Shown: positions 1 through 64,000 of the stretch, piece after piece | Position numbering within the stretch: the stretch's first letter is position 1 | Layout: every line of letters begins with the position of its first letter | Source: Zygnema cylindricum | Lineage: Eukaryota; Streptophyta; Zygnematophyceae; Zygnematales; Zygnemataceae | Direction of reading: 5' to 3' | Assembly: GCA_037447655.1 (NCBI GenBank) | Contig: JBBHKE010001999.1 | Coordinates: forward strand, 95,206 to 159,205 | Length of the DNA: 64,000 nucleotides | Notes under the pieces: generated by a model | Database searches by the model: none | Told to the model about the DNA's origin: nothing | What the model saw: only the letters and a program-made list of their open reading frames with translations | Program-made: the position numbers and the translations under genes

Positions 1-299
1 ACTGTACTGTTCAGTACAGTAAATTTTCCATTTACATGGGCAAGGTGTACGAACCACTTGGGTCTACCTAATCAACGGTGGAGATGATTTCCTTACAATA
101 TCCCGTTGTCATTATAGGGCTTTCGCGATTTTTACAATACCAACGGTTGAGATGGTTGCTCTAGTTCAAATTTGTACTCCTGAACCCTTTTCTGTTGTCG
201 TTACAATTCTCTAAAATAAAAGAAGGTAACTGTACAGTTCTTGAAGTTGAAGCGTACCAATTCTGAACCCTGACCTGAACTGACAGCCTCCATTTTCCC
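1..299. other. AT-rich sequence, no gene seen
   Basis: No coding pattern is recognised. The first 20 bases form an inverted repeat with 9-nt arms (ACTGTACTG / CAGTACAGT) and a TT centre; its meaning is unknown. Confidence 0.4.
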
Positions 300-304
300 T
301 ATTA

Positions 305-313
305 CTATAAATA
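305..313 (+). promoter_or_regulatory. possible TATA box
   Basis: The string CTATAAATA lies about 30 nt before a pyrimidine-rich stretch typical of plant transcription starts. The downstream sequence is CT-rich, like a plant 5' leader, and splice-like signals follow. This is suggestive only, because no clear protein follows. Confidence 0.25.
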
Positions 314-600
314 TCACTTCATTTCTGCTGTTCGTCTATTATCTCGTCTTTGACTGCTTACTCTGTTATGACATTCATCGCCTCTCTCGTGGTAGACATT
401 CAGATTTTATAGAAACTTTCGAAAATGCAATTTTTTTTGTATTCCATTTGAAGGCGTTTTATCAAGTTTCAATCGTCAGTGAAATGTCTTCTATATTAAA
501 CTTCGATTCAGCTTCTAGATTGAAGGAGCCGGGAGAGTCAAATCTACCTCAAATAATGTGAGATTTTGTTTGTAATCTCTAATGTGACTCTGGCACCATT

Positions 601-712
601 TGTTGTTTTCGGAAATTTTGTTCTCCCCTCTCCTTAACCTTCTCTCTCCCTTCTCCCTTCTCCCTTCTCTCTCCCTTCTCCCTTCTCCCTTCTCCCTTTC
701 TCTTTCCCTTAT
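601..712 (+). repeat. CT-rich microsatellite-like tract
   Basis: Repeated CTCCCTT/CTCTCCC words form a nearly pure pyrimidine tract on the + strand. Such tracts are common in plant 5' leaders, and this one lies downstream of the possible TATA box. Confidence 0.7.
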
Positions 713-789
713 TCTGGAAACTCTCGCCTATTCTTCTCTCTGGTCCGGGACTTTGTCGTTTTCTCGTTTTTAATTAAACATGTAAGACG

Positions 790-969
790 ATGGGTCCAAA
801 TGGGTCAGAGATCCCCATAAGGCGTAAAGGCAAACATCTTTTTCTAAGAGCCGTTGCAGATATTTCTCACATTTGCAGAAATGGCTTTCCGGAAGATGAC
901 ATATTACTCGCAGTTATTATGACATCTTGTTCTTATCCTTTTTTACACCGGTATTTGCATAAATTTTAA
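790..969 (+). CDS. small unidentified ORF (59 codons)
   Basis: An ATG-led frame of 59 codons has a mixed, protein-like composition: a basic stretch near residues 11-16, then a predicted helix-like segment with acidic FPEDD. It begins MGPNGSEIPIRRKGKH and ends at TAA. No family is recognised. It could be an upstream ORF, a first exon read into its intron, or chance. The surrounding DNA shows no other strong coding signal. Confidence 0.15.
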   Translation: MGPNGSEIPIRRKGKHLFLRAVADISHICRNGFPEDDILLAVIMTSCSYPFLHRYLHKF

Positions 970-2627
970 TTCCATTGAATTTTTCCGAATCCGCTTTTCT
1001 CTCCATGTCCGTTTGTGGTCCTCCCTACTTTCAATCGCTTTCCTTTTCCCTTCCTGTGTTTCGCTGATTTTGTATGCATTCAGGTTCTTGTTTTCCTAAT
1101 CAATTATAAATATATTTAATGCTGCCTTGCAGCTAAACTATTTTCTGTGGCATGAGATTTTTCTCTATGCTTTTACTGTTTATCGTTACTTGACTCTCTG
1201 TGACATTCGTACGGATACTGATTGATTACTGGCTCCGGTGAATCTTCTGGAAACTCCAGGATTTTCGACTACGTGATGTGACAATGTGACGTGACAATGT
1301 GACAACACCACTTTACGAAATGGATGAAGCTTCCTCTTTCCTTGGGACGCTCCATAACTAGAGGTGAGTCAGTGTTATCTTCTTTCTTCTGACTTCTATC
1401 TGTATTCTTCTGAGTATTCTGTTCTACTATTTTTTGTTTTTATTAAGTTGTAGTGGGAATTTTACTCGGTATATCAGGTCAAATGATTTCCATACATTTT
1501 TTCTCCATTCTGATCTTATATTCACTGTTGTCTATTAGTAGCGTAGTTCAGTATAAGATATATCTTGGCACGTGAGAGGAATGGAAATGAAGATATTTTC
1601 CCCAAATGATCGACGCTGATTCGAAAAGTGCGATAAGTGTCCCTCAAGGGACCCAAGCCAGAGACTGATCCGCTTTTCTACTCACGTGCCATAGTAACAA
1701 GCTACTATATATGCGTCAGTAATAAGCTACTATATTTAAGTGTTCTTTTATTTATTCTTTTTGGGTGGCTTGTATTTTACCTCTTTAAGTGTATTATGCT
1801 TTTTCGCCGTAGTGGCTTATCTATCAATCATATTATTTTTTTGTGGAATGTCACCCCACTTGAAGGCTTTTCATTTGTAATTCTTTATTTTGGCTGTTTG
1901 TTGGTACCATCTTTTGCGCATTCCCTTTTTGCGTATTTTACTCTACTTTCTCTGTAACCGTTTTTGCTAGATTTTTTCCCATGGAGCCTGTGCGAAATGA
2001 GGACATAAACGTTTTGGTCTGATTTTACTTTTGATGACAAATTCTAAGTCTTCAAAGTTTTCTGATCGCCTTTGGTTTCTTTAAACAAAAGCAGCTTAAC
2101 TTAGCTATTTATTTTTAAGTAGTACTTCCAATTCTTTTGCCAGCATGCGAGATGGAAAATAATTGAACAGGACTGCACGTTATTTCTATCTCGTCTAGCA
2201 ACCCATCGCATCAGTTCAGATGCAATCTCTTCTGCTAATATGGTTTTTTAACAGCCAAATTTTTGGTTCGTTTCCTCAAAATCGTGGTTTTCGCTTCAAT
2301 TAAGTTGGTTTGTTGGCCTTTATATGCCTACTGACCCGTTCCCTGAAGCCAAAAAAATGTGGTCACGAGGATTAAAGCCCCTTTTGGCCATTTACACCCT
2401 TCCTTCGCTATCCCATGTTTGCTCACACGTGTGAATGATGGGACGTTAGGCATGGGATATCCAATCATTTGAAATGGTGTTCGTGTGGTTTTACTTGATT
2501 CGTATCATACTGGTTCCGAGTAATTTCAAAATTCATACTACTGAAATTCTTTTGTCCACAAGTTTTTGGTTTTAGCTGGAAATGTGTTTTCTAATTTCAG
2601 TTTGCTCTTTCTTTATTCAGGTTCATA
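970..2627. other. AT-rich stretch, intron- or leader-like
   Basis: The sequence is T-rich with many short frames and no recognisable protein. Around 1268-1302 there is a small cluster of TGTGACGTGAC-type words containing the TGACG core of plant bZIP sites. The longest frame (1637-1957, T-rich, hydrophobic) looks like translated intronic DNA and is not called. Confidence 0.4.
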
Positions 2628-3614
2628 ATGGCATTAATCTGGAGAATTAGGAATTTCCAAATTCGGCCCCTCCTTTCCCAGGTTGGTGTTTCCCAGGTTT
2701 TAACCTTTTCTAATTGATGGATTATAAGTAAAATATGTTTTTTTCTTTTACATTGTTCAATCTGTGGTCATCAATTTGGTAGTGTTTACTTTTTTATTTC
2801 ATACGGGCAGCTAATCAGGCAGCTATCCGTGATATATCCTTGCATGAGGTGGCGTTCTGTTGCCCGGAAAAAGATGTTCCATTTTTTCAATTCTTGGCAT
2901 AGGGTTGAGGTGCTACTAGCCTTGACTGGTGCAGTCATATCCGAAAATATGGACGACATCGTGTTTTGTAACACCTTAAGATGTTTGGCTGTTTACAAGG
3001 TCTTTCTATTCCGACTCTATGTACTTTGTTTGCTTCTCAGTTAATTTTCCTGTTGTTGTTGTTTAGGTGTATAAGCCGACGCTGGAATGATCCGCACAGA
3101 AAATTCGTCAAATGGTTTTTCACAGAATTCTTCAAGAGGCTTGATATTAAACAACTGTACCTTCAGATGGTATGTAACAGTAGAAATAATACAATTGTTC
3201 ATAACTTTTGTTTCATCCCCTTTCTTGATTACAGTATGGTGATGTGTAAGTTAATGAGTTATGTATGTCCTTTCGTTTTCCTGTTTCCTCTGGATTGGGT
3301 TTTCAACATTTCGTAAATTCGAGTTCCTTTCTGTGAAAATTGCATTTTTCTGTCACCTTTATTGCTTTCCTATGGAAGTCTTGTTGGGATTCCACTGTCA
3401 TTTGAGGGTTTGAATTTGTGAAACTCTTCCATTCCCATTTTCCTTTCCCCCGGGCAGCTGTAGTGATGATCCGGATATACCCAGCTCGCTTGGAGCCGCT
3501 GCGGTGGCGCTGAAGAGAAATCTCCGTTCCTATCTCACAATATTACTGAACAGCTGCCTGTTAGGGTTCTATGTGGGGAATGTAGTTGGTTTTGCTTTTC
3601 TCCACGGTTGTTGA
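2628..3614 (+). other. possible exons of an unidentified spliced gene
   Basis: Several open segments have intron-like borders. 2628-2681 starts with ATG (MALIWRIRNFQIRPLLSQ) and ends CAG|GTTGGT. 2811-2999 follows an acceptor ending GGGCAG and is fully open in the same phase for 63 codons. 3067-3170 follows GTTTAG and ends ATG|GTATGT. 3459-3614 is open to TGA. The phases of the third and fourth segments do not join cleanly to the second, so I cannot build one protein. No domain is recognised. A long non-coding or decayed gene is equally possible. A candidate AATAAA-like signal (GAAATAAAG) occurs near 4817. Confidence 0.2.
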
Positions 3615-4878
3615 CTCCCCTCTTTTGTTGTAACTGATCTGCTGTTCCTTGCGACTCGAAAAAACCCTAATAAAACTCTCAGACTGTTCGATGATAAACT
3701 CAATGGTGTGAAAATATTTAAGAAAACTGGAAAACTTTTTGCCTCTTACTTTAGCTGTTCGTTTTTTTTAGAATTTCCTCATAGCTTATTCAGTTACTGT
3801 CTGTTTATTTTTTCTCTTTATTTATGGGTTCTATTGTGTTGCAGATCCCTGCTATTTATCTCTTGTTTATCTGGGTTTGTCCTTTGAATTGGTATGGAAA
3901 ATTTTGGATGTGGCGATTGTGGGTTTTTTTCCTCTTTCTCTCTGAATATGGATTTTGGTTTATGCCTGACCTATGACGATAATTCATTGACTTGAACCTT
4001 TCTTATGGAAGGTGTTGAGAGCTATTTATATACTCAAACCGCCGAGGCTAGGCATTACTTCACATACGAGAATGTCTCTCTTAAACACATTCATGAATCG
4101 GGAGATACTAAATTTTGGGAAGATCCTTCTTGCTTCCTCTCACTTTTGCTTTTTGCTTTTCCCTTTTCTATTGTCTTTACCTCTCCCACCGCGTCTCCAG
4201 CCCTTCCGCTGTAGCTCAACAAGCGAGGAGGTCCTAAATTTTATTATTTTTTGCGGGAGAATTTTGGAAGCGATACCTATCCATGGCGCAGTTTTTGTTG
4301 CTACTGTGGAAGTAGCTTCCGTACATCATCAAAACTAGTGTCGAAGGGTTGGGTTTTCTTAGGGATTTTTAGGATCTTTGTCGGATTTTACTGATTTTTT
4401 AATGTATCCCTTTTAAATGTGGTTTTATGAAGCGGTAGAGTTTGTTAGCCTTTGAATGAAGGGGTTTTATGAGGAGCATAAATAAAAATAATAAACTCAA
4501 AAATATTATCTTGGCTTTTTTTTTCCAGGTTATAAACAAGTGGGTGACAGGTGGGATGGGAATTTGTGGCAATTTGCAACCGGATTTTTGGAGAGACTAT
4601 TGGATACTTGGCCACCGGAATGTAGAACAGATGCGGGGGCGAAATAAATTTTGCCAGCTCAGTTTTGTTGAACTTTAATATTGCGAAAATTACTAGGGAT
4701 TTATTTCTTGTATGATTGTACACTTTTTTTTGGTTCGTTGATAGGGGCTATTAGGAATACTAGTTGTCCTTTTTTTTAGACCCCTTTGTATCATGATGGA
4801 AAATCCATCCTATTTTGAAATAAAGAAATTTCATTACTGTTTTTCGTCTTTTTTGGAGTATTATTCAGTAGCATACCT

Positions 4879-4928
4879 CTCACTAATAACTGGAGTGAGA
4901 GTCCTCACTAATAACTGGAGTGAGAGTC
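4879..4928 (+). repeat. two exact copies of a 25-bp repeat
   Basis: The unit starts CTCACTAATAACTGG and ends AGTGAGAGTC, and is repeated head to tail with no difference. CTCAC at its start and GTGAG inside it can pair, so each unit could form a small hairpin. Confidence 0.8.
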
Positions 4929-4929
4929 A

Positions 4930-7200
4930 TCAATGCACCACTTAATGCTGAAATTCAAACTCAAAGCAACCCTAAAATGCCATAAAACCCTTAAAAATTC
5001 TGAAAAATCTGTCTTACTGTGGTATGACTCGCTAGTCTACCCACCCCAAACAAATGTTGAGAAAGAACTATTGTGGTTTTTCAGGGTTAGGGTTCCGGTA
5101 TTATTTGTGATTGTTGTGATTTTGTTAATGATTTGTTATACATTGGACTGTACATACGGCACATTGATACTGAATCATCGAAATGAAGGATCATTGTTGA
5201 CTATTCAATCTATATATTAAAATCATTAATTATATACAAAACAATTATTATTGTAACCGTTAAATCATATTTTGTGTTATAAAGACATTGGTTGCTTCTA
5301 AATGATGTCAATACTTTAAATGGTTATCATAATATATGATGTGCATATATATAACATGGAAAGGCTTCTGCACTTGAAGAAATATGGTGTTATGCTGCCA
5401 CGAATATTGATGAGGTTACGCATTATCGGCAAACCTGTTAGATTGACTGCGCCTATTGTAAGACTTTCCATTGAAACAGCGAAAGGTATTGGTGTTTAAC
5501 CCAACTGTAGCGCGTTAATGTTTTTATGCAAAAAGAAGAAAATCTCTAATAACCCGTTATATTGCCGCAAGCTCTATATCTCCCAAATAAGAAATTGTGG
5601 CTCTCTGATTGGTAAGGTTGAAGACCCGACTGATAAAAGTTTCTACATGTTTACATTGTGGAAATTGAGGTCGTGTTATTGGTGGTCCCCAATATGTCAC
5701 ATTACAATATTTCCGGACGAGGGAAAAAAATGAGATTTAGCAAACAAAAAAATGAACAGTGAAAGACTAGGAAAAAATTTGAAAAACGGAACTAAAATTG
5801 GTTGTAGGTTGTGATGTCGTCCTAAATCTTTGAGTGACTGTATTTGGTCCCTTTTTTTTCTTGTCCACTGTTCGAAAAGTTTGCTATTACTGGAAGAATA
5901 CTGGAGCATAAACAATTGACAATTTTTTTTTTTTTTTTTTTCTATACGAAAGACATTTTTTCTTTCCCGATACCAGTACTATGCCCAACACTAAAAGGGA
6001 AGGCCTCTAGGTTCCAATGGGAAAACGCCCTAATGGAGAGAGCTCCGCAAAAGTAAAGGGGAGCTTCTACTAAAGCGTGCCATAAAACGTATGTCATACA
6101 TTTTTAGAAGTAATTCTTGCCCGATTTCCATTAGGTCATCCCAGTAGACGAATATGGGTGTGCCTATTTTGAGTGTTTTACCCACTTTCTACCCAGACGG
6201 TGTCCTATGGCAAGTTTCGCGACAAAAAACCTTTTCTTTATTTAAGTGCCGCCACATAGGCTTGGGCATATGTTTTGATACCTTTAAAAGATTTCAATTG
6301 TGGAATCGCTCGCCGGTTAAACCGCACAATTTTTATCTAAGGTTATTTAGACAAGTGTACGATGATGTAGGCAGTGTGCCCATGTGTTAAAGCAAGGGTT
6401 TTTTTTGTCGTTTTCCCACAAAATGGGACTTGCAACGTGAAAATCTTCTGCTGTACGAAAAATGTGTGAGAACCGAAGTACATTTTGCGTCATACTGAAA
6501 CATTGAATGTACTCCAATTTGGCATTATTATCTTTTCGACCTACTACCACGTGATGCCAGGACATCTTCAAACTTCCACTAAAATCAACTTGCGAGGTGA
6601 TTTAATTATAAGTATTAGTTGATTGACGAAAAGGAAAATGTTATCGCGCGTGTCACCAACGTCGAAATTTTTTGAACGAGGGAGTGTACACGCTATTTTA
6701 TCCCCAACTCGTCAAGCGTATGTACATAGAAAAATGACAAGCGTGTACGGAAAAAAAATTGCAGGGGTCCCACGTTCATTCATGGGTCCTATGAAATAAA
6801 ACAATAATGGTATGAAATGAAAGAGCTTTTTTTTTAATTTGTTTAATACCTTTGGGCATAAGTTGATGGCATATCGAGTGTTAAAAGATAAAAAAAAGAA
6901 ATCGGGAAGCCATGGCGGAAGTTTTGGTACTAATGACGTCACAAGTGAGCATGACTTGGCAATGTCACAAAACCATTAACGTCTGCAATGTCACAAAAAA
7001 CTCGACGTCTACAACAGTCGTTGTTTTTGTAAACGTTGCCAGTTTTTGTAAGTTTCGTAGTCGTCTTCAACCTTCACAAGCAATCACATTTCAAAGATAC
7101 GATTTCATTCTTGGACATAGGAACACTCTCAAAAGTACTACGGAGAATCTTCGCTATAATCCAAAGTTTCATTCCAAAGTTTCGGTTACATGGGCAGACC
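4930..7200. other. AT-rich intergenic stretch
   Basis: No gene or known element is recognised on either strand. It contains a T homopolymer at about 5922-5941. Short frames are scattered on both strands without family resemblance. Confidence 0.5.
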
Positions 7201-7379
7201 ACCTTTGATATGTGGAAAAGCGTGAGAGGACTATGACCTTTCATCAAACGGTAAAAAGAGAAGATCAAATAGATTGCTCCGGATTGGAATTTTGGTGGAT
7301 TCCACATCTAGCTTGTCTAGCTGTCATTTCGTGTTTTCGTTGCTTTTGCCTTGCTTATCGTTTTTGTTTTTTCCCCCAA

Positions 7380-7470
7380 CATGTGGTTTTTCAGTTTTTG
7401 CCGTGCTACTTCTCTTTTGTTCCCATGGACTCAAATGGTTTACCATCGCGCTTTTTAATAAAGTCAGCCC
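7380..7470 (+). mobile_element. 3'-tail fragment of the LINE-like element
   Basis: The words ACTCAAATGGTTTACCATCG and GCTTTTTAATAAAGTC match the 3' end downstream of the reverse transcriptase pseudogene (GAGCTTTTTAATAAAGTC near 18308) and a third copy near 19190-19215. Short 3' ends without the coding region are the expected product of 5'-truncated LINE insertion. The 5' limit is unclear. Confidence 0.4.
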
Positions 7471-7859
7471 CCCTATATTTCTTTTTTTAAGCGACTTGTA
7501 AGACCCCTAAGAGACCCTAAAGCACCAAAAGTGGACTCCTATATTGCACATTTAGGGTAAAGGTCTTTGGTGGCAAATGTTGTACACTTAAAACTAAACT
7601 GTACAAGACGGTATAACAGATAACTTCACCATGTCTAAAATTTAAAAACTGAATGAGTTAGGGGTCCCATTAGGAGGTCCACGTAACATCGCCTCTTCTC
7701 CCTCTCCCACCTCCTCCACCTAAACCTCGCACACAAGCCTCAACACGGATAGAATGTACTGGGTGTCACAACTATTTCGCGGCCGGTGCCGGTTACGCCC
7801 GACATACAAGGAGTTGTCGAAGATTCTTCACTCAGGGCAGCACATCCTTTAGTACCATT
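7471..7859. other. intergenic, nothing recognised
   Basis: This is a short stretch between the LINE tail and the first recognisable part of the reverse transcriptase pseudogene. It may include the decayed 5' part of that element. Confidence 0.35.
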
Positions 7860-9265
7860 CCTTCCACCACACTCTTGTTCGGACCTACGAGCGAAGATTG
7901 GGCATCTGTACGCGAATTAGATGTGCTCCTTATGATTTAGGATCCCCGCGTCCTGAATTATACAAGCGAATTCCCATGGCTCTGCGGATTATCGTACACG
8001 ACGCCCTTCACCTCCCTTTGTCCTGTATTTGTTCCGATTCCACGGATGTTGAACCTTCGTACCTCCTTTTCATGTTTTCTCGTTTGGTTCCACTCTTACC
8101 ACGCCGTGGAGGTGGTAGCGGGGCCCGAGATACTATGGCTTGATGCCGACGATTCCTTCGAGGGGATTGGCGGACCCTTCACGTCAAGCACGAGGATTGA
8201 GTTGCGAGTGCTTCCTTCACACAATGTGATAAATCTGGGACTTCAAATGTCCCATCCTCATATTGTCCTGTTGTTCATTTGGGTAGAGTTGGTGAGCTCT
8301 CTCGGGCGGTTCGCGCCCTCCAACCGTTTAATCATGCTCCTCAGTCTACTGTGACTGTCGAGATTCTTTGATCTCGACATCCACCAGCTCCCACCCTTCA
8401 ACCACCCTCTATTCACACATTCGAGCCGTCAAAGTGTTTTCTCTTCGATCGAGACGCTTTCATTAAAGTCCTTACGAATTCTCAACATCTTTTAGCAGGG
8501 GTCCATCGGGCATTGTTTATGAGTTATTTCGCAACGTTTTGCCTCCGAAATCGGGTGCCCAGGGTTTTGATATTTTTTTTCGAGTTTGTTCCCTTATTGC
8601 GACTGGCACTGTCCCCTCTCATATTTGTGATCTCCCCTTTCGTATTTGTGATCTCCTCACGACTTCATGCCTTGTAGTTGTCACCAAACCCAATGGGGGA
8701 ATCCGTCTTATTGTAATGGGCGAGGTGTCCCCTCTCGTATTTGTGATCTCCTCACGACTTCCTGCCTTCTAGCTCTCACCAAGCCCAATGGGGCAATCCG
8801 TCCTATTGCAGTGGACGAGGTATTGTACTGACTGGTGGCCAGTGCCATATTGGGCTTTCCGTCCTATTGCAGTGGGCGAGGTATTGTACTGACTGGTGGC
8901 TAGTGCCATCCGCATCCAGCTCCAACTGACCTTCCACGATAATTTCTCTCCTCATCAGTTCGGAGTGGCAACCCGGGGGGGGTTGTAGCTTTATCGGATG
9001 TCCATCCGGATTGGTTTGTCCATCTTGTCGATGTTTCTAATGCTTACATTACAGTGGATTAGAATGACAAATTTTCATAGCTTATGGATGCACCTTCCTC
9101 GATTGTCTAGATACTTTCTTTTGTCAAGACCTTTTATTTTTTAAGCAGTAGCCTCTATTTTTCCACTGATGGTGATTTGGTCCCACTTTCCTCCACGATT
9201 AGCACTCGTTTAAGTGAACCTCTTGGAGCCCCTTTGTTTGCCCTTGCTCATTACTGGGCCCTCTG
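7860..9265 (+). pseudogene. LINE-like reverse transcriptase, N-terminal part (broken)
   Basis: This is the first piece of a non-LTR type reverse transcriptase that would copy element RNA into DNA. Visible motifs in order are: a leader region with FDRDAFIKVLT at about 8440, SGAQGFDIFFRVCSLIATG near 8550, TKPNGGIR near 8690 (RT motif before the active site), QFGVATRGG near 8960 and PLGAPLFALAHYWAL at 9219-9263, the motif corresponding to QGDPLSPLLF. Stops and frame changes are frequent, and part of 8600-8900 is duplicated (the TTTGTGATCTCC and CCAATGGGG words recur). The frame runs into the solo LTR at 9266 and resumes at 10319. The exact LINE clade is not known. Confidence 0.7.
9261..9265 (+). 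repeat. target-site duplication CTCTG (left)
   Basis: CTCTG directly precedes the LTR and recurs directly after it at 10314-10318. This is the 5-bp duplication expected of a Ty1/copia integrase. Confidence 0.85.
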
Positions 9266-10313
9266 TGAAACTCTGAGACCTCCATAAGTCCTCAGAGTGG
9301 ACAGCTTCCAAGAAGCCTCTAGGATAATCCTGACCCCTTTGTGTTTAAGAAAAAATAACTGCCACCCTGGCAGAAAAAAACTCTGACCACCTTCACCCCT
9401 GTGAAGACAAGACTCCCCTGAGTCGATAGCAAAAAGAATCTCTGAATTTGCTCCCCTGAGCAATAAGTTATAAAGGGTCAAAGTTGACCTTTTGTACAGG
9501 AGCTCTCTGGGAGAGAGGGTCCTATCTTCTAATTTTTCTAAGTCCTATCTCTCTCACAGACTCTATCTACTGATGTACGGAACCAATCAGATTACTGTTC
9601 CGTACGCAAAAGTACAGCTGCCGATGTACTTTATGTACGGACATTGTACGACATGGCCTAAATGTCCACACGTGGAATATCCGGATTCGCTCTTTTAATC
9701 CTCGGAGATGCCGCGCTCCAATGTTACATCGCCACGTGTCATCCGATGTGGCGATGCCCACAAACCGCCGAATTCTCCTTCCGCGATCTCGGCGCTAATT
9801 CCGGCCGTCTGATTAAACTCGCATTTGATCGTAGCCGTAATAAATACATGCGCGGTATTTGTTTCGCTTACGAAATCAATGCGCGGTATTGATTTCTTAT
9901 CCGTACCGCAATTCGTACTTTTACACTACCATATCTATGTATCCCGTTAACAGTTATAGTTAAATGACTTATCCTACGTGTACATGTTTAAATCATTATC
10001 GTACTATATACTATGTAACACTACTTCTAGACTTAACGGCTAAGGCTACCGGCTATCTACTCTCTGACGGCCGGCAGGTACCAGGATCAAATCCTGTCGC
10101 CGGCACATATCTTTTAGTAATTAATCCCTAGACTAATATAAATTTCCCGTAAACCTCAGGATAGCCTAGGTAGCCATGGCTCTAGCTTCCTCTCCAATTT
10201 CTCAGTGACTGCGACAAGTTTGAGAGTTGGAGAGAGAAGTTAGAGGTAGACTGCCTCGGCTTCTTTATTTCTATTCAGACCTAGAAAATACTTAAAAACC
10301 ATTAATTTCTACA
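9266..10313 (-). mobile_element. solo LTR of Ty1/copia family 1 (copy A)
   Basis: The 1048-bp sequence begins TGAAACTCTGAGACC and ends TTTCTACA, so it has TG...CA termini, and it is flanked by CTCTG on both sides. It is homologous to LTRs at 41210-42573, 47920-49046, 54120-55171 and about 55560-56693. The orientation is set by those copies, where pol and the polypurine tract lie next to the ATTTCTACA end on the minus strand. It has no internal region, so it is a solo LTR left by recombination. It interrupts the reverse transcriptase; removing it and one CTCTG rejoins the frame, apart from one TGA at the join. Confidence 0.9.
10180..10246. other. conserved hairpin in LTR copy A
   Basis: CTCTAGCTTCCTCTCCAA can pair with TTGGAGAGAGAAGTTAGAG across a loop containing CAGTGACTGCGACAAG. 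The other LTR copies keep the pairing with different bases. The matching sites are 42435-42496, 48001-48126 (expanded), 55030-55096 and 56559-56620. Confidence 0.6.
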
Positions 10314-10318
10314 CTCTG
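10314..10318 (+). repeat. target-site duplication CTCTG (right)
   Basis: This is the second copy of the 5-bp duplication flanking the solo LTR at 9266-10313. Confidence 0.85.
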
Positions 10319-11007
10319 AGCTTCTGCGGCCACTTTCCCTTCTTGCCTCCTCCCTTCAGTTGCAGATGATACACACATTATTGGTCCTTTCGACAAAGTT
10401 ATACCAGGCGATTACTTTTTCCAAGATCATTTGGCCGACTTCAATCTTTCTATCCAACCCTCTAAGTGTGTTGTTCCGTCCCCTCATGCTATAACTCCTC
10501 CTTTCACTCCGTATTCTTATTTTCCGATTTCTCCTCCATCCGAAGGTATTCATGTGTTGGGTTGCGTGCTCGGTTTGGATCCATACCTCACGCCAGTTCT
10601 TGATTCTGCTCTTCAAACCGATTTTGTCCCACGTGGACAACCTTCCCAACCTTTCTGATCCCCAAGTGACTTTTGCTCTTTTGACAGGATGTTTCCCCCA
10701 TCGCCCCTCCTACTTTACTCGCACTTCCCCTCCCACCCCTACTTTGTGTCCTCCCTTTCTATATTTGACCCTCTCCTCATTGACGTCCTTCACGCTTTGT
10801 TAGGTCGTGGGGCTTTTGATCGCCAGTTTGTGCTTACAACCCACATTTAGGCCTCTCTTCCTATCTCTCTCTTCTTCTCTCTCTCTTCCTATCACTGTCG
10901 GCGGTTTAGGTTAACTATCGATAGCGCGTGTTGCTCCCGCTGCATATTTGGGAAGTTGGTGCTTTGTTGTCTCCACTATTGTCTCTCGTTTTTTGGCTCA
11001 AGATACT
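10319..11007 (+). pseudogene. LINE-like reverse transcriptase, middle part
   Basis: This continues the frame left at 9265. The active-site motif VADDTHIIGPF is at 10358-10390, the equivalent of F/Y-ADD. It is followed by FNLSIQPSKC, the region PSEGIHVLGC near 10536, and DPQVTFALLTGCF near 10660, a thumb-like segment. Further on, ARVAPAAYLGSW near 10926 belongs to the same family. The frame reads to FLAQDT and is then cut by the copia insertion at 11008. Several stops and small shifts show it is dead. Confidence 0.7.
11003..11007 (+). repeat. target-site duplication ATACT (left)
   Basis: ATACT immediately precedes the 5' LTR and is repeated at 17196-17200 immediately after the 3' LTR. Confidence 0.85.
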
Positions 11008-11934
11008 TGTTGATTTTGGAAAACTTTATGTCTCAATAAATTAGTGTGACGGTAGAAAGGTAGTAATTTGTAGCATAAGTTTCACAAGGACATGCGTCAT
11101 CACTTGAATGTAGTACAGGACAACGCAACTCCGACGCAGACGGAAAAACACAGCTGTTATGCAGACAGAGCAACGTAGGTTCTATGCAGGGAGAGCAGCG
11201 CAGCAGCGACGTTGCGACGCAGACACAACAGCGCCGCTGCAACACAGACAGGACAACGCAGCTGCGGTTACTTTGGATATGATCCGTATAGACAACGCAG
11301 GTCCTGTTATCTGGGATATGATTCGGTACGGGACACCGGTACGGGACACCGCAGCTGCGGGTGATATGAATGTGATTCGGTACAGGACTACGGAGCTGCG
11401 ATTGATATGAATGAAGTCAACGGACGAGATTCATAATAGTATCACAAGTGACTTAGTGGACAAGTATTTGTACAATCACTTAATATAGATTCTGAGTAAT
11501 ATTGCCTGTACGATGATATATTTGGTTGGCAAGATTAAGAACACGTAGATCTCAGTAGGTGGGTTGATTTTGGCCGTACCTCTCAAGTACATTTGTATCG
11601 GCGGTACAACACCGAGAGTATAAGACTTAGGACTTAGAGCATTCTATCTATCTAGACTTCCAAGTAGTAAAATTGCAAACAATTTTTGGGAAACTTGTGA
11701 GTGTTATATCTTGAGTGTTGTTGGGTCAATTGTGCTGAAACTTTGGGAGCTGTCAGTGTTTATGCTGCTCCATAATTTGATAGAGTTTTGTGAAGTTTGG
11801 TTGTTTTTGAAAGATTTGGTGAGCACTTGAATATAGCTGTTTGGTAGGATTCTTGATAGCTTCTGAGAGTGTATCATGTCTACTTCTACTACTACAATTG
11901 CTCCTCCACGTGCACCGGTAGTTGTAGAACAACA
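11008..11934 (+). repeat. 5' LTR of copia family 2
   Basis: The LTR is 927 bp with TG...CA ends. It contains GC-rich words built from GCAGCTGCG and GACGCAGACA around 11110-11270. It also holds the ATG of gag at 11876, near its 3' end. The right end is fixed by the 3' LTR, where homology stops at AACAACA followed by the target duplication. Confidence 0.9.
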
Positions 11935-12838
11935 GGTTATGGGCTTGCCATCAAGAATTCGTATCTTCTCAGGGGAGAAATGCTCCTCCATCTGCACTGG
12001 TAATTGTAGAACAACAAGTTATGGGCTTGCCATCAAGAATTCGTATCTTCTCAGGGGAGAAATATGTTTTTGGGCGGATATGGTGGAGACTCACTTTGAG
12101 AATTTTAATCTTTTAGATATATTGGATCATTCGCTGGATGAATCAGATCCGTCATGGTAAAAGAAAAATACTCAGGCTCGTTCTATTCTGAAAGTTTGTA
12201 TATCTGAGGACTTAGCAATGTCACGGATAAAAACGAAAAAAACACTTCATATATGGATATCTCTTAAAAATGATCATGAAAAAGCTAATGTCCAAGAAGA
12301 ACTTCTTTTTGCTGGAAAAATTTGGGACTATAAGTACAGTAGCGGTAGAATGGCTGTATATTCTAACAAATTTCGCATCCTTGTAGATGCACATGCTTGT
12401 GCAAGAGGCGTGTTTCCTTAGTTTCAGCAATTAGCATTACTAATGAGGGGTCTACCTCGTAGTATGAAAGGAGCGTTTGATATGCTTAAACAGAAAAGAT
12501 AAGGCTAGCTGGACTTAACAGTTGGCAATTAATATTTTACTAGAAGAGGAAGCTACATCTAATATTCTCAATGTTGAGCAAGTAAAGGCTGTCAATTCAG
12601 ACTTTGAAAGAAAAAGATAGTTTAATCAGCAAAGAAATCAGTTTACTTCACAAAATCAGTTCAGACAGTTTAATCTAGGTGGAATTAGACAGTCCAACAA
12701 TGCATGTTTTTATTGTAGCGATAGAGGTCATGGATATAAGTTCAATCCTAAGATAAAAAAAGGCTAACGAAACAGGTTTATACAGGCCGGGATGGCAACA
12801 TTGTCAGTTCTACAAAAGCTTCACGGGGCCTACACCTC
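11876..12838 (+). pseudogene. copia family 2 gag (broken)
   Basis: Gag would form the element's particle and bind its RNA. The start MSTSTTTIAPPRAPVVVEQQ lies in the 5' LTR, and the frame runs through the LTR border into GLPSRIRIFSGEK. An 82-bp tandem duplication (11900-11981 and 11982-12063) shifts the frame by one; deleting one copy gives EKYVFWADMVETHF, typical of copia gag. Further pieces are RGLPRSMKGAFDMLKQ near 12455 and a zinc-knuckle relic CFYCSDRGHGYKFN near 12706, where the last Cys is replaced. Many stops are present. Confidence 0.75.
11935..11949 (+). other. primer binding site, initiator-tRNA anticodon-arm type
   Basis: Directly after the LTR end comes GGTTATGGGCTTGCC. From memory, Drosophila copia has GGTTATGGGC at the same place and is primed by a half-molecule of initiator tRNA-Met cut in the anticodon region. 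The complement GCCCATAACC resembles the anticodon arm CUCAUAACCC of that tRNA, not its 3' end. A second, mutated copy (AGTTATGGGC) lies near 12016 because of the 82-bp duplication. Confidence 0.65.
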
Positions 12839-13120
12839 GTGGAAATGCATTATTTTTCGGCTTCTTCGTCTCTCCCAGAGAAGACTTTGACGTTTACTAT
12901 AGAATATGAAACGGATCTATTTGCTATGGCAACGACAATGAAGGGCTTGAAGGACATTGAATGGATAATGGATACGGGAGAGTCAACTCACATGTGCAGG
13001 AACAAAGCTATCTTCAAAAATCTGAAAACAACGCCGGAGAAAAATATTTATTATGCTTGTGGGATGAGTGTCCAGACACGTGCTGTGGGTGATGTATCTT
13101 TGCTCGTTGATGTAGTATGA
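12839..13120 (+). pseudogene. copia family 2 aspartic protease region
   Basis: The segment IEWIMDTGESTHMCRN holds the DTG active-site triad at about residue 45 of the open piece, equivalent to the D-S/T-G-A motif of copia proteases. The enzyme would cut the Gag-Pol precursor. The piece is open for 93 codons but isolated from its neighbours by stops. Confidence 0.75.
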
Positions 13121-13161
13121 AAAGCAATTGAAAGGACCATTCACAATGTCCTTTTTGTTAT

Positions 13162-14218
13162 TTGAAAAATGGTCGGCAGGTTGTTAGCAAGAATGGCAAG
13201 GTTGCAGATACAGGTAATAGAGATAATAACAAAATGTACTGCATGGATATGGCTAATACCATGGAGAATGATGTGATGTACTCCGGTGATTTGCATTCCT
13301 ATGAGTTATGGCATAAAATATTAGGCCATGTAAATTGTGATAGTTTGAAAAAAATGGTAGTTGTTGGAAAAATAGATGGTCTATTAATCAAAGATCAGCC
13401 GGTCAAAACATGTGTTGGCTGCGCTTTAGGCAAAATCCACAGACTGCCATTCCTTAAATAGTCTGAACATCGATCAACTAGACTCTTACATCAAATTCAT
13501 TTTGATGATTTTGGTCCTGCGAATGTACCATCTGTCGAGGGGATGAAATATATGGTCACCTTCACATATGATTTCTCAAGGTTTACAAAAGTTTACTTCA
13601 TGAAAGAAACGAGCAAAGTGTTTGGTCACTTCAAACACTATAAAGCATGGGGTGAAAACTCCATAACTTACCAATTTTGGAGTTCAGATCGGACAATGGT
13701 GGGGAATATACTTCGAAGGAATTTGAAGCCTTTTTACTTGATGAAGGTATAAGTCATCTTTTGACTTTTTCGTATTCACCGGAACAAAATGGGGTTTCAG
13801 AGAGATTAAATAGAACCCTCACAGAGAGCTCTAGGTCGATGCTTGCAGATAAAAATGTGGATCGGAAATTCTAGGCTGAGGCTCTAAATTGTGCGGTTTA
13901 TATTAAGAATAGGATAAGATCAAGATCGGTAGAGACTACTCCTTACGAGATTATGGACAGGTAGAAAACCATATGTTAGTCATTTCAAAGTCTTTGGTAG
14001 TAAATGCTTTATCTTCGAAACATCTAATGATAGATGGAAGATGGAACCGAAAGGATTACCGGGTATTTTGTTAGGATATGATGGTCATTCAAAGGGTTAT
14101 AGAGTTTTTGTGTTCGAAAGGCAGAAAATAATTGTAGTGAGAAACATGATTGTTCAGGATGCGGTAGACTCGATAGATTTATTTGAAATGACAGAGCAAG
14201 AAAAACAACAAAAGGAAT
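13162..14218 (+). pseudogene. copia family 2 integrase (broken)
   Basis: The N-terminal HHCC zinc motif is visible as HKILGHVN followed by CVGC around 13310-13430. The core shows DDFGPANV near 13505, SDNGGEYTSKEF near 13685 and SPEQNGVSERLNRTL near 13775. These carry the three acidic residues of the DDE transposase fold. The C-terminal part has GILLGYDGHSKGYRVF near 14065. It would insert cDNA and make the 5-bp target duplication. Stops near 13461 and 13873 and a shift near 13680 break it. Confidence 0.8.
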
Positions 14219-14522
14219 AGGAATATGTTATTCTACATTGCATCCATGAAATTGTCCAACAAATACAAACTTCACCGGTGGGAACACGGGAGTCTGAAAT
14301 TCTCCATGTTCCTTCACAAGTTCAGTTCCAACCGAACCTACTGCGGTCAATACCTTGTGATCGCAACCAGCGCAACAAGCGCAATGCAAGGGATTCGGCA
14401 ATTTTAGCCTCAAAATTTCCGGGGGAGGAAGAAGATCTAGTGGCCCCCTGCAAGCAAGTTTTCACTTCGCCTACTCGGCAGCCTCAGGGGAGCCTCTAAC
14501 CATTCAAGAGGCCTTCTCATCA

Positions 14523-15616
14523 CTAGAGCGGAACTAATGGATCGAGGCAGCAAACGATGAAATGAAGTCGATCATGGAAGCTCAGACATGGGAGCTTGTG
14601 GACCTTCCTCTGGACTTAAAAGCGATCAACAGCAAGTGGGTATTCAAGCTGAAGTTAAATCATGATAATACCATTGAACGATATAAGGCCAGACTTGTGG
14701 CAAAGGGGTATAATCAAAAGGAGGGAATTGATTTTGAAGAAACATTTTCTCCGGTTGTAAGATTTCCGAGAGTTAGGATTTTGCTGTCCCTAACTGCAAT
14801 ATAAGATATGAAAATACATCTGATGGATGTGAAAACACCCTTTCTGCATGGAGAACTAGAAAAGACCATTTACATGCAGCATCTTGAAATGTATGCAGAA
14901 CTAGGAAAAAAGCACTTAATATGCAAATTGTTAAAATCTATATACGGCCTAAAACAGGCCCCTTGGCAATGGAATCTAAAGCTTGATGAATTCTTAACTA
15001 GCCTAAGATTTGAAAGGATAAGTTGTGATCACTCCATCTATGTTTTAAAAGGTGAAGATGGATTGTATATATAGCGGTGTATGTGGATGATTTACTATTA
15101 TTTAGCAAATCAATGGCTGAAATTAACAAAATCAAAACTGCTCTAAATTCACGGTTCGAGATGAAAGACCTCGGTGAGGCAAATTATATTTTGGGTATCC
15201 AGGTAGAGAGGGACAGAAAAAAGAAAGTAATAAAGTTGACTCAAAAAGAGGCTATTGGAAACATGTTAGATGAGTACGGAATGCAGGGGGCAATAGGATG
15301 TCTAACTCCTATGGAGTTTCGACAGAAGTTAGAGGGAGAAGAGACAAAACCGGGTGTCATTCTTAGAAAGTATTTAGAGTCAGGGGAGAATGATCCTATG
15401 ACACTAAAACCTTACATACAGATAGTGGGAAGCTTAATATATTTCATGAACTGTACGCGTCCTGACATTGCTGCAACAGTTCGGGTACTGAGCAGAAGTC
15501 TAGAGAATCCGAGAAAATCTGATTTTGATGCATCAAGGAGAGTCTTAAGATATTTAGCAGGAACCAAAGACCTCAAACCCACAAGAGGCGGAGGAGAAGT
15601 AAAACTGCAAACGTAG
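14523..15616 (+). pseudogene. copia family 2 reverse transcriptase (broken)
   Basis: The order of motifs is [45 protein letters not shown] with the first catalytic Asp, LKSIYGLKQAPWQW, and YVDDLLLF with the catalytic Asp pair at about 15080. A 179-codon open piece (15077-15616) continues through YILGIQVERDRKKK and IYFMNCTRPDIAATV. Stops lie near 14803 and 15074, so it is inactive. Confidence 0.88.
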
Positions 15617-16066
15617 AGTGATGCAAGCTATGGCGACATGCCAAGCCAGAAATCCACCACGGGATTCGTTCTACAAATTGGGAACGGGACTTGCTGCTGG
15701 AGCAGCAAACTTCAAAAGGTTAAAGCACAATCAACAATGGAGTCAAAATATATGGCAGCAAGCTCGGCCCTCAAAGAACCCTTATGGGTAAAATCCATGT
15801 TACAAAAACTATGATACATGCAGGTAGGTCCACAAGTGATCTGGTGTGATAACCACGCTGCCATTGCCATTGCCTCTAACCCAAATCATCACTTGAAGAG
15901 TAAGTACATGGATGTAAGATTACACTTTGTAAGAGAAAAAGTGTTCTCTAGGGTGATTAAATTATGCTATCTAGCAGACGTAAGAATGATTGCTGATATG
16001 CTTACTAAATCTTTTCCTGTTCCTAAGCTGAAGTATTGTAGGGATGCAGTAGGATTCAGTGAATAG
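15617..16066 (+). pseudogene. copia family 2 RNase H (broken)
   Basis: The C-terminal domain of Pol would remove RNA from the hybrid. Visible parts are SDASYGDMPSQKSTTGFV after a TAG at 15614, CCWSSKLQKVKAQSTMESKYMA, and VIWCDNHAAIAIASNPNHH near 15840, followed by VREKVFSRVIKL. It ends at a TAG after DAVGFSE. The order matches other copia RNase H domains. Confidence 0.85.
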
Positions 16067-16257
16067 CTGAGTTGTTGCACTACGATACTGCCATGCTACG
16101 CTATTCTACAATCAGGGTGTAGTGGGACTAGGTGACTAGTTTTTTTTCGGCGCTGCTATGTTGCCATGGTGCGCTGCTATGCTGCCATGCTGCGCTAAGT
16201 GTGACATCGCAGCTGCGCGGCTTTGACATCGCAGCTGCTTTGATATAGTGAGTCTAA

Positions 16258-16270
16258 AGCTTTAGGGGAG
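16258..16270 (+). other. polypurine tract of copia family 2
   Basis: AGCTTTAGGGGAG directly precedes the TGTTGATT start of the 3' LTR, the normal place for second-strand priming. Confidence 0.75.
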
Positions 16271-17195
16271 TGTTGATTTTGGAAAACTTTAAGTCTCAGG
16301 AAAATAGTGTGACGCCAGAAATGTAGTAATTTGTAGCGTAAGATTCACAAAGGCATGAGTCATCACTTGAGTGCAGTAGAAGAGAACGCAACTGCGACGC
16401 AGACGGAACAACGTAGGTGCTATGCAGACAGAGCAACGCAAGTGCTATGCAAAGAGAGTAGCGCAGCAGCGACGTTGCGACGCAGACACAACAGCGCAGC
16501 TGCGACACAGACAGGACAACGCAACTGCGGTTACTTTGGATATGATCCGTACAGACAAAGCAATTGCTGTTATCTTGGATATGATTGGTACGGACACAAC
16601 AGCCGCGGGTGATATGAATGTGATTTTGTACGGTACAACGCAGCTGCGATTGATGTGAATGATGTCAACGGACGAGATTCATAAGAGTATCACAAGTGAC
16701 TTAGCGGACAAGTATTTGTACAATCACTTAATATAGATTCTGAGTAATATTGAGTGTACGATGATAGATTGGGTTGGTAGGATTAGGAACATGTAGATCT
16801 GTGTAGGTGGGTTGATTTTGGACGTACCTCTCAAGTACACTTGTATCGGCGGTACAACAGCGAGAGTATAAGACTTATGACTTAGAGAATTTTTAAGTAT
16901 CCAGACTTCCAAGTGGTAAAACTGCAAACATCTTTTGGGAAACTTCTGAGTGTTATATCTTGATTGTTGTCAGGTCAATTGTGCTGAAACTTTCGGAGTT
17001 GTCAGTGTTTATGCTGCTCTATAATTTGATAGAGATTTGTGAAGTTTGGTTGCTTGTATAAGAGTTGGTGAGCACTTGATAACAGTTGTTTAGTAGGATT
17101 CTTGATAGCTTCTGAAAGTGTATCATGTCTACTTCTACTACTACTGCTGCTCCTCCACCTGCTCCTCCACCTGCACAGGTAGTTGTAGAACAACA
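16271..17195 (+). repeat. 3' LTR of copia family 2
   Basis: The 925-bp LTR is homologous to 11008-11934 throughout, including a second, unused copy of the gag start MSTSTTTAAPPPAP at 17125. Homology to the 5' copy stops exactly at AACAACA, and the next bases are the target duplication ATACT. Confidence 0.9.
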
Positions 17196-17200
17196 ATACT
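17196..17200 (+). repeat. target-site duplication ATACT (right)
   Basis: This is the right-hand copy of the 5-bp duplication made by the copia family 2 insertion. Confidence 0.85.
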
Positions 17201-18330
17201 CATATTCTTGCTACCGTTGTTCCACGTATTTCGGACGTTGTGCTCGCCTTTTAGAGGTCCCTTTTGGATGCATCACGTTTTATTCCTCGGGCTTCTATCG
17301 CAAACATACTGATTCTTTCCACCCTTGTTACAACATTAGTTGCGCGTGTACATGAATCCATTTGTGATGAAGTTGTTGCTGTTATTAAGACCGAGCTTCT
17401 CGAGGCGCTTCCTTTCGATTCTTCGCGTGCACGCTTTCTTTCTTGTAGCGGACCTGGTTTCGGAGCTTAGTTGTTGGCTATCCCTATTTTATCCACCTTG
17501 CGTTTCACCTCGGCTTAGTTCACCACGACCCTAAAGTTTCGGCTTGGCCTCCCTCACCCACCTTTGCTCTGCTCTCTCGTTTGCTCATGTGACCACGTTC
17601 TCAAGCCCGACCGCGTCCATTTGCTTCGGTGCTCCCAGGGAGTCGAGTTAATTTAGGCGCACGACAAGATTTGAGACACCATTGCTACTATCGCTTCCGA
17701 GGGGGGATTTTTTATTCGTCGCGAGATTTCCCACATTATTTCTTTGCGTCAGATTGTCATTGGATTACTCAATGGTGCGCGTCGTACTTTTAGTGACGTT
17801 GCTTTGGCGAACCTACCTTGGATACAGTCGTTAGCGAAGCAGCTCGACATGTGGGTGTGGCCGCCCGTGATGCGGCTAAGAAGAAGGAGCGTGATTATGC
17901 CCATTGCGGCGCTATAGATGGATTCATTCCGATGGCGGTCAAGATATATGGTTGTTTGGATGTGGCTTTGGATGCTTGTGGTCGGCGTCGTTCGAGCGGC
18001 GAGGACTTGGGAGCCCTTTTGTTTAAGTACTTACTTCTTTTTATCGTCAACGTTTTTCTGTGGCCCTACAACGAGTGTAGGCTTCTATCCTCTTTCAATC
18101 GTCTATTGCATTTTTGGATCGTCGACGTGTTCCGGAACTCCCTCCTCGTGCTCCTCCGGGATTTGGGGACTTACGTGGTTGTTTTTTGTAGATTTTTTGT
18201 TATGTTGGGGTTTTTGTGATAAATGTTGGATCTCTCCTTAGATGTCTCATTTGGTGTTTTTTGCTTCTTTAGGTGTTTTCGGTTTACCTGTCATCTTTCC
18301 GTATCGAGCTTTTTAATAAAGTCAACCATT
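17201..18330 (+). pseudogene. LINE-like reverse transcriptase, C-terminal part and 3' end
   Basis: The frame interrupted at 11007 resumes as HILATVVPRISDVVLAF. It continues with DASRFIPRASIANIL, LSCSGPGFGAWLLAIP near 17445, a region like HDEIRDTIATIASEGGFF near 17665, and DGFIPMAVKIYGCLDVALDA near 17915, which in this family belongs to a nuclease-like C-terminal domain. The 3' end has GAGCTTTTTAATAAAGTC near 18308. Frame changes and stops are present. The assignment rests on recall of plant-lineage reverse transcriptase proteins, not on a search. Confidence 0.65.
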
Positions 18331-19099
18331 TTTGTATTAATTGTACGGACAACATTACTAACTATACGACATCGTGACAATTGTACGGAAAACATTACTT
18401 ACTTTAATATCTAGGACTTGGTGCCATCGAGTAGGGTTTTCAAACAACCTTTCACATACGTGTTTGGATTTGAGTGGTACCGCGTAATTTAAAGATAATT
18501 TATTGAAAACCCTCAAAAATTTTACAAATCAACCAGTTTCAATGTAAAATCTAGTCTTGTGTATCGAGTCAAAAATTATTGCGATAAAACCGATTACGAT
18601 AATAATCGGTTATCAAACGGTGAGGGTCCTAGTATTACTGAACGGTAATGAACTATGAAAACCCTAATACCCCCCTTAAATAACCCTAAAAAGTACGGAT
18701 ATACATGGACACTTTACGTAAATGTAAGGAAAATGTAAGGCAGTATGTACGGAAAATGTAAGGCAATTGTACTAAAATATACAGAAATCGTACGAGTACA
18801 GAGTAGTACTCATTTTACTAACATTTCAAAATCATTTGATGCGCACTGTACGTAGCATTGGCTAAATTACTCCGTGCGTAATATGGGCACGACATCTATG
18901 CTCAGGACAAATGTATTGCAAAAAATAAAATGTACGATCAAGTTGTATTTCATGAACCACACTTTGTGTGAACAAACTCTCAAAAGTTCTCCAAACGAAA
19001 ATATCCTAAGAAATAAAACTATGAAGATTGGTTAAGAAAAGATTAGGGATTCGTAAAGAAAGAGTCGTTGCGTGCTCAATCTTTCATGGACGTACAAAA
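18331..19099. other. AT-rich intergenic stretch
   Basis: No gene is recognised. TACGGAAAATGTAAGG words recur around 18700-18770. Confidence 0.5.
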
Positions 19100-19216
19100 T
19101 GCGTACTTTTTAACATTTACCATTTTTGTTTTTTATTATTGTTGTTTTTCAGTGTTGGTCATGCCACCCCTTTTGTACCCCCAGACTCAGATGGTTTACC
19201 ATCGTGCTTTTTAATT
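19100..19216 (+). mobile_element. second 3'-tail fragment of the LINE-like element
   Basis: ACTCAGATGGTTTACCATCG and TGCTTTTTAATTTATCC match the tail at 7380-7470. As there, only the 3' end is present, consistent with a 5'-truncated insertion. Confidence 0.4.
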
Positions 19217-21119
19217 TATCCTGCAAGTTGTATTTATCTGTATGTAGTTCAAGAGCTCTCTAGCTCTGAAGGGCGTGAAAGGTGTGAAAGTCTTCAAAAT
19301 TACGACTGTTTGTTATTTGTGGATTCTTCGAGGATTTTGGATTCCACTAACTTTTTTTCGTATGACTTGAATAGAAGTGCCGATGGAGATAGTAAAGAAA
19401 AGGACAAAAAAAACAATAAAAAATACCAAGTATTACCGAAAACGTCAAATCCTAGCTTTAACCGAAAAAATAAAAAAAACTGCCAAAAAGTTTGGAAACC
19501 AAAAGTGCCGAAAGGAAGGAAAGGAAACAGATTGGAAAATCTGTTGGAATTTAGCCTTTCTTGTTGTTTTTGAGATTCGTTTTTAGGGTGTTTTCAGGTT
19601 ATTTTTAGGGTTTTTTAGAACTCCGAAGATAAGAATGGTTTGAGTGACCTCCACCTCAGCAACATTAACTAAAAGAGAAGACAATTTTTTTTTGGGAAAC
19701 TCAAAAAAAAAAAAGTATCGCAGAAAAAAGTAAAAAACGCTAAACACAAAATAAACAGCACTATTTTTTGGTACTCATGATTACTTTCAGCAATACTGGT
19801 ATTTTCTTTGTTTTACCATAAGACTAGAAAGGTACATAACTGAGTAACTCGTGAGTTAGGAGTAACCACTCCCATATCCTCGTCGATAAAAAACAAAAAA
19901 AATACATATTTTATACAATAAAATATATTAAACATTAATATATTTAATATACAAAAATACAATACAATACAAAATAAACCACTTTTGCTCAAAACCCTTT
20001 CATCAAAGGTCCTAAGAAATCGCATTCCCATCCGACCAATCGGATCTTGATTCTCTCGAACACATGAATTAGAGTGGATAACACCAAATTTTTCAATTTT
20101 ACACCAACAATATTTCATAATATAGTGCGGTGTTAAAACTTTGCTTATATAAATTATATATTATATAAATTAAGCAAAACCTCGGTTTGAACAAAACCTC
20201 AAGCTTATGGAACTTCAAAAAATCCGAATCTCTCTTTTTATCTTTTTTATTAATTAACTACCTATTTTATAGCCACATGCTATATTATTATATTAGGTCA
20301 ATGAAAATAAAAACGTCGTATAAAATTGTTTACTAAAACAAGCTCAAGAGATTTAAACAATTTCCACATGTTATATTGTTATATTAGGTCAATGGAAATG
20401 AAAAAATGTCATACGAAAATGTTAATTAAACAAGCTCGAAAGATTTATACTAAGTTTAGCAAAAAATGGACAATATGAGAAACGGACAAAACTCGCATCT
20501 TAAAGATGGCGGTTTTTATTTCACAAAAAGATTACAAAAAAAAACAAAAATTTGAAATCAACCATTGGAATTGATTGAAAAAATGTCTCATCAATGTAAC
20601 GATTTTCTTTTATTAAAAATGCTTTTGAATAAAACCTATTTTTCCCTAAACTGGCGCTAATTTTTGCCTTTTTGCATTAAATACTAAACAACCTTTTTCT
20701 ACATAGAACCGTTTTTGGAACCGCAACCAACAAAAAACCCAAACAAAATGACAAAACCCCTAAAAACTCTACAAATGACCAGTAGAAAGTAAAACCGACA
20801 AAGTAAGCTTAACTCTTTGGAGAAGAGAGATATACATGAAAAACCTAGAAATAGCCGATTTGTTTTTTCTCCGTTGTACTCAATTTCGTATACTCTAGTA
20901 CAAAACTTCCTTGTCGTTCCCGAAAATATAGAGACGTAAAAAGAAGAAAATTTTCAAACTTCCATCAAAAAGATTGTCGATGCATAGAACATGACATTTG
21001 AAACGGTAATTGTAACATTTTCTTTTCTTGATTAAGTGAAAATGTGTTTTTAAATAAAATTCGAATAACCCGAAAAGTGAGTCAACCAGGAAGACAGAAT
21101 TTCCGACCACCAAATCTCG
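19217..21119. other. AT-rich intergenic stretch
   Basis: No gene is recognised. There are TTTTTAGGGTTTT words near 19580-19615. A short direct repeat occurs at about 20275-20330 and 20365-20420 (TATTATATTAGGTCAATG.AAAT words). Confidence 0.45.
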
Positions 21120-21480
21120 TAAAGGAGAAAAAAAAACAAAAAAAAAGAATAGTATGACGGAATAACATAAATAGTCCAGAAAAACAGAAAGAAAAAACAG
21201 AAAGAAAAAAAGAAAAGGAAAAAGAAGAAAAAAAAAAGAAAGAAGAAAAAAGAAAAAAAAAAAAAAAAAGAAAAGAAAGGGAAAAAAAAAAAAGGAGAGG
21301 GAAAGTGTGAAGATGGCATAGATACTTTGGTTTATTGACAAATAGGGGGGGAGGGGAGGGGGTGGGGGGGGGGGTGTAGAGAGAAGAAAAGAAGAAAAGA
21401 AGAAAAGAAAAAAAGAAAAGAAGAAAAGAAGAAAAGAAGAAGAAAAGAAGAAAAGAAGAAAAGAAAAGAAGAAAAGAAGG
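21120..21480 (+). repeat. purine tract: A-rich GAAAAA, then (GAAGAAAA)n
   Basis: The tract is almost free of pyrimidines from about 21180 to 21300 and again at 21381-21480, with a G-rich break (GGGGGGGAGGGGAGGGG) at 21344-21377. Long frames on either strand here are translated simple sequence and not genes. Confidence 0.9.
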
Positions 21481-21659
21481 AATGAGAAAACAACGATGAC
21501 GAGATTAATTACTTAGGAAGAAAGTCGGTCTCGACTGGAGAAATTGTTTTAACTTTGGAGACTGGATTCCAATACTGGAAAAGGTTTTACGAGATATTTT
21601 GGTTGTCGTCGAGAAAATTAAAAACTGCCCGCGTTTAAAAGCATGCTGGACCTGCAAGG

Positions 21660-21915
21660 CGGGAGAGGGGCAAAATAAAGAAAAGAAAGAGGGAGGAAGG
21701 AAGAGGGAGAGGAAGGGAGGGAGGGAGAAGGAGACGGGAGAGAGAGGGGGACGAGGAGGGGGGGGGGAATGGAAGGGAAGGAGGAGGAGGAGGAGGAGGA
21801 GGAGGAGGAGGAGGAGGAGGAGGAGGAGGAGGAGGAGGAGGAGGAGGAGGAGGAGGAGGAGGAGGAGGAGGAGCGGGAGGAGGAGAAGACGGAGGGGAAG
21901 TGGGAGAGGGGAGAA
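21660..21915 (+). repeat. G-rich purine tract with (GGA)n core
   Basis: A mixed GGGAGA tract surrounds a nearly perfect GGA trinucleotide run at about 21779-21872. It could form quadruplex or triplex structures. Poly-Pro, poly-Leu and poly-Arg frames in it are artefacts. Confidence 0.9.
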
Positions 21916-22118
21916 AGATGGAGAGACAGACTTTAGGTGAAAGAAAAAATACAACGTGAAAGTAAACCAATTAAGAAATGCTTCTTAAAACTAAAAAACC
22001 AAAAAGGACCCAGAAAAAAATGACATGAAAGGACACGTGATGTGAAAATAATACGAAACATCCAAACTTTTCTTGGGTTGAGGAAAATTATTATTTAATG
22101 TGGATACAAAAATGTATC

Positions 22119-22534
22119 ATCCCTCTCCCCCTCCCCCTCTCCCCCTCTCCCCCCTCCCCTCTCCCCTCTCCCCTCTCCCCTCTCCCCCCTCTCCCTCCCC
22201 CTCTCCCTCCCCCTCTCCCTCCTCCCCTCCCCTCCCCTCCCCCTCCCCCCTCCCCCTCCCCCCTCCCCCTCCCCCCTCCCCCTCCCCCCTCCCCCTCCCC
22301 CTCCCCCTCCCCCCTCCCCCTCCCCCTCCCCCTCCCCCTCCCCCTCCCCTCCCCCTCCCCCTCCCCCTCCCCCTCCCCCTCCCCCCTCCCCCTCCCCCTC
22401 CCCCTCCCCCTCCCCCTCCCCCTCCCCCTCCCCCTCCCCCTCCCCCTCCCCCTCCCCTCCCCCTCCCCCTCCCCCTCCCCCTCCCCCTCCCCTCCCCCTC
22501 CCCCTCCCCCTCCCCCTCCCCCTCCCCCCTCCCC

Positions 22535-22596
<62 letters not shown>
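22119..22596 (+). repeat. pyrimidine tract: (CCCCCT)n then (CT)n
   Basis: About 420 bp of CCCCCT/CCCCT units are followed by about 60 bp of pure CT. The strand polarity is opposite to the purine tracts on both sides. Confidence 0.92.
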
Positions 22597-22599
<3 letters not shown>

Positions 22600-22619
22600 C
22601 AACAATCTTTTTTCGGACA

Positions 22620-23018
22620 GGTTTTGCAACATTAACCTATTTTTTAATTTACAATGTCATGAATAAAGGAACTTCTGTGAAGTCAATCTATGATCTATGA
22701 ATAAATTAACTTTTTTGTGTTGTTTCTTGAAAACTTACATTGAAAGAAAGTAGGAGATTGAATTACTGTTTAACAAATTTTATGATCTATGAATAACTTT
22801 TTTTTTATGCTTCTCAAAAACTTACATTTAGGGAGAATCGAAGATGAAGTGTTTGACTTAAGATTTCAAAGACGATCGGCTCCAGATCCTTGAAGGAAAT
22901 AAAACGTTTCTTGATCGACCCGAAGTAAAAGAAATGGCCATTTTTCTGAATTGCCTTTGTCTTTTTCTGAAACTGCTAGGTCAATATTTGTAGCCTGCCA
23001 AAGAATTCCATAAACAAA
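22620..23018. other. unique AT-rich spacer
   Basis: Nothing is recognised. TTTATGATCTATGAATAA words occur twice (near 22685 and 22780), indicating a local duplication. Confidence 0.45.
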
Positions 23019-23385
23019 TAAAGAAAGAAGGAAAGAAAGAAAGAAAGAAGGAAAGAAAGAAAGAAGGAAAGAAGGAAAGAAGGAAAGAAGGAAAGAAGGA
23101 AAGAAGGAAAGAAGGAAAGAAGGAAAGAAGGAAAGAAGGAAAGAAGAAAAGGAAAGAAGGAAAGAAGGAAAGAAGGAAAGAAGGAAAGAAGGAAAGAAGG
23201 AAAGAAGGAAAGAAGGAAAGAAGGAAAGAAGGAAAGAAGGAAAGAAGGAAAGAAGGAAAGAAGGAAAGAAAGAAAGAAGGAAAGAAGGAAAGAAGGAAAG
23301 AAGGAAAGAAGGAAAGAAGGAAAGAAGGAAAGAAGGAAAGAAGGAAAGAAGGAAAGAAGGAAAGAAGGAAAGAAGGAAAGAAGGA

Positions 23386-23429
<44 letters not shown>

Positions 23430-23431
23430 AA
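23019..23431 (+). repeat. (GGAAAGAA)n microsatellite
   Basis: About 410 bp consist of the 8-mer GGAAAGAA with edges of pure GAAA. The three overlapping Phe/Ser/Leu frames on the minus strand are translated repeat. Confidence 0.95.
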
Positions 23432-24789
23432 TGAACATACATAAGTATTAATAACACACGTCACCCTGACAAACCCTAAAAAGCCCTAAAAAAACCTAAA
23501 AAGCCCTAAAAAGAACCTAGGAAACCCTGAGACGTAGACAAAAATTGGTAAAATTTTGTCAATCGCAATTGGTCAAAACTCCTACGAAACAAAAATGGTC
23601 AAATTTATAGCTACACCGTGAATCACTATGATAATAATAATGACGACACTAATTTTTCCCCTTTTTTTGGCCCTAATTGTTTTTTCTTAAAACTAATTCT
23701 TTGAACGGTTCAGAATTAGCCATGACATTCGGAACCCTAAAAAAACCAAACAACCCTAAAAAACCCTAACGACACTAATTACCCCTACGCTAGTCATTTC
23801 TTTACCCGCATAACACTAATATCACTATTGAGTAGAAAGTCTTTTTTTTTTGGTAAAAATGCAGAAAAGGACAGGTAGGTAAAGGGCAAAATAAAGGATT
23901 GCCAATTGAATTAAAATAGGTAATATTTGACAACAAAGAATACGTCTTAAAAATAGCAAACGAGAATGTCACGAAGTGACATTTCCAAATTTAATCTAGA
24001 GCTCACGTGATCCTGAAGGGTCACTTGACTCTTTTAAAAGAAAAGACAAAAAAACGTCTTTTCGTAGAGAAATAAAGATCTAATCTAAAAGCTGAAAATA
24101 AAGATTCTAAAAGCTGAAAACAAAGATTCTAATCTAGAAGTGAATCTAAACACGAGTACAAAAACAGATAAAAAAAATAACGTAAACTAGAATGGTAGTG
24201 TGCGTTATTTAGAAAAGAAACTGTGAAAGAGGAATACAACCAGCAAAATTCCAACAAAAACTCCCACATAATAATAATTAATAACTAATAATTTCCTCCA
24301 AAAGCGATTCACAGTGTAGAAAGCTGATGGTCAATTTTGGTTATCATTTAGAGGATAATTTCCACGTTTAAAGACCACGAACCAGATGCTAAAAAAACCC
24401 TAAAACACCCTAGAAAAGAAAAGAAACCGTCTGAAGGTAACCGTTAAAAAACCTTGAAATCCCTAAAAAACCTAAAAGAGGGAAAAAAAAATCTCACTTT
24501 AACGCGGTCTAAAGCGATTTCAAATCACATCATAATGGCCGCCATCCCCTCGAAAACCCTAAAATACCCTTAAAATTTTATTAAAAATTTCTAAAAAAAA
24601 AAAAAAAAAAAAAAACATAAAAACAATCCCAGAAAAACTGCTAAAAAAACTTAAAAAAAAAAAAAAGTCTCACTTTCACGCGATGTAAAGCCACTTCCAA
24701 TCGCATCATTATGGCCTCCATCCCCTCCACTCGGCCCGTCATATTGCAATGGGAACAGGGTTCAGTAAAAGTTTGCATGAGGCTCTGGC
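23432..24789. other. AT-rich stretch with telomere-like CCCTAAA words
   Basis: Irregular ACCCTAAAAAGCCCTAAA runs occur at about 23468-23515 and 23735-23770, with weaker ones near 24395-24560. They are too degenerate to be telomere arrays. An A homopolymer lies near 24592-24615. No gene is seen. Confidence 0.5.
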
Positions 24790-25005
24790 GCACCTGAGAG
24801 AGGGAGAGAGAGGAGGAGAGAGACGGAGAGGGAGGGAGAGAGAAAGAGGGGAGAGAGAGGGGAGAGAGGGAGGGGAGAGAGAGAGGGGACAGAGAGGAAA
24901 AAGAGAGAGGAGGAGAGGGGGAGGGAGAGGGAGAGAGAGAAAGAGAGGGTAGAGAGAGAAAGTGGGGAGAGAGAGGGAGAGAGAAAGAGGAGAGAAAGAC
25001 GGATT
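24790..25005 (+). repeat. GA-rich low-complexity tract
   Basis: GAGAGAGGGAG-type sequence, with translated Arg/Glu/Gly frames that are not genes. Confidence 0.9.
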
Positions 25006-25338
25006 AGGGTTGACGGTTTTAGGATATTAGGGCTTTCAAGGCTTTTGAGGGTTTCCAAGGTTTATACGATTTTTTAAGGGTTTTTACAATTTTTTTAAGG
25101 GTTTTCAAGGGATTTCTAGGGAGTTTATAAAGATTTTATAGGGTCTTTTAAGGTTTTTAGGGTTTTTAAGGACTCACGGAAGGCTTACATAGAACTCTAT
25201 TGGACTTGAAAAAACACATAACCTGTCATTTTCGGGTTTTAGGGGTTTAAAGGGATTTTTAGGGGCTTGTTCGTTTTTATTTTAGGGTTTTTAGGGCCAT
25301 TTAAAGGATTCTAAGGAGGGAGGGAGGGAGGGAGGAGG
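25006..25338 (+). repeat. degenerate TTTAGGG-like stretch ending in (GGGA)n
   Basis: TTTTTAGGGTTTTTAAGG words run for about 300 bp in the orientation opposite to the CCCTAAA words upstream. The stretch ends in GGGAGGGAGGGA directly before the assembly gap. Confidence 0.6.
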
Positions 25339-25348
25339 NNNNNNNNNN
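25339..25348. other. assembly gap (10 N)
   Basis: Ten N characters mark a gap of unknown true size, next to a simple repeat that could have caused it. The 5' end of the main gene probably lies in or beyond it. Confidence 0.99.
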
Positions 25349-25603
25349 GTGTATTAGGTTAGATTGGTTAATATTGAATAATAAGTTAAAAGGTTACAAA
25401 ATTTAAGGAGTTGATTGGCAGTAAATGTGAGTAAGTTAAAAACTCTTGTTGAGATAAAATAAAGTGGGGGTGGGGGAGGTGGCAAAGTGTATGGTGGGGT
25501 TAGTAATCATGGATGTTTTCTTATGCTAATAACATTTGTAAGATGTAGAGAAAATCTTTTACAAGTGGTTGTGCTCTTTGTAATAAACATAGTATTCTTT
25601 AAG
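25349..25603. other. AT-rich sequence after the gap
   Basis: Probably intron of the main gene upstream of its first visible exon. No coding segment is recognised. Confidence 0.35.
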
Positions 25604-25667
25604 GGTATACTGGTTGGGTGGGGGGCATTGCTCCAGAGATTGGCAACCTTACACGACTAAAAATATT
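25604..25667 (+). other. first visible LRR exon of the main gene
   Basis: The exon encodes GWVGGIAPEIGNLTRLKIL, the usual beginning of a plant extracellular LRR domain, and ends in two bases of a Leu codon before GTGAGT. The acceptor TTTAAG is weak, so the start is uncertain. It begins one base into a codon, so at least one more exon precedes it. Confidence 0.6.
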
Positions 25668-28600
25668 GTGAGTGTAAATTGAGAGAGGAAATGCATCTCA
25701 TATGGGAATTTCTTATGATACAAATAATGTTTCTCGTGTTGGTGAACATTTTCTAAAAGAGATGTAGAATGTTTACAATAATCGTATTCTTTTGTAGGTA
25801 CTAATGATTGGGGTGGTATGTGAAACGGTGGAGGGGGTGGGGGTGAAATAAAATAGAGTTGTTCTCAAAAATTGAATGAGTGTAAATGACGGTTAGTTGA
25901 GGAATTTAAAACATTGGAAAATTGAATAATAAGTTATAATTGGTTAGATTGGATTATGTGTTGTTTTCCAAAAAATCCTTTTTGATGTGTAAAAATTCCG
26001 TACTAGAGGGGTGATTCAATCTTTGAAGGGGTGCATTGGTGGATTCGAAGCGATCACCACTTTAATAACTAACTTTTATAAAAAATAATAGTTTGACAGA
26101 AAAGCAATGCGTTTTAAAGGTAAATTTATATTTTTGTATTTTTACTCGTTGTTTGATTATGGAAGGTGGTGGGATAAATTGAGGGTGGTTTCGGATAAGT
26201 ACAAAAAAAAACATTTTGGAAATTTTACTTTTTGATTCGCGGAAGAACAGTATAGGCTAAGTACTTGTGCATTGTGTTTACCAAGATTTATTAATGTTTT
26301 TTATGTTAAAGACATTTGGGAGGTTTGGGATGGGCATGCGTGGTTTCACAGATCTATGGGTTATAACCAGTTGAGTGGAAGCATTCCAACGTCCATCGTT
26401 CGACTAACATCCCTCCAGTACTTGTAAGAAAATATATCGACATATTATCTACCAAGTGAATAAGTAACTAAGATTGATACCTTAAATAGTATTGACTATA
26501 GTAAAGGGTCGAGGAGGGCGGGGGGACGTTTTAAGCAAGTGAGAGCATAACATTACAAAGACTACTAAATAATAATACAAATAATATCATAAACAAATAA
26601 TATGTAAAAATTATTCTCAATAATCATAAGTAATAATTCCAATTTATAAGAATAGAATGAAACGATAAAAATAATTAACAGCTACGATTATAAATATAAT
26701 TATAAAGTATCAGAAAAAAAATAATAATACTGTAAGTAAATGATCAAAATAGTTAAAAATAGTGATTGTAGAAATTTTTTCGATCATTTTCAGAAGTTTA
26801 ATAGATGTTAATAATTGTTGTTTGTAACAATTAATTCTAAAAAAGTATAATGATAAATAAAGGTTAACAGTCGAGTATAAAAATAGTGTAAACTAATGAT
26901 AAATAATACGAATCACTAACAATACAAGTCGATGAATAACAGTATATAGTAATAGGATCAAAAAAGAAATAATGATAGGTCTCATCAAAGTCAACTAAGA
27001 GGTTTGTGGGTGCAGTTTCCGGTAGTCATAGATGGTTGGATAAAAAAAACTTAATAGTAATTTATAACAGCCACTTTAATCAAGAGTTGATAAATATTTA
27101 GCGAAAACATAACTACTAAAAAACTTCATGATATATAATAGATTGTTTGACTAAAATTTGGGAGGTTTGACGGTGGGGATGTGAGGTGTCACAGAGATTT
27201 ATCTGGCAACAAATTGATTGGAAGCATTCCATCGTCCATCGGTCAACTAAAATCCCTCCAAACCTTGTAAGAAATACATAAGAAAAAAAACATTTACAGT
27301 TTTAAAACATTCCTCGAAACAGTGCAAGACACATTTTGTAATAGATAATCCTTTAACGATCCTTTAAAAAATCTTGTCTGTTTTACGGGGTAGTCCATGA
27401 GAGGGAGTGGTAGTAAGCGCGTGAAAAGGAGTTATAATCATAGCAAATTATTAATAAAAAAAAAATAAAAATGTACAACTAATTGTAATTAATATAAACA
27501 AACAGAAAGTATTTTATAATACAAGAAAAAAAGTTAAATTGTAAAAACAGATAAATAACAAGAGTAATAAGTAAATTTCATAAAAAGAATCAGTAACAAT
27601 AATTGATAGTTATAACAACTTATGATTAAGACTTATTATGAACTTATTCACATATATATAAATAAATAATTTAAACTGATAAAAATTAAGTAATTACCAT
27701 TGATGATGAATATTTATTAGTAAAAATTAACTTCAACTATTAAAAATAACACTAACTGGAAATCTTAATCAATAATTTACGATGATTAATAATTAGTAAT
27801 TGACAAATCATAAATAATAAATATTAAGCATTAAACTATAACTCAATATTAAATAATCGTACGAAATAGATAGTAAAAAAAAACACAATATTCAAGCTGT
27901 TTCACTAAAAAGGGTTTGGGAGGTTTGTGGGTGGGGATTTGAGGTGTCACAGATCTCTATTTGAAAACAAGTTGAGTGGAAGCATTCCATCGTCCATCGG
28001 TCAACTCACATCCCTCGAAAAATTGTAAGAAATATATGAAAAGTATAAATTTGCCAAATTTGAAACGTCTGACGAAACATTGTAATGCACATTTTACAAT
28101 AAATAGTAACATAAAAAAATAAAACCGTTCCCTTAAACAATATTATATAACATGAATTCTGGATGGGTAGGGGCGGGCGAAATAAAAACTAGTTATGATC
28201 ATTGCAATTTAAAATTAAAAATACATTAATTATAACAACAGATGCTGTAATTAATTAAATTGATATTGAACAAATGATTTAAAATAATTAGTTATATTAA
28301 CAATTAACTAAAAATAAAAACAAAGAATAAATGATAATGGTATTTTTTAGAATGTATAAAATCAATCAGTAGTAAAACTGATCATAATAATAAGTATTTT
28401 ATGAACATAAATGTATAAAATAAACTGATGGTAAACACAAATAAATATTGATGATAATATTTATTAATAAAAACTGATTTTAACAGTTAAAAACAATATT
28501 AGCTAGTAATGCTAATTAATTATGTAACAATTGATATTAACTAACCATAAAACATAGATGACGGTAAAATTTCATTAATAACAATAATAAGCCAGTTTGA

Positions 28601-31600
28601 GTAAAAAGAGTTTAGAGGATAACGGATGGGGATGTGGGTTATTACAGCTATTTGTGGAGCAACCAGTTGAGTGGAAGCATTCCATCATCTATCGTTCAAT
28701 TGACATCCCTTCAACTATTGTAAGAAAGAGAAGAGGACACATTTTACAAAGTGATAACACCCCGCAAAACATTGTAGGACAAATTTTGTAGTAGATAATA
28801 ATAAATGAAAACATAATTGATCTATTAATAATAATTAGGGTTTTCGAGGAGGAGTGGACACCAGTCACGTGAAAACTGGTTATGATCATAACTATTTTAC
28901 AGGTTTTAAAATAAATTAATATAAACAACTATTATTACAATTGATTTCGATCATTTTGAAAACATCAATAATTATTTAAAAATAATAACAATAAATAAAT
29001 GATGATAGTAATATGTAAAATTAATAGGAATAATCGGTAATAATAAATGATAATTATTAGAATTCAACAGAATCCGGAATTGGCATGTCTTGAAGGGCAA
29101 TCTCTTGCCAATTCAACAGTAAAAATAGAAACTAATAATTAATATAAGTAAAATCAACGGATAATAAATTATTAATAATACTCATGATAAATATATAACA
29201 CTATATAAATCACAGCATTTTCATAACGATAATAAACAATGCTAATCAATAATCAGAGATTGATATTTATTAAAGATGAAAAATGGTTGATAATAGAAAT
29301 TCATTAACAACAATAATAAGCCAATTTGAATATCAAAATCCTGCGAGGTTTGGGGGTGGGGATGCGAGGTGTCACAGAGTTTTCCTTGATAACCAGTTGA
29401 GTGGAAGCATTCCATCGTCCATCGGTCAACTAACATCCCTCTATAACTTGTAAGAAATATAAGAGAAATGCACTATCTAATTACTGGAAGGATCCCTTGA
29501 AATGTTGAAGGATACATCACCTGGATACTACAAAGATAAAATGTTTAATTAATAACAATAAAATGTAAGGTAAAAAAAATAGAAAATAAGAATAAAACTT
29601 GAACAATCAAGATCTTTATATGCGGGTAGAATGAAATGCGAGCAGGGGTGGGGGGGGGAGAATTAATCAAAAGAAATTTAAGTTTCAACCAGGTTTTGTT
29701 CTTTTATGTTTGTTTTTTCTTAAATGTTTTCCTGTTTATAAATTGTAATTATTATTATAATGAGTGTTGTTGATTTTTTAAAATATCAACATTAATCTAT
29801 TTACCATTTTTCAATAGCCAGTAATCTGTTACTATCACGGCGGGATCCAATTGTGTTGTGAAAAAAGCAAAAAAACAATAAAAAAAATACTACTTTTGAA
29901 ACGGGCAAGTGTAATGCTGAATGACTAAAACACATAAAAGAACCGTTTTTAAAAATAAAAACCTAATATTAGAACTAATATGTAATGATGAAAAATGATT
30001 AAAATACTTAATACTATCAGCATGAACAATAAAGCCATTTCTCATTTCCGCATTTGTAATTTGTTGGTGGAAAATCAATTTGGTCAAAAAGCTAGATTGA
30101 TTTATTCACTTTTATCAAAAAAATGATAACTTAATTGTTTTAAGGTTGATAGAGAATAGGAAAATTTTATCTTGATAACAACTTCAAAATCAATGAAAGA
30201 AACATGTCTTTTTACACCAATATGCGTAAAATTGGATAAATTTACAAGTACGTGCTGCATAAATCATATCTTACATTTGTTTGGCGTGAACTTGCAACTG
30301 GCGTTGAGTATAAAGTACCTACGAGGTATGGGGGTGAGGATATCACAGAGACCTATCTAACAACCAGTTGAGTGGAAGCATTCCATCGTCCATCGGTCAA
30401 CTCACATTCATCCGATACTTGTAAGAATTATAAGAGAAACTCACAGGAAACATCCCTTGAAATCCTGTAGGGTACATCACCTACCAAATAGACAATAAAA
30501 TACACATAAGAAAAAAATGTAATTTCATAAAAAAAAAAAAATGAGTTGATATTTTGAACAATTATGATCTTCGTATATGGGTGGAATAAAATGTGGGCGG
30601 AGGGTGGGGAGGGGGTTGAAGTAATGAAAGGGGGATTGGGGTAATGAATTTTACGTTCGAACAAAGTGTTTTTTTACAATATAATGCATTATAATGGATT
30701 TTAATTGTTTTGTTACCAATATCTTATATATGCTCCAAAAGTTAAGTTGTAATTGCTATTATAAATGATTATTATTGTGAATAATGAGTATAACATTAAT
30801 TTATTCATTATTTTTTTCAGTAATAGTGATTGTAAAAGTGATTGTTGTTATCAATAAAGTGGGCACCAATTTTTTCGTACCACGAGTAGAAAAACATCAA
30901 AATCTTAGGTTCGACATGGGCAAGTGTATTGTCGAATACCTAAAAATAAGAGAAACGCTTTTTATGATTTTTTAATCATAGAAATGTATTTAAAAAAAAA
31001 ACGGCTTATGCAACAATTGATTTTAACGAATGTTGAGAAGTTCAAAAATTTAACACAATCAGTAAGAGTAATTAGCCGATTTTTACTTCCTTGTAGTTTA
31101 CTAGTGGAAAATCAATCTGGTAAAAAAACTAAAATTCATTGATTTACTTTGACCAAAAAAATCATAATTTATAATCCTTTTAAGGTTGTGGAGGATAGGA
31201 GTAGCTTTTGTATAGTAACAACTGAAAATCGATGAAAAAAACAATTCTTAATACAAACACAAGCCCAACGTTGAATAAGATAGACGTTTATGTGATGCAA
31301 AAATATTTTACTTTACATTTGTTTATTGTGAACTTTCAATTCGTATTTAATAAAAAGTACCTAAGTGTTATGGGGGTGAGGATGTCACAGAATTTTATCT
31401 GGCAACCGGCTGACTGGAAGCATTCCGCCGTCCATCGGTCAATTGAGATTTCTCTCCACATTGTAAGAAGCATTTCGGTTGAATAGATGTGTTTTCTCGA
31501 TATTTAGAACCTAAATATTAAATGAGTAAAGTTTCAATCAAAGTGGCACGGGTCAAAACAGGCGAGGGTTGCTGTCAGGGGTGATAGCTTTTTAAGCTAT

Positions 31601-34600
31601 CAAAAAATTGTTATGAAAAACGAAATGATTAAAATTTCTATCACCCTAGGCCTTTATGAAAATTATTCTGTCCGATTGATGCATATTTTTACCTTTTTGT
31701 TTATTAGCGTAACACTCACTCCATCGAATCCAAAGCCCGTTCAATATTGGTATCGTGCAATCTGCGATTGAAATTTTCTTAAGTAGAATTAACAGGATCT
31801 AAACTTGTGCACATATAATAAATTTAAAGGGAACCATGTGATACCCACTTGTTAGTTTTTATTTTGAGTTTCGGAACGGAGGTATACAAGTCCGCTAATT
31901 GTAAGCAAATCTGAGAAAATTAGTATATGCTCCCTGGTTGCTTCTTCTCTTTGAGCGCTCTCCTAACGCCTTATACCAGGGTTTTCCTCTTACCTCGAAT
32001 TCTTCTTGCAATCACTTGTTCCTCCCTCGCCCTTTCCCTCTCAAACCTTGAACAAATGAATACACCACTTAGTAGTTGAACAGAAGAACAGATTGTAAAC
32101 AAAAAAGATTGTGTAAAGTTATAATCTACTGGTGACACCACATGCTTGGGAAAAAATATATATATTTCCACTTAAAGTAAAATTTGAAAACGTGAGAAAG
32201 TCAGTTATAAAAGTGAGAATAGTGAAGTGCATAAACAAAAGTACTGGAAATGTGTGGAAGGCAGAAGACATAAAAACAATTGTATTATTTTATACTTAAA
32301 TATGGTGCTACAAGAAGGTTCAGAGTAGGCTAAGAGTCTATGTTATTTTTTTCTGTAATAACATCCTCTATGTCGGTTTCAAAGTTTCACACCATGGAGG
32401 GTTAGTTCTCGTAACAAATTGTTTCATTATCAGTTTCAAAATTTCACAACACGGAGATTTTGTCCAATGTTGTGAACTTGAATTTGATAATTTTCTCATT
32501 ATGCTTTTGTGCAGGTCATTGGAAGACAATCTTTTGAGTGGCTTGATTTCGTTCCCGCTGGATTCTTGGGCATCTATGCCTGCATTCGACTTTAAAAATA
32601 ATTTCCTTTCCGGTTCTGCAATAATGTATCAAGATACTCCCAATATTTGCAATGCAGCTATTGGGAACTGCTTCAATGACAATGACCCTTTGCTGAAAAA
32701 TTGTTCTTCAAAGGGGCAAAGGAACAAATCCCAGTGTTTGCAGTTCTGTAATGCTTCTCAACCAAAGGGTGCGTGTGGCGGCCACGGTATCTGTCCTGGA
32801 CTGAATAAGTCTTGCATATGCGATGCTGACTATTCCACGGATATAAGTTTCAACAACACGTGCACTTTCAGTAAGTCTCTACACTGTCGACACTATCCAC
32901 GCTAATTGATATGATGTTTTTGCTTATATGGCCCTTCTCACACCAAACTTCAAAAAAAATAGCAACAAACGCAGCACCATGTTTTGGGTATTGTGAGGTT
33001 TGTCAACATGATATACACTAATCAATATGGAGTTTATTTTTATAACGTCATATTTTCTAAATTTAAGGCAAATGCATGTGTAGACTAACCAGAACCTATT
33101 TTATGTGTTAGAATTGCTTCCTTGCCATAACAAGCCTTTAAAAGCAATCACAATTAATGATTTAAAACTCAATGTTCGTGAGGCCAATTTAATGTATGGC
33201 TCAATAATGCCCTTTTTTCACGATTGCTTGTGTTAGTAATAGAATGTTATTGAATCGCCATTGCCTCAAACATACATTATTGTTTTAAAACCATGTAACA
33301 ATTTTGCCGAAATTGTGTGAAATGTCCAAATGCGACAGGTCATTTTTATTTATTTCTTGTTGTTTCCAGTTCATTGAGCTATCATCTTGAGTTTCGTATG
33401 ATTTAAGGTTTATGTATTGTTAAGTGATCACATTGTCATGCACTAAATTCCTTATCAATTTTGTGGCTCATTGTAACCACAAAAAACTTTTGAGGTATTT
33501 TGGAGTCAGCAATGTGCAAATATTTTTTGTGATGCATGCCTTACAATTGTAATTTTTTTCTTCTGATTTTTGCAGAACCACGTGGGCTGGGATTATTAAC
33601 ACCGCCGCAAACATTGTCTAACAAAACAAATCATTTTTTCCGTTACGCAAGTTCTGGATATTTGTATTCCAAGGATAAAAAACCAACATGGCTGGTGGCG
33701 ACCTCATGGAATTGGACTGCTCAACTACCTAGCAGCAAAGTCAAGGATCAATCTAGCTGCAGTAAATGCCCAAAAATCCCTAAATTTATGTTACTTGAAG
33801 AAAAAATGTGATTTAACTCTTTTGTATCATCTCTGCAAATGACCTTCCATTCATGATTTTTGATGCCATTACCACACTAATGTAGCAAAACCACACTATG
33901 CTAATAGTTGCAATTTGAAATGGTCAATTTCTTTGTAATTTTTTTGTGATGTGTAGATACATGCTGGATTATTTCTGCTTTCAGTGCCATTGAACATGCT
34001 TATTACATTGCAAACGCGGGAACACAACCTCTCCCTGACTTACCAGCCGGGCAAATGCTTAATTGCTCTAAAATTACCTGTGCTAGAGGAGGTTGGCCGA
34101 ATGAAGCGTTTGATTACGCAGCAAACACAGGTCTTTTATCATCAAAAAGTTTCACGAATGAAAGTACCTGCAAATTGGTCAATGTAAGTCGATGTTTATG
34201 CCTTCCAAATACCCTGATTCGTGTTTTTTCTCCTGTCTCTTTCAATTTTTAGGGTTTCCTTCTATATTTTTTACTCTCGCTTTCCTTATTTTTATTCAAT
34301 GGTTAAATGAGATATCTTGCGACCACATTATTTATGTCTATGCTTCCAAATACCTTCCACGTGCTCCCTGTCTACTCTTTTTTTTTCTTTAGTGCTCTTT
34401 ATGATCTTTCACATACCTTGTTTTCCCTATCTGCTCACTTTTCTTCAGCATTTAATTTATGTGACCTCTAATTACTTCTTTTAAATTCTTCACGAATTTC
34501 TAAAGCATTATATTCATGTTCTGATTTTTTCAACGCTGAAATTATGTACCCTGTGTTACTTTTTGAAAATTCCTGACATCCTTTTACAACATAATATCCT

Positions 34601-37600
34601 TGGTCGGATTATTTTGCAGAAATTAAACGGAATACAAATTTTATCATATGATAGAATTCAAATGGATGGCTGGAGTGGCCTCTTATTGGCACTTCAACAG
34701 CAGCCAGCTGTGGTGGCTATCGAGGCCAGCTCTTATGCTTTCAACAACTACAACCCGGAATTAGTGAGCACTTGTACCAAGTTTTGAGTTTTTTACAATC
34801 CACAAATGCCATTTAGAAATATTCTAGTGATGTGAAACCAACCTGAAATCGCTGCTGCAAGCTTTTTCAAATGTTGTTAGAATCACGGAGCTATCCTCAG
34901 GTTCAATGTTTCAAATTTCATAGGATCTTTGTGCACATTTTTACGAACTAATTTCACGTGGTTCTCTGTTATTCGTTGTAACACACGTGTTTGGGATTGG
35001 TGCAGGGTGTCTTTGATGACGAGACTTGCTTCTCAAACGGGGTGGACCATGCGGTGTTAGTCGTTGGTTACGATTTGACAGCCGAGACGCCCTATTGGCT
35101 CATTCAAAATTCATGGGGAACCAGGTGGGGGGATAAAGGATACATGCGTCTTAAAATATCAAGTGGTTATGGGATTTGCGGAATCAATACTCAACCAGCT
35201 ATCATACCAATAATGAAGCCCAAACGTAAGTTCGGTAAAAGGCGTATATTCTGCTCAAGTTTTGTGTGACTCAAAAAGGATATGTAGGAGCAGCTGGCTA
35301 TCTTCATAGATGCTAGTTGGTGAATTGAATGAACTATCATAGTATGTGATTGATTTTTTTTGCATATACCGTGAGTGGGTGAAGTCAACGTGCTGATTTG
35401 TACGCTTTTATTTTTTTTCCTTCTGGGACATTTCAGCTGGTGATCTGTGCAACGTCAAAAATTTTGCACAAGTACAACAGAATGCTACTATTGGTCCTGG
35501 AAGCATGAACCCATGTGGCAATGGTTTATGTACTTCAAACAGTAAAACATATACCTGTAAATGTATGGATCAATTTGTAGCCGTGAACAATACGGACGGA
35601 ACCCAAACTTGCGCTCCAGGTGAGAAACATTTTATAATTTTTAGACTTTGTTTTCAAGCATGTTGAATTTTTTTGATTTGTAACTTAAAAGAAATGTTTT
35701 TACACTCTAAGATTTTTTTCAAAGGGAAGACTGATTAAACTCCAGAGTACAGAATGTGTGTGCACATTGGTGTATATGTCCAGTTTTAAAAGCGTCTGTT
35801 AAAATGTTTGAAATTCTGCATATATTTTGGTGGATTTGAAAACGCATTTGTCCTTCATTTAAGTTTCTTTGGTTATACAATGCCGCACAGTGCCCATTAT
35901 CAATTGGAAATGATTGTAGTATTGATATTGGAACACAATCTAAAGGTCGCCTTAACTCAGGAACAATCCTCCATATCCCATAAAGCAACTTTGCTAGATC
36001 GATCACCCTTTAGTTGTTTAACCGCGTGGACTTGCTTTGTTTAAGAACATTGTGAATACAATTTCGTTTCATCCATTGTAAGTCTTCAATTCTCTTTTTA
36101 ATGGAAGTCTTTCAAAACGCAATTTGTAGATTGTATTCATGTGGTTCAAGATTTTTTAATGGCCTCAACCCTTTTTTTGTTTTGTTTAGCCTCTCCATGT
36201 ACCTTCACATCTCGCAACCCTTGTGGAATGGGAACCTGCGTGGACTCTAAGGACAAACCGGGAACGTACGCTTGCGTTTGTTCGATTGGATATGCGGCGG
36301 ACAATTCAGACGGTTCTCTCTCGTGTGTTCCAGGTGGGTTCTGTTGACTCTTGTCTTATTGCACAAATTTGCTTAGAAATTTCACTCTTTCAAGTTATAC
36401 AATGAAATACGGATGTGATCATTTACCTATTTCTACAACTCTAAGTAGAGAATCATATTTTGATCAAAATTTGTAAAAATTCAACCTCAAAAGGCACAAA
36501 GTTCCAGTGCAGACACCTCAACGGTCTTCGAGAGATTTATGTTTTCAATAATTTACATAGATTAAGGTTAGTCGGAGGTTCAACACTAATTTACATTTCA
36601 CAGTCTCTGTTCCTTCATTACATCACAATTTTTATTGTGGTAAGGAAAATCATAAGGAAAGACATTTTTACCTATATCCATTTTAATGCACGTTAAAAAT
36701 GATATTTGAAAAACACTTAATATGTTGAATCATTGTCACATGCAAATGCATGAAGTAAATTTGTAGCGATGCTAACGTGAAACACTTTTTGGGTTATTAA
36801 AACAGTGTTTTAATTTCCTGTTGATATCCACCAACGTTTTCACTTCAACCTTGTTTTTCTCTTCGTGGTTTATTTTTTTTTCAGCTGCCGCTATGGTAGG
36901 GGCAAAGGAATATGTTGTGCCAGTTGGTGGAACTATTTCTTGCTCGAATATCTTCAACACATATGGCATCTCACAACAAAGCTTTTTAGAACAAAACAAG
37001 GTTATATTTTTATCACTTTTTTTGCCCTGTTGTTGAGCGTACTTACCGTCAAAACTGCTAGTTTTCTTCTTCGATGACTGTAGCAATTATCATATTTTGG
37101 AAAGGGAAGGGTGCAATCGGTTTTTTTGCGTAGATGCAACGGTCCTTTTGCATAGATGTACGGTATAATGTTGGCCTAACACCATTACGAAAGTGGATTT
37201 GGGTTGAGCTCCAGAACTTGAATTGCAACCAGCTTCTCCCGAAAGGTGCCAAAGTTAATGTAACCAACTCCATAGAATGTTCCCTAATTTATGCAGCGGA
37301 AGAGGTAAGTTTACGTTCTTGTGAACCATGCAACTTTTTTTTTTCTCAATTTGACTCACGTACTTGGACCTTTCGAGCTTTTATTCTCTTCTTTTTATCT
37401 TACTAGAGTGGTTTTAGCTATTGGCCCTATTATTATGGTCTTCTAAAATAGCAATTCCATTTGAGTACTAAATTACTTTAAATAGCTGATCAATGCAAAA
37501 TCGGATTTTCCAGGGCGATACATGTGATTCCATCAAGTTTACTTTTAAACTCCCGGACAGCTTCAAACTCGATGGCCCAAATTCTCCAAATCCGAGCTTG

Positions 37601-38540
37601 AACTGCTCCAATTTGAAACCATATCAACAGGTGGTTTTGGAAAACCTTAACCCTACATTTCAAAATCTGGATGCATGAATGGACAAAAGTGCGATGTAAT
37701 TTCGCTTAATTTCTGACGAGTTTGTATACTGTTGTGTTAACATTATCATGTCACATAGACATCCAAAATTACTAAACTTTTTGTTGTATGCTTTTTGAAA
37801 ATAAATCCATTTTTGCTAGATATGCATTACGAAGGGAGATTTACCATTTCGTGGACCCTGTACCCGTCCATATAGCATTAAGCGGGGGGAAACGTGCCCA
37901 ACCATTATTCGTCAATACATGAATGGAAACGTGACAAAATTCTATTCCCTGAACCCTGGTGTGTACTGTGGCCGTATCCGGTTATATTCCGACGATGACA
38001 ACACCTTTCAGCAAGAGGTGAGAATAATTTCAACACACCAACATTCATCTGACTTGTTAATGTCCAATCCATGACAAATATCTGTTCTTTCAAAACCTAC
38101 AAAGTTTATTATTTGCCTTTTTAATGCTAATTGGCACAAGGTTTCCCTCATTCGTACTTGCGATTTGCACGTTTATTAGATTTCGTCTCCCGTAATTAGG
38201 CGTGACAAATTAGTATTATGGATGCGAGAATATTGTGGTCTTTTGCAATCTCCTATGATATGTATTTTAGCTCTTTGTAGTTGCCTTTTGTCTTTAAACC
38301 AGGGTTTGTAATTTCTATTACGCAAAGTCTATCTAGTGTGGAAAATAATGTTCATAATGGATGTTGTATCTCTCATGCCTCCAGGTTTGCTTAGACACTG
38401 TGGACCTTGGAGGTGCAATAGCAGGATGCAGCGGGACAGCAGTCACATTGGCAACCTCACAAAACTGTGCCATTTTGAGAACCAATTACTTCAAAGATAA
38501 TCCGAATACAAAAATTATACCTGCATCCTTTCTCACTTGA
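25604..38540 (+). CDS. LRR - EGF - papain-like protease - EGF - EGF - LysM multidomain protein (5' incomplete)
   Basis: I place 20 exons: 25604-25667, 26352-26423, 27195-27266, 27953-28024, 28648-28719, 29378-29449, 30349-30420, 31391-31462, 32515-32870, 33576-33761, 33957-34183, 34620-34763, 35006-35225, 35437-35619, 36190-36333, 36885-37000, 37134-37304, 37514-37630, 37820-38017, 38385-38540. All introns are GT-AG and phases agree throughout, giving about 927 codons with no internal stop. The product reads leucine-rich repeats, an EGF-like Cys-rich module, a C1A cysteine protease with intact catalytic residues, two EGF-like modules and three LysM motifs. No kinase or membrane segment is seen. 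It is likely extracellular because of its many Cys, EGF and NxS/T sites, but the signal peptide lies upstream and is not visible. A role in sensing or cutting wall or microbial glycoproteins is inference. The last exon may be shortened by a TGA. Confidence 0.85.
26352..31462 (+). repeat. tandem array of seven 72-nt LRR exons with their introns
   Basis: Seven exons of exactly 72 nt each encode one 24-residue repeat of the plant type NQLSGSIPSSIGQLTSLxxL. All are split at the same phase, inside the final Leu codon. Start-to-start spacings are 843, 758, 695, 730, 971 and 1042 bp. The first 60-100 bp of each intron (GTAAGAAATAT onwards) and the last 40-45 bp before each exon are also related, so exon plus intron was the unit of duplication. 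The middle of each intron is AT-rich and has diverged. The last exon (GNRLTGSIPPSIGQLRFLSTL) is the most different. Confidence 0.92.
31463..32514 (+). other. intron between the LRR array and the Cys-rich exon
   Basis: This 1052-bp intron runs from GTAAGAAG to TTTTGTGCAG. It contains no recognised gene. A minus-strand frame at 31971-32171 has no family resemblance. Confidence 0.75.
32515..32870 (+). other. exon with LRR cap and EGF-like module 1
   Basis: It encodes a last LRR (LEDNLLSGLISFPLDSW, then FDFKNNFLSGSAIMY) followed by a Cys-rich stretch. This includes CNAAIGNCF, a spacer with possible N-glycosylation sites, and an EGF-like pattern CGGHGICPGLNKSCICD ending NNTCTF. The donor is TTTCA|GTAAGT. 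It links the recognition part to the protease. Confidence 0.8.
33576..35225 (+). other. papain-like (C1A) cysteine protease domain, four exons
   Basis: The domain spans 33576-33761, 33957-34183, 34620-34763 and 35006-35225. The oxyanion Gln is in KVKDQSSC (codon 33749). The nucleophile is the second Cys of CNTCW (codon 33962). The catalytic His is in GVDHAVLVVGYD (codon 35048) and the Asn is in YWLIQNSWGTRWGDKGYMR (codon 35108). The middle part CARGGWPNEAFDYAANTG matches the papain CxGGxPxxAxxY region. The length from the start of the core to GICGINTQPAIIP fits a mature C1A enzyme. No I29 inhibitor propeptide precedes it: only about 45 residues lie between the EGF-like module and the mature-like start. 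Residues that papain has at CWAFS are here CWIIS. Confidence 0.9.
35437..36333 (+). other. EGF-like modules 2 and 3, two exons
   Basis: Exon 35437-35619 encodes NPCGNGLCTSNSKTYTCKCM and ends TQTCAPG. Exon 36190-36333 encodes NPCGMGTCVDSKDKPGTYAC, then CSIGYAADNSDGSLSCVP. Each has six Cys in EGF spacing, and both introns are phase 1, so each exon is a movable single-domain unit. They probably act as rigid spacers or binding modules between the protease and the LysM part. Confidence 0.85.
36885..38540 (+). other. LysM region, five exons, ending at an early TGA
   Basis: Exons are 36885-37000, 37134-37304, 37514-37630, 37820-38017 and 38385-38540. LysM 1 is YVVPVGGTISCSNIFNTYGI joined to LNCNQLLPKGAKVNV. 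LysM 2 is EEGDTCDSIKFTF with NPSLNCSNLKPYQQICI. LysM 3 is YSIKRGETCPTIIRQY with FYSLNPGVYCGRI. LysM domains bind N-acetylglucosamine polymers such as chitin. The last exon (CSGTAVTLATSQNCAILR) may be a fourth, weak copy. The frame stops at TGA 38538-38540. Confidence 0.85.
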
Positions 38541-38639
38541 AATAAGTTCGCATGTACCAACACTGCACTTAACACTATTCGTGCAAAGGCCAAAAAAGCC
38601 AGTACAACTCCCAAAATTTGTACTCCAAAACTGAAATGA
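38541..38639 (+). pseudogene. sequence after the early stop that still reads as the C terminus
   Basis: After TGA the same frame continues for 32 codons (NKFACTNTALNTIRAKAKK to ICTPKLK) and ends in TGA at 38637-38639. Counting this part, the last exon is 255 nt, exactly the length of the paralogous exon 59506-59760. The paralogue has TTA where this copy has TGA. Confidence 0.8.
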
Positions 38640-39624
38640 GAGAGTGTACGGCAAGCTTAGGTCAAAAATGACAGAAGGAAATTGACTTCTTCCAAATTTT
38701 GTCAAAGGATGTTATAAGAAGGTACTTTATAGTTTTTTAGTCACTTACTTTTTTGCCAACTTGGGTACCTTATTTACTTCAAGCAAGAAATTTTGCTGGA
38801 AAGTTGTAAGAGTGCTATAACTTCTTCATACTTTTGTAGTGGATGACGCTTTTGCGAATTCCAATATCTTATTAAATTAAGTGTGATATTCGTAGAACAG
38901 TTTTTAGAGGTCTAAAATTGATTTTAAAATCGCTTTGTAATTTGAGTCACTTGTAATTTTTTTGAGTATCGGTACCATAATTCTTTGAAATATGAATGTT
39001 TAGACCAGTATTGATGATTTTAGAACTTATTATTGCTTATGCATAAATTTTGAGTGATTGCCTCTTTGCGAATTGGATTTCTTGTTTTACTTTTAAGCAA
39101 GAAGTTATAAATCATTGCTAAGACTTCAAGGCTTATTTTATAGCTACTTCATAATTTTTGAGTCACTTCCTCATTTGCAATTTTCATTTCCTTATTCATT
39201 TCAAGCATAAATATGTAGAACAATGATAAAAAAATTGAAGTATTTTTTCATTGCTTCTTATAATTTTCCACAAAATGTTATAGGTTGTATGCCAGATTTG
39301 TAAAATTATACCAAGCGTATGTTCAGTACATATTAATAAATAGTACTGAATAAAATAAATGATCAAATTTAATAATTAATGATAAACAATTTGAGACAAT
39401 CATAAACGATATTAAAGAATGTTCAATAAAGAATTTAAACAACAATGAACAAATAGTGATTGAAAAACATTCATGAACAAGTAATAATAAATATGAAAAA
39501 TATTCAGTTATTCAAAAGTGTAAAGATAGAAAAAAACAATAATTAAAAAACGGGATCTCTTAGAGGATTTAAAGAAAACAAGTCCATTGATAGACTTTTC
39601 CATTTGAAAACTTAAAAAACATAG
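38640..39624. other. 3' flank of the main gene
   Basis: AT-rich with no gene. It is partly alignable with 59761-60480 (GACAGAAGGAAATT..CTT and ATTTACTTCAAGCA words), so the duplicated segment extends beyond the coding part. Confidence 0.5.
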
Positions 39625-39850
39625 ATGGGAGATAAAGGGAGGATTTTTTTTAACCAAAACGTGAGAGGGGAGAAAAGAGGAGGGGAAGAAAGAGGAGGGG
39701 TGGGGAGAGGAGGGGAGAAGAGAGGACTGCAGACTAGTGGGAGGGAGGGGAGGCCAGGTGGGGGAGGGGAGGGAAGAGGGGATGGAAAAGGGGGAGGGGA
39801 AGGAGGCAGAGGAGGGGGCAAAAAAAGAGGGGAAGAACGATTACCCCCAC
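39625..39850 (+). repeat. G/A-rich low-complexity tract
   Basis: GGGGAGAGGAGGGG-type sequence. Frames on both strands (Gly/Glu/Arg or Pro/Ser/Leu) are artefacts. Confidence 0.88.
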
Positions 39851-40009
39851 AATGGTCCTGAGTCACAAAAAAAGAGGAAGCTAAAAAACCGAACTATAAC
39901 CTCTATGGATTTTTTTTTTAATGAAGAATAGGAAAAATGATTAAGGATTATATTGTAATGAGATTTAAAAATAAAAGTTAAGAAAAGGTTAAGAAAATTT
40001 AAGAGAGGT

Positions 40010-40200
40010 TGAAAAAAATGGAAAAATTGCCAGTAAAAACAGGAGGGAAAAGGAGGAGAAAAAGAGGAAAGGAAAAGGAGAGGAGAGAGAGAAAGAAGCG
40101 AGAGAAGAGAGAGAAGTGAGAGAAGAGAGAGAGAAGCGAGAGAAGAGAGAGAGAAGCGAGAGAAGAGTGAGAGAGAGAGAGGGAGGAAGGGGCGGAAGTG
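40010..40200 (+). repeat. GA-rich tract with GAGAGAAGCGAGAGAA units
   Basis: A purine-rich stretch with a short imperfect repeat AGAGAGAGAAGCGAGAGA in its second half. Confidence 0.85.
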
Positions 40201-40519
40201 AACAATCTATTGCGTTTCATTGCATACTCTCATTGAACTTACGAATTTTTTTTTTTGTGTTTTTCAATCTATTTTGTAATTTTTTCCTATTTTTACGGTT
40301 ATTTCTCCTATTCCTGTCATTTCTTCCCATTCGCCTTTACCCTCCTATTTTGTCCTTCTCCTCCTATTCTTACCCTTTCCAATTTATGTCATTTGTCTCC
40401 TATTTGTCTTTTTCCTCATACTTCAGTCCGTTTCATCCTATTTTTGTCCTCATCTGCTTGTCCCCTACCCCTCACTCTCCCAACAAATACTCTCCTCTCC
40501 CCCCCCTAAACATTCTTCA

Positions 40520-40990
40520 CTATCCCTTTGTCACATTCACATTTTTGTACATTCACATCCATGTAACATTCACATTCTTATTTCATTGCAGTGCTTGTCA
40601 CATTCATATTCATGTCACATTCACACTTGTCACATTCACATTCTTATCACATTCACATTCTTGTTGCATTCACATTCTTGTCACATTCACATTCTTTTCA
40701 CATTCATATTCATGTCAAACTCATTCATGTCACATTAACATTCATGTAACATTCATATTCGTGTCACATTCCAATTCAAGTCACATTCACATTCATTACA
40801 ACATTCAAATTCATGTTTCTTTCAAATTCTATTCACATTGCGATACATGTCACATTCATATTCAGGTCACATTCCAATTCATGTCACATTCACATTCCTG
40901 TCACATCACATTCATGCCAAATTTACATGTATGTCACATTCCCATACAGTTATGTTACATTCATTGTCACATTCATTCATTCACAAATGT
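40520..40990 (+). repeat. degenerate 17-bp satellite, TCACATTCACATTCATG
   Basis: About 25 variants of TCACATTCACATTCATG run head to tail. The + strand is nearly free of G except in the TG at unit ends. The 303-codon frame across 40116-41027 simply translates it and the tract before it, giving His/Ile/Thr/Ser repeats. Confidence 0.88.
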
Positions 40991-41209
40991 CCCTAACCAT
41001 CCCTTCCTTCCGGTGGTCGTATTCTAGTGCAAAAAATGGGGAAAAGAAGGTTAGATTTTCTCATGTTTGCATTTTTTGCTTACCTCAAAAGTCATAAACA
41101 CTAATTTTCAATAAAAAACGTATATTTATATAAATAAAATGGTTCAGTGAAAGTGCGTTAAAAATTTTTGGATTCGGTAAATGTGTCATCGTGTTTGTGC
41201 CTTGTTTTT

Positions 41210-42573
41210 TGCAATTGTGAGACCTCCATGGGTCCTCAGAGTAGGCAGCTCACTTGAAGCCTCTATGACAGCCCTGACCACCTGATTGACTTGACTTAAC
41301 CCTAGTGAATGCAAGACTCCTTTGAGCCTGCCACCTTAATAGACAAATGACTAACTTGACTTCACCCCAGTGAAGGCAAGACTCCTCAAAGCCTGCCACA
41401 ACAAGAATCAGGCAATTTGCTCCCCTGAGTAGTAAGTTATCAATGGTCAAAGATGACCTTCTAATACAAGAGCTCTCTAAGAGAGAGAATGCTACCTAAG
41501 GAATTGTCTAAGTCCTAAACCCTTCTCTAAACCCTCTACTACAAGAGTACGACACCAATCATATCACTGTACAATAGAGACTTGGTATCTTACATGTTTC
41601 CCCGGTGTGGTAAATCGTGTGAATCACCTATTCACTATGCATAATACGTCGTAAGTTCACCACTAAAAAGATACCTATCTGGTTAGGGTTTACACGTTTA
41701 GGGTTTTTTATTATGTGTTTTTGCTATTTTTTATATAAAAAAAACACAAATAATAAAAAATAACCCTAAACATGTAAAAGGCTGCGCGGCGCAACCCGTC
41801 ATAAAATGAAAAGCGAATAGGGGGCGACGTGGATCTCTCACAATGCGCGAAACCAGCCTACAGATTCACAGAGCCCGAAAAGCGCAAGTTTCAGAAAGGT
41901 ACTTGTGACAGAGTACTTTCTGTAAGGCCATCGTACGGAATGACCAATGAGTTGACACTTGTCACATCCAGACTTGTTCTCGTGCTCTCCGAAAATGTCG
42001 CAAGCCAATGAGATAGCGCCACGTGTCACTTGGTGTGGCTGTGACGGAAAACCGCCAAAGCGCGCATTCCGTGATGTCGCCTTTCACCGAGACCGTTCGA
42101 TAAAAACTGGCTTTCAATATTAGCCGTCAAAACATATGTGCGGTGTATTTGTTTCGTGCGCTACCCACGTCTGTGCTATGTTTATAACTGTGTATATGTG
42201 CTTAAAGTCTGTCCACTCAACTAAATGAAATTCTTTATAGGTACATCCTTAAATAGTTGTCGAACCCTATAAATCTCAACACAGTTCCTATGTTATAGGA
42301 CAACGCTAACGGCTACAGGCTACTCTGACGAACGATATGTACCAAGATCCAATCTTGGGTCCGTCAAGCCTTTTTTGGTAACTCTACCAAAACCCTATTA
42401 CTTGTCTCTTTGGACAACCTATGTAGCCATGGCTTTTACTCCCTCTCCAATCTTCAGTGACTGCGGTAGGTGTGAGGACTTGCAAGAGGAGGTACAAGCA
42501 GGCTGCCTTTGCTTCTTTTTTAACTTTTATTCAGACCTAGAAAATACTTTAGAATAAATTATTAATTTTTACA
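41210..42573 (-). mobile_element. LTR of copia family 1 (copy B), 3' LTR of a minus-strand element
   Basis: On the + strand it starts TGCAATTGTGAGACC and ends ATTTTTACA. The purine tract AAAATAAGAAGAG (minus strand) and RNase H follow at once, so this is the downstream LTR of a minus-strand element. It is about 300 bp longer than copy A because of an internal insertion. Confidence 0.85.
41574..41891. mobile_element. about 318-bp insertion inside LTR copy B
   Basis: Copies A, C and D lack this segment: their sequence passes directly from the equivalent of CACTGTAC to CAGAAAGGTAC. Its middle (41689-41779) is an imperfect inverted repeat with arms of about 34 nt around TTTACACGTTTAGGG and CCCTAAACATGTAAA. 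No clear terminal repeats or target duplication are seen, so the class is unknown. Confidence 0.55.
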
Positions 42574-42599
42574 CTCTTCTTATTTTCTAGTCACATTTT

Positions 42600-43852
42600 C
42601 ATTTACGACCACACTTCTCCTTAAAGAAAATTTAATTTAGGGGAAGGTACAGATTTGGTCATCATATCTGCTACCATCTCACTGTTTGTTATGTACTCTA
42701 AGCTAAGGATTTTGTTTTGTGCATTCTCTCTAACAAAAATGAGTATAATATCCATGTGTTTGGCTTTGAAGTGGTGTTTGGGATTGGCGGCAATGGTAAT
42801 TGCTGCCTGATTATCACAAAAGATTTTCAACACACCACTTTTGAGATGATGAAGCTCACCAAGCAAAGACTTGACCCACATTAACTCTTTTATAACAAAC
42901 CAAGCGGCCATATACTCAGCCTTCGTGTTGGAATGAGCAATAACCTTATGTTGTTTTCTCCACTAGCAACAAGCCCCATCTCCCACATACAACATATATC
43001 CAAAGGTACATTTTCACATAGGAGCATCGGCATAACCGGCATCACTCTAATTGGTGATGTCTCTATCCTTGCCCAAATACAACCATAAATCCCTAGTCCC
43101 TATAGGATATCTAAGGACTTTCTTAACTGCCTCCCAATCCCTTTTAGTGTGAGCATTCAGTCTTCTACTCAGCACTCCTACAGTTGCAGCCAAATCCGGT
43201 CGGGTACAATTCATAAAACTGATGAAACTGCTCACTACTTGTCTATAGGGAATAGTCTGTATTAATTTTTGTTCTTCAAGACCTAGTTCATTATCCAAAA
43301 TTATGACTCTCCGTTTTTAACTCCTCTCACTTCCATTTAAGTTGTACAACTATTAACCTTGTCCATCTGAGACTTTTCGAGTATATTTCCAATTGCGTCC
43401 TCTTGAGTTAATATGATAACTTTCCTATCTTTGTCTCTTTCCACCTGAATACCCAAAATGTATCTTGCCCCTTCGTATCCTTTATTTCAAATCTACCTTT
43501 TACATCCGTTTTAAGTTTATTGATTTTTTCCATAGACTTACTCAGTAGAAGCAAATCATCAACATAAATGGCAATAAAAATGAAACCTTCCTCATCTTCA
43601 AACATGTAAATTGAGTGATATGAGCTGATCTGAATGTATGACCGATAAGAAATTTATCAAGCTTCTTGTTCCACTGCCGAGGCGCTTGTTTTGGGCCATA
43701 GAGGTATTTGATCAACCGACATATCTTACTCTCCTTTCCTTGCTCCATGAATCATTCTAGCTGCTGCATAAAAATATCTTCTTCTAGCTCTCTATGCAAC
43801 AAAGTTGTCTTGATGTCCATTTGGTGCACCTCCATGTCTTTACTGCCGCCAA
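42600..43852 (-). pseudogene. copia family 1 pol, RT to RNase H (broken)
   Basis: Read on the minus strand, it begins in RT at MDIKTTLLHRELEE, then YLYGPKQAPRQWNKKL, IYVDDLLLLSKSMEKINK and FMNCTRPDLAATVGVLSR, then RNase H with KIFCDNQAAITIAANPKHHF and ADMMTKSVPSPKLNF. It ends directly before LTR copy B. At 43852 it stops abruptly in RT and unrelated LTR-like sequence begins. Frameshifts break it. Confidence 0.85.
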
Positions 43853-44163
43853 ATTAGGTCACAAATCCTTTTGTCGGTTTCGTTAAATTTTTTAATCGCC
43901 GTGGTAATGCTTAAATAGATATCATGCCCTATGTATATAACAATTCTTTTACGACTTGGGAGATAAGGTAGACAACTACTTTGACCGGCGGTGATTTTGT
44001 AAGAACTAAGATCAAATCCGAATCAGGTCACAAATCCTTATGTCAAAGGACTTTCTGTTGTTTGTCTCCTCAGCTGCTTGAAGGCAACCTTGGCTGCCTA
44101 AGTCTCACTAACAACGACAAGTATAAAGACTTAGACAAGCAACTACAAAATGTATTTTAACAC
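43853..44163 (-). mobile_element. LTR fragment of a second minus-strand copia element
   Basis: On the minus strand, TGTTAAAATACATTTTG follows the purine tract AAGGGGAG of the upstream pol, as an LTR start should. Only about 310 bp remain before the pol fragment at 42600-43852. AGGTCACAAATCCTT occurs twice (near 43857 and 44026). It is not obviously related to the family 1 LTR. Confidence 0.5.
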
Positions 44164-47100
44164 TCCCCTTATATTCTAGTCTTCTTTTCCTTTTAGCCCA
44201 CATTTCCTTCTGTAAAATATCAGTTTTGGGAGGTTTTGTCATCATATCAGCTACTATTTCCCCATCTGGTCTGTATTCGAATTTAATAATTTTATTCTCA
44301 ACCTTTTCCCTAACAAATCTCGGTTTGACATCCATATGCTTTGCCTTAAAATGATGTTTGGGATTAGCTACAATGGCAATTGTAGCCTGGTTATCACAAA
44401 AGACACTCTACACACCACTTTTCATAAATCTAAGCTCTTGGAGCAAGGATTTCACCCTCATTAATTCCCTTACAATAGAACAAGAAGCCATGTAGTCAGC
44501 CAGTCAGCCTCTATTGTGGACTGAGCAACAATCTTTTGTTACTTGCTGCTCCAACAACAAGCCTTGTTTTTAACATACAGCACATACCCAAAAATACACC
44601 TCCTCATCGAAACATCCCCATAACAGGCATCACTCCAACAGGTGATGTCAATATTATCCCCCCCAAAATGCAACCACATATTTGTTGTTCCTATCAAGTA
44701 CCGCATTACCCTCTTAGCTGCTTCCCAGTCTTTCTTCTTAGGATCATTTAAGCTCCTATTTAATTTTCCTACAACTGCCACTATATCAAGACGAGTACAA
44801 TTCATAAAATATATCAAGCTACTGAAAACCTTTCTGTACAGAATTTCTTTCATAAACTCTCTTTCCTCGGTGTTAACTCATCATCCAAGATCGCAAGTTG
44901 CCCTTCTAAACTCCCCTCATTTCCTTTCTTTAAATCCATCGAAGTTGTACAACTATTTGCCTTATCCATTTGAAATATCTCAAGGATGTTGTCGATTGCC
45001 TCTTTTTGAGTTAATCTAATTATTTTATTCTCTCTATCCCTCTCCATCTGAATTCCCAAAATATAATTTGCTTCTTCCAAATCCTTCATCTCATATCTAA
45101 TTATCATTTTTTTTTCAATTCATTGGTCTTCTTCATTGATTTCCTTAAAAGAAGCAAACCATCAACGTAGATTGCAATGAAAATTATACCTTCTTCATCC
45201 TCAAAATGGTAGATGGAATGATCCGAGCTGATTCGAACATATCCCAAATTTGTCAAAAACTCGTCCAGTTTCTTCTTTCATTGGCGACGAGCCTGCTTCA
45301 TTCCATAAAGAGACTTTATCAATCTGCACACGTTGCTTTCTTCTCCTTTCTCCACGAATCCTTCCGGGTGCTCATCCATCTATTTTTTTTCGGCCTATTA
45401 GTTGCTTGCGAATAAGTTTGGAGTTCACTAAAATGTGACAGCTTAGCCACCTTATTATTCACTTGTCTTTCTTGAAAACTTTTATAGCTTCTCCATCCTC
45501 TTTCAAAATCTGATGCCACAATGGAGGGTAATCTCGGATTTCTTCGAATGACTTCATCTTCTCCTTTATCCGTGGAGTCCATCTCCAGTCTTTCTCCCCT
45601 ATCCGTGGAATCCATTTCCGGTCTTTCCTCGTCGTCCTCCTTGGTTTGAACCAGTGGCTCCATGAGAGAGTCATTCTCGGTAAGATTTTTCCTTCATCTC
45701 TGATGTCCGGCTGAACCGAATTTCTGTTTAAAGAATCTGAATCTAACTCACTTTCGGATTCAATTCTAATTCTCACTAGTTTAGTATATTTAAAGGGATC
45801 TACTGACTTCCCTTCATCTATAACAACCAAGTGTTTCACTAGTAAGACATCTTCTTTCCCGAGATCATAAACTCTATATCCCTTTACATTTTCATCATAT
45901 CCAAGTAAGTATCCCGGCTTTTCTCTTACATCTAGCTTCCAATCAGATTTTTTTGCACTTAGACTAAAAACTTGACTTCCGAACACTTTTTAAGTGAGAG
46001 ATATCCGGTTTCTCCGGTTCATCTTTCATAGGGTGTTTGACCTTTCACCGCCGAGGTGAGGACTCTATTCTTAAGGTAATTAGCACAGTTCATAGCTTCT
46101 ACTCTGAAGCGTTTTCTTATTTTTTTATCCGATAGCATACTACAGCCACTATTACTTAGTGTCCGCTTTTAACCTCTCGGCTGCACCGCTTTGTTGCGGA
46201 TTTTTTGCGACAGTATTTTGGTGGTTGAACCCCTTCCAATTTCAAATATCCCTCAAACTTATTAAAATTATATTTCCCCCCATTATCACTCCTCGCTCTC
46301 TTTATACGTGTCTCATGAAGCTTCTCACTCCATGCTTTATACTCTTTAAAATAGGCCGGTGTCTCCATTTTTTTTTCAAGAAATAGACTCTGGAATATCG
46401 AGACCAATCATCAGTAATAGTAAGCATAAATCTTTTACCTCCAACCGATGGCACTTTGGTCGTTCCCCATATGTCAGTATGAACAAGATCTATGACCTTT
46501 TCACCTTTTTAGGTTGCGGTTTTTGGGAAAAGTAATCTGTGGGCCTTACGTTGAGCACATCCACTACAGTCATCCAAGGTCTCATTATCTCCAAAATGAA
46601 TTCCCTCAACTACTCCTATTTTCTTCATTTCTTTCAATCTATCTAGATTCATATGCCCCAATCTTTTTATGCCAAATTTTCAAGTCACTTACCCCGGCAT
46701 AGTAAACCCCCGTCTTTCCATTACTAAAATTCAGCCTGAATATTTGTTGGCTACCTTTTTTAGCCGTGAAATATATTTCATCCTCGTGGCTAGGAACAAA
46801 TGCTTTTTTTTTAGTACTAGTCTCAAAACCCTTATCATCTTAAACCGACGTAGAGATAGTATTTTTTTTTATCTCTAGAATAAAATGGACATCGGAGAAA
46901 GTGACTATGGATGTCTTACCTTTAACTAAGACTTTCAAATCCACAAATCCCACTTTACTGGTAGTCACTATTCTCCTATCTATATCTTCTATTTTTGCCA
47001 TATGGATATTTCTCATTGTGTTAAACATATACTTCTCTCTATACTTATGCATAGAAGCTCCAGAATCAATGATCCAACCTTCTTCGGGTTTTTCTTTCAC

Positions 47101-47325
47101 ACCGCCTAAGGCACAATTTTGCTTCCTTGGAATCTCCGGCTCGGTATGCACCGCCAACTCCACGTTGAGGAGAGGTTTGCCATCATCGTTATCGAAATCC
47201 TCTCCCGTTACTTTTATCTTCCAAGTGTCTTCTTCTTTCCTTTGGTTGATCCACCGATCTTCCCCTCTTTAAGCTTCAACTCCGTCAATCTAGTACATTC
47301 CGCAATGTAGTGCCCCGGCTTACTA
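44164..47325 (-). pseudogene. copia element 2 (minus): gag end, protease, integrase, RT, RNase H (broken)
   Basis: On the minus strand from 47325 downward there is a zinc-knuckle half SKPGHYIAEC, then the protease IIDSGASMHKYREKYMF near 47060. The integrase core piece RARSDNGGKYNFNKFEG is near 46290, and the C-terminal piece KPGYLLGYDENVKGYRVYDL is near 45910. RT follows as YEMKDLEEANYILGIQMERD near 45090 and FMNCTRLDIVAVVGKL near 44800. RNase H is SDACYGDVSMRRCIFGYVLY and, near 44330, MDVKPRFVREKVENKI. Stops and shifts separate the pieces. Gag N-terminus and 5' LTR are missing: the sequence flips to + strand RNase H at about 47325. Confidence 0.85.
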
Positions 47326-47906
47326 AAAAAGCTTTAGGAGCGTTGAGTAGGAGTCTAAGTGCTCCCACTAAAAGGGATTGCGAGGCTGATAAGAGATCCC
47401 TTAGATATCTTATAGAGACTAGGGATCTATGGTTGTATTTTGGCGAGAATAACACTGACATCACCACTTGGAGTGATGCAAGTTATTAGGATGCTCCTAT
47501 TTGGAAATGATTTTTCTAGATATGTGTTGTTTGTAGGAAATGGGGCTTATTGCTGAAAAAGCAAACAACAAAAGGTTTTTGCTCAATTCACCATAGAGGC
47601 TAAGTATATGGCGTCTTGCTCTGCTGTAAAAGAGTTGATGTTGGTTTTCTAAAAAGTGGTGTGCGGAAAATCTTTTGTGATAATCAGGCACCAATTGCCA
47701 TTGCTACCAATCCGAAACACCACTTCAAAGCCAAACACTTGGATGTTAGACTTAGTTTTGTTAGAGAGGAAGTAGAAAACAAAACAATTAGCTTAGAGTA
47801 TAGACCAAATAGTGAATTAGTGGCACATATGATGACCAAACCTGTACCTTCTCCCAAACTAATTTTCAATAGGGAGAAGTGTGGTCTCAAATTAAAATGT
47901 GACTAG
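47326..47906 (+). pseudogene. copia family 1 RNase H fragment on the + strand
   Basis: RNase H is visible through frame changes: TRDLWLYF near 47420, then DITTWSDASY, and the 96-codon piece with KIFCDNQAPIAIATNPKHHF and AHMMTKPVPSPKLIFN. It runs into a polypurine tract and LTR copy C. The left border is a head-to-head junction with the minus-strand element within its zinc knuckle. Confidence 0.82.
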
Positions 47907-47919
47907 AAAATAAGAGGAG
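47907..47919 (+). other. polypurine tract before LTR copy C
   Basis: The segment AAAATAAGAGGAG lies directly upstream of the TGTAGAAATTAATGG start of the LTR. Confidence 0.7.
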
Positions 47920-49046
47920 TGTAGAAATTAATGGTTTTTGTGAGGTTTTTACTATGTCTAAGGAATGTAAAATAAAAAGCAGAAAAAAAGAAGTAGAGGC
48001 CTACCTCTAACTTCTCTCTCAAGTCCCTATACTTGTTGCAGTCACTGAAGAATGGAGTGGGAGTTGAAAAATGGAGTGGGAGTTGAAGAATGGAGTGGGA
48101 GTTGAAGAATGGAGTGGGAGTTAGAGCCATGGCTGCCTAGGTTACTCAAGGAGACAGAATGTAGTTGTTGTTAAGGATACCAAAAAGGGATTAACGGATC
48201 CTGGATCTAATCTTGGTACCAACTGTCCGTCAAAGTAGCGGTAGTCGTTAGTTCATATCCTATAAGTGTAGTATCTCTGTTGAGACATATAGGGTTCGAT
48301 AACAAGTTAAAGATGTACTTGTAGAGAATTCCATTTAACTGAGCGAACGCACTTTAGTACATAAACTCAATTGTATTCATAACATAGAGGAAGGTACCGC
48401 ACGAAACAAATATACCGCACATTTGTTTCGACGACTAATATTAAAAGCCGGTTTGGATTGAACGGCCACGCTGGACAGCGACATCGCGGAATGGTCGCCT
48501 TGGCGGTTTTCGGAAACAACCACACCAGGTGACACGTCGGGCTGTCTCTTTGGCTAGCGGCATTTCCGGAGGACACCAGAACAAGCTCGGATGAGATAGG
48601 CGTGAACGCCTTGGCCATGCCGTAAGATGGTCGTACAAAAAGTACCGCGGTATCAGTACCTCAATACCTTTTTGTACTGTACAGTAATGTGATTGGAGTA
48701 ATTTGATTGGTGCCGTACTCTAGTAGCAGAGGGTTTAGAGAGGGGTTTGAGACTTAGACAATTCTTAGGTAGCCGCCTCTCTCCTAGCACGCTCTTGTAT
48801 AAGAAGGTCAACTTTGACCATTGATTATTTATTGCTCAGGGGAGCAAATTGCTTCATTCTATTTCTGGCAAACCCAGGGGAGTCTTGCCTTCACTTGGGT
48901 GAAGTCAGGTCATGTAGGTCAGTCTGTTATGTGTCATGTGTCAAGGTGGCATACAATCTCGATGAAACATAAGGGGATCAGGTCTATCCTAGGGGCTTCG
49001 TGTGAGCTGCCTACTTAAGGTCCTATGGAGGTCTCATAGAGTTGCA
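47920..49046 (+). mobile_element. LTR of copia family 1 (copy C)
   Basis: Starts TGTAGAAATTAATGG and ends CATAGAGTTGCA, the reverse complement of copies A, B, D and E. It contains a four-copy 19-bp repeat (48051-48126) in the hairpin region. Unlike an ordinary 3' LTR, it is followed by a leader with a primer binding site. Confidence 0.85.
48051..48126 (+). repeat. four copies of a 19-bp minisatellite, AATGGAGTGGGAGTTGAAG
   Basis: The unit is present once or as a relic in the other LTR copies, so it expanded here. It extends one arm of the conserved hairpin. Confidence 0.85.
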
Positions 49047-49210
49047 GTGAGCAGCATTCCAGTGAGTACCTTATCGATTCTTAACATTTGGTATCCGAGC
49101 AGGTTAGTGCTCCAGTTTTCAGTTTTTTAGAAAAGATGCTTTAGTTTTTTGTAAGATGCTTCAGTTTTTTAGTGGACGTTAACATGTGAGGAGTATTGGC
49201 AACGGGAAGA
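49047..49210 (+). other. retrotransposon leader with tRNA-iMet primer binding site
   Basis: TGGTATCCGAGC at 49089-49100 differs by one base from TGGTATCAGAGC, the usual plant initiator-tRNA primer site, and is followed by AGGTTAGTGC as in many plant copia leaders. It lies 42 nt after the LTR end. Sequence beyond about 49210 is no longer recognisable as retroelement. Confidence 0.7.
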
Positions 49211-50584
49211 AAGAATGAGTTATGTTTTGTAGGTTCTCTATTTGAAAGGTCCCTTTCAACTGATCCCTTCAAATTCGGGAAAAGTAGCAACTCGGATGCT
49301 CAGCTGGGAAATTCCGTGGATGAATTGCTGAATTTTATGAGTTAGAAAGAAGAAAAAAGAAATCAGATTCCTGTTTTGGTTTTGGAAGAAGAAAAAATTG
49401 TGAGATGGAAATTTGAGATGAGAGTGGAGGAGACGATAATATAGAGGAGGAATGACGTATTGTCCGAAATGTGAAGACTTGTGTCTGACCTTGAAAATTT
49501 TGAGGATTGGTAAGTGAAGGTGCAGTGAGGAAGTGGAAGAAGTGATAGAGGCGTCCATGAGTGAAGTGAGGAGTGAAGTGAAGGAAACGGAAACGAAGGA
49601 GAAATTTTGTACGGTTAAATTGTACAAGTCGTTTGTACAACGAATGAATTTGTTCATAATTCGTGTGGGCGTTTCATGTGGTGCTTCGTTTTGGTCCATG
49701 AAATTGTAACGTGTGTCTGACGTTTCAGTTCAGTTACGGTTACACCGCGTATATGAAATTTTTGTTCCCTTCGGCGCGAAAATGTTGACGAGGAAGAAGA
49801 GACGTTCCTTGTTGGAACGCAACCAGTCTTTTGCTGGCTATTTCAGCCGTTTGCTGATTGTCAGGCGCCGAGCTTGTGTGTGGCGGCTATGTTTTTTTTG
49901 GTACTCTGTTGGTACCTTCGTAGTGACACTTTGAAATATGGCGAAATTTCGGCGTGGAGTTGGAAGTACGGCAAAACTGTTCGAGTGTTATAGTGAAGCC
50001 TGAATTGGTGCGGCGATTACCTAAATTGCTATGTGGATTTATAGAGACGCCGTGGAGATTTGTACTTACAAAATCTGATTCAGGTGTATCTGTCATTGAA
50101 GAGTAATTGTTTTGTACAAGGCGTCAGTCAAATGCCTAATGTACTTTGGAAAAAGAACGATGATGTATATTTCGGCGGCCGTTTTGGACGTCGTCATATA
50201 TCGTCAGGCAAGGAGGAGATTTTTTTTTGACAGCCAAGCAATCTTTCAGTATTTTTTTTGGTACGATAAAGTTGGGGCTCGTCTTTTGGTACAGTCTCAT
50301 TTGACCATTGTTGAGATTATGACGTGGATTGAGGCGACAATTTAACTTCGTGAAAATTGACGACCGCTTACGTGTTCATTTATTTTGTGTATGGATTCTA
50401 TGATTTGTATTACGTTTGACGCATCCTTTGAACAGGTAATGTGACGTAGACGTGAATGTTCTCGCAACCGAGTACAATTTACCTTGAGAAGTAATTTACG
50501 TGACATTGGCGACAACAATTGTGTGTGAGAAAGGGCGACAACATTTGGAGTTACGCCTCTCGGCTTTAAGATAACCGAAACCAA
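49211..50584. other. intergenic stretch, no gene recognised
   Basis: Short frames exist on both strands without family resemblance. The part 49330-49700 is purine-rich on the + strand. Confidence 0.45.
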
Positions 50585-51215
50585 CCGTTTTTTTTTTTCA
50601 AAATTTGAGTACCCGACGCCCGACCGGGTTTTGTCACGCTTATTAATTGTTAACGGTTGACCGAAACGCGTTTACGAAAATAAAAGTTAACCGAAACTTG
50701 ATTTCTCGCGACTGACCGTACTTGCCCGTAACCGGAAAAGTACAAAAACACAACGCTCATTGTTGTTAGCGTCAAGAATCGTAATTATCGTAAATTAATA
50801 ATTAATGTTATCCATTATAATTTAGATTTTTCGTTTGTTCAAAAAAAAGTTTTACTCTAGTTTATAAATAACTCTAATCCGGGTTTTTGTCAGTAATAAT
50901 TATCCCCTTTTAATATCTATTAGGTACACATACAGAATTTGACAAACGTACAATTTCACGTCATTATGACGTCTGGACTGCGCGGTTTGTGAAAATGCAT
51001 TCTGTCAAAACGTACACTTTCACGTCATTATGACGCTAATCATGATGTCACGTACTTCCACGATACCAATAGTACAAAGTACAATAATGTTGGATCGTAT
51101 GGAAAATACAAAAATTATATATTTTTTTCATTTTTTGTTTGATCGACCGTTACCGTTTTTTTTTTTTTGTAAATCAACCGCTCGAATCCGCCCGACCTCC
51201 TAAATTTGGCAACCA
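50585..51215 (+). repeat. dispersed repeat R, copy 1
   Basis: Begins with a T homopolymer and TTTGAGTACCCGACGCCCGA, then GTTAACGGTTGACCGAAACG. It later contains ACAAAGTACAATAATGTTGG, a second T run and CCGCCCGACCTCCTAAATTT. The same order of words occurs twice at 62870-63800. No protein is encoded. An insertion or extra sequence separates its two halves (50760-51030). Confidence 0.65.
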
Positions 51216-53654
51216 CATCCATTCCGCAACCGGCATTTTCATCGGACGAACGACAAGTGTTTGCTGACGTGAATCGGGACCACATTACATCGGCATGACT
51301 GCCGCGACTTGAATTTGGTGTTGGTGGAAAATTCAGACAACCTTTTTTTTTTTAACCAAAATAGATTCAATAATTCTATTTTTTCCTTTAAGCCTTTTAG
51401 GGTTTTTTTTTAATTAGTGCTAATAACGGAAGTACACTGCGATGTTTATAGTGTGGTGTACGGACAAGGTCTGTTCGTACCAAAATATAATTTTTGAAAT
51501 AAAAATGTACAAAAAGTCATTTAATGTAATTGCGCACGCATGATGTGCACTAGGAAAAATAGACGAAACTCTAATGCTTAGATTTTGGCGTACGAATTGC
51601 CAGATTTTGTACGGGTACATATATTGATATAAACATCTATACGACAAGTATTTATTATTTGAAATCCTAATTGGAATTAGTGATCATTTAGTATACATGT
51701 TTTTTTTTTTTTTTTAAATCCCAATTAACGTTAATAATACTAAATTTGATTTTTCGCTATTTATTCCTTGACAATCATAGCGATTCAGGGTATACGGTTT
51801 TGTACACTATTTTTATTGCATGGTCATACGATTGGATTTGTTCATCACATCAGTATTCAACCACTGGTATAACAGGAATCGGTAGACTACAATAATGCAT
51901 ACAAACATCTACGTATATTACTTGTTGCTGAGAATATTATGAAGTTTACTAAGGTAGAGACCGAAGATGTTGATCACATGGAGGCAAGGGGAGAATGACG
52001 GCTAACTAAAAGATAACTGGTCGCTAGGGTAGCTTCTTATTTTTTACCTGATATATGTGGGTTGGAAACTCATTCTATTCATGTTTATGAGTACTTTTTT
52101 TTATTTGGATCAAATATTGAGCATTGTTGATGCATTGTCGAGCCAAACTTATGTCAAAGGATAAAGTTGTTCCTAGGGATGTTATAATATTAGAATGTTT
52201 ATAATGCATGCCCATGTAGAATGGGTCCCATATCATGTTCATTACTCCACATGGGGTATTCATAGAGGGTTGCTGCCAACTATATTTAACACGTAGCAAA
52301 ATTATTATTTCTCCATCTACAATTAATTTGTTCTTACTCTCTAGAGATGACAGAGAAATCACATCGGTTTTAAATTTCCACTAATGATAGCAATGTTAAA
52401 ATCGACTTTAGTAATCGGTCAGTGCGTGATTTAACTCGCGGCATTCTAGTTTGATTTTAGTTTGATTGTATGTTTTAGTTCGCGTCCTAGTTAAGTTAAC
52501 GATTCTTGAACTTAAGTAGATTTAGTTTTGCAACAGACAAATCCATTGTAATATATTTTAGTGGAATATGTGGAATATGTTTCGATAGTATTTTATCTTT
52601 GTTGTTTCGTGTGTTAACGACAATTCACTTGAAGGCGCTTAGTGCGTATTTAATGCATGGTTTGGTAAAATAAGTTAGGTTACACTTGAAAAACTTATAT
52701 CTTGAAGCGTAAATAGAGAGATAAGTATCTTTTGTGAAGAAAATTTCCCATGAACAATAAAGGCTTCCATGAAATCCTCTCTCTCGTATGATATTTTGTT
52801 ATTAATTCCTCTTTTCTTTTGCACTCTACTTTTATATCGATTCGTCATTTGGTATGAAATCCTTGTGTACTCCATTACCAATTTTGTGAAACGCCTAACA
52901 AGATTCATTAAGAGTCTATGAAGTGGAAAGTTAGATAACTCGCAAGTGTAATCGAAATCAAATTACAATTTCAATCTAGATTGGCGATGTTCAATTGCAT
53001 AAGATTTTTTGATGCAAATTGGGTCGATGACCTCGATGCAAAAAAGTCTATGTCCACTTTTTGTGTTTTTTTTGGCGGCTCGACAATGTTTTAGAATTAC
53101 GCCATTTTGGAATCATGCCTTTAGTTGACTGTTGCACTTAGTTTAACAACAACTGTATATATAGGGGCATGTCATAAATCCAAAACATCACTTTGGATTA
53201 AAGAGATACTCGGTAAAATGGGTGTCTTGATTGGGTATTTGAAAATCTTTAGTGATAGTATGGTGTAGATGGGATTGGTCAAAAATCCGATCTTCCACTA
53301 AAGGATAAAACATATCAAATTTCAATGGCATTTTGTAAGATATTTGGTCATTACGAGGGAGATCAAATTTTTGTACGTCTCTGTTTTGTAGAAGGCCTCA
53401 AATATGTTTACGAAAACGGTAGCATAAAATATGTTGGGAGATGTACCACTACACTTCTCATTGTCATTAGTGTCAAATAAGTCGCTACTATTTACATCAA
53501 AAAATCACAAAATAGAGTTAACAACGTTATTTAAAGACGTGGAATATAACCTGCCACATCTCCTTGTATTACTTTGTTATTATTCATAATTTTTTTTAAC
53601 ACTTATAAATGCTTAGAGCTAATATCAATGACCGTAGTAATTTTGTACTTTTTC
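51216..53654. other. AT-rich stretch, no gene recognised
   Basis: Homopolymer T runs (for example about 51701-51716) and scattered short frames are present. The largest, 52362-52075 on the minus strand (95 codons), has a protein-like look but no motif I know. Nothing else is supported. Confidence 0.45.
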
Positions 53655-53800
53655 GATTTAGGCACGTACGGTAAGTCGCTAGAAATCGAGTTTTGTTTAA
53701 CTCTTAATTTCGTAAACGCGGTTCGGGTAGCGGGTAACAACTTACGAGCGTATCATAACCCAGTCGGGCGTTGCGTACTCAAATTTTGAGAAAAAGAATT
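53655..53800 (-). repeat. dispersed repeat R, partial inverted copy
   Basis: On the minus strand it reads CTCAAAATTTGAGTACGCAA, CGCCCGACTGGGTTATGA, then ACCCGCTACCCGAACCGC and AAACTCGATTTCTAGCGACT. It is the first part of the repeat at 50585, in the opposite orientation, about 3 kb away. Confidence 0.65.
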
Positions 53801-54119
53801 ATAAGTTTTGACTACTGCGATCTCTGACTTAGGTATAATACTTCTTGGTTCTTTTGAGGTCATGTTATGATTCATAAAAAAATTAGGAGCCCGCGATAAA
53901 CAACGATGTTTAGCAACGGGACGAATGATTCTATTACACGTTCAGTGTGGAAATTTTTGTTTCAGTTGCGGCGTACATTTTGTGCAGCCAATTATATTGC
54001 GTGTTGTCGTGGAGTTTTCTAGTTGAAGTTTGCCTACTTTTTTTTTGATTGTGTACAAATAGCTATGATGTTTTGAGAAGACTTTGTTCTTTATTTAATG
54101 TAACTCTTTGTACGTTTGT
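53801..54119. other. AT-rich stretch before LTR copy D
   Basis: Nothing is recognised. Confidence 0.4.
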
Positions 54120-55171
54120 TGCAACTTTGTGACCTCGATAGGTCCTCAAAAATGACAGCTAGCAATAAGCCTCTAGGATAACCTTGACCCCTTTGTGTTT
54201 CAGCAAGAATAACTGCCACCTTGGCAAAAAAAAACTCTGACCACCTTCACCAATGTGAAGGCAAGACTCCCTTGAGTCAATAGCAAAAAGAATCTCTCAA
54301 TTTGCTCCCTGAGCAGTAAATTATCGAGGGTCAAAGTTGACCTTTTGTACACAAGCTCTCTGGGAGAGAAGGTCCTATCTTCCAAATTATCCTAAATCCT
54401 TTCTCTCCCTAAAAAAATATCTAGTGAAGTAAAGCACCAATCAAAATACAGCATCGTACAGAAAGGTACAGGTACCAATGTACTTTTTGTACGACCGTTG
54501 TACGACATGGCCAACTAACTGACACATGTCATATCAGGATTCGTTCCTTAAATCCCCGGAGATGCCGTAATCCAATGTTGTCGTGCCACGTGTAGATCAA
54601 TGTGGGGGTGACAGAAAACCGCCAAAATCGTATTCTGCGATCTCGGCCTCCTTTGGGGCCGTCCGATCAAAACCGGTTTTTAATCGTAGCCGTCATAAAT
54701 CCTTGCGCGATATTTGTTTCGCTGTAGAAAAAAAATGCGCAATATCTATTGCGTATTCGTACTGCACTTCGTACTTTACAAAATTGTATCCATGCGCGAC
54801 GTCTATAGTTACAGTTAAATGAACTTGTTCACGCGTTATGTTTAAATATTGGTCAAACCTTATACATCTCAGCATCGATTGTAGACTATAGGATAAAGCT
54901 ACCGACTATCCATAATTGACGGACGCCCGGTACCACGATCAAATCATGGGTCTGTCAAGTATATGTTGGTAAATCTACCAAAATCTACCACCTCTCTCTC
55001 TATCTCTTTAAGCACCATAGGCAACCATGGCTCTAGCTTCCTCTTCAACTTTTAGGGATTACGACAAGTTTGGGAGTTGAAGAGAGGAGGTAGAAGCAGA
55101 TTGACTCGACTTCTTTTCTACCTTTCATTTTAGACCTAGAAAATACAAAGAAATAACCATTAATTTTCACA
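54120..55171 (-). mobile_element. LTR of copia family 1 (copy D)
   Basis: On the + strand it starts TGCAACTTTGTGACC and ends AATTTTCACA, followed by the reversed purine tract (CTCCCCTTATTTCTAG) and RNase H. It is therefore the 3' LTR of a minus-strand element. Confidence 0.85.
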
Positions 55172-55550
55172 CTCCCCTTATTTCTAGTCGGTTTTTAATT
55201 TCACACCACACTTCTACCGGAAAAAATTAGCTTAGGGGAAGGCACAAGTTTGGTCATCATATTTGCTACCGTATGGCTCTCTAAATTGTACTCTTAATTG
55301 ATTATTTTGTTTTTTACCTTCTCTCTAACATAAGTGAGTCTAATGTCCATGTGTTTGGCTTTAAAATGATGTTTTCGATTTGCAGCAATATCGATCGCTG
55401 CTTGATTATCATAAAAAAAATTATGCACACCACTTTTTAGTTAACTTAGCTCACCAAGCAAAGACTTGACCCAAATTAATTCTTTTATAGTAGAGCAAGA
55501 GGCCATGTACTCAGCTAAAACTTTGTGTGCTCCATTGCCCACAAAAATCG
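55172..55550 (-). pseudogene. copia family 1 RNase H C-terminal fragment
   Basis: On the minus strand the segment shows the RNase H end: the IHNFFYDNQAAIDIAANRKHH-like region near 55400 and MDIRLTYVRE near 55340. Only about 370 bp of pol remain between LTR copies D and E. Stops are present. Confidence 0.7.
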
Positions 55551-55559
55551 CAGATCCTA

Positions 55560-56693
55560 AAGAAGCTAATCTAGATAGTGCCGACTCCAAGTTCATATAA
55601 ACCCAAATGACTGACCCCTTGATAATCAGAAACCCATTATAGCTTCACCCCTGTGAAATAAGACTTTTTGTGTGCTCAGTTTTACCACAGAATGCTAAGA
55701 TAGAATATGAGTTTTGGACACATTCACCCTCTTTGACTTTCCCTTAGAAATACAGCCACCCTGGTAGGCGAAAACTCTTACCGACTACACCCCTGTGTAG
55801 CCTAGACTCCCTTGAGTCCGAAGTAAAAGGAAGCACTGAAAATGGTCAAGTAAATTGATCGTTATGAATGGTCAAAAGTGACATTTTGTATAGGAGCTCT
55901 CTCTCGGAGACAGGCTGCTACCTACTAAATTTTCTAAGTCGTATCTCTCTCTAAAACTATATTTATTGACGTACGGCACCAATCAAATTACTGTGTTGTA
56001 CAAAAAAGTACATGTTCTGGTGTAGTTTCTGTACGACCATCGTACGACATGGCCAAAATGTCGACACATATCATATCCGGATTTGTTCCCGTAATCTCCG
56101 TAGTTGCCGCAATCCAACGTTGTCGCGCCACGTGTCACATGACGTGGCCATGATAGTAAAACGCCAAAATGACATATTCCGTGATTGCGGCGCCTATCGT
56201 GGTCGTTTGATCAAAACCGGATACAACTATAGTCGTTGAAAATATACGCGCGGTCTTTGTTTCGTGTTCGAAACAAATGCGAGGCATTTGTTTCATATAA
56301 TACATTAAAATCGTACAAAATGTGAATCTATGCATTACGTATCTATATCCTGTTCAATGAACTAGTCTACGTGTGACAAAATAAATATTTATAAAACCTG
56401 TTATATCCTACCACTAATTATAGACTTATAGGTTAAGGCTAATGGCTAATTTGACGGACGGCAGGTACCCGGATCAAATCTCGGGTCCGTCAAACATTTT
56501 AGGTAGCTGTATCAAGGTTTGCCTTCCTGTCCTCTTTGGAAAGCCTAGGTAGCCATGGATCTAACTCCTCAAGTCTTCAGTGACTGCGACAAGTGTGGGG
56601 ACTTGAGTGAAGAGTTAGAGGCAAGCTGTCAGTGTCTCCTCTTTTGGCTTTTATTTTACAATCTCTAAACCTAGAAAATACTTAAATTTCAAC
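55560..56693 (-). mobile_element. LTR of copia family 1 (copy E), diverged
   Basis: Shares CTTCACCCCTGTGAA, AGGAGCTCTCTCTCGGAGA, CCATCGTACGACATGGCC, the hairpin region and the end AAATTTCAACA with the other copies. The start on the + strand is blurred and given approximately. A reversed purine tract (CTCCCCTTATTTTCTAG) follows. Confidence 0.78.
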
Positions 56694-56732
56694 ACTCCCC
56701 TTATTTTCTAGTCGCCTTTACTTTCAACTCCC

Positions 56733-57665
56733 TTAAAAAAAAACAAATACATTTATATATATTTTCCTTTCCTTTTTCCTTTTTCCTTCATGAAGCTTCA
56801 AGCGAATACCTTTATATATAAAAAAGTGAATTAGATGACCAAAAATAATTTCATCTTGTCGATCATACATTTTATTTTGCATGCCACTTTTCATAAATCG
56901 GAGTAAAGATTTTATCCACCTCCTCCCCTTTTCATCCAACAAAAATCCACTTTCCCTTTTGCATTTCCAACAGTCAGCCCCATCCCCAATTTGTAACACA
57001 TACTCAGATGCTAACCCTTTTACAGGCACATCTTTATAAAAGGCATCACTCCCATTAGTGAAGTCAAAACCATTTCTCCCCATATTTATCCTCAAATCAA
57101 GAGTCCCCACTAAGTTCCTCGTAAAATCTACATCTTCCGAACTCATATTTTTATCCATGATTCTCACCCCATTTTCTGAACTTTCCTTACTCTCTCCCAT
57201 AGAATTCTTTCCACTATCACTTTCTAAATTTATTCCCAATAAATATTTCTCTTCTCCTATACCTTTCATTAAATATTCCTCTTCTCCCCTATCCTTTAGA
57301 ACCCCTTCTAATTTCACTTCTCCCATTTCCTCTGAATCCGTTGAAGTCTTCCTTTCCGACCCGTTTTTTGTTTCCAAAATATCTATGAAACTATCCTCAA
57401 TAGTTTGAACTCCCTCAAGTATCTCCTCTCTATTTACTTTCCTTATACCTCCAAAAGCACACTGTTGCTTACGTGGAATTTCTGTGTGTTTTTCTCTCTT
57501 CCCCATACTACCTATGCGGAGAAGCTCCAACATATCTTCATCCTCTTTCTCCTCTTCCCCTTCTTCCTCCTCATCCACATTCCAACTTCTAAGTTCTTTT
57601 AAACAAGGGCATTCCTCTATATAATGACTCGGTTCCCTACAAAAGAAACAAACCCCCTTTTTCAA
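56733..57665 (-). CDS. 310-codon ORF of an internally deleted copia element (gag zinc knuckle joined to RNase H remnant)
   Basis: The minus-strand frame opens near the gag zinc knuckle CFFCREPSHYIEEC (C-x2-C-x4-H-x4-C), which would bind element RNA. An acidic linker follows (residues about 32-45), then PRKQQCAFGG, which in the related element lies just before the protease. A long Glu/Ser-rich stretch comes next. From about residue 188 the frame reads TRNLVGTLDLRINMG, GSDAFYKDVPVKGLASEYVL and DCWKCKRESG, clearly a diverged RNase H. Protease, integrase and RT are missing. It is the longest open non-repetitive frame in the window. Translation would need an upstream gag start or internal start. 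Confidence 0.6.
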   Translation of the reverse strand: MKKGVCFFCREPSHYIEECPCLKELRSWNVDEEEEGEEEKEDEDMLELLRIGSMGKREKHTEIPRKQQCAFGGIRKVNREEILEGVQTIEDSFIDILETKNGSERKTSTDSEEMGEVKLEGVLKDRGEEEYLMKGIGEEKYLLGINLESDSGKNSMGESKESSENGVRIMDKNMSSEDVDFTRNLVGTLDLRINMGRNGFDFTNGSDAFYKDVPVKGLASEYVLQIGDGADCWKCKRESGFLLDEKGRRWIKSLLRFMKSGMQNKMYDRQDEIIFGHLIHFFIYKGIRLKLHEGKRKKERKIYINVFVFF

Positions 57666-58035
57666 AGCTCTCGTTATTTTTCCTCTCCCTCTCTTTCAAC
57701 CAAAGTTCTGTTAAGGTTTTCCTTTGTCTTTCTTCCTCTCATCACGCTTCCGCTCGTCACTGCCGTTCCTCTCATCACGCTTCCGCCAATCACCACCAGC
57801 TGTAAATGCATTCACTCTGTCACTTCCCCTACGAAGCTCCAAAAAACTTTCCCTCACAAGAATTATCCTCATGGTAAAGCTCCAAGTCCATGAGGAGCCA
57901 TGCATTGCGTGCATACGACAAATGATGTTTTCGTACTCATTTGGAAGTTTCATAAATAGTGTATTAATCTTCCTCTCCTCAGATTCTACATATCCCGCAC
58001 TAGCAAGCTCAACATATAGCGCAGCAATATCATTG
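57666..58035 (-). pseudogene. copia gag fragment, cut by the LysM paralogue
   Basis: The minus-strand frame reads NDIAALYVELASAGYVESEE, NTLFMKLPNEYENIIC and VRESFLELRRGSDRVNAF, then a basic Lys/Asp/Arg-rich stretch. This matches the second half of a copia gag before the zinc knuckle. The N-terminal half and 5' LTR are gone: at 58035/58036 the sequence switches to exon sequence of the LysM gene. Confidence 0.75.
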
Positions 58036-59760
58036 TATGTTGTGCCAGTTGGCAATTTTATTTCTTACCCGACAATCTTCACCACATATGGCATCTCAAA
58101 GCAAAGGTTTTTAGAACAAAACAAGTTCTCATTTCTATTACTTTGAATGCCCTGTTGTTTGACTTTCCTAAGTCAAACTCCTGGTTTTGTTTTTCAATCC
58201 AATTTCTCTGGGAAGGGAATAGTGCAATGGCAAAATTCTTTTTTGCAAAGGTGTATTGTATTTGACCGCTGGCGTAATACCATTAGGAAATTACATTTTG
58301 ACTGAGTTTCAGAATTTGAATTGCAACCAAAGTCTTCCCAAAGGTGCCAAAGTTAATGTCACCAACGGCGTGGAATGTTCCCTATATTATACAGTGCAAG
58401 AGGTAAGTTTCTTTCCTTGTGAACTATACAGGTTTTTTTCTGATTCGATTTGTTTTAGATTGGTTCTAAGTTTTGCTGTAATCCTTTTTCTTTGTTTTAC
58501 TGTAATGGTTCCGGTTGTTAGCCCCCATGACTATGGTTTGTAAATAGCAATTTCATTTGAGTATTTGACTACTTTACGTAGTTGATCTATACTTAATCAT
58601 GACTTTGCAGGGCGATACATGTAAATCCATAAAGTACATTTTTAAAGTCGACCATGACTTAGACCTTGGAGGCCCTTATTCTCCGAATCCGGATTTAGAT
58701 TGCTCAAATTTGGAACCTTTTCAACTGGTAATTTTGGAGCATCTGAACCCTATATTTCGAAATTTTGTTGCATAAAGAGACATAAATGGAAAATACGATG
58801 TAAATTTCCCTAATATTTTCACGAGGTTGTGTCTTTTTGTGTCAACATAACATTGTTTAGACATCCAAACTATTAATGATTTTGTTTTATGTGTTTGCAA
58901 AATATATCTGCCATTGCTAGATTTGCATTACAAAGGGAAAATTACCATTTCGTGGACCTTGTACCTGTCCATATACCATTAAGCGAGGGGAAACATGTCC
59001 AACAATTATTCATAATCGGATGTGTGGAAACGTGAAAAAATTCTATACTCTAAACCCTGGTGTGTATTGTGCTCGTATCCTATTATACTCCGACGACGAT
59101 AGCACCTTTAAGGAAGAGGTGAGAATAAGTCAAACACATCCATATTTATCCAAATGTTTTAAGTCCACAACAATGGTCATTCTTTCAAAACACACAACTT
59201 TCATTATTTCCCTTTTTTAAATTTTAATCGAGCCGTGTTTACATCATTGACTGCACCTGTTTTGCACACCATCCCCCGTGATTACGCTTGGCAGATTACT
59301 GTCATGGATGTGAGAATACTATGGCCTTGGCAATTTCCTATAATAAATAATATAGGACTATGTGGTTACCTTTTGTCTACAAACTAGGATTTGCATTTGT
59401 TGCTACACAATGTCTATCTACATAAGTGCACAAAAACTAAGTTTGGTGCATAATAAGTAAATTTATAAATGTTTATCGTAGTTGTTGTATCTTTTTGTCC
59501 TCCAGGTTTGTTTAGACAGTGCGGACCTTGGGGGTGGAATGGCAAACTGCAAAGGAACCAGTGTCACATTAACATCCTCAGATACTTGTAACATTTTGAA
59601 TACCAAGTTCTTCAAAGATGATCCTAATACAAAAATAAAACCTCAATCCTTTCTCACTTTAAATGAGTTCGCATGTACCGAAGATGCACTTGCGCTTGTT
59701 TTTGCGAAGGCCAAAACAATCGGTGCAAGTGGAAAAGTTTGTACTCCAAAACTGAGATGA
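58036..59760 (+). pseudogene. partial paralogue of the main gene: LysM region only
   Basis: Matching exons are 58036-58128 (cut at its 5' side), about 58223-58402, 58611-58727, 58921-59118 and 59506-59760. The last three have exactly the lengths of their counterparts (117, 198 and 255 nt). It reads YVVPVGNFISYPTIFTTYGI, LNCNQSLPKGAKVNVTN, GDTCKSIKYIFKV, YTIKRGETCPTIIHN and NPGVYCARI, ending AKTIGASGKVCTPKLR. The donor after the first exon is weakened (one G lost). There is no protease, EGF or LRR part, so it cannot give the full protein. The C-terminal exon lacks the early stop. Confidence 0.85.
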
Positions 59761-60560
59761 GATAGTGTATCATACGTTTAGATAAAATGCGACAAAGAAG
59801 GAAATTACTTTCGCTCACATTCTCTCGAAGGTTAGGAAAGCATAGTTGCTTTATGGTCTTGTAGTCACTTACTATTTTGTGAACTTAAGTTTTTTATTTA
59901 CTTCAAGCATGAAAGTGTGGATTATTGCCTAAAATTTTTAAAATGGTTTTATTGGTTCGTCATACCTTTGGAGTCAATCATTTTATTCAAACTTGAATAC
60001 CTTACTCTAAGAGAAATTTTGTAGAACACTCTTTAAAAATTTTGAAATTGTTTTTACAACGGAATCATATTTTGGTTACTTAGTAGAGAGCTTGGGTACC
60101 TTTCGTCCTTGAAATGTGAATGCTTAGACCATTAGTGAGAATTTTAAGAGTCTCACTATTGTTTTTCCACACTTTTTCAGCAACCAACTCTTTGCCGATT
60201 TGGGCTCTTGATTTTCTTCAAACATAAAAATATTATGAAGCGTTAAAAAAAAAATTATGATTGTTAGTATGGCTTTTTCATAATTTTTTAGTCCCTTTCG
60301 TTTTTGCAAACTTTAATATTATTTTTAGATAAATCATTTTTTAAATTTGAGCACGAGTATGTAGAAAAACGGCTAAGATATTTGAAGTCTTTTATTGTAA
60401 TGCTTCTTGTAATTTTCTACAAAGTGTTATATGTTTTTTGTATGCCAAATTTTGGTAAATTTTACTTGAAATTAATTGGTGGCTTCTGTAAATGATAATA
60501 TATAATAATAAAGGGGAAGGGGACAAAATTGAACTATTTGTCTTTTTGTTTTTTACCTAT
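59761..60560. other. 3' flank of the LysM paralogue
   Basis: AT-rich, partly matching 38640-39310. No gene is seen. Confidence 0.5.
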
Positions 60561-61560
60561 TCTCATTGATTTTTTGTCAATTTCCTCACCTTTTAATTTT
60601 TTTCCTCCTGTTTGTTTTTTCTCTTGACCCTCACCTACTTTTGACACTTATCTCTTATCAGTTATTTTTGTCTTACTTAAGTTATTTTCATAAAAAAAAT
60701 TGTCCCCATTTTCTTGTCCCCCACCTCCCCCCCTCCCACTCTCCCTCCCCCTCTGCAAAAACTCTCCTTTTCACCACCGAACCATCCTTCACCATCCCTC
60801 CCCCCAGCACCTCCCACCCATCGCCAAACGCCACACGTGCTAGAGGAGACACTTTCCTGGGGGGTTAATGGGGGGGAGGGAGAGGATTTTAGGTGGGGTT
60901 GAAGTGGGAGAGGAGAGGGTAGATAGGGGAAAGTGGTCAGCAAAGAGAGGACTACTACCAGTTTTATCTAAACTCCCCCGAGTACACTCTGTTCCTAACA
61001 TCTCCACTACATACAATACATGAAAAACAAAAAAATGAAAATAGAGAGCGGGAGAAGGAGAGTGGGAGAGTGAAAAATATTAAATTTTAGTCATAGAAAA
61101 GTTTTGCAAAAAAAGTTGTCCTTTTTCCCTCCCTTTCAAGACTCCCTTTAAGAGCCGCTTTCTTTCCTTCTTTTCTTCCTCCCCCCCCCCCTTGTACCTT
61201 CCTCCCAATCCCTTTACTTCCCCTCTGTAACCTTGTAATCGATCCTTCCCTCCTTTCCCCCCTTCGGCTTCCCCTTGGTATCCGTCCATCCTTCCTCCCA
61301 TCCCCTGTTTTTGGTACCTTGAAATCCCATTGCCCAATCCCATTGCCCAATCCCATTGAGATTTTCCCTCCTTTCTAAAAGTGTCATCGATGTCAAGTTT
61401 AATTTCTCCCTCCCCTCTCTCCTTCTCTCCCTCTCTCCCTCTCTTCCTCTCTACCTCTATCCCTCTCGCCCTCTCTCCCTCTCTCCCTCTCTCCCACTCA
61501 CTTCCCACAAAAAAAATTCCTCCCTTGTTTCCCCACCTGTTCTATTTCTCTCTTCAAGTT
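60561..61560. repeat. low-complexity pyrimidine-rich blocks
   Basis: C/T-rich sequence at 60600-60830 and 61120-61300, and (CTCTCCCT)n at 61400-61500, with a G-rich break near 60855-60930. At 61323-61358 the unit AATCCCATTGCCC occurs three times (period about 14). All frames here are Ser/Pro/Leu or Gly/Arg artefacts. Confidence 0.8.
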
Positions 61561-61584
61561 CTTTAAAAGATGAATTGACCTTTC

Positions 61585-61682
61585 AAAGGTGACGTGACGT
61601 GACGTGGTGTGACGTGATGTCAAGTGAAGTGAGGCGAAGAGAAGTGGAAAAGTGAAGGAGAGAAAAAGTGACGTGACGTAAC
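61585..61682. promoter_or_regulatory. cluster of TGACG words
   Basis: GGTGACGTGACGTGACGTGG, TGACGTGATG and, 50 bp on, AAGTGACGTGACGTAAC give at least six TGACG cores, the binding core of plant TGA/CRE-type bZIP factors. No gene start is recognised nearby, so it may be a simple repeat. Confidence 0.3.
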
Positions 61683-62869
61683 AAGACGCTCCATGCGAGA
61701 ATGGAGACCGAAATGGTCGAAGGAATGGCCATAGAAAGTGTCGCATGATGGCCGCAGGGAATGTTGTTTCGCTGTAGCGCGTATCTCCCGTATCGTCCCT
61801 AGCGTTGTTATCGCCACTATGGCATAACGCTCTATTGGCAAAAGCGCAATAAGTATTGAAACTTCAATCCATCGCGATAAGAGAAGTGTATTGTACGCCG
61901 GAATCGTTATTAGTGTTAGGGTGAGCTTCCATTAGTGGAAAAGTGGGGTTGTTTACTAGACGCCGTACTATTTCGTGCAGATTCATACCATTTATTTTAT
62001 TTTGTCAGACGAAACACGACGAAACATTTTAACTGGATGGCACCAATAGTATAGACGCAAGTATCGACCGTCGTATGTTTCACCTTTTTAGATTTTGGAA
62101 GCAATCGCGCAAATCGCCCAATGTGAAGAGACTCTCCTTGGCGAGGAGAGTTTCTATGCGCGGGTCCCAAACCATTGGTACACGGGAAAAGTAAAAAATA
62201 TATCCACCACTAACAGGCGATGAGAAACGAACACATCGTACATGACATGTGCCTTCCGCCACGGTGTATGGAGGTCGACCGATATATCTTCGCATGCTCC
62301 TTTTGATATCCGCTGACCTTCAAAGATTGCAGCGCCTTTTTGACATAAAGTTTCGAAATTTTGATTTTCAATTTCAAAAGTAAAATCTGGTCGCAATATT
62401 TTTGTACGAATTATTAGCTACCTCCGCTTGTACAAATAATATGTACATGTTTTCAGTGTGAAGAATATTTTTAGATTTTACTAATCTAAAAACTAACATA
62501 ATTGGCGCCAATCATGATTGAGAAATGATGTTTACTAGCACGATATAATGGAACGTTGTGCCAAAAAACACTACAAATACGTCTTCGCATGTTTTTTGGG
62601 ACCGCCTAATGGAGTAGAGGCCTTAATGTTTTTTTTTTCTTTTTAAACATCTTTTGTCCGTACACGGAAGTCGGTTCTTAGATTTGACGGTTGCGATGTA
62701 AAACTAAGATTGACAGTTTCAAATTGAATATTGGATAAGCGTGTAAGGAAAAAATATGTTTTAAGCGGTGAAAAAGCTATTAATCCTAATACCGATACAC
62801 GGTGTAGCATTCCGGAATGAACGAACAAGAGACCGATATGTTATGATACGGTTCAGTTTAGTACAGTAC
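61683..62869. other. intergenic stretch, no gene recognised
   Basis: Mixed sequence with short frames on both strands and no family resemblance. Confidence 0.45.
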
Positions 62870-63800
62870 ACCAAAGGCAAAGGTTGCAAAAGTCAAAATT
62901 TTATATAACCACAACCGACTGTTTTTTTTTTCAAAGTCTGAATACCTGATGTCCATACGGGTTATGTCGAGCTCCAAAATTGTTAACCGTTACCCGAAAC
63001 GCGTTAACGAAGTTAAAAGTTAACCGAAACTCGATTTGTCGCGACTACGCGTACCCGCTCGTACCCGAATAGGTACAAAATTAATGGTACATTTCCCTTA
63101 TACCTTCTATGATACCAAGAATACAAAATACAATAATGTTGGATTATATAGACTGTACAAAACTTTCATTTTTTTTCGTTTTTTGCTTACTCGATCGTAA
63201 CTGTTTTTTTGTTTTTTTTTTGAAGCAACCGCCCAAATTTGTTCGACCTCCCAAATTTGGCACCCGAAGCTATTTCGGATCCGACGAGGGCAGTCGGTTA
63301 ACCGTCGGTCACGGTTTCGGTTAACCGTTTGCAACCTTTGGCAATAGTTCGCAAAAGTCAAAATTTTAGATACCTGAAACAGACAATTTTTTTTTCAAAT
63401 CTGAACACCTGATATTGGACCGGGTTATTTCATGCTCTTAAAATGTTACCCGGTACCCGATATGCATTTACGAAAATAAAAGTAAACCCAAACTCAGTTT
63501 AGTGCGACTACTCATACCCGCCCGCACCCGAATATGTACAAAATTAGTGGTACATCTCCCATATACCTTCCACGATACCAAGTGTACAAAGTACAATAAT
63601 GTTGGATAGTATAAAAAGTACATAACGATCAGTTTTTTTTTTCTTTGCTTACCCGATTGTACCCTTTTTTTTTTTTCTGAATCACCCGTTCAAATGCGGC
63701 TTGCCCTCGAAATTTGGCATCCGAATCCGTTTCGGATCCCACGCGGGCCGTTTGGTACAAATCGGGTACGGATTTGGGTACCCGATTGCGACCTCTGCAA
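62870..63800 (+). repeat. dispersed repeat R, two tandem copies of about 465 bp
   Basis: Each copy runs from GCAAAAGTCAAAATTTTA through a T run, TGTTAACCGTTACCCGAAAC or its variant, CGTACCCGAATA.GTACAAAAT, ATACCTTC.A.GATACCAAG, ACAATAATGTTGGAT, a second T run and CAAATTTGGCACCCGAA, to TTGCAACCT. The second starts near 63345. The copies have diverged and encode no protein. Confidence 0.75.
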
Positions 63801-64000
63801 TACACCGGGAATTGTACAAATTCTAAAAAAGAAAAGGGAATTGCTAATCGCAGAGACGATTTTTGCTTCGCGCAGGTACACCGCGAATCGTAATTAGAGT
63901 AAATTACTCTAATTCGGTCGCTCGAAATTTCGACTCTATCACATCAAATAGAGTAAATGATTCTAATTTTTTCATTATACTATTTAAGGTAAGGTTTAAT
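63801..64000. other. AT-rich end of window
   Basis: Contains a near-perfect palindrome at 63893-63913 (ATTAGAGTAA A TTACTCTAAT). No gene is seen. Confidence 0.4.

Follow-up and report, generated by a model that had tools for sequence, protein, structure and literature searches.

Background

According to excerpts of two reports (PMC2728734, PMC6362431), a papain-family protease is joined to LysM in Chlamydomonas, and combinations of C1A proteases with lectin domains were not retained in vascular plants. The gene family described here was recognised from a gene in the window, i.e. the whole 64,000-nucleotide stretch of Zygnema cylindricum DNA that was analysed, and likewise joins a papain-family protease to LysM in a green alga. 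In contrast to the window family, no LRR, diversified array or large family is named for Chlamydomonas in these excerpts. No chlorophyte protein with C1 and LysM was present among the homologue matches listed, for which candidates were limited in length.

With regard to the LRRs, a close likeness is found in the brown algal LRR-ROCO genes, for which an excerpted account (PMC11378527) describes one LRR per 72-bp exon, constant phase, exon shuffling and positive selection at concave sites. Phase-constant 72-nt LRR exons and positive selection at concave sites are shared by the window family; shuffling is a feature of the brown algal genes, whereas we infer exon exchange between genes in the window family. 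The brown algal proteins carry a ROC-COR GTPase, while those of the window family combine a predicted extracellular protease with LysM, and the likeness therefore lies in diversification only.

The tomato protein Cf-2 is a membrane-bound LRR protein. The secreted papain-like protease Rcr3 and this extracellular receptor act together in immunity, as stated in the excerpts of PMC7468133 and PMC11371160, and predicted counterparts of both come together in the window family. However, the tomato pair consists of two proteins without LysM, whereas the window family has a single chain. Sugar-recognition and EGF modules are coupled to a protease in horseshoe crab Factor C and in the MASP-type lectin-protease systems. 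These are serine proteases of animals with neither LRR nor LysM, and would compare with the window family by analogy only.

We found no description of an LRR-EGF-C1-EGF-EGF-LysM architecture in the open-access PMC literature. The LRR-C1-LysM combination may be listed, unnamed, among the 209 Pfam domain combinations reported as unique to Zygnematophyceae (PMC9915684), the main text of which contains neither 'papain' nor 'LysM'.

Results and discussion

Gene structure

The region 25604-38540 on the + strand contains 20 exons with GT-AG borders throughout, and these splice to 2705 nt in a single open frame of 900 amino acids with 0 internal stops, compared with 43 and 47 stops in the other two frames of the spliced product. 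Exon 1 (25604..25667) encodes a partial, weak LRR (profile match E 0.004) and its upstream phase is unlike that of the other LRR exons. Exons 2-8 (26352..26423, 27195..27266, 27953..28024, 28648..28719, 29378..29449, 30349..30420 and 31391..31462) are each exactly 72 nt long, share a common phase and encode one LRR apiece. Exon 9 (32515..32870) carries the last LRR or cap together with EGF-like module a, and exon 10 (33576..33761) a conserved linker and the oxyanion Gln (..KDQSSC). The catalytic Cys (NTCW) and the central helix lie in exon 11 (33957..34183), the middle of the C1A domain in exon 12 (34620..34763), and the catalytic His (DHAVLVVGY) and Asn (NSWG) in exon 13 (35006..35225). EGF-like modules b and c follow in exons 14 (35437..35619) and 15 (36190..36333). 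LysM1 is divided between exon 16 (36885..37000) and exon 17 (37215..37304), the latter also containing the start of LysM2, which continues in exon 18 (37514..37630); LysM3 occupies exon 19 (37820..38017) and LysM4, as read, exon 20 (38385..38540). All exons are on the + strand and follow the splice model, with modules placed by family profiles (exons 2-9, 12 and 14-19), alignment (exons 10, 11 and 13), Pfam (exons 11, 15 and 16) and comparison with related loci (exon 20).

Since this gene model is known from DNA alone, with long introns and with repeats and an N gap nearby, unrelated neighbouring genes might have been wrongly joined by eye. This explanation is highly improbable and largely refuted: the same order recurs within individual ORFs of transcriptomes and at 18 loci of the same genome, and the splice dinucleotides AG or GT are kept in 131/132 cases (exons 9-19, six loci). 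The claim of one gene from 20 exons is thus borne out by the single frame, the splice sites and the order in relatives, and comparison likewise supports the predicted introns at 31462-33576 and 35225-36885.

Domains and active site

Pfam identified Peptidase_C1 (PF00112) at residues 349-557 (1.8e-41; 143.1 bits versus a cut-off of 20.7), LRR_1 (2.9e-23) and LysM (PF01476) in two stretches (3e-6), while EGF (0.01) fell below the curated cut-off. Three EGF-like modules and LysM 1-4 were found by family profiles, which were built partly from the window protein. Taken together, Pfam and the family profiles confirm the combination of LRRs, papain-like protease, EGF modules and LysM in one gene that had been proposed in a sequence-only reading of this DNA. 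That reading had also called the protease active-looking, and Gln, Cys, His and Asn are indeed all present in the window copy; the set is complete in the window protein and six relatives (7/7). The papain fold was also found, and by profile match, active-site residues and fold the window protein belongs to peptidase family C1A, with predicted proteolytic activity.

The I29 inhibitor propeptide (PF08246) gave no match in the window protein (Pfam) or in the precomputed domains of the relatives P0001-P0003, and its place before the protease is occupied by the conserved linker of about 35 residues. The papain/cathepsin-L-like subgroup with I29 propeptide was not assigned because the I29 match is absent. 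Structure prediction was carried out on two relatives. The full-length model of P0001 had an unreliable domain arrangement (pTM 0.49), and that of P0061, which lacks LRRs, was better (pTM 0.82). For P0061 the top Foldseek ranks were the pro-enzymes procaricain and pro-triticain (rmsd 6.2 and 3.6), and the VIA-align rows extend back to residues 26-28 (rmsd 3.8-5.4). This hints that the linker may run over the cleft with a propeptide-like course. It should be underlined that the structure matches listed for P0061 are filled by one domain, the LysM and EGF parts being absent from them.

The closest folds to the modelled LRR part of P0001 were the ectodomains of the plant LRR receptors MIK2, FLS2 and PEPR1 (Foldseek), and a plant-type LRR horseshoe thus appears to be common to them. 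Unlike these receptors, the window family has a fused protease, no kinase match and, in P0001 and P0003, no clear membrane anchor. No match to a kinase domain or to the ROC-COR GTPase tandem was obtained for the window protein (Pfam), and beyond their N termini the hydropathy profiles of P0001 and P0003 showed nothing resembling a membrane span; in P0002 a hydrophobic 19-residue stretch (2.12, residue 797) lies inside LysM1. We therefore did not assign the protein to the LRR receptor kinases or receptor-like proteins, despite the plant-type extracellular LRR, given that no kinase match was obtained and a membrane helix was not seen in P0001/P0003. The LysM receptors of the LYK/LYP type, with which extracellular LysM is shared, were not assigned on the same two grounds.

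A family with conserved module order

LRR, C1 and LysM were found in the order of the window in 23 of the 77 related proteins scanned, two of which are transcriptome ORFs. In the same genome at least 150 PF00112 matches were scored; 39 of the 150 listed are interrupted by a stop according to a count made by hand, in part owing to read-through from the intron. Twenty loci were fetched around the top protease matches, out of at least 137 C-terminal C1 matches, and family modules occurred in the same order at 18 of them, which represent top C1 matches and not a random sample. The single-gene claim had been made to depend on homologues with the same order, and these exist both among the proteins and among the sampled loci. 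A large gene family with cassette-like LRR exons goes beyond what had been noted before.

The window gene conforms to the module order and exon structure of the zygnematophyte LRR-EGF-C1-EGF-EGF-LysM family as defined here. This family consists of predicted secreted proteins with signal peptide, LRR array, EGF, C1A protease, two EGF and three to four LysM. Most Closterium members have an additional legume-lectin domain between EGF and the C1A protease. The alga that carries the window gene is apparently a member of the group most closely related to land plants.

Ten of the 18 loci entered the codon comparison, from which L012, L013, L024 and L027 were dropped. Six loci span the exons at 29378-38639 in frame, with dN/dS of 0.26-0.44 and no stops of their own; L024, cut by a contig end, also has 0 stops. 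Exons 9-11 are missing from L012 and exon 9 from L027, L013 has gaps and two stops in the codon comparison with frameshifts in exons 11-12, and L019 has one single-base gap in exon 15. Three or four of the 18 loci thus look incomplete or broken, and the family may be partly decaying. The exons scored absent in L016, L025 and L026 are too divergent for blastn, and the family profiles find the modules there.

With regard to catalysis, the window copy and all loci with a detected Cys exon (16/16) retain Gln and Cys, and His and Asn persist in 18/18 loci. Counting the homologues that show a residue at the aligned position, the nucleophile is Cys in 51/63 and Ser in 12/63, Gln is present in 56/59 and absent in 3/59, and His and Asn are invariant (72/72). 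Since the nucleophile is Ser or the Gln missing in these rows, cleavage is probably not essential in every member. Ser replaces Cys in eight Closterium proteins with Gln and the surrounding motif intact, and in P0025, which also has Glu for Gln. Such replacements, with His and Asn retained, would be expected of a sensor or decoy, in which the papain domain would serve as bait for protease inhibitors of microbes, with the attached LRR reading or stabilising the resulting complex, by analogy a one-chain version of Rcr3 and Cf-2, whose joint action (excerpts of PMC7468133, PMC11371160) is a precedent. We consider a sensor in place of a cutter unlikely, as Cys is kept in all 16 loci of the same genome whose Cys exon is recognisable, the His/Asn exon is under strong purifying selection, and neither a kinase match nor, in P0001/P0003, a clear membrane helix was found for signal relay.

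Ends of the window copy

The sequence-only reading of 25604-38540 had overlooked that the 5' end is absent and that the last LysM is truncated. At the 5' side, exon 1 is partial, a 10-N gap lies upstream (25339-25348), and the signal-peptide/LRR-cap exon was not found in the window, a weak negative as the profile came from 11 relatives of which several do not cover the cap; the span is therefore not the whole gene. Secretion of the window copy, whose own 5' end is missing, is presumed. At the 3' side, the TGA at 38538-38540 is premature: all covering loci (7/7) have Leu at that place, the usual family stop corresponds to 38637-38639 in the window, and the rest of the LysM4 exon (38541..38639, + strand) continues in frame after the TGA and is conserved in related loci. 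The fourth LysM is thus truncated, losing the last 33 residues.

The TGA and the absent 5' end would fit a window copy that is degenerating, or already a null allele, within a genuine family; this tentative reading is compatible with the explanation proposed below. L022 is 97.2% identical to the window over 9.5 kb with a dS of 0.020, close to the 2.22% heterozygosity given for Zygnema cf. cylindricum SAG 698-1a in the available part of PMC9915684, and may therefore be an allele of the window copy. However, the comparison with L022 covered 817 codons and revealed, the TGA excepted, neither frameshifts nor stops; dN/dS is 0.44, and the loss affects part of one LysM among four.

Selection and proposed function

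Each LRR corresponds to one 72-nt phase-matched exon, a point that the earlier reading did not contain. Across 42 LRR exons, omega was 3.0 on the concave face and 0.49 at other LRR positions, as estimated on trees of 69-nt exons from one genome, in which branch lengths were fixed apart from one shared scaling factor; the per-position omegas adopt the kappa and scale values of the two-class fit and are not independent of it. In the exon-wise fit, with stop codons and gapped codons masked, omega was 0.46 for exon 9 and 0.08 for the His/Asn exon. Purifying selection on LysM2 was weak (2dlnL 2.8). Diversifying selection on the concave face together with purifying selection on the protease supports a 'recognise and cut' function. 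This part of the earlier proposal is strengthened by the selection pattern, while glycan binding, cleavage and defence stay conditional.

We propose, with roughly equal chances of being right or wrong, that the family encodes secreted, diversifying zygnematophyte proteins that recognise, anchor and cut, defence against microbes being the likeliest use. LysM (and lectin) modules would tether the protein to glycans that contain GlcNAc, either on a microbe or in the wall and mucilage of the alga itself, and the LRR concave face would bind a target, protein or peptide, that varies. The bound target would then be cut by the protease, or a captured protease inhibitor would thereby be sensed. Because each LRR is one phase-matched 72-nt exon, repeats could be duplicated, lost or exchanged with the frame intact, and new specificities would arise, followed by positive selection on five exposed residues per LRR. 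If the defence reading is true, LRR, LysM and papain-like protease, which are separate proteins in land plants, are here united in one molecule. A further-reaching version is conceivable though doubtful, namely a single-chain secreted immunity of zygnematophytes in which LRR cassettes vary specificity, the papain protease sits on glycans, Ser-for-Cys members act as decoys, kinase receptors are not involved, and the system was lost from, or never present in, land plants.

Reproductive proteins typically evolve rapidly, and the selection pattern would also fit cell-cell or mating recognition with wall or mucilage remodelling in conjugation in place of immunity. Closterium offers a precedent, as CpRLP1 regulates the sex pheromone PR-IP, a mediator of protoplast release in mating (excerpt of PMC5736609). 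This use seems improbable to us, since at least 150 C1 matches, 18/20 sampled loci belonging to the family, and cassette LRR exons are seemingly beyond the need of two sexes. With positive selection confined to the recognition face and purifying selection on the attached protease, this large family supplies concrete, testable candidates.

Other features of the window

Upstream of a second, partial copy at 58036..59760 (+ strand), the family-profile scan detected no further family module; the copy itself consists of the LysM1-4 exons only, as identified by family profiles. An alternative genetic code was rejected, as the standard code suffices to read the gene and all three kinds of stop occur in the retroelement relics.

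One frame joins LRRs, a papain-like protease, EGF-like modules and LysM motifs

The 20 exons at 25604-38540 are spliced at consensus sites into a single open frame of 900 aa. Exons 2-8 (72 nt each) contribute one plant-type LRR per exon, and exon 9 the end of the LRR together with an EGF-like module. The papain-family protease spans exons 10-13; two further EGF-like modules fall in exons 14-15 and the LysM motifs in exons 16-20. LRR, Peptidase_C1 (1.8e-41) and LysM (3e-6) were all matched in the window protein by Pfam, with EGF under its Pfam cut-off, thereby bearing out the sequence-only reading that these four kinds of module share one frame. Within the window, the LRR exon-intron units are tandem copies of one another, 63-73% alike across alignments of 230-1287 columns. 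Among solved structures, the protease part is related to papain-like enzymes, with plant members (ficin and ananain, for example) the best matches. The Gln, Cys, His and Asn of the active site are all present, in keeping with the active-looking protease of the sequence-only reading. The I29 propeptide gave no match in the window protein; its place is taken by a conserved linker of ~35 residues.

The gene is 5'-incomplete. Exon 1 holds only part of an LRR, weakly matched, and a search of the window upstream of the gene revealed neither a cap exon nor a signal exon (a weak negative). A 10-N gap lies at 25339-25348, upstream of exon 1, and long simple repeats occupy 21500-23450 and 24800-25348 just upstream of this exon; the 5' exons absent from the model might sit beyond the repeats and the gap. 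The stop at 38538-38540 is, by comparison with loci of the same genome, premature. The frame continues past this codon in 7 of 7 covering loci, to a stop equivalent to 38637-38639, and in one of the seven, L017, it is open up to the end of the fetched stretch. The early stop leaves the window copy without the end of the fourth LysM. Thus, the proposed exons and frame hold for 25604-38540, but this span is not the full gene. For the window copy alone, decay competes with the function proposed below.

The module order recurs in homologous proteins and in the same genome

Relatives were chiefly from Closterium, Mesotaenium endlicherianum and EukProt transcriptomes; the figures apply among the matches listed, for which protein length was limited, and the family may range wider. 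The module scan placed LRR, C1 and LysM together, in the order of the window gene, in 23 of the 77 homologues, which is the combination that the sequence-only reading had proposed searching for in proteomes. The module profiles were made from seven sequences (the window protein, P0001-P0005 and P0026), and these match by construction; of them, P0001 and P0002 come from transcriptomes, as ORFs labelled complete. A legume-lectin domain stands ahead of the protease in 20 of the 23 LRR-C1-LysM proteins and, in the module scan, N-terminal to it in 42 of the 52 Closterium proteins among P0004-P0055. This domain also occurs in P0059 and, by precomputed domains, in P0078; the window gene and P0001-P0003 showed none, nor, by precomputed domains, did P0079. 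The homologue P0061 (taxon of source not given) is without LRR and has a hydrophobic N terminus of its own, EGF, C1, EGF, EGF and four LysM; it may represent either the state before the LRR joined or a later loss of the LRR. Besides P0061 and the relatives from the sources named above, the listed matches are papain-like proteases without the family modules.

The genome searched (352.8 Mb, 2689 contigs) gave at least 150 scored PF00112 matches from 303 candidates, 137 of the 150 lying in the protease's C-terminal half. For the best 20 of these 137, besides the window's own, up to 10 kb of surrounding sequence was fetched. Two of the 20 loci are ordinary papains. In the other 18 the family modules occur, all on the same strand and in the same order; within the fetched stretches LRR was seen in 16 of the 18 and LysM likewise in 16. 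For exons 9-19 of six loci, 131 of 132 splice dinucleotides were canonical. The shared module order in homologous proteins and same-genome loci argues for one transcription unit, as first read, and not neighbouring genes.

Locus L022 (G000:C1662:10835-20834) is 97.2% identical to the window gene over 9.5 kb, introns included, is without the early stop and may be an allele or a very recent duplicate; a comparison of 19 loci gave 3 pairs, this one included, that are similar at 93% or above over stretches longer than 1.5 kb. Zygnema cf. cylindricum SAG 698-1a is described as diploid, with a heterozygosity of 2.22%, a size of 360 Mb and 29.8% Copia (PMC9915684). If it is the source, some loci may be alleles; even allowing for this, the sampled members are mostly distinct. 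No in-frame stop was found in any gap-free exon among exons 9-20 of the 18 loci. L014, L017, L020, L022 and L028 are clean throughout these exons; L012 is without exons 9-11 and L027 without exon 9, L013 has frameshifts in exons 11-12, and exon 15 of L019 has a gap of a single base. Other missing exons reflect stretch ends or sequence distance. The sample is therefore a mix of intact and incomplete copies, the latter four being possibly in decay.

Selection differs between the LRR concave face and the rest of the protein

From the window and the loci, 49 LRR exons were taken; 47 are stop-free with a canonical acceptor, and 42 are unique. The five x positions of xxLxLxx (repeat positions 22, 23, 1, 3 and 4) we take, from plant LRR work, to be the exposed residues of the concave face. 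In the window's seven LRR exons, dN/dS was 1.60/0.63 at concave and 0.13/0.35 at non-concave positions. The codon model for the 42 exons gave omega 3.0 for the concave class versus 0.49 for the other positions, and fixing the former at 1 cost 24.5 lnL units. Omega above 1 was favoured separately at each of the five positions; two further LRR positions were slightly above 1, without significance. None of 2000 random five-position sets reached the observed statistic, and omega exceeded 1 in 22% of them. The 11 tested exons among exons 9-20 (8-19 loci each) were all below 1, from 0.08, in the His/Asn exon, to 0.63, the LysM2 exon weakly so (2dlnL 2.8).

In brown algal ROCO genes, too, LRR exons are reported to be 72 bp long and to share a single phase, with concave-side sites under positive selection (PMC11378527), whereas the rest of the protein is unlike the window gene.

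Catalytic residues and proposed function

Counting only homologous rows with a letter at the site, His and Asn were kept in all 72 and Gln in 56 of 59; of the 63 such rows at the nucleophile, 51 have Cys and 12 have Ser. Eight Ser rows, all Closterium, keep Gln and the surrounding motif (P0013, P0015, P0018, P0024, P0027, P0041, P0045 and P0068). In P0025 the Gln, too, is replaced, by Glu; P0062 has the nucleophile residue at the edge of its gene model, P0030 has an altered neighbourhood of the nucleophile, and P0065 is a further Ser row outside the eight. In the same genome, Cys was kept in 16 of 16 loci with a visible Cys exon; in L017 Arg replaces the adjacent Trp. The Ser-for-Cys members would count against a simple active-protease reading, and a sensor or decoy rather than a cutter is a rival explanation.

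In the function we propose, LysM would hold the predicted secreted protein on glycans, the LRR would recognise variable targets and the protease would cut them, most likely in defence; we give this proposal an even chance, a role in conjugation being another rival. Known pieces are LRR cassettes in brown algae and C1 joined to LysM in Chlamydomonas (PMC2728734, PMC6362431); no description of an LRR-C1-LysM family was found in the searches of open-access papers.

Other features of the window

A second, partial copy at 58036-59760 (+) comprises the LysM1-4 exons only, its end being the stop usual in the family; an ORF lying just upstream, at 57711-58064 (-), is Copia gag-like by eye. Copia-like retroelement relics (by eye), with many stops of all three kinds, lie at 12752-16066 (+) and 42621-47268 (-), and 10320-10658 (+), reading ..ADDTHIIGP.., resembles by eye a piece of non-LTR reverse transcriptase. 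Two C/D-box snoRNA hits exceed the gathering score, snoZ103 at 1581-1673 and snoR160 at 1991-2070 (both +), ~320 bases apart; they may mark a snoRNA cluster or a host gene.
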